DNA of 16,573 nucleotides from Oscillospiraceae bacterium (lineage in GTDB: Bacteria; Bacillota_A; Clostridia; Oscillospirales; Ruminococcaceae). The stretch lies in NCBI GenBank assembly GCA_017523995.1, contig JAFWUX010000082.1, positions 1-16,573 of the forward strand, given 5' to 3'. Within the stretch, counting starts at the first letter, position 1. Every line of letters begins with the position of its first letter. Below, one piece after another: positions 1 through 16,573 of this stretch. The notes beneath the pieces are model-generated. The model was given only the letters and a program-made list of their open reading frames with translations, ran no database searches and was not told the DNA's origin. A program made the position numbers and the translations under genes.

Positions 1-217
1 CCTTCGGAAAGGGATTTCGCGCTCTGCGGAGCGCGACCAGAGGCTCCTCGCCTCTGGCCTCATCGCAAACTTTTGAAAAAGTTTGATCAAAACTTTTATT
101 TCGGCTTCGCCGTGTGCGCCCTTAAGTAGAATAGAGCTTAAAATGGGGTCTGGGGATAAATCCCCAGCAGAGGCTTGGGGGCGGAGCCCCCATTATTGAT
201 CCGTCGGAGACACCGCT
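1..217. repeat. Gene-free cluster of short palindromes downstream of rbgA
   Basis: No plausible gene lies here. I can see a run of perfect inverted repeats: a 7-bp stem at 18-35 with a 4-nt loop, an 8-bp stem at 37-57 with a 5-nt loop, an AT-rich 8-bp stem at 66-85, an 8-bp stem at 150-167 and a 7-bp stem at 176-192. Read from the minus strand these follow the rbgA stop codon and could help end transcription, but none is followed directly by a clean U-run, so no canonical terminator is called. The density of unrelated hairpins resembles the intergenic palindrome clusters common in Ruminococcaceae genomes (family knowledge from memory). Confidence 0.6.
140..167 (+). repeat. Left copy of a shared hairpin repeat
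   Basis: The segment begins with the 18-mer AAAATGGGGTCTGGGGAT and closes a palindrome, CTGGGGAT-AA-ATCCCCAG (150-167). The same 18-mer, followed by an equivalent palindrome with a 3-nt loop, is found at 16373-16401 in the same orientation. Two copies over 16 kb apart, each in an intergenic region, indicate a dispersed repeat rather than chance. Confidence 0.7.
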
Positions 218-1075
218 TCACGGCTTTTCGAGCGAGATGCGGCCGAGTTTGGTGCCGCGGAACTCATCGAGCAGCGTGATTGCCGCACGCTCGGTATTCG
301 GGACGCCGCCGGAAAGCAGCATGCCGCGGTTCTTTGCCATCAGCTCGAGCAGCTCGAAGCCTTCGCCCTCCTGTTCGGGCGCGATCTTATAGCGCTCTGC
401 AATCGCCTGCGGGTACTCCGTGTGCAGGAAACTCAGCAGACGCGCTGCCAGCGCTTCCTTATCGAGAATATCATCGCGGATGGCGCCTGTCATGGCGAGC
501 CGCACCGCGACCTCCTGATCATCCAGCTTCGGCCAGAGCACGCCCGGTGTATCGAGCAGCTCGACGCCCTCTGCGGTCTTGATCCACTGCTGTGTGCGTG
601 TGACGCCCGCTCTGTCCTCCGCCTTGGCACGTTTGCCGCCTGCGAGACGGTTGATCAGCGACGATTTGCCGACATTCGGGATGCCGAGAATCATCACGCG
701 GATCGGTCTGCCTATCATGCCCTTATCGGCATAGCGCTGCAGCTGATCTTTGAGCAGCTCGCGCAGTGCGGGCGCAAACTGCTTCACGCCCTTGCCGTTC
801 TTGGAATCTGCCGTGATGACGGCGTATCCCTGATTCTTATAGTACTGCATCCAGCGGCCTGTGATATCCGGATCCGCCATATCCGCCTTGTTGAGAATCA
901 CAAGACGCGGCTTTCTGCCCGTCAGGCGGTTGAACTCCGGATTGCGGCTGCTCTGCGGCAGTCTTGCATCCAGCAGCTCTGCCACGGCATCGACCAGCGG
1001 CAGGCTTTTCGCGATCATCCGGCGGGTTTTCGCCATGTGACCGGGAAACCACTGGATGTCCTTCATATCTTCCAT
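218..1075 (-). CDS. rbgA: Ribosome biogenesis GTPase RbgA (YlqF)
   Basis: This is a cytoplasmic GTPase needed for a late step of 50S subunit assembly. The 285-residue protein has the family's usual length and opens with the diagnostic IQWFPGHMAK stretch (7-16). The GTPase motifs occur in circularly permuted order: G4 NKAD at 62-65, then G1 GIPNVGKSS at 131-139, a G2 threonine near 159, and G3 DTPG at 175-178. The C-terminal ~100 residues form the RNA-binding helical domain of the family. The ATG sits directly after the stop of the upstream signal peptidase gene (TAAATG), preceded by AGAGGG. A second ATG three codons in has a poorer ribosome binding site. It is the last gene of the rplS–signal peptidase–rbgA block, a typical Clostridia arrangement that links it to ribosome supply. 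Confidence 0.96.
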   Translation of the reverse strand: MEDMKDIQWFPGHMAKTRRMIAKSLPLVDAVAELLDARLPQSSRNPEFNRLTGRKPRLVILNKADMADPDITGRWMQYYKNQGYAVITADSKNGKGVKQFAPALRELLKDQLQRYADKGMIGRPIRVMILGIPNVGKSSLINRLAGGKRAKAEDRAGVTRTQQWIKTAEGVELLDTPGVLWPKLDDQEVAVRLAMTGAIRDDILDKEALAARLLSFLHTEYPQAIAERYKIAPEQEGEGFELLELMAKNRGMLLSGGVPNTERAAITLLDEFRGTKLGRISLEKP

Positions 1076-1915
1076 TTAATCCCTCTGACTTTCTGCCTGC
1101 TGACCGCCGGTGCTGTCGATTCTGCCGAACTTATAAAGCGGCGCGACCCGGATCAGCACTCTGCCGATGATGTCCTCCTCTGCGATCATGCCGACCTCGG
1201 GGTGGCGGCTGTCCTTGGAAATGTGGCGGTTGTCGCCGAGCACAAAGACATAGCCCTCCGGTACGGTCAGCGGATAGGTGAATGCGCGGTTGTCGCGCTT
1301 GGTCAGCGTACTGGTATAGGGTTCCTCGAGCGCCTTGCCGTCTACATAGACAATGCCCTCGTCAAAATCAATGTTCACTTCCTGTCCGGACTGCGCAATC
1401 AGGCGCTTGACGATCCGCTTGCCGAGACCCGGTGCGGCTGTGAGCTGCCCTGCATCATCAAAGGTATATGCGGATGCGCTGTTCAGGATCAGGATATCGC
1501 CGGTTTCGTAGGTTTTATCGAGCCGCGAGACCATCAGACGGTCGCCGTTTTCCAGTGTCGGCACCATCGAATCGCCCTCGACAACCGCGGTGCAGATCAG
1601 ATAGGTGAACACCAGCATCACAACGAAAATTGCTGTTGTGACGGATTCGATCACATCCGCGGCATCGCAGAGAAACTGTTTGAATGTGTAATGCGGTTCG
1701 TCTCCGGATGCATCTTTCTCCGGTGCGGGAGTCTCAGCCGGTGCCTGCGGTTCAGGAGCCGGTTCCGCTGCGGGTGCAGTTACCGGCGCGGGTTCCGCGG
1801 ATGTATCCGGTGCTGCTTCCGTCACGGTCTCCGGTGCTGTTTCTGCTGCGGTTTCGGGTGCGGCTGCCTCGGGTGCGGGGGCAGGCTGTTCCTGCGGAAT
1901 CTCAGGTGTCTCCAT
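1076..1915 (-). CDS. lepB: Signal peptidase I, long Pro/Ala/Glu-rich N-terminus
   Basis: A membrane serine protease that removes signal peptides from exported proteins. The 279-residue product has an acidic, low-complexity N-terminus (about 1-70) rich in Pro, Ala, Glu and Thr. One transmembrane helix follows (about 90-111), then the outward-facing catalytic domain. Catalytic Ser116 lies in GDSMVPT and the general-base Lys170 in RIVKRLIA. The conserved box E is present as GDNR at 227-230 with DSR at 235-237. The start is supported by GGAGGCG about 9 nt upstream. The cytoplasmic extension is absent from its two neighbours, which are otherwise close paralogues; it may be a spacer or a protein-contact segment, but nothing in the sequence shows which. 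It abuts rbgA with no gap. Confidence 0.93.
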   Translation of the reverse strand: METPEIPQEQPAPAPEAAAPETAAETAPETVTEAAPDTSAEPAPVTAPAAEPAPEPQAPAETPAPEKDASGDEPHYTFKQFLCDAADVIESVTTAIFVVMLVFTYLICTAVVEGDSMVPTLENGDRLMVSRLDKTYETGDILILNSASAYTFDDAGQLTAAPGLGKRIVKRLIAQSGQEVNIDFDEGIVYVDGKALEEPYTSTLTKRDNRAFTYPLTVPEGYVFVLGDNRHISKDSRHPEVGMIAEEDIIGRVLIRVAPLYKFGRIDSTGGQQAESQRD

Positions 1916-1966
1916 GCGGCTTCGCCTCCGTTTCTCTGCCGCACGCTGCGGCGTTGTCAGGATATG

Positions 1967-2614
1967 TTATGCGCCGATTCTGCCGAATTTCTTGAGCGGC
2001 AGAATCCGGATCAGAACTTTGCCGAGAATATCCTTTTCCTCGACAAGTCCGACATAGCTGCTGCGGCTGTCCGAGGAACCGTTGCGGTTGTCGCCCAGCA
2101 CGAATACATAGCCTTCCGGAACCGTCAGCGGATAGGGGAGTGCGTTGTCGCACTGCTCATGGGTCGGCTCGGCGATATACGGCTCATCGAGTGCCACGCC
2201 GTCCACATAGACGATGCGTGCGTCAAAATCAATGTCAACGGTCTGACCCGCCTGCGCGATCAGGCGCTTGACGATGCGCTTGCCGAATCCCGGTGTGGAA
2301 TAGATCGTGCCGTCATTGCCCATCGGGTGACCTGTCCAGTTGTTGATGATCAGGATATCGCCGTTTTCGTATTCGCGGGAAAGGCGCGAGACCGCAAGAC
2401 GGTCGCTGTCCTGCAGGGTCGGAACCATTGAGGTGCCGTCTACTCTTGCAATGCAGATCACGAATGTGAAGCAGAGAATCACAACAAAGACCGCTGCTGC
2501 AACGCATTCCAGAATATCCATCGCATCGCCGCCGAATTCTTTGAGCGTGTATTTTTCTTCTTCTGTGTTCTCCGGCTCCTCTGCCGGATGCTGTGACAGT
2601 TGTTCAGTATTCAT
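1967..2614 (-). CDS. lepB: Signal peptidase I, second paralogue
   Basis: A type I signal peptidase of 215 residues. After a short acidic N-terminus there is one transmembrane segment (about 36-56) and then the catalytic domain. Ser62 lies in DGTSMVPT, Lys116 in RIVKRLIA, and GDNR is at 174-177 with DSR at 182-184. I start at the ATG at 2614 because AAAGGAGA lies about 7 nt upstream. An in-frame ATG 18 codons further out (2668) would run into the upstream gene and add an unlikely basic segment. The sequence around the membrane helix and active site is very close to the next gene downstream, which points to tandem duplication. The gap to that gene is about 50 nt, with a small GC-rich inverted repeat. 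Confidence 0.93.
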   Translation of the reverse strand: MNTEQLSQHPAEEPENTEEEKYTLKEFGGDAMDILECVAAAVFVVILCFTFVICIARVDGTSMVPTLQDSDRLAVSRLSREYENGDILIINNWTGHPMGNDGTIYSTPGFGKRIVKRLIAQAGQTVDIDFDARIVYVDGVALDEPYIAEPTHEQCDNALPYPLTVPEGYVFVLGDNRNGSSDSRSSYVGLVEEKDILGKVLIRILPLKKFGRIGA

Positions 2615-2637
2615 GGCAAATCTCCTTTGGCTTTTTC

Positions 2638-3300
2638 TCAGAACAGGAATCCGAAGCGGTCGGTCCACTTTTCGGTCAGCTCTTCCTCGCGGTAGTAGCG
2701 GACGACTGCGGTGCCGAGCACCTCATCAACCGGAATCAGACCGACTGCCGTGCTGCGGCTGTCCGTGCTGTTCATGCGGTTGTCGCCCATGACGAAGACA
2801 TAGCCTTCGGGGACGGTCATCGGATAGGTGAATGCGCCGTCCTCACGCATGGTCGCTTCGGCAATATACGGTTCATCGAGCACATTGCCGTCCACACTGA
2901 CGGTGCCCGCTGCGGTGTTGATGTCAATGGTCTGTCCGCCGCGTGCGATCACGCGCTTGATCAGGATCTTGCCGAGCCCGGGCTGCTCTGTGATGACAGT
3001 CTGCTCCGGATCGGCAAAGAAGCCGCCCTGCTGATTATCCACAACAACGATGCTGCCGTTCAGACCCTTGAACGGTGTGACGATCAGCAGCTTGTCGAGA
3101 TTGTAGAGCGTCGGATTCATCGAGCCGCCGTCTACCGTGACGGGGCGCATGACAAATGCGAACAGCAGCACAAATACAAAAATCGAGGCAGCACCTGCCT
3201 CAAGGATATCCAGCACATCTCCGAGCAGATCGGAGAAGGAATAGGAATCTTCTTCTGCTTCGGATGTCTGTGTTTCGTTGTTCTTTTCTTCTTCGGCCAC
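2638..3300 (-). CDS. lepB: Signal peptidase I, first paralogue
   Basis: A type I signal peptidase of 220 residues and the first of three in a row. It has an acidic N-terminus, a transmembrane helix (about 32-52), and a catalytic domain with Ser60 in GGSMNPT, Lys115 in ILIKRVIA, and GDNR at 172-175 with DSR at 180-182. The start is GTG, supported by GAGGGAG 5 nt upstream. It is the most diverged of the three, with a different C-terminus and a different segment between the catalytic Ser and Lys. It lies 77 nt after rplS, behind a terminator-like hairpin and without a visible promoter of its own, so it probably depends on read-through. Confidence 0.93.
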   Translation of the reverse strand: MAEEEKNNETQTSEAEEDSYSFSDLLGDVLDILEAGAASIFVFVLLFAFVMRPVTVDGGSMNPTLYNLDKLLIVTPFKGLNGSIVVVDNQQGGFFADPEQTVITEQPGLGKILIKRVIARGGQTIDINTAAGTVSVDGNVLDEPYIAEATMREDGAFTYPMTVPEGYVFVMGDNRMNSTDSRSTAVGLIPVDEVLGTAVVRYYREEELTEKWTDRFGFLF

Positions 3301-3330
3301 GTCTGCTCCCTCTTTTCCTTAAGTTTCAGG

Positions 3331-3364
3331 ATAAAAAGCAAAGGGGACTGCAAGAGTCCCCTTT
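3331..3364 (-). terminator. Intrinsic terminator or attenuator after rplS
   Basis: Read on the minus strand, a perfect 10-bp stem (arms 3355-3364 and 3340-3349, AAAGGGGACT/AGTCCCCTTT) with a 5-nt loop is followed by GCTTTTTAT. This is a good Rho-independent terminator between rplS and the three signal peptidase genes. No promoter is visible in the 30 or so bases after it, so it more likely attenuates than fully stops transcription. Confidence 0.8.
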
Positions 3365-3377
3365 CGCTTGTTTGCAA

Positions 3378-3725
3378 TCAACGAACCAGTCCCTTGACCT
3401 TTGCCGCTTTTCCGACTCTGCCGCGCAGATAATAGAGCTTTGCTCTGCGCACAACGCCTCTGCGGACGATCTCGACCTTGTCAACAGCCGGGGAGTGAAC
3501 CGGGAATACACGCTCGATGCCGACACCGTGTGCAACTCTGCGGACGGTGAAGGTCTCGCTGATGCCGCCGTGCTTCTTTGCGATGACGGTGCCCTCAAAG
3601 ACCTGAATACGGTACTTATCGGCGGATTCCTGAATGCGGACGTGAACCTTGACGGTATCGCCGACATTGATTTCCGGTGTGTCTTCCTTCATGCTGGACT
3701 TGCTGATTTGCTCCAAAGCGTTCAT
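3378..3725 (-). CDS. rplS: 50S ribosomal protein L19
   Basis: A structural protein of the large ribosomal subunit near the interface with the 30S subunit. At 115 residues it has the normal L19 length. It shows the family landmarks [10 protein letters not shown] near the N-terminus, [12 protein letters not shown] and ETFTVRRV in the middle, and a basic C-terminus ending in [13 protein letters not shown]. The ATG is preceded by AAGGAGGAAT at a good distance. It has its own promoter (3950-3978) and a long leader. It heads the block that continues through three signal peptidases to rbgA, whose product also acts on the 50S subunit. Confidence 0.98.
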
Positions 3726-3943
3726 TTTGGGATTCCTCCTTGATTTGTTTACGGATGTTCATACATTGCAGCCGGTCAAGCCGGAATCTGAACGCCGCTC
3801 AGCGCTTTTTCTGAGAGGCAAATGCAGCGGACCACCCATTTGTCAGAATGTTGTGTTTATCCCGAAACGGCGGAAAACCGCGGGTTTCGGACAAACTTGG
3901 CATCTTGACCTCGCCCTACAAGTACAGGCGGATATTCAAATGC
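3726..3943 (-). promoter_or_regulatory. Structured 5' leader of rplS, candidate L19 autoregulatory leader
   Basis: About 215 nt separate the predicted transcription start from the rplS ATG. On the minus strand the leader contains a strong hairpin at 3862-3890 (7-bp CCGAAAC/GTTTCGG stem with an inner 4-bp GCGG/CCGC stem), a smaller CTCAG/CTGAG hairpin and a CCGG/CCGG hairpin nearer the gene. No reading frame is convincing. L19 leaders that bind the protein and feed back on expression are known in low-GC Gram-positives. Whether this one matches that family cannot be decided by eye. Confidence 0.4.
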
Positions 3944-3949
3944 TGTATT

Positions 3950-3978
3950 ATTATATCACATCTCTCCTGAAAAAGCAA
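3950..3978 (-). promoter_or_regulatory. Sigma-A promoter for rplS
   Basis: On the minus strand: -35 TTGCTT (3973-3978), 17-bp spacer, and -10 TATAAT (3950-3955) preceded by TGA, giving an extended -10. It faces rplS and would start transcription near 3943. Confidence 0.8.
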
Positions 3979-4052
3979 GGGGTTCAGCGGATTTTTTTCA
4001 CTTTACGCAAAAATCTCCGTGCGCCGGCGGCGGTTTTTGCCATTGCGCCGGA

Positions 4053-4086
4053 GAAAAGCGAAGCGGCTCCGGAATCCGGAACCGCT
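4053..4086 (-). terminator. Terminator of the ferredoxin gene
   Basis: Downstream of the ferredoxin stop on the minus strand there is an 11-bp stem with one G·U pair (arms 4076-4086 and 4062-4072) and a 3-nt loop, followed by TTCGCTTTTCT. It lies between this gene and the rplS promoter and fits a Rho-independent terminator. Confidence 0.65.
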
Positions 4087-4110
4087 GAAGCGCTTTGGTT
4101 TACGGTGCAA

Positions 4111-4281
4111 TTATGCCTGCTCAGGCGCACCGACGGGACATGTATCTGCGCATGCGCCGCAGTCGAGACATGTATCTGCGTCGATGACGTACTTGCCGTC
4201 ACCCTCGGAAATTGCACCTGCCGGACATGCGTCTGCGCAAGCACCGCACTGGATGCATGCATCACTGATTGCATATGCCAT
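4111..4281 (-). CDS. 2[4Fe-4S] ferredoxin, clostridial type
   Basis: A small soluble electron carrier of 56 residues, the size of classic clostridial ferredoxins. Two cluster motifs are complete: Cys9, 12, 15 and 19 followed by Pro, and Cys38, 41, 44 and 48 followed by Pro. The two halves are similar to each other, as in the family, and the protein is acidic and Ala-rich. The ATG is preceded by AGGAGG (4290-4295 on the complement) at 8 nt. It stands alone between its own promoter and terminator, so it is probably a constitutive general electron carrier for pyruvate:ferredoxin oxidoreductase, hydrogenase or similar partners. The specific partner cannot be inferred. Confidence 0.95.
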   Translation of the reverse strand: MAYAISDACIQCGACADACPAGAISEGDGKYVIDADTCLDCGACADTCPVGAPEQA

Positions 4282-4325
4282 AGCTGTTACCTCCTGTTAT
4301 AATAATAGTATATGGTGTGTTTTTC

Positions 4326-4341
4326 GGAGCGGTTTCGCTCC
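4326..4341 (-). other. Hairpin in the ferredoxin mRNA leader
   Basis: A perfect 6-bp palindrome GGAGCG/CGCTCC with a 4-nt loop lies just after the predicted transcription start of the ferredoxin gene. It has no following U-run on the minus strand, so it is not a terminator. A 5'-end stem that stabilises the short mRNA is the simplest reading. Confidence 0.5.
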
Positions 4342-4348
4342 TGAATCT

Positions 4349-4376
4349 ATTGTATCATATTTTCGGAAAAAATCAA
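4349..4376 (-). promoter_or_regulatory. Promoter of the ferredoxin gene
   Basis: On the minus strand: -35 TTGATT (4371-4376), 16-bp spacer, and -10 TACAAT (4349-4354) with an upstream TGA giving an extended -10. It points at the ferredoxin gene about 70 nt downstream. Confidence 0.7.
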
Positions 4377-4683
4377 GTGGTTTTGCAAAAAAGCATAGGA
4401 ATCACATTTTTATCCCGGATTTTTGATGGAATCCTCGGCGTTTTGCACAGGATTCCGTGGTTTGCAAGCGGCGCTTCTGATAACTTGAAAGCTGTGGAAT
4501 GTTCACAGGAATCTGTAAATCCCGCTGATTGAGTATGCGGAATCTGCATGAAAGAAGTGATTTTCGGACAGCATTTGTGCAGAATTGCGCACCACAATAT
4601 CGGCGCGTTTAGAGCAATATAATTTCAGTTCGTTGTGCATCATTGCAAATTATTTTGATAAAACGAAAAGTTATTGCATCATC
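4377..4683. other. AT-rich gene-free divergent region
   Basis: No credible coding sequence is seen between the ferredoxin promoter and the promoter of the transport operon. The DNA is clearly more AT-rich than the genes around it. It holds an 8-bp perfect inverted repeat GGAATCCT/AGGATTCC (4428-4435 and 4449-4456). Just before the right-hand promoter there are two copies of TGCATCAT (4636-4643, 4675-4682) and a TTCGTT/AACGAA pair (4629-4634, 4662-4667). These are candidate regulator sites for the operon to the right. Confidence 0.55.
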
Positions 4684-4712
4684 TTGACAAGATTCTGAAG
4701 ATTTGGTATAAT
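4684..4712 (+). promoter_or_regulatory. Consensus sigma-A promoter of the transport operon
   Basis: TTGACA (4684-4689), a 17-bp spacer and TATAAT (4707-4712) match the vegetative consensus at all twelve positions. Transcription would start near 4719, leaving a leader of about 109 nt before the first gene. Such a strong core promoter suggests control by a repressor or by leader structure rather than by an activator. Confidence 0.88.
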
Positions 4713-4734
4713 ATTATATTGTAAGATATTGTGG

Positions 4735-4770
4735 CGTTTTGCGCATCGCTGAGACGATCTGTGCAAAACG
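4735..4770 (+). promoter_or_regulatory. Leader hairpin 1 of the transport operon
   Basis: A long stem: GTTTTGCGC (4736-4744) pairs with GTGCAAAAC (4761-4769) with one G·U pair, then ATCG/CGAT closes a 6-nt loop after a 2-nt bulge. An additional C-G pair closes the base. No U-run follows, so it is not a simple terminator. It may stabilise the mRNA or be a protein or RNA regulatory site. Confidence 0.55.
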
Positions 4771-4785
4771 GCAAATCGGATGCTT

Positions 4786-4809
4786 CCGGCAGCGCAGGAA
4801 CGCTGCCGG
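4786..4809 (+). promoter_or_regulatory. Leader hairpin 2, just before the first ribosome binding site
   Basis: A perfect 9-bp GC-rich stem CCGGCAGCG/CGCTGCCGG with a 6-nt loop ends 6 nt before the ribosome binding site of the first gene. It lies close enough to influence translation initiation. It also argues against the upstream ATG at 4780, which would place this hairpin inside the coding region. Confidence 0.55.
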
Positions 4810-4815
4810 CGGAAA

Positions 4816-4822
4816 GGCGGAG
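4816..4822 (+). promoter_or_regulatory. Ribosome binding site fixing the GTG start of the solute-binding protein
   Basis: GGCGGAG lies 5 nt before GTG at 4828. The alternative ATG at 4780 has no purine-rich site in front of it, and starting there would put extra residues before the signal peptide. Confidence 0.65.
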
Positions 4823-4827
4823 ATACC

Positions 4828-7728
4828 GTGAGAAATACGAATATGATCCGGCGCTTTTCATCTGCGGCTGCCGCTGCCGTGCTGACAGGAACGCTCTGTC
4901 TGCCGCTGTGCTGCGCGGCGGAATCTGCGGCGGCGGAACCGGCTGCCGGTGACGATCTCTATACGCTGACCTTTGAGCGGGAAACCGGCTACAGCGACTA
5001 TTATGATATGCACATCGGGGAGAAGCGCCCCGAAACCGCAATCCGGATTGCGGGCAGCGACTACGCCGAAACCGCGGACGGCAGCTTTTCTGTCGGGACG
5101 CTCGGCGGCAGGGCTGAGGTGCTGATCTGGGACAGCGCTGAGGGCAGCGTCAGCTATCAGGTGGATGTCCCCGAAAGCGGCATCTATGCGCTGCAGCTTT
5201 CCTATTACGCGATGGAGTCGCCCTCGAATCAGGTGGAGCTTTCGCTGGAAATCGACGGCGAGCTGCCGTTTGAATCCGCTTCGCGCATCTGCCTCAACAA
5301 GATTTTCGTCAACCGCACGGAGATCAAAACCGATTCGCGCGGCAATCAGGTGCGCCCCTCGCAGATCGAGCAGCCGGACTGGCAGACAAAATTCGTCTAC
5401 GATGAGGACGGGCTGTTCAATGATCCGCTGATCTTTTCGCTGGAAAAGGGCACGCATACGCTGACCTTCTCCGGCATCAAGGCTTCGCTCGGCATTGAGT
5501 ATCTGCAGCTCTGTCAGCCGGAAGGCACCGGCAGCTATCAGGCGCCCTCTGAAAGCGAGACCGGCAGCACGCCCTCGACGCTTTATCGCATTGAGGGCGA
5601 ATCCGCGAAGTATAAATCCTCCTCGACGCTCTATCCGGCATACGATAATAATGCGTATACCGTTTCGCCCTCCGATCCGGTCAAGATGGTCTATAACACG
5701 ATCGGCGGCGCGAACTGGGATCAGGCGGGGCAGACAATCACATGGGAGATTCCCGCGGATGCGATCACCGGCGACGGCTGGTATAAGATCGGCATCAAGG
5801 CGCGGCAGAACGTCATGCGCGGATTCTACTCGAACCGCAGAGTGCTCATCGACGGGCAGCTCCCGAACGATGCCTTCGGACAGGTGAAATTCTACTATGA
5901 CAATGACTGGAGCCTGACACCCGTCGGGAAGGACGGCGAGACTGCCTATGTCTATCTGACGGCGGGCGAGCCGCACACGGTCACGCTTGAGGCAATGCCC
6001 GGCGAGATCGGCGAATATATGCGGAAGCTCGAAAGCACTGTCACCGACCTCAACACCTGCTATAAGCAGATTCTGATGATCACCGGTCCGAATCCGGATA
6101 AATACAATGACTATTATGTAGAGGAAAGCATCCCGACGCTGGTTCAGGACTTCATGCGGCTCTCGCAGCAGCTCAAGGAGGCGCAGAGCGGCATCGAACA
6201 GCTTTCCGGTACGCTCGGCTCGGAGGCGGCGGCACTCCAGAGAATGTATGTCATCCTCGATAAGTGCATCGAAAAGCCCAGCCGCATCCCGAATTATGTC
6301 ACGCAGATCAAGGACAATATCTCGACGATTTCCACGTTCATCTGCGATTACCGCGATCAGCCGCTGGAAATCGACTATCTCGAGATTGCCTCCGCCGACA
6401 GGGAATTCTCGCCGCTGAAATCCAAATTTTTCAAGCAGCTCGGATTCCGGTTCAAGGCGTTCCTCGGCTCCTTTACCGAGGATTACACCACGCTTTCCGA
6501 TATCGACGCGGATGCGGAGGATGTCATCAGCGTGTGGGTCAACCTCGGCAGAGATCAGGCGCTGGTTGTCAAGGAGCTTGTCGAGAACGAATTTGCGCAG
6601 CAGCATCCCGATATTCCGGTTTCGGTCAATCTCGTGGTCGGCGGTGTCGTTGAAGCGACGCTGGCGGGAAAAGGCCCGGATGTGGCGCTGTTCCTCGGCG
6701 GCGAATTCCCCGTCAACCTCGCATGCCGCGGTCTGCTCGTCGATATGAAGCAGTTTCCGGATTTCAATGACGCCGTGAAAAACTATCAGCACGATGCGAC
6801 TGTGCAGTACAGCTATGACGGCGGCTGCTACGGTATGCCGCTGACGCAGAACTGGACCATGATGTTCTACCGCACCGATATCCTCACGGAGCTCGGCTAT
6901 ACCGAACTGCCGCGGACATGGGACGATCTCATCGACATGCTGCCCGGTCTGCAGCGCAATCATCTCGGTGTCGGTCTGATTTTGCCCTCGACCAATGTCG
7001 CGGCGGCAACAGAGGCCGGTCACACCTATGCGTCGCTGATTCTGCAGCAGGGACTCAACTATTATAATCCCGAGCAGACAAAGACGCAGTTCGATTCCGT
7101 TCCGGCGATCCAGTGCTTTGAAAAGTGGACGGATTTCTACCGCGATTACAAGTTCACCCAGACCTATGACGCTTACAGCTATTTCCGCACCGGTCAGTAT
7201 CCGATTGTGATTGCAAACTACAGCTTTGCAAATCAGCTTTCGGTTGCGGCACCGGAAATCAAGGGACTCTGGGACTTCACCGTCATGCCCGGCACGATGC
7301 AGGCGGACGGTACTGTCAATCACGCATCCAATTCCGGCGGCACCGGCGCGGTGATCTTCAACAAGGTCAGAAACAAGGATGCCGCATGGGAGTTCGTCAA
7401 GTGGTTCTGCTCGAAGGATGTGCAGACGGAATACGGCGCCGACCTCGAAGGTCTGCTCGGACAGATGGGACGCTATGAGGCCTCCAATGTTGAGGCACTG
7501 AAACAGCTCAACTGGTCGGGCGCGGAAATGGATGTCCTGCTTGCACAGTGGGATGCGCTCACGGAAATCCCCGTGCTGCCTTCCTCCTATGCCGTGACCA
7601 GAAATATCATGAACGCATTTCGTGAGACCGTCAACTCCAATGAGAATCCGCGCGATACGCTCATGTACTACAACAGCGATATGAACGATGAGATCCGCAG
7701 AAAGCGCGAAAATCTCGGGCTGGACTGA
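4828..7728 (+). CDS. Large multidomain extracellular solute-binding protein of a carbohydrate ABC transporter
   Basis: Predicted to capture a saccharide outside the cell and pass it to the downstream permeases. At 966 residues it is about twice the usual family 1 length. A basic start and hydrophobic segment (about 9-36) form a signal peptide. Cys28 and Cys29 lie in it, but the residues before them do not make a normal lipobox. A first beta-sandwich resembling carbohydrate-binding modules spans about 43-230, and a second starts near 253. The second appears to be split by a helical insertion (about 400-508) before its last strand near 512-522. The solute-binding domain occupies about 565-960, with typical segments DVISVWVN, GKGPDVALFLGG, YGMPLTQNWTMMFYRTD and PRTWDDLIDML. 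It is first in the operon, 28 nt before the first permease. The substrate is unknown. Confidence 0.9.
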   Translation: MRNTNMIRRFSSAAAAAVLTGTLCLPLCCAAESAAAEPAAGDDLYTLTFERETGYSDYYDMHIGEKRPETAIRIAGSDYAETADGSFSVGTLGGRAEVLIWDSAEGSVSYQVDVPESGIYALQLSYYAMESPSNQVELSLEIDGELPFESASRICLNKIFVNRTEIKTDSRGNQVRPSQIEQPDWQTKFVYDEDGLFNDPLIFSLEKGTHTLTFSGIKASLGIEYLQLCQPEGTGSYQAPSESETGSTPSTLYRIEGESAKYKSSSTLYPAYDNNAYTVSPSDPVKMVYNTIGGANWDQAGQTITWEIPADAITGDGWYKIGIKARQNVMRGFYSNRRVLIDGQLPNDAFGQVKFYYDNDWSLTPVGKDGETAYVYLTAGEPHTVTLEAMPGEIGEYMRKLESTVTDLNTCYKQILMITGPNPDKYNDYYVEESIPTLVQDFMRLSQQLKEAQSGIEQLSGTLGSEAAALQRMYVILDKCIEKPSRIPNYVTQIKDNISTISTFICDYRDQPLEIDYLEIASADREFSPLKSKFFKQLGFRFKAFLGSFTEDYTTLSDIDADAEDVISVWVNLGRDQALVVKELVENEFAQQHPDIPVSVNLVVGGVVEATLAGKGPDVALFLGGEFPVNLACRGLLVDMKQFPDFNDAVKNYQHDATVQYSYDGGCYGMPLTQNWTMMFYRTDILTELGYTELPRTWDDLIDMLPGLQRNHLGVGLILPSTNVAAATEAGHTYASLILQQGLNYYNPEQTKTQFDSVPAIQCFEKWTDFYRDYKFTQTYDAYSYFRTGQYPIVIANYSFANQLSVAAPEIKGLWDFTVMPGTMQADGTVNHASNSGGTGAVIFNKVRNKDAAWEFVKWFCSKDVQTEYGADLEGLLGQMGRYEASNVEALKQLNWSGAEMDVLLAQWDALTEIPVLPSSYAVTRNIMNAFRETVNSNENPRDTLMYYNSDMNDEIRRKRENLGLD

Positions 7729-7756
7729 ATTCGTAATTTGAAGGAGGGTTCCTCTC

Positions 7757-8695
7757 TTGGATAAGGATCAGATTGGTGTCAGAACCAAACAGGAACGGCG
7801 CAGGCAGCTCTGGCTGCAGATCAGGCAGAATAAAGAAGCCTACCTGATGCTGGCGCCCTTTATGATCGTGTTTACGATCTTTACGATCATTCCGGTCATT
7901 ATGTCCCTGCCGATCGGTCTGACGGATTTTGATATGGTGAAATATCCCCCGACATGGGTCGGGCTGAGCAATTTCTATAACCTGTTTCTCAATGACAGCA
8001 TTTTTATCAAGGCAATTCGCGTGACGCTCGTCTTTGCGGTGTTTACAGGTCCTTTGAGCTACTTTCTGAGCTTCATGCTCGCGTGGCTCATCAATGAGCT
8101 GAATCAGACGCTCAAGGTCATCTTCACGCTGATCTTCTACGCGCCTTCGATGGCGTCCGGCGTCTATGCCGTCTGGCAGCTGATCTTCTCCGGCGACAGC
8201 TACGGCATCGCGAATTCCACGCTCATGAACCTCGGCATCACGACCTCGGCAATCCAGTGGCTGACGGATTCCAAGTACATCCTGACGGTGGTTATCATCG
8301 TGCAGCTCTGGGTCTCGATGGGCGCCGGATTCCTCGCGATGCGCGCGGGCTTCCAGAATATCGACAAGGCACAGTATGAGGCGGGCGCCATTGAGGGCAT
8401 CCGGAACCGCTGGCAGGAGCTCATCTACATCACGATCCCCGGCATGGGTCCCTCGCTGATGTTCGCGGCGGTCATGCAGATCGTTTCGGCGTTTACGGCG
8501 GATATCGTCGCGAGAAACCTCGTCGGTTTCCCGAGCACCGATTACGCCGCGCACACGATCATGACGCATGCCTTCGACTACGGCTGGATCCGCTATGAAA
8601 TGGGCTATGCCTCCGCAATCTGCATGATTCTGTTCATCGCGATGTATCTCGCGAACAAGCTCATCAGCGGACTGCTCGGCAAATATATGGATTAA
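7757..8695 (+). CDS. Sugar ABC transporter permease, MalF type (pair 1)
   Basis: An integral membrane subunit that forms half of the translocation pore of a carbohydrate importer. The 312-residue protein has a charged cytoplasmic N-terminus, a first helix near 28-52, and further helices near 87-112, 120-143, 176-195, 231-250 and close to the C-terminus. The EAA loop that docks on the ATPase is visible at 208-230 (YEAGAIEGI…ITIPGM). The start is TTG, chosen because AAGGAGGG lies 8 nt upstream and the length then fits the family. It is followed after 12 nt by its MalG-type partner. No ATPase gene is present nearby, so a shared MsmX-like ATPase is likely (inference). Confidence 0.95.
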   Translation: MDKDQIGVRTKQERRRQLWLQIRQNKEAYLMLAPFMIVFTIFTIIPVIMSLPIGLTDFDMVKYPPTWVGLSNFYNLFLNDSIFIKAIRVTLVFAVFTGPLSYFLSFMLAWLINELNQTLKVIFTLIFYAPSMASGVYAVWQLIFSGDSYGIANSTLMNLGITTSAIQWLTDSKYILTVVIIVQLWVSMGAGFLAMRAGFQNIDKAQYEAGAIEGIRNRWQELIYITIPGMGPSLMFAAVMQIVSAFTADIVARNLVGFPSTDYAAHTIMTHAFDYGWIRYEMGYASAICMILFIAMYLANKLISGLLGKYMD

Positions 8696-8707
8696 GGGGG
8701 GCGGAAT

Positions 8708-9610
8708 ATGAGTCAGGCTTCAGCACAGGCAAAGCAGAAAACAGACCCGAAAAGGCTCAAAGCCTCCAATCGGCGCGCCGGCAGAAAAATCGGCGGCTCT
8801 GTCGCGATCTTCCTCTTTCTGCTGATCCTCGGTCTTTTTATGGTGCTCCCGATCTGGCTGATGGTCGTCAACTCGATCAAGCCGGTCAACGAAATGTTCA
8901 TCTTTCCGCCGAAGTGGTATACTTTGAACCCGACGCTCGACAACTTCAAGGATACCTACCGCGTGCTCGGTCAGATGTGGGTGCCCTTTTCCCGCTATGT
9001 GTTCAACAGCATCTTCGTGACGGTTGCCGTCACGGTTCTGCAGTGCGTCTTTGCCTCGATGGCGGCGTTCTGTCTGGCAAAGGTGAAATTCCCCGGCAAC
9101 AAGCTCATCAATGCGATCATCGTCCTTGCGCTGCTCTATAACAGCAATGTCATCTATCTGATGCAGTACATGGTCATGGCAGAGCTGAACATGATCAACC
9201 GCATGTCCGCGCTGATTCTGCCTTCGGTCGCATCCTCTATGGGACTGTATCTGATGCGGCAGTCCATGACCTCCGTGCCCGATGCAATGATCGAGGCGGC
9301 AAAGGTGGACGGCGCCAATCTCTTTACGATCTGCTGGCGCATCGTCATTCCGAACCAGAAGCCCGCGCTCATGACCATGGCGATCTTTGCATTCCAGGGC
9401 GCATGGAACATCACGGGCGGCAGCGTTGTCTATGACGAATCGCTCAAAACGCTCCCGACGGTCATTCAGCAGGCGGCTTCTGCCGGTATCTCGCGGCAGG
9501 GCGTGACAATGGCTGCGGCGGTCATTCTGTTTGTGCCGCCGGTCCTGTTCTTTATTCTCGCACAGAGTCAGGTCATGGAGACCATGGCGCATTCCGGTAT
9601 CAAGGATTGA
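8708..9610 (+). CDS. Carbohydrate ABC transporter permease, MalG type (pair 1)
   Basis: The second pore subunit of the first permease pair. The 300-residue protein has a basic cytoplasmic N-terminus (1-30), a first helix near 31-56, the signature segment KPVNEMFIFPP soon after it, and the EAA loop at 196-217 (EAAKVDGANLF…RIVIP). Helices follow near 221-240 and 266-288. The start ATG is preceded by a G-rich ribosome binding site that begins at the stop of the upstream permease, so the two are probably translationally coupled. Length and motif order are normal for the family. Confidence 0.95.
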   Translation: MSQASAQAKQKTDPKRLKASNRRAGRKIGGSVAIFLFLLILGLFMVLPIWLMVVNSIKPVNEMFIFPPKWYTLNPTLDNFKDTYRVLGQMWVPFSRYVFNSIFVTVAVTVLQCVFASMAAFCLAKVKFPGNKLINAIIVLALLYNSNVIYLMQYMVMAELNMINRMSALILPSVASSMGLYLMRQSMTSVPDAMIEAAKVDGANLFTICWRIVIPNQKPALMTMAIFAFQGAWNITGGSVVYDESLKTLPTVIQQAASAGISRQGVTMAAAVILFVPPVLFFILAQSQVMETMAHSGIKD

Positions 9611-9632
9611 TCCTTCCGCCGGAGCCTTGCAG

Positions 9633-9643
9633 AAAGGATGAGG
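9633..9643 (+). promoter_or_regulatory. Ribosome binding site favouring the GTG start at 9650
   Basis: AAAGGATGAGG ends 6 nt before GTG at 9650. The ATG at 9638 lies inside this purine-rich tract, with the AGAAAGG part touching it and no spacing, so the GTG is the better start. Confidence 0.55.
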
Positions 9644-9649
9644 AATTAC

Positions 9650-11185
9650 GTGAAAACAAATGCAAAGCGCAGGCTGATGCACGGCGCGGCGGCACTCTGT
9701 GCGCTGCTGAGCACCGCTTCGGCTCTGATGCTGCCGGCATCCGCGGATGAACCGTATGATGTCTATAACTATAACTATCTCGGAGAAGCGGTGCCCTCGC
9801 AGGCGGGATACCTCGCGGAACGTTCGGTTTCCGGTCTCGATCTCGGCACAACGCCGCTCAGTGCGCCGGGCGATCTCTTTAAGGATGAGAAGGATCAGTT
9901 CTATCTCGTCGATTCCGGCAACAACCGGATTCTCAAGATCGACAGCGAATTTACAGAGGTGCTCGAGGTCTTTGACCGCTTCACCATGCCCGACGGCTCG
10001 GAGACGCGGCTCAAAAATCCGAAGGGCGTCTATGTTTCGCCGGATACCGGTCTGATGTACATTGCCGACAACGAAAACGCACGCGCGCTGGTCGCAAAGC
10101 CCGACGGCACCGTTGTCATGGAAATCACAAAGCCGGCATCCACGGTCTACGATCAGCAGCTGACTTTTCTGCCGCAGAAAATCCTCTGCGACAATGCGGG
10201 CAATATCTATATTGTCCTGAACAACACCACAAAGGGCGCTGCAATGTTCGACGCAAACGGCGAATTCATCGGATACTACGGTGCGAATGCCGTTGCGGCA
10301 ACGGCAACCGTCATCGCAAACCACTTCTGGAACGCGATCGCCTCCGAGGAGGAAAAGCGCTACCGCTCCAGAAGCACGCCGACGGCATTCGATAACTTCG
10401 ATATCGACACGGTCAAGGGATTTATCTATACCTCGACCTCCTCCGGCTCGACCGACACCGACATCGTCAAGAAGGTCAATCCGGAAGGCTACAATCTGTT
10501 CAGCTATATGTCGAACTACACATGGGGCGATCTGTTCTCCACATGGTATTCCGGCACAACCTATAAAACCAAAATCGTCGATATCGACATCGGCGATGAT
10601 GGCTCGATCAACTGTCTTGATGCGACAACCGGCAGAGTGTTCCAGTATGACAAGGAGGCCGATCTGCTCTTTATCATGGGCGCGACCGGCGATCAGGTCG
10701 GTGCGTTCACGCAGGGCAATGTCGCTGCCGTTGAAACGAAAGGCGCGGGCTGCGAGAATATCTATGTGCTCGATGCCGGAAAAGGCACGGTCACGATCTT
10801 CGGGCAGACGGTCTTCGGGCAGATTGTCCACGATGCAACCGCGAAATATAACGGCGGCTACTATGAGGAGGCGCTCGAGCCGTGGCTGGAGGTCGTCAAG
10901 CGCGACGGCAACTACCGCAGAGCCTATCTCGGTATCTCCAGTGCCTACTACAACATGGGCAGATACAAGGAGTCGATGGAATATGCGAAAAAGGCAGATG
11001 CCTCGGCGCGCTATAACCGCGCATTCGAGCGCTACCGTTCGCAGTGGCTCAGGGAGCATCTGACGCAGATTCTGCTCGGCGTTGTGCTGATTATCGCAGG
11101 CGTCATGCTGCTCAAGTATGTTGTCCGGAAGCAGAAAAGCAAAAATCAACAGGCAGAACCGGCACAGACCGGTTCCGGAACGTAA
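9650..11185 (+). CDS. Secreted NHL-like beta-propeller with TPRs and C-terminal membrane anchor
   Basis: Function unknown. The 511-residue protein starts with a basic region and signal peptide (to about residue 32, ending ASA). It continues with repeated beta-strands typical of NHL/six-bladed propellers (about 70-390), e.g. FYLVDSGNNRILKID, MYIADNENARALV, IYIVLNN and NIYVLDAGKGTVTIFG. Two TPR-like helical hairpins follow (about 395-460: KYNGGYYEEALEPW, SAYYNMGRYKESMEYA). A single transmembrane helix (about 471-488) and a basic Gln/Lys-rich tail end it. The propeller and TPRs would therefore sit outside the cell, anchored next to the transporter. Propellers often bind ligands or partners, so a scaffold or sensor role is plausible but not shown. 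It lies between the first permease pair and the YIP1 gene with short gaps. Confidence 0.85.
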   Translation: MKTNAKRRLMHGAAALCALLSTASALMLPASADEPYDVYNYNYLGEAVPSQAGYLAERSVSGLDLGTTPLSAPGDLFKDEKDQFYLVDSGNNRILKIDSEFTEVLEVFDRFTMPDGSETRLKNPKGVYVSPDTGLMYIADNENARALVAKPDGTVVMEITKPASTVYDQQLTFLPQKILCDNAGNIYIVLNNTTKGAAMFDANGEFIGYYGANAVAATATVIANHFWNAIASEEEKRYRSRSTPTAFDNFDIDTVKGFIYTSTSSGSTDTDIVKKVNPEGYNLFSYMSNYTWGDLFSTWYSGTTYKTKIVDIDIGDDGSINCLDATTGRVFQYDKEADLLFIMGATGDQVGAFTQGNVAAVETKGAGCENIYVLDAGKGTVTIFGQTVFGQIVHDATAKYNGGYYEEALEPWLEVVKRDGNYRRAYLGISSAYYNMGRYKESMEYAKKADASARYNRAFERYRSQWLREHLTQILLGVVLIIAGVMLLKYVVRKQKSKNQQAEPAQTGSGT

Positions 11186-11200
11186 GGAGGTGTGCTGCAT

Positions 11201-11830
11201 ATGATGGATCTGACACAGCCGCAGTGGGTGAAGCATGTGGTCTTTCATCCCTTTGAGGGCTTTGAGGATCTGCGCTGGAAAAAGGGCGGCACGCTTAAAT
11301 ATACGGCGATTATCATTTTTGCGCTGTTCATCGCGCTGATTGCAATCGACCGCTGGTGCGGATTCCAGTTCCGGCCGCTCCCCGATGCGATGTTTTCCGT
11401 TGTGCCGTATATCATGCGCTCGGTGGTCTACTTCCTTGCGTGGGTGCTCGGAAACTGGGCGATCTGCACGCTGCTCGACGGCGAGGGCACGATGAAAAAT
11501 ATCGCGATTTACAGCTCCTATGCGCTGATCCCCTATATCGGGCAGATGTTCGCGCAGGTGATTCTTTCGCATATTCTTGTCCGCGCGGAGGCAGTGTTCT
11601 TCGATACCGTCTATTATGTCGGCATCATCTGGACGGTGCTGCTGCTGTTTAACGCAGTCAAGGCGGTGCATCAGTATACCTTTACAAAGACTGTCATCGC
11701 GATTATTCTGACGCTCTTTGCCATGCTGGTCATTCTGTTCCTTGCGGTGCTGTTCCTTTCGCTGTTCCAGAAGGTTTATGTGTTCTTCTATTCGCTGTAT
11801 ACAGAGATTCTGTATCGCGTGAGAGTGTGA
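11201..11830 (+). CDS. YIP1-family multi-pass membrane protein
   Basis: A 209-residue membrane protein of the YIP1 superfamily type; its bacterial function is not established. It begins with a soluble segment containing HPFEGFEDLRW (16-26), a feature I associate with bacterial members of the family, followed by about five hydrophobic helices near 33-50, 66-88, 102-126, 132-155 and 165-192. The start ATG follows AAGGAGGTG at 8 nt. That site overlaps the stop codon of the propeller gene, so the two are likely translationally coupled. Its place inside a transport operon suggests a role in assembling or organising the membrane complex (inference). Confidence 0.85.
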   Translation: MMDLTQPQWVKHVVFHPFEGFEDLRWKKGGTLKYTAIIIFALFIALIAIDRWCGFQFRPLPDAMFSVVPYIMRSVVYFLAWVLGNWAICTLLDGEGTMKNIAIYSSYALIPYIGQMFAQVILSHILVRAEAVFFDTVYYVGIIWTVLLLFNAVKAVHQYTFTKTVIAIILTLFAMLVILFLAVLFLSLFQKVYVFFYSLYTEILYRVRV

Positions 11831-11837
11831 GAGGCGG
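11831..11837 (+). promoter_or_regulatory. Ribosome binding site favouring the TTG start at 11846
   Basis: GAGGCGG lies 8 nt before TTG at 11846. The GTG at 11837 would overlap the last base of this site, leaving no spacing. Both starts give the same signal peptide and differ by three residues. Confidence 0.5.
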
Positions 11838-11845
11838 TGTTCGGA

Positions 11846-14221
11846 TTGCAGAAAAAACGTCATATCCTTTGCTGCCTGCTCGCAGCTGCCATGATGCTCC
11901 CGACCGCCGCAATGCCCGCCTACGCAGAGCCGGATGCTGAATCCGCTGCGGAGACGGAGCCCGCGCAGGACGCGGATGCGGATTCCGGTTCGCAGGAGAA
12001 TCCCGACTGGGTGGATCGCTCCGAAAAGGACGTCTTTGCGAAGATGCGCAAGGTCGCGGAAAATGATAAGCTCGAGTTCTGGGCATGGGACGCCGAAAAG
12101 CTCGATGAGGACAACGATGAAAAGCCGGAGGATCTCTTTGCACTGGTCAACAAGGCAAACGGGTATATCTGGTGGACCTCGCCGATCAATGCGGAGGGGG
12201 ATGCGCTGGCTTCACCGGTGCTGCGTGCGGAGGTCCGCTCCGGACTGGTGCTGACCGCGGCGCAGATCCTTGAACGCTCAACCACCAATGTCCGCTCCGG
12301 CGATACGCTCAAAACCGTGATCAGCTATTCGGACGTCAAAAACGGCGTCAAGGTCACCTATAATTTCCGCAAGGTCGGCATCAAGATTCCCGTGATCTAT
12401 GTGCTCGGCGAGGATTATCTCGAGGTCAGCGTCGATACCGCAGGCATCACCGAAAAGAACGATGCCTCCGCCGATAAGCCCGTGCTCGCGCAGTCGCTTG
12501 CGATGCTCAACGGCTTCGGTGCCGCGGGGCTCGATGAGGAAGGCTATTTTGTCATCCCCGACGGCAGCGGCGCGGTCATCAACTTCAACAATCAGAAGTA
12601 TTCCGCCAAGACCTACAGTCAGATGATCTACGATGTCGATACAACCGCCGTGCCGAAAACAAAGGGCCCGGTTGTGGAGGGCGTTTCGCTTCCGATGTAC
12701 GGCATCTGCAAGGGCGAAAATGCACTGCTTGCGGTCGCCTCTGAGGGCGACGGCAGCTGCATGCTCTGCGCCGATGTCAGCGGCACCGGTCAGTCGAATA
12801 CCGAATATAACCGCTGCTACTTCAAATTCGTGCTGCGCTCCTCTGACCAGTATTATCTCGGCAGCGACCAGCTCAATCCGCTGGATGTCTACGAGAAAAA
12901 TCTGACGCACCGGAATCTGCAGGTGCGGTACTATCCGCTGACCGCTGACGATGCGGTCAATGCGGACGGCGGAAAAGAGCTCGATTATGTCGATATCGCG
13001 GCGCGCTACCGGCAGTATCTGCTCGACGATATGCATGTGCAGAAAACTGCCGCCGCAAATCAGGCAAAGCTCTATATCGACCTCTACGGCGGATGCATGA
13101 AGCAGCGGAATGTCCTCGGATTTCCGGTGTTCATGAAAACCTCGATGACCTCCTATGCGGAGATGCAGAAGATTCTGGAGCAGCTCGGGGATGCGGGCGC
13201 GGAGAATCTGGTTGTGTCGCTCAACCGCTGGACCGATGCGGGCATTGCCGGCAAAGTCGATTTCAAAGCGAAAGCCTCCGGCACGCTCGGCGGCAGCTCC
13301 GGCTTCCGAAAGCTGACCGATTACATGAACGGAAACAGCATCGAATGGTATCCGACGGTGACGAACACCGCATACTACTCCGGCAACGGCTACTGGTCGC
13401 TGACCGACACCGCGGTGCGCGTTTCGGGTTCGTTTGCGCGTCTCGTGGACTATGAACGCGCCTACGGCGTGCCCTACGGCGAAAAGAAAACCATGTCGCT
13501 GCTTTCGCCGAATGTCTTTGCGGAGCTCTATCAGAAGCTTGCGAAGAACTATAAAGATGCAGGGCTCAGCAGCGTCAGCATCGGCGGGCTTTCTTCGGCG
13601 CTCTACGGCGACTACGGCAAGAAAACCGGCACCTCGCGCGATCAGACGATGCAGGCTGTGGAGGAGAGCCTCAAGCTGCTGAAATCTGATGTCGGGGCGG
13701 TGCTCTCGGAGGACCCGAATGCCTATGTCCTGCCCTATACCGACACGATCACCGATCTTCCGCTCTATTCCTCCGGCTTCAATATCTTTGACGGCGACAT
13801 TCCGCTCTATCAGCTTGTCATGCACGGCGTGATTCCGTATTCGACCAAGGCGGTCAACGGCAGCGCCGATGCCGAACGGCTCGTGATGCTCGCGCTCGCC
13901 GCCGGAAGCAATCTGCGGTTTGATATGCTCGGGGCGGAGACCAGCGAGCTCAAGGACACCGATTTCGATGTCTACTACTACGCCTTCTCCGATTACTGGA
14001 TCGAGAACGCCGCGCAGTATTATGACTTCACAAAGGATATCCTCGCAAAGATCAGCGATTCTGAGATCATCAGCTATGTGCGCGAGGATGACCGCATCAC
14101 CACAAAATATGCAAACGGCGTTGAGACCGTTGTCGATCTGAACGAATGCTCCGTGACGGCGGACGGTCAGACGAGATTTCTCAAGGATTATGTCCGGGAA
14201 GGAGCGGAGGTGTTTGAATGA
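11846..14221 (+). CDS. Secreted DUF5696-like protein with glycoside-hydrolase-like layout
   Basis: Function not established. The 791-residue product has a clear signal peptide (basic start, hydrophobic core, cleavage likely after AYA at 25-27), an acidic Ala/Glu/Asp-rich linker (28-53), then a beta-rich region (about 70-400) with GYFVIPDGSGAVINF at 233-247. The C-terminal half (about 408-745) looks like an alternating beta/alpha barrel, with KLYIDLYGG, AENLVVSLNRW, GLSSVSIGGLSSALYGDYGKK, and a late SNLRFDMLGAE. A beta-sandwich followed by a barrel is the layout of several glycosidase families (GH101/GH129-like, by impression). I cannot point to a certain catalytic pair; acidic residues at 463, 589 and 698 are candidates only. 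There is no C-terminal anchor. It overlaps the next permease by 4 nt (ATGA). Confidence 0.82.
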   Translation: MQKKRHILCCLLAAAMMLPTAAMPAYAEPDAESAAETEPAQDADADSGSQENPDWVDRSEKDVFAKMRKVAENDKLEFWAWDAEKLDEDNDEKPEDLFALVNKANGYIWWTSPINAEGDALASPVLRAEVRSGLVLTAAQILERSTTNVRSGDTLKTVISYSDVKNGVKVTYNFRKVGIKIPVIYVLGEDYLEVSVDTAGITEKNDASADKPVLAQSLAMLNGFGAAGLDEEGYFVIPDGSGAVINFNNQKYSAKTYSQMIYDVDTTAVPKTKGPVVEGVSLPMYGICKGENALLAVASEGDGSCMLCADVSGTGQSNTEYNRCYFKFVLRSSDQYYLGSDQLNPLDVYEKNLTHRNLQVRYYPLTADDAVNADGGKELDYVDIAARYRQYLLDDMHVQKTAAANQAKLYIDLYGGCMKQRNVLGFPVFMKTSMTSYAEMQKILEQLGDAGAENLVVSLNRWTDAGIAGKVDFKAKASGTLGGSSGFRKLTDYMNGNSIEWYPTVTNTAYYSGNGYWSLTDTAVRVSGSFARLVDYERAYGVPYGEKKTMSLLSPNVFAELYQKLAKNYKDAGLSSVSIGGLSSALYGDYGKKTGTSRDQTMQAVEESLKLLKSDVGAVLSEDPNAYVLPYTDTITDLPLYSSGFNIFDGDIPLYQLVMHGVIPYSTKAVNGSADAERLVMLALAAGSNLRFDMLGAETSELKDTDFDVYYYAFSDYWIENAAQYYDFTKDILAKISDSEIISYVREDDRITTKYANGVETVVDLNECSVTADGQTRFLKDYVREGAEVFE

Positions 14222-15138
14222 AAATTCCGTATGAACGCAGAAAAGCCCTCTATGGCTATGGCTTTATCTCGATCTGGATGATCGGCACGCTGCTCTGGTT
14301 CCTGATTCCGCTGCTGGAATCGCTCTGCTACTGCTTCATGGATAACACGCAGCTCAAGCCGGATGTCGGCGGCATGCACAAGGTCTGGCTGTGGAGCGTC
14401 GGGCAGAACTGGCTCGCGAACTTCAAATATGCCTTCGCTGCCGATCCGCAGTATAAGCAGAATCTGATCACCGTCCTCAAGGATACCGCGATCACCACGC
14501 CGATGATCCTGATTTTCTCGCTGTTTATCGCGGTCATTCTGAATCAGGAGTTCAAGGGCAGGGGATTCGCGCGCGCGATCTTCTTCCTTCCGGTTATCAT
14601 CGCGACGGGACCTGTCTACAACATCATCAGCGGTGATATCGCAAGCACCGGCGCGGACAGCGGCGCACAGTTCTCCACGCTCTTTGAGACCGACATCGTC
14701 GATCAGCTGCTCGAATTCCTCGGCGTGATGAATATCAGCGCGCAGCTCAGCAATATCATCAATTCTGTTGTGACCAATATCTTCGGACTGGTCTGGAGCA
14801 GCGGCATCCAGATTCTGATCTTCCTGGCAGCGCTCCAGAATATCCCCGTTTCCGCAAAGGAGGCGGCTTCGATGGAGGGCGCAACCGCGTGGGAGTACTT
14901 CTGGAAAATCACGCTGCCCTATGTCAGCCCGATGATCCTTGCAAACTTTATCTACACGGTCATCGACTCGTTCACCAAGACCGATAATCTGGTTATGGCG
15001 CGCGTGCTCGACAAGCAGCTCGACTGGGACTATGCCTATGCCGCTGCAATGGCGTGGAGCTATTTCGCGATTGTCATGGTGGTGGTCGGCATTGTTGTCA
15101 TGATCATCAACAAGTTTATCTTCTACGAAGTGGAATAA
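14218..15138 (+). CDS. Sugar ABC transporter permease, MalF/LplB type (pair 2)
   Basis: First pore subunit of a second permease pair. The 306-residue protein has helices near 15-38, 91-110, 118-137, 188-206, 238-254 and 275-300, and the EAA loop at 214-236 (KEAASMEGATA…ITLPY). Between the third and fourth helices there is a roughly 50-residue polar segment with short amphipathic parts (about 138-187), longer than in the pair 1 protein, probably an external loop contacting a binding protein. Its ATG overlaps the stop of the DUF5696-like gene, with GCGGAGG in front, so it is translationally coupled to that secreted protein. It is clearly diverged from the pair 1 permease, so it is not a recent duplicate. 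Confidence 0.95.
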   Translation: MKIPYERRKALYGYGFISIWMIGTLLWFLIPLLESLCYCFMDNTQLKPDVGGMHKVWLWSVGQNWLANFKYAFAADPQYKQNLITVLKDTAITTPMILIFSLFIAVILNQEFKGRGFARAIFFLPVIIATGPVYNIISGDIASTGADSGAQFSTLFETDIVDQLLEFLGVMNISAQLSNIINSVVTNIFGLVWSSGIQILIFLAALQNIPVSAKEAASMEGATAWEYFWKITLPYVSPMILANFIYTVIDSFTKTDNLVMARVLDKQLDWDYAYAAAMAWSYFAIVMVVVGIVVMIINKFIFYEVE

Positions 15139-15150
15139 GGGGGTGCAGAT

Positions 15151-16284
15151 ATGGATTTGGAAAACAAACTGAACCCCGAGGTTTCCGAGGATGCTGCACC
15201 GCTCCGCGAACCGAGCGGCAGACCGGAGCATCCGCAGCTGCCGGAAGGGTATATCCCGCCGAGCGCTGTGCCCGATGTCCATGAGGAACATGATGTCGGC
15301 GAGGGCATGTCCAAAAAGGAAGCCATGAAGATCCGCATGAAGAACATGAACCGGCAGGAGATTGCCTATCTCCGGCGCAAGCAGATCTTTGAGAAGTGCT
15401 GGCCGGTGTTCCGGTTTCTGATTCTGTTCGGGCTGGGATTTGTCATCCTCACGCCGCTGATGTTCATGATCTCCTACGGATTCCGCGAGAATACCGATAT
15501 GAATGACCCGACGATCATCTGGATTCCGCGGCATCTGACGCTGCGCATCATGAAGCAGACGATCAACGCGATGGGGCTGACGCAGTCCAAAAACAATCCG
15601 CTGATCAATACGCTCGTGCTCAATATCGGCTGCTCGCTCTGTCAGGTTGTGACCTGCGCGCTCACCGGCTACGGCTTTGCGCGGTTTAAGTTCAAAGGCA
15701 GAAATCTGCTGTTCGGCATCGTCATTCTCATGATTCTTGTCCCGACGCAGATTATCTCGATTCCGCTTTACAGCACGTTCCGGAACTTCCTGTTCGGGCA
15801 TGTCAACCTGATCGACAGCAAGCTCGTCATGTATCTGCCGGCGCTGACCGCAAACGGTATCCGCGCGGGTCTGATGATCTTCATTTTCCGGCAGTTCTTC
15901 CGCGGTCTCCCGAAGGAGCTCGAGGATGCGGCGTATCTCGACGGCTGCGGTCCGCTCATGACGTTTCTGCGCGTCATGGTGCCGAATGCAGGCTCCTCAT
16001 TCCTGACGGTCTTTCTGTTCTCGATCGTCTGGTACTGGAATGATTACTATGTCGCGAGCTCGTTCTTTACCAATACGAAGACGATTTCGCTCGTGCTCAA
16101 AAATCTCGACGGTACGCTCAATATCGCGATTTTCAACAATGCGAATGCGAATGTCAGCGCGCGTGAGAAGATCGTCTGGCTCGAGGCGGGCTGCCTGATC
16201 TCGATTACACCGATGCTCATCCTCTATGCGCTGCTGCAAAAGCACTTCACTGAGGGTATCGAACGCTCCGGCATTGTGGGATGA
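15151..16284 (+). CDS. Carbohydrate ABC transporter permease, MalG type, with long N-terminal extension (pair 2)
   Basis: Second pore subunit of the second pair. At 377 residues it is 70-90 longer than usual. The excess is an N-terminal cytoplasmic region (1-83): first acidic and Pro-rich, then strongly basic and helical (KKEAMKIRMKNMNRQE at 55-70). The core is standard, with a first helix near 86-109, the segment TGYGFARFKFKGRN around 172-185, and the EAA loop at 257-278 (LEDAAYLDGCG…RVMVP). The ATG follows a GGGGG-type ribosome binding site starting at the stop of its partner, with the same 12-nt gap as in pair 1. It is the last gene of the operon and is followed by a terminator-like hairpin. 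Confidence 0.95.
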   Translation: MDLENKLNPEVSEDAAPLREPSGRPEHPQLPEGYIPPSAVPDVHEEHDVGEGMSKKEAMKIRMKNMNRQEIAYLRRKQIFEKCWPVFRFLILFGLGFVILTPLMFMISYGFRENTDMNDPTIIWIPRHLTLRIMKQTINAMGLTQSKNNPLINTLVLNIGCSLCQVVTCALTGYGFARFKFKGRNLLFGIVILMILVPTQIISIPLYSTFRNFLFGHVNLIDSKLVMYLPALTANGIRAGLMIFIFRQFFRGLPKELEDAAYLDGCGPLMTFLRVMVPNAGSSFLTVFLFSIVWYWNDYYVASSFFTNTKTISLVLKNLDGTLNIAIFNNANANVSAREKIVWLEAGCLISITPMLILYALLQKHFTEGIERSGIVG

Positions 16285-16321
16285 TATGATCCCCGAACCC
16301 TTGTTTATTTGTGTATAAAAG

Positions 16322-16355
16322 GAAGCCGCTCCGGTCATGCTGATGGAGCGGCTTC
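16322..16355 (+). terminator. Terminator-like hairpin at the end of the transport operon
   Basis: A perfect 11-bp stem GAAGCCGCTCC/GGAGCGGCTTC with a 12-nt loop lies 37 nt after the last stop codon. The U-run on the plus strand is short and broken (TTCTTAT), while on the minus strand it is followed by CCTTTTATAC, so it may work in both directions. Confidence 0.7.
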
Positions 16356-16372
16356 TTATCATCGACATATAC

Positions 16373-16401
16373 AAAATGGGGTCTGGGGATAATATCCCCA
16401 G
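16373..16401 (+). repeat. Right copy of the shared hairpin repeat
   Basis: AAAATGGGGTCTGGGGAT is identical to positions 140-157, and the palindrome CTGGGGAT-AAT-ATCCCCAG (16383-16401) matches 150-167 apart from a loop changed by one inserted base. Stem conservation with a variable loop suggests that the structure matters. Confidence 0.7.
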
Positions 16402-16573
16402 TGGGGGTGGGGGCAACAATGCCAACAACTTCAGATGTTGCGTTTCCCAGTGAATTGCGCTGCAATTCACTTAGGGGCGCCCTCTATCGCAGGGCGCCCC
16501 TCTCCGAAAAACGATCCACCGGATCGTTTTATCGGATTCACCCCTGCGGAGCTCCTAAAGCAGGGGAATTTCG
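16402..16573. repeat. Gene-free palindrome cluster at the right edge
   Basis: Four successive perfect palindromes are seen: a 9-bp stem GTGAATTGC/GCAATTCAC at 16450-16470, an 11-bp stem AGGGGCGCCCT/AGGGCGCCCCT at 16473-16501, a 10-bp stem AAAACGATCC/GGATCGTTTT at 16508-16530, and a 7-bp stem CCCCTGC/GCAGGGG near the end of the window. No coding sequence is supported. The cluster is cut by the window edge. Confidence 0.6.

Follow-up and report, generated by a model that had tools for sequence, protein, structure and literature searches.

What does an operon encode when it holds four sugar-type permease genes, one very large binding protein and an unusual set of putative surface proteins, with no ATPase gene among them? 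The question is raised by the window analysed here, by which we mean the whole stretch of 16,573 nucleotides from an Oscillospiraceae bacterium (contig JAFWUX010000082.1), in which eight ORFs on the + strand, from 4828 to 16284, form one operon-like block. The features, in order, are the following.

4684..4712, + strand: promoter-like site, TTGACA-17-TATAAT with an extended TG (12/12 matches).
4828..7728, + strand: gene 1, a giant binding protein (SBP) of 966 aa (Pfam SBP_bac_1, PF01547, 2.8e-25).
7757..8695, + strand: permease A1 of module 1 (NCBIfam UgpA, 3.8e-15; no Pfam match).
8708..9610, + strand: permease B1 of module 1 (NCBIfam UgpE, 1.8e-22; BPD_transp_1 below cut-off).
9638..11185, + strand: NHL propeller and TPR protein with a C-terminal hydrophobic helix at aa 471-489 (NHL 1.3e-6, weak TPR).
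11192..11830, + strand: YIP1 membrane protein (Pfam Yip1, PF04893, 3.2e-12).
11837..14221, + strand: DUF5696 protein with a GH129/GH101-like fold and an N-terminal signal or anchor helix (PF18952, 5.1e-149).
14218..15138, + strand: permease A2 of module 2 (BPD_transp_1, 1.8e-7).
15151..16284, + strand: permease B2 of module 2 (BPD_transp_1, 1e-16).
16320..16357, + strand: hairpin after permease B2 (fold of 16300-16375).

Consecutive genes are separated by 28, 12, 27, 6, 6, -4 and 12 bp, and most gene starts are preceded by Shine-Dalgarno-like sequences. Gene 1 most likely starts at the GTG at 4828, which has a purine-rich stretch resembling a ribosome binding site upstream, rather than at the in-frame ATG at 4780, for which none is evident. 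With 13 promoter-like sites in the region, against 8.3 (sd 3.1) in shuffles, only the site at 4684-4712 stands out among them; terminator-like sites number 16 (11.5, sd 2.8, expected), and those on the + strand within the operon are weak. As predicted from the sequence, the eight genes between 4828 and 16284 are a real operon, in agreement with the initial annotation, which had described eight genes behind a strong promoter with short or overlapping junctions (the promoter matches at 12/12 positions and no gap exceeds 28 bp). The hairpin that it had placed at the operon end is also present: the stretch 16300-16375 folds very stably (-29.6 kcal/mol, z -5.3, with 0/200 shuffles equally stable), but no run of T follows it on that strand, and the list of terminator-like sites does not include it. 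A search of the window against Rfam matched no family. On the - strand, the window also carries a tandem of three genes for type I signal peptidases (1076-3300; PF10502, E 3.2e-32 to 4.1e-31), located between the gene for ribosomal protein L19 and an MMR_HSR1 GTPase gene that we take to be of the RbgA type, and a 56-aa ORF with two cysteine clusters (4111-4281), presumably a small ferredoxin-like protein, as labelled from its motif.

Whether the gene set is kept together elsewhere was addressed by using DUF5696 (PF18952) as the anchor for locus collection and by searching every ORF with profiles to score gene order. The close loci are the best 80 of 222 related stretches, plus the window, and the distant loci are 60 longer stretches chosen, mostly as the best-scoring ones, from phylum and family genome matches (40 and 20, respectively); 25 close and 6 distant loci had too little flank for an order call. 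Among loci with enough flank, the order SBP-A1-B1-propeller/TPR-YIP1-DUF5696-A2-B2 is intact in 56/56 close loci (window counted) and in 33/54 distant ones, and another 11 of these 54 differ solely by a YIP1 fused to the propeller-TPR protein. The remaining 10 comprise four loci whose fetched stretch contains module 2 but no module 1 (L124, L125, L128 and L133), five where module 2 comes first (L136, L144 and L149-L151) and one (L139) that is collinear except that its PermB1 is split over two ORFs. The occurrence of module 2 alone, or ahead of module 1, in distant loci points to a modular plan. The initial annotation had proposed a gene set conserved across Firmicutes, to be abandoned if the set fell apart in other genomes; such loss was looked for and did not overturn the proposal, the set being kept together in Bacillota, and synteny across close and distant loci rules out a chance grouping of separate units.

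In the sampled genomes, DUF5696 was found above cut-off in 39/398 at phylum level and 76/197 at family level (near-full length, with E below 1e-50, in 37 and 62), and 14 control genomes gave PF18952 matches below cut-off in 2 and above it in 0. Many of the named homologues belong to Paenibacillus, Cohnella and Gorillibacterium, and some to Ruminococcus/Oscillospiraceae. Two or three operon copies are present in three Paenibacillus-type genomes (G344, G385 and G075), and one copy in each of the nine other genomes examined.

The presence of four permeases raises the possibility of two transporters or of one larger assembly, both of which the initial annotation had considered. In a tree of a 35-locus sample, A1, A2, B1 and B2 each form one clade with a support of 100, so that the two permease pairs are old and distinct (all our trees are quick, midpoint-rooted searches, with long branches in those of DUF5696 and the SBPs); these four clades, together with the four loci holding module 2 alone, favour two transporters. 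Each A/B pair supplies the two MalF/MalG-type (BPD_transp_1) permeases of a CUT1 transporter, and gene 1 is an extracellular family 1 SBP both by its PF01547 match and by its fold.

We saw no ATPase ORF in the window, as the initial annotation had stated, but this is no oddity: 11/11 related genomes have one OB_MalK ATPase match each, of the MsmK type and away from the operon, and a single MsmK is reported to serve all CUT1 transporters in Anaerocellum bescii (PMC12096829), which makes the lack of an ATPase gene from the operon ordinary. CUT1 importers with a shared MsmK are treated in PMC12838199, PMC12096829 and PMC8579813, and for A. bescii a regulon with 21 transporters tabulated by name (PMC8579813) and the deletion of a sugar transporter locus (PMC12838199) have been published. 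One of these systems, athe_0595-0598 with the MsmK Athe_1803, consists of a CUT1 permease pair and two SBPs in a locus without an ATPase gene (PMC12838199); unlike it, the present operon unites two permease pairs, a 966-aa SBP, a propeller-TPR protein, a YIP1 protein and a GH129-like protein. We read the eight-gene block as coding, very probably, for a linked pair of sugar importers and their unusual surface partners.

The model of the giant SBP (pLDDT 86) has an N-terminal signal or anchor helix, two beta-sandwiches (aa 72-229 and 252-390), a helical stretch (394-509) and an SBP domain (514-962), to which the best 50 Foldseek matches listed align, MBP fusions included. Homologues also begin with a signal peptide or an anchor helix, no lipobox being found by eye in the sequences inspected, and CBM_35 matched in 2/50 of them. 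The best PDB profile match is Lin1841 (5ysb, 1.8e-21), a beta-1,2-glucooligosaccharide-binding protein, and this match leaves the substrate of the giant SBP unfixed.

The giant SBP is not the only candidate receptor, and the single binding protein of the initial annotation proved to be an incomplete account. An ordinary SBP gene (SBP2), sometimes in tandem (L122 and L126), lies near the operon in 37/60 distant loci, counting as near any SBP2 on the same strand of the fetched stretch, not always the adjacent gene, and including that of L158, unconfirmed by Pfam. Among the 23 rows of the window's clade, not one shows such a gene near its operon. A profile built from 24 SBP2s and run on window-clade genomes retrieved 16 SBPs with at least 100 bits, in 9/9 genomes, and no permease match was found near them in their 15 fetched loci; the weaker SBP matches of the same genomes, scoring no more than 57 bits, mostly have a permease match at most a few kb away, and, as a control, 9/9 non-operon SBPs from G344 (Paenibacillus) and G188 (Caldicellulosiruptor-like) adjoin a permease. 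With a further 19 loci that gave no permease match, the SBP gene stands without an adjacent permease in 34/34 loci, all in relatives and chosen from the best SBP matches, some on short stretches (those of L219, L220, L229 and L232 end near the SBP, and a permease beyond could be missed). An invariant Cys occupies the expected lipobox Cys position in the 15 orphan SBPs aligned. In L214, eight SBP genes, six of them full and two partial or broken, form an array with no permease match at 3113-16486, and a large BspA-type leucine-rich repeat protein (PF13306) is encoded beside the orphan of L193 (7631-10966), L192 and L194 showing the start of a similar gene.

The 16 orphans form one clade (99) and share a side of the SBP tree with 42 operon-neighbouring SBP2s (58 rows, 98), apart from the 9 non-operon SBPs, with which 3/45 operon-neighbouring SBPs group. 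Across the 197 family genomes, near-full DUF5696 and SBP occur together in 47, DUF5696 alone in 15, SBP alone in 7 and neither in 128 (SBP presence taken at E 1e-30 or better, and shared ancestry inflating the co-occurrence), with up to at least 8 SBP matches in a single genome (8 candidates scored). Based on these trees and on co-occurrence, we infer that the orphan SBPs pair with A2/B2. The operon is not the sole CUT1 system of its hosts, given that window-clade genomes hold other CUT1 permeases, and these could also use the orphans. It could even be that the giant SBP alone serves all four permeases and that the orphans are used elsewhere, as would be suggested by the window's clade, where the operon has no SBP2 nearby, and by the 7 genomes with SBPs and no operon; we regard this as decidedly unlikely, given that the orphans group with SBP2s from L137 and from the Caldicellulosiruptor-like loci (94), that the DUF5696 tree places the window's clade with these very loci (99), and that the SBP is present in 47/62 DUF5696-bearing genomes versus 7/135 DUF5696-lacking ones. 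In those 7 of 54 SBP-bearing genomes that lack a near-full DUF5696, operon-type permeases were not found (best match 167 bits, with operon permeases scoring 233-421 bits in three comparison genomes); one of the 7 genomes (G443) gives only a weak SBP match (3e-36), and the SBPs of the five examined scatter over the SBP tree (the G422 locus, L233, was left out of the orphan analysis). These genomes have either lost the operon, been incompletely assembled or put the SBP to another use. Orphan SBPs that load A2/B2 would have a parallel in AdcACB and the orphan lipoprotein AdcAII, where a lone SBP gene serves a permease encoded elsewhere (PMC8966984); that is a zinc system with one orphan, whereas the SBPs here are of sugar type, often several and in tandem, and their pairing is putative.

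Turning to the surface partners, the DUF5696 model (pLDDT 89.6) adopts a GH129 fold, matching 5opq in Foldseek (E 3.5e-27). The GH129/GH101 glycosidases NagBb (5wzn) and DagB ZGAL_3152 (5opq), on which background is given in PMC5698469 and PMC8106489, have the same fold and the same plan of N-terminal sandwich, TIM barrel and C-terminal sandwich, at 11-16% identity; unlike in them, the nucleophile column is not conserved in DUF5696 proteins, and the gene lies in a transporter operon. At E up to 0.1, the window protein matches PF18952 alone and not PF11308 (GH129), whereas a true GH129 protein (L180) matches both. The putative nucleophile column (NagBb D435) holds Gly584 in the window (13586-13588) and Asp in 18/76 close loci, and column 625, near the acid/base site, holds Glu or Asp in 28/45 Ruminococcus-type rows and Ser, Ala or Thr in 45/47 Paenibacillus-type rows; the columns come from a profile alignment that has a gap of one residue, not from a structure overlay, and could be off. 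With the nucleophile column not conserved, and Gly in the window, the trimming of glycans suggested in the initial annotation is doubtful for this protein. That it is an active GH129-related glycosidase, cutting the captured glycan before import, we judge unlikely from the residues found in these two columns, though the mapping may err, and we infer a binding or presenting protein instead of an enzyme.

Around this family the Pfam borders overlap (DUF5696, DUF6259, GH101 and GH129), and four GH129/GH101-related proteins of 626-671 aa (L175, L176, L178 and L184) match PF18952 best, not PF11308. An assignment to GH53 was rejected: PF07745 appears beside PF18952 in 4/120 rows listed, the GH129/GH101 fold match is far stronger, and the PF07745 signal is probably that of a shared barrel.

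YIP1 is fused C-terminally to the propeller-TPR protein in 24/60 distant loci and is a separate gene in the other 36; in L142, Pfam finds NHL, TPR and Yip1 in a single 716-aa protein. The fused or separate state changes at least 5 times on a 72-row DUF5696 tree, and this repeated switching argues that the two proteins may work as one functional unit. Such a unit might, together with DUF5696, mainly act as a sensor that reports glycan occupancy to regulation, transport being secondary: AraC, LacI and response-regulator genes adjoin distant loci, and two orphan SBPs lie close to Peripla_BP-GGDEF proteins (L215 401-2326 and L228 2393-4717), where a c-di-GMP link to sugar sensing is possible. Pfam finds no signalling domain in the eight proteins, however, and both permease pairs are retained in 56/56 close and 44/54 distant loci with enough flank, so that we give this reading very little weight.

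As to what is imported, the enzymes encoded near distant loci include GH26 (6 proteins), GH95 (4), GH42 (3) and GH43, GH31, GH3 and apiosidase-like proteins (2 each), among the matches listed for 154 hand-chosen proteins out of 215 same-strand neighbours of at least 180 aa (the top 25 families out of 86 and out of 94, respectively, in two scans), and a separate scan added GH30, GH35 and Glycoamylase proteins. These neighbours point to plant-type glycans of varied kinds; no single substrate emerges from them, the enzyme families differing between lineages. The initial annotation had suspected a glycan-related system, and the carbohydrate genes surrounding distant loci bear this out. The window operon itself adjoins signal peptidase and ribosomal protein genes; with such housekeeping neighbours no substrate can be named for it, and its link to a glycan, the presumed substrate, comes by homology.

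Taken together, we consider it somewhat better than an even chance that the products of the operon are two sugar ABC importers of the CUT1 type, expressed together, and their surface accessories, the second importer fed by orphan SBPs and both relying on a shared ATPase. In this proposal, the giant anchored SBP, with its carbohydrate-binding-like sandwiches, would hand oligosaccharide to A1/B1, and the surface proteins, presumably exported, would act in module 2, where the propeller-TPR protein with YIP1 and the GH129-like DUF5696 would serve A2/B2. The latter would be loaded by ordinary, interchangeable lipoprotein SBPs, which in the window's clade would be orphan genes, so that several receptors may feed one permease core, and a shared MsmK-type ATPase would drive both importers. 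A bolder version, which we hold only tentatively and think more doubtful than not, is that all eight proteins associate into a single, stable Gram-positive assembly for glycan uptake, in which an extracellular propeller-TPR/YIP1 scaffold would join the importers, DUF5696, as a retired glycosidase, would present the glycan next to the giant anchored receptor, and exchangeable orphan lipoprotein receptors would duplicate to widen the diet without new permeases.

In SusCD-type outer-membrane complexes, surface glycan-binding proteins and an importer are encoded in one conserved locus. Here too surface proteins and importer share a conserved locus, but the present system is Gram-positive, ABC-driven and without an outer membrane. 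In the literature searched, no paper contains the word DUF5696, and searches for the gene set, YIP1 with ABC permeases included, turned up no description of it. The double importer with accessory surface proteins is real, widely conserved and undescribed in the literature reached, and its novelty is that of a variant of CUT1 ABC import, not of a new kind of transport. If the proposal is true, it would give a role to DUF5696, to bacterial YIP1 and to these propeller-TPR proteins, and it would explain the orphan sugar SBPs of the Ruminococcus-type genomes examined.
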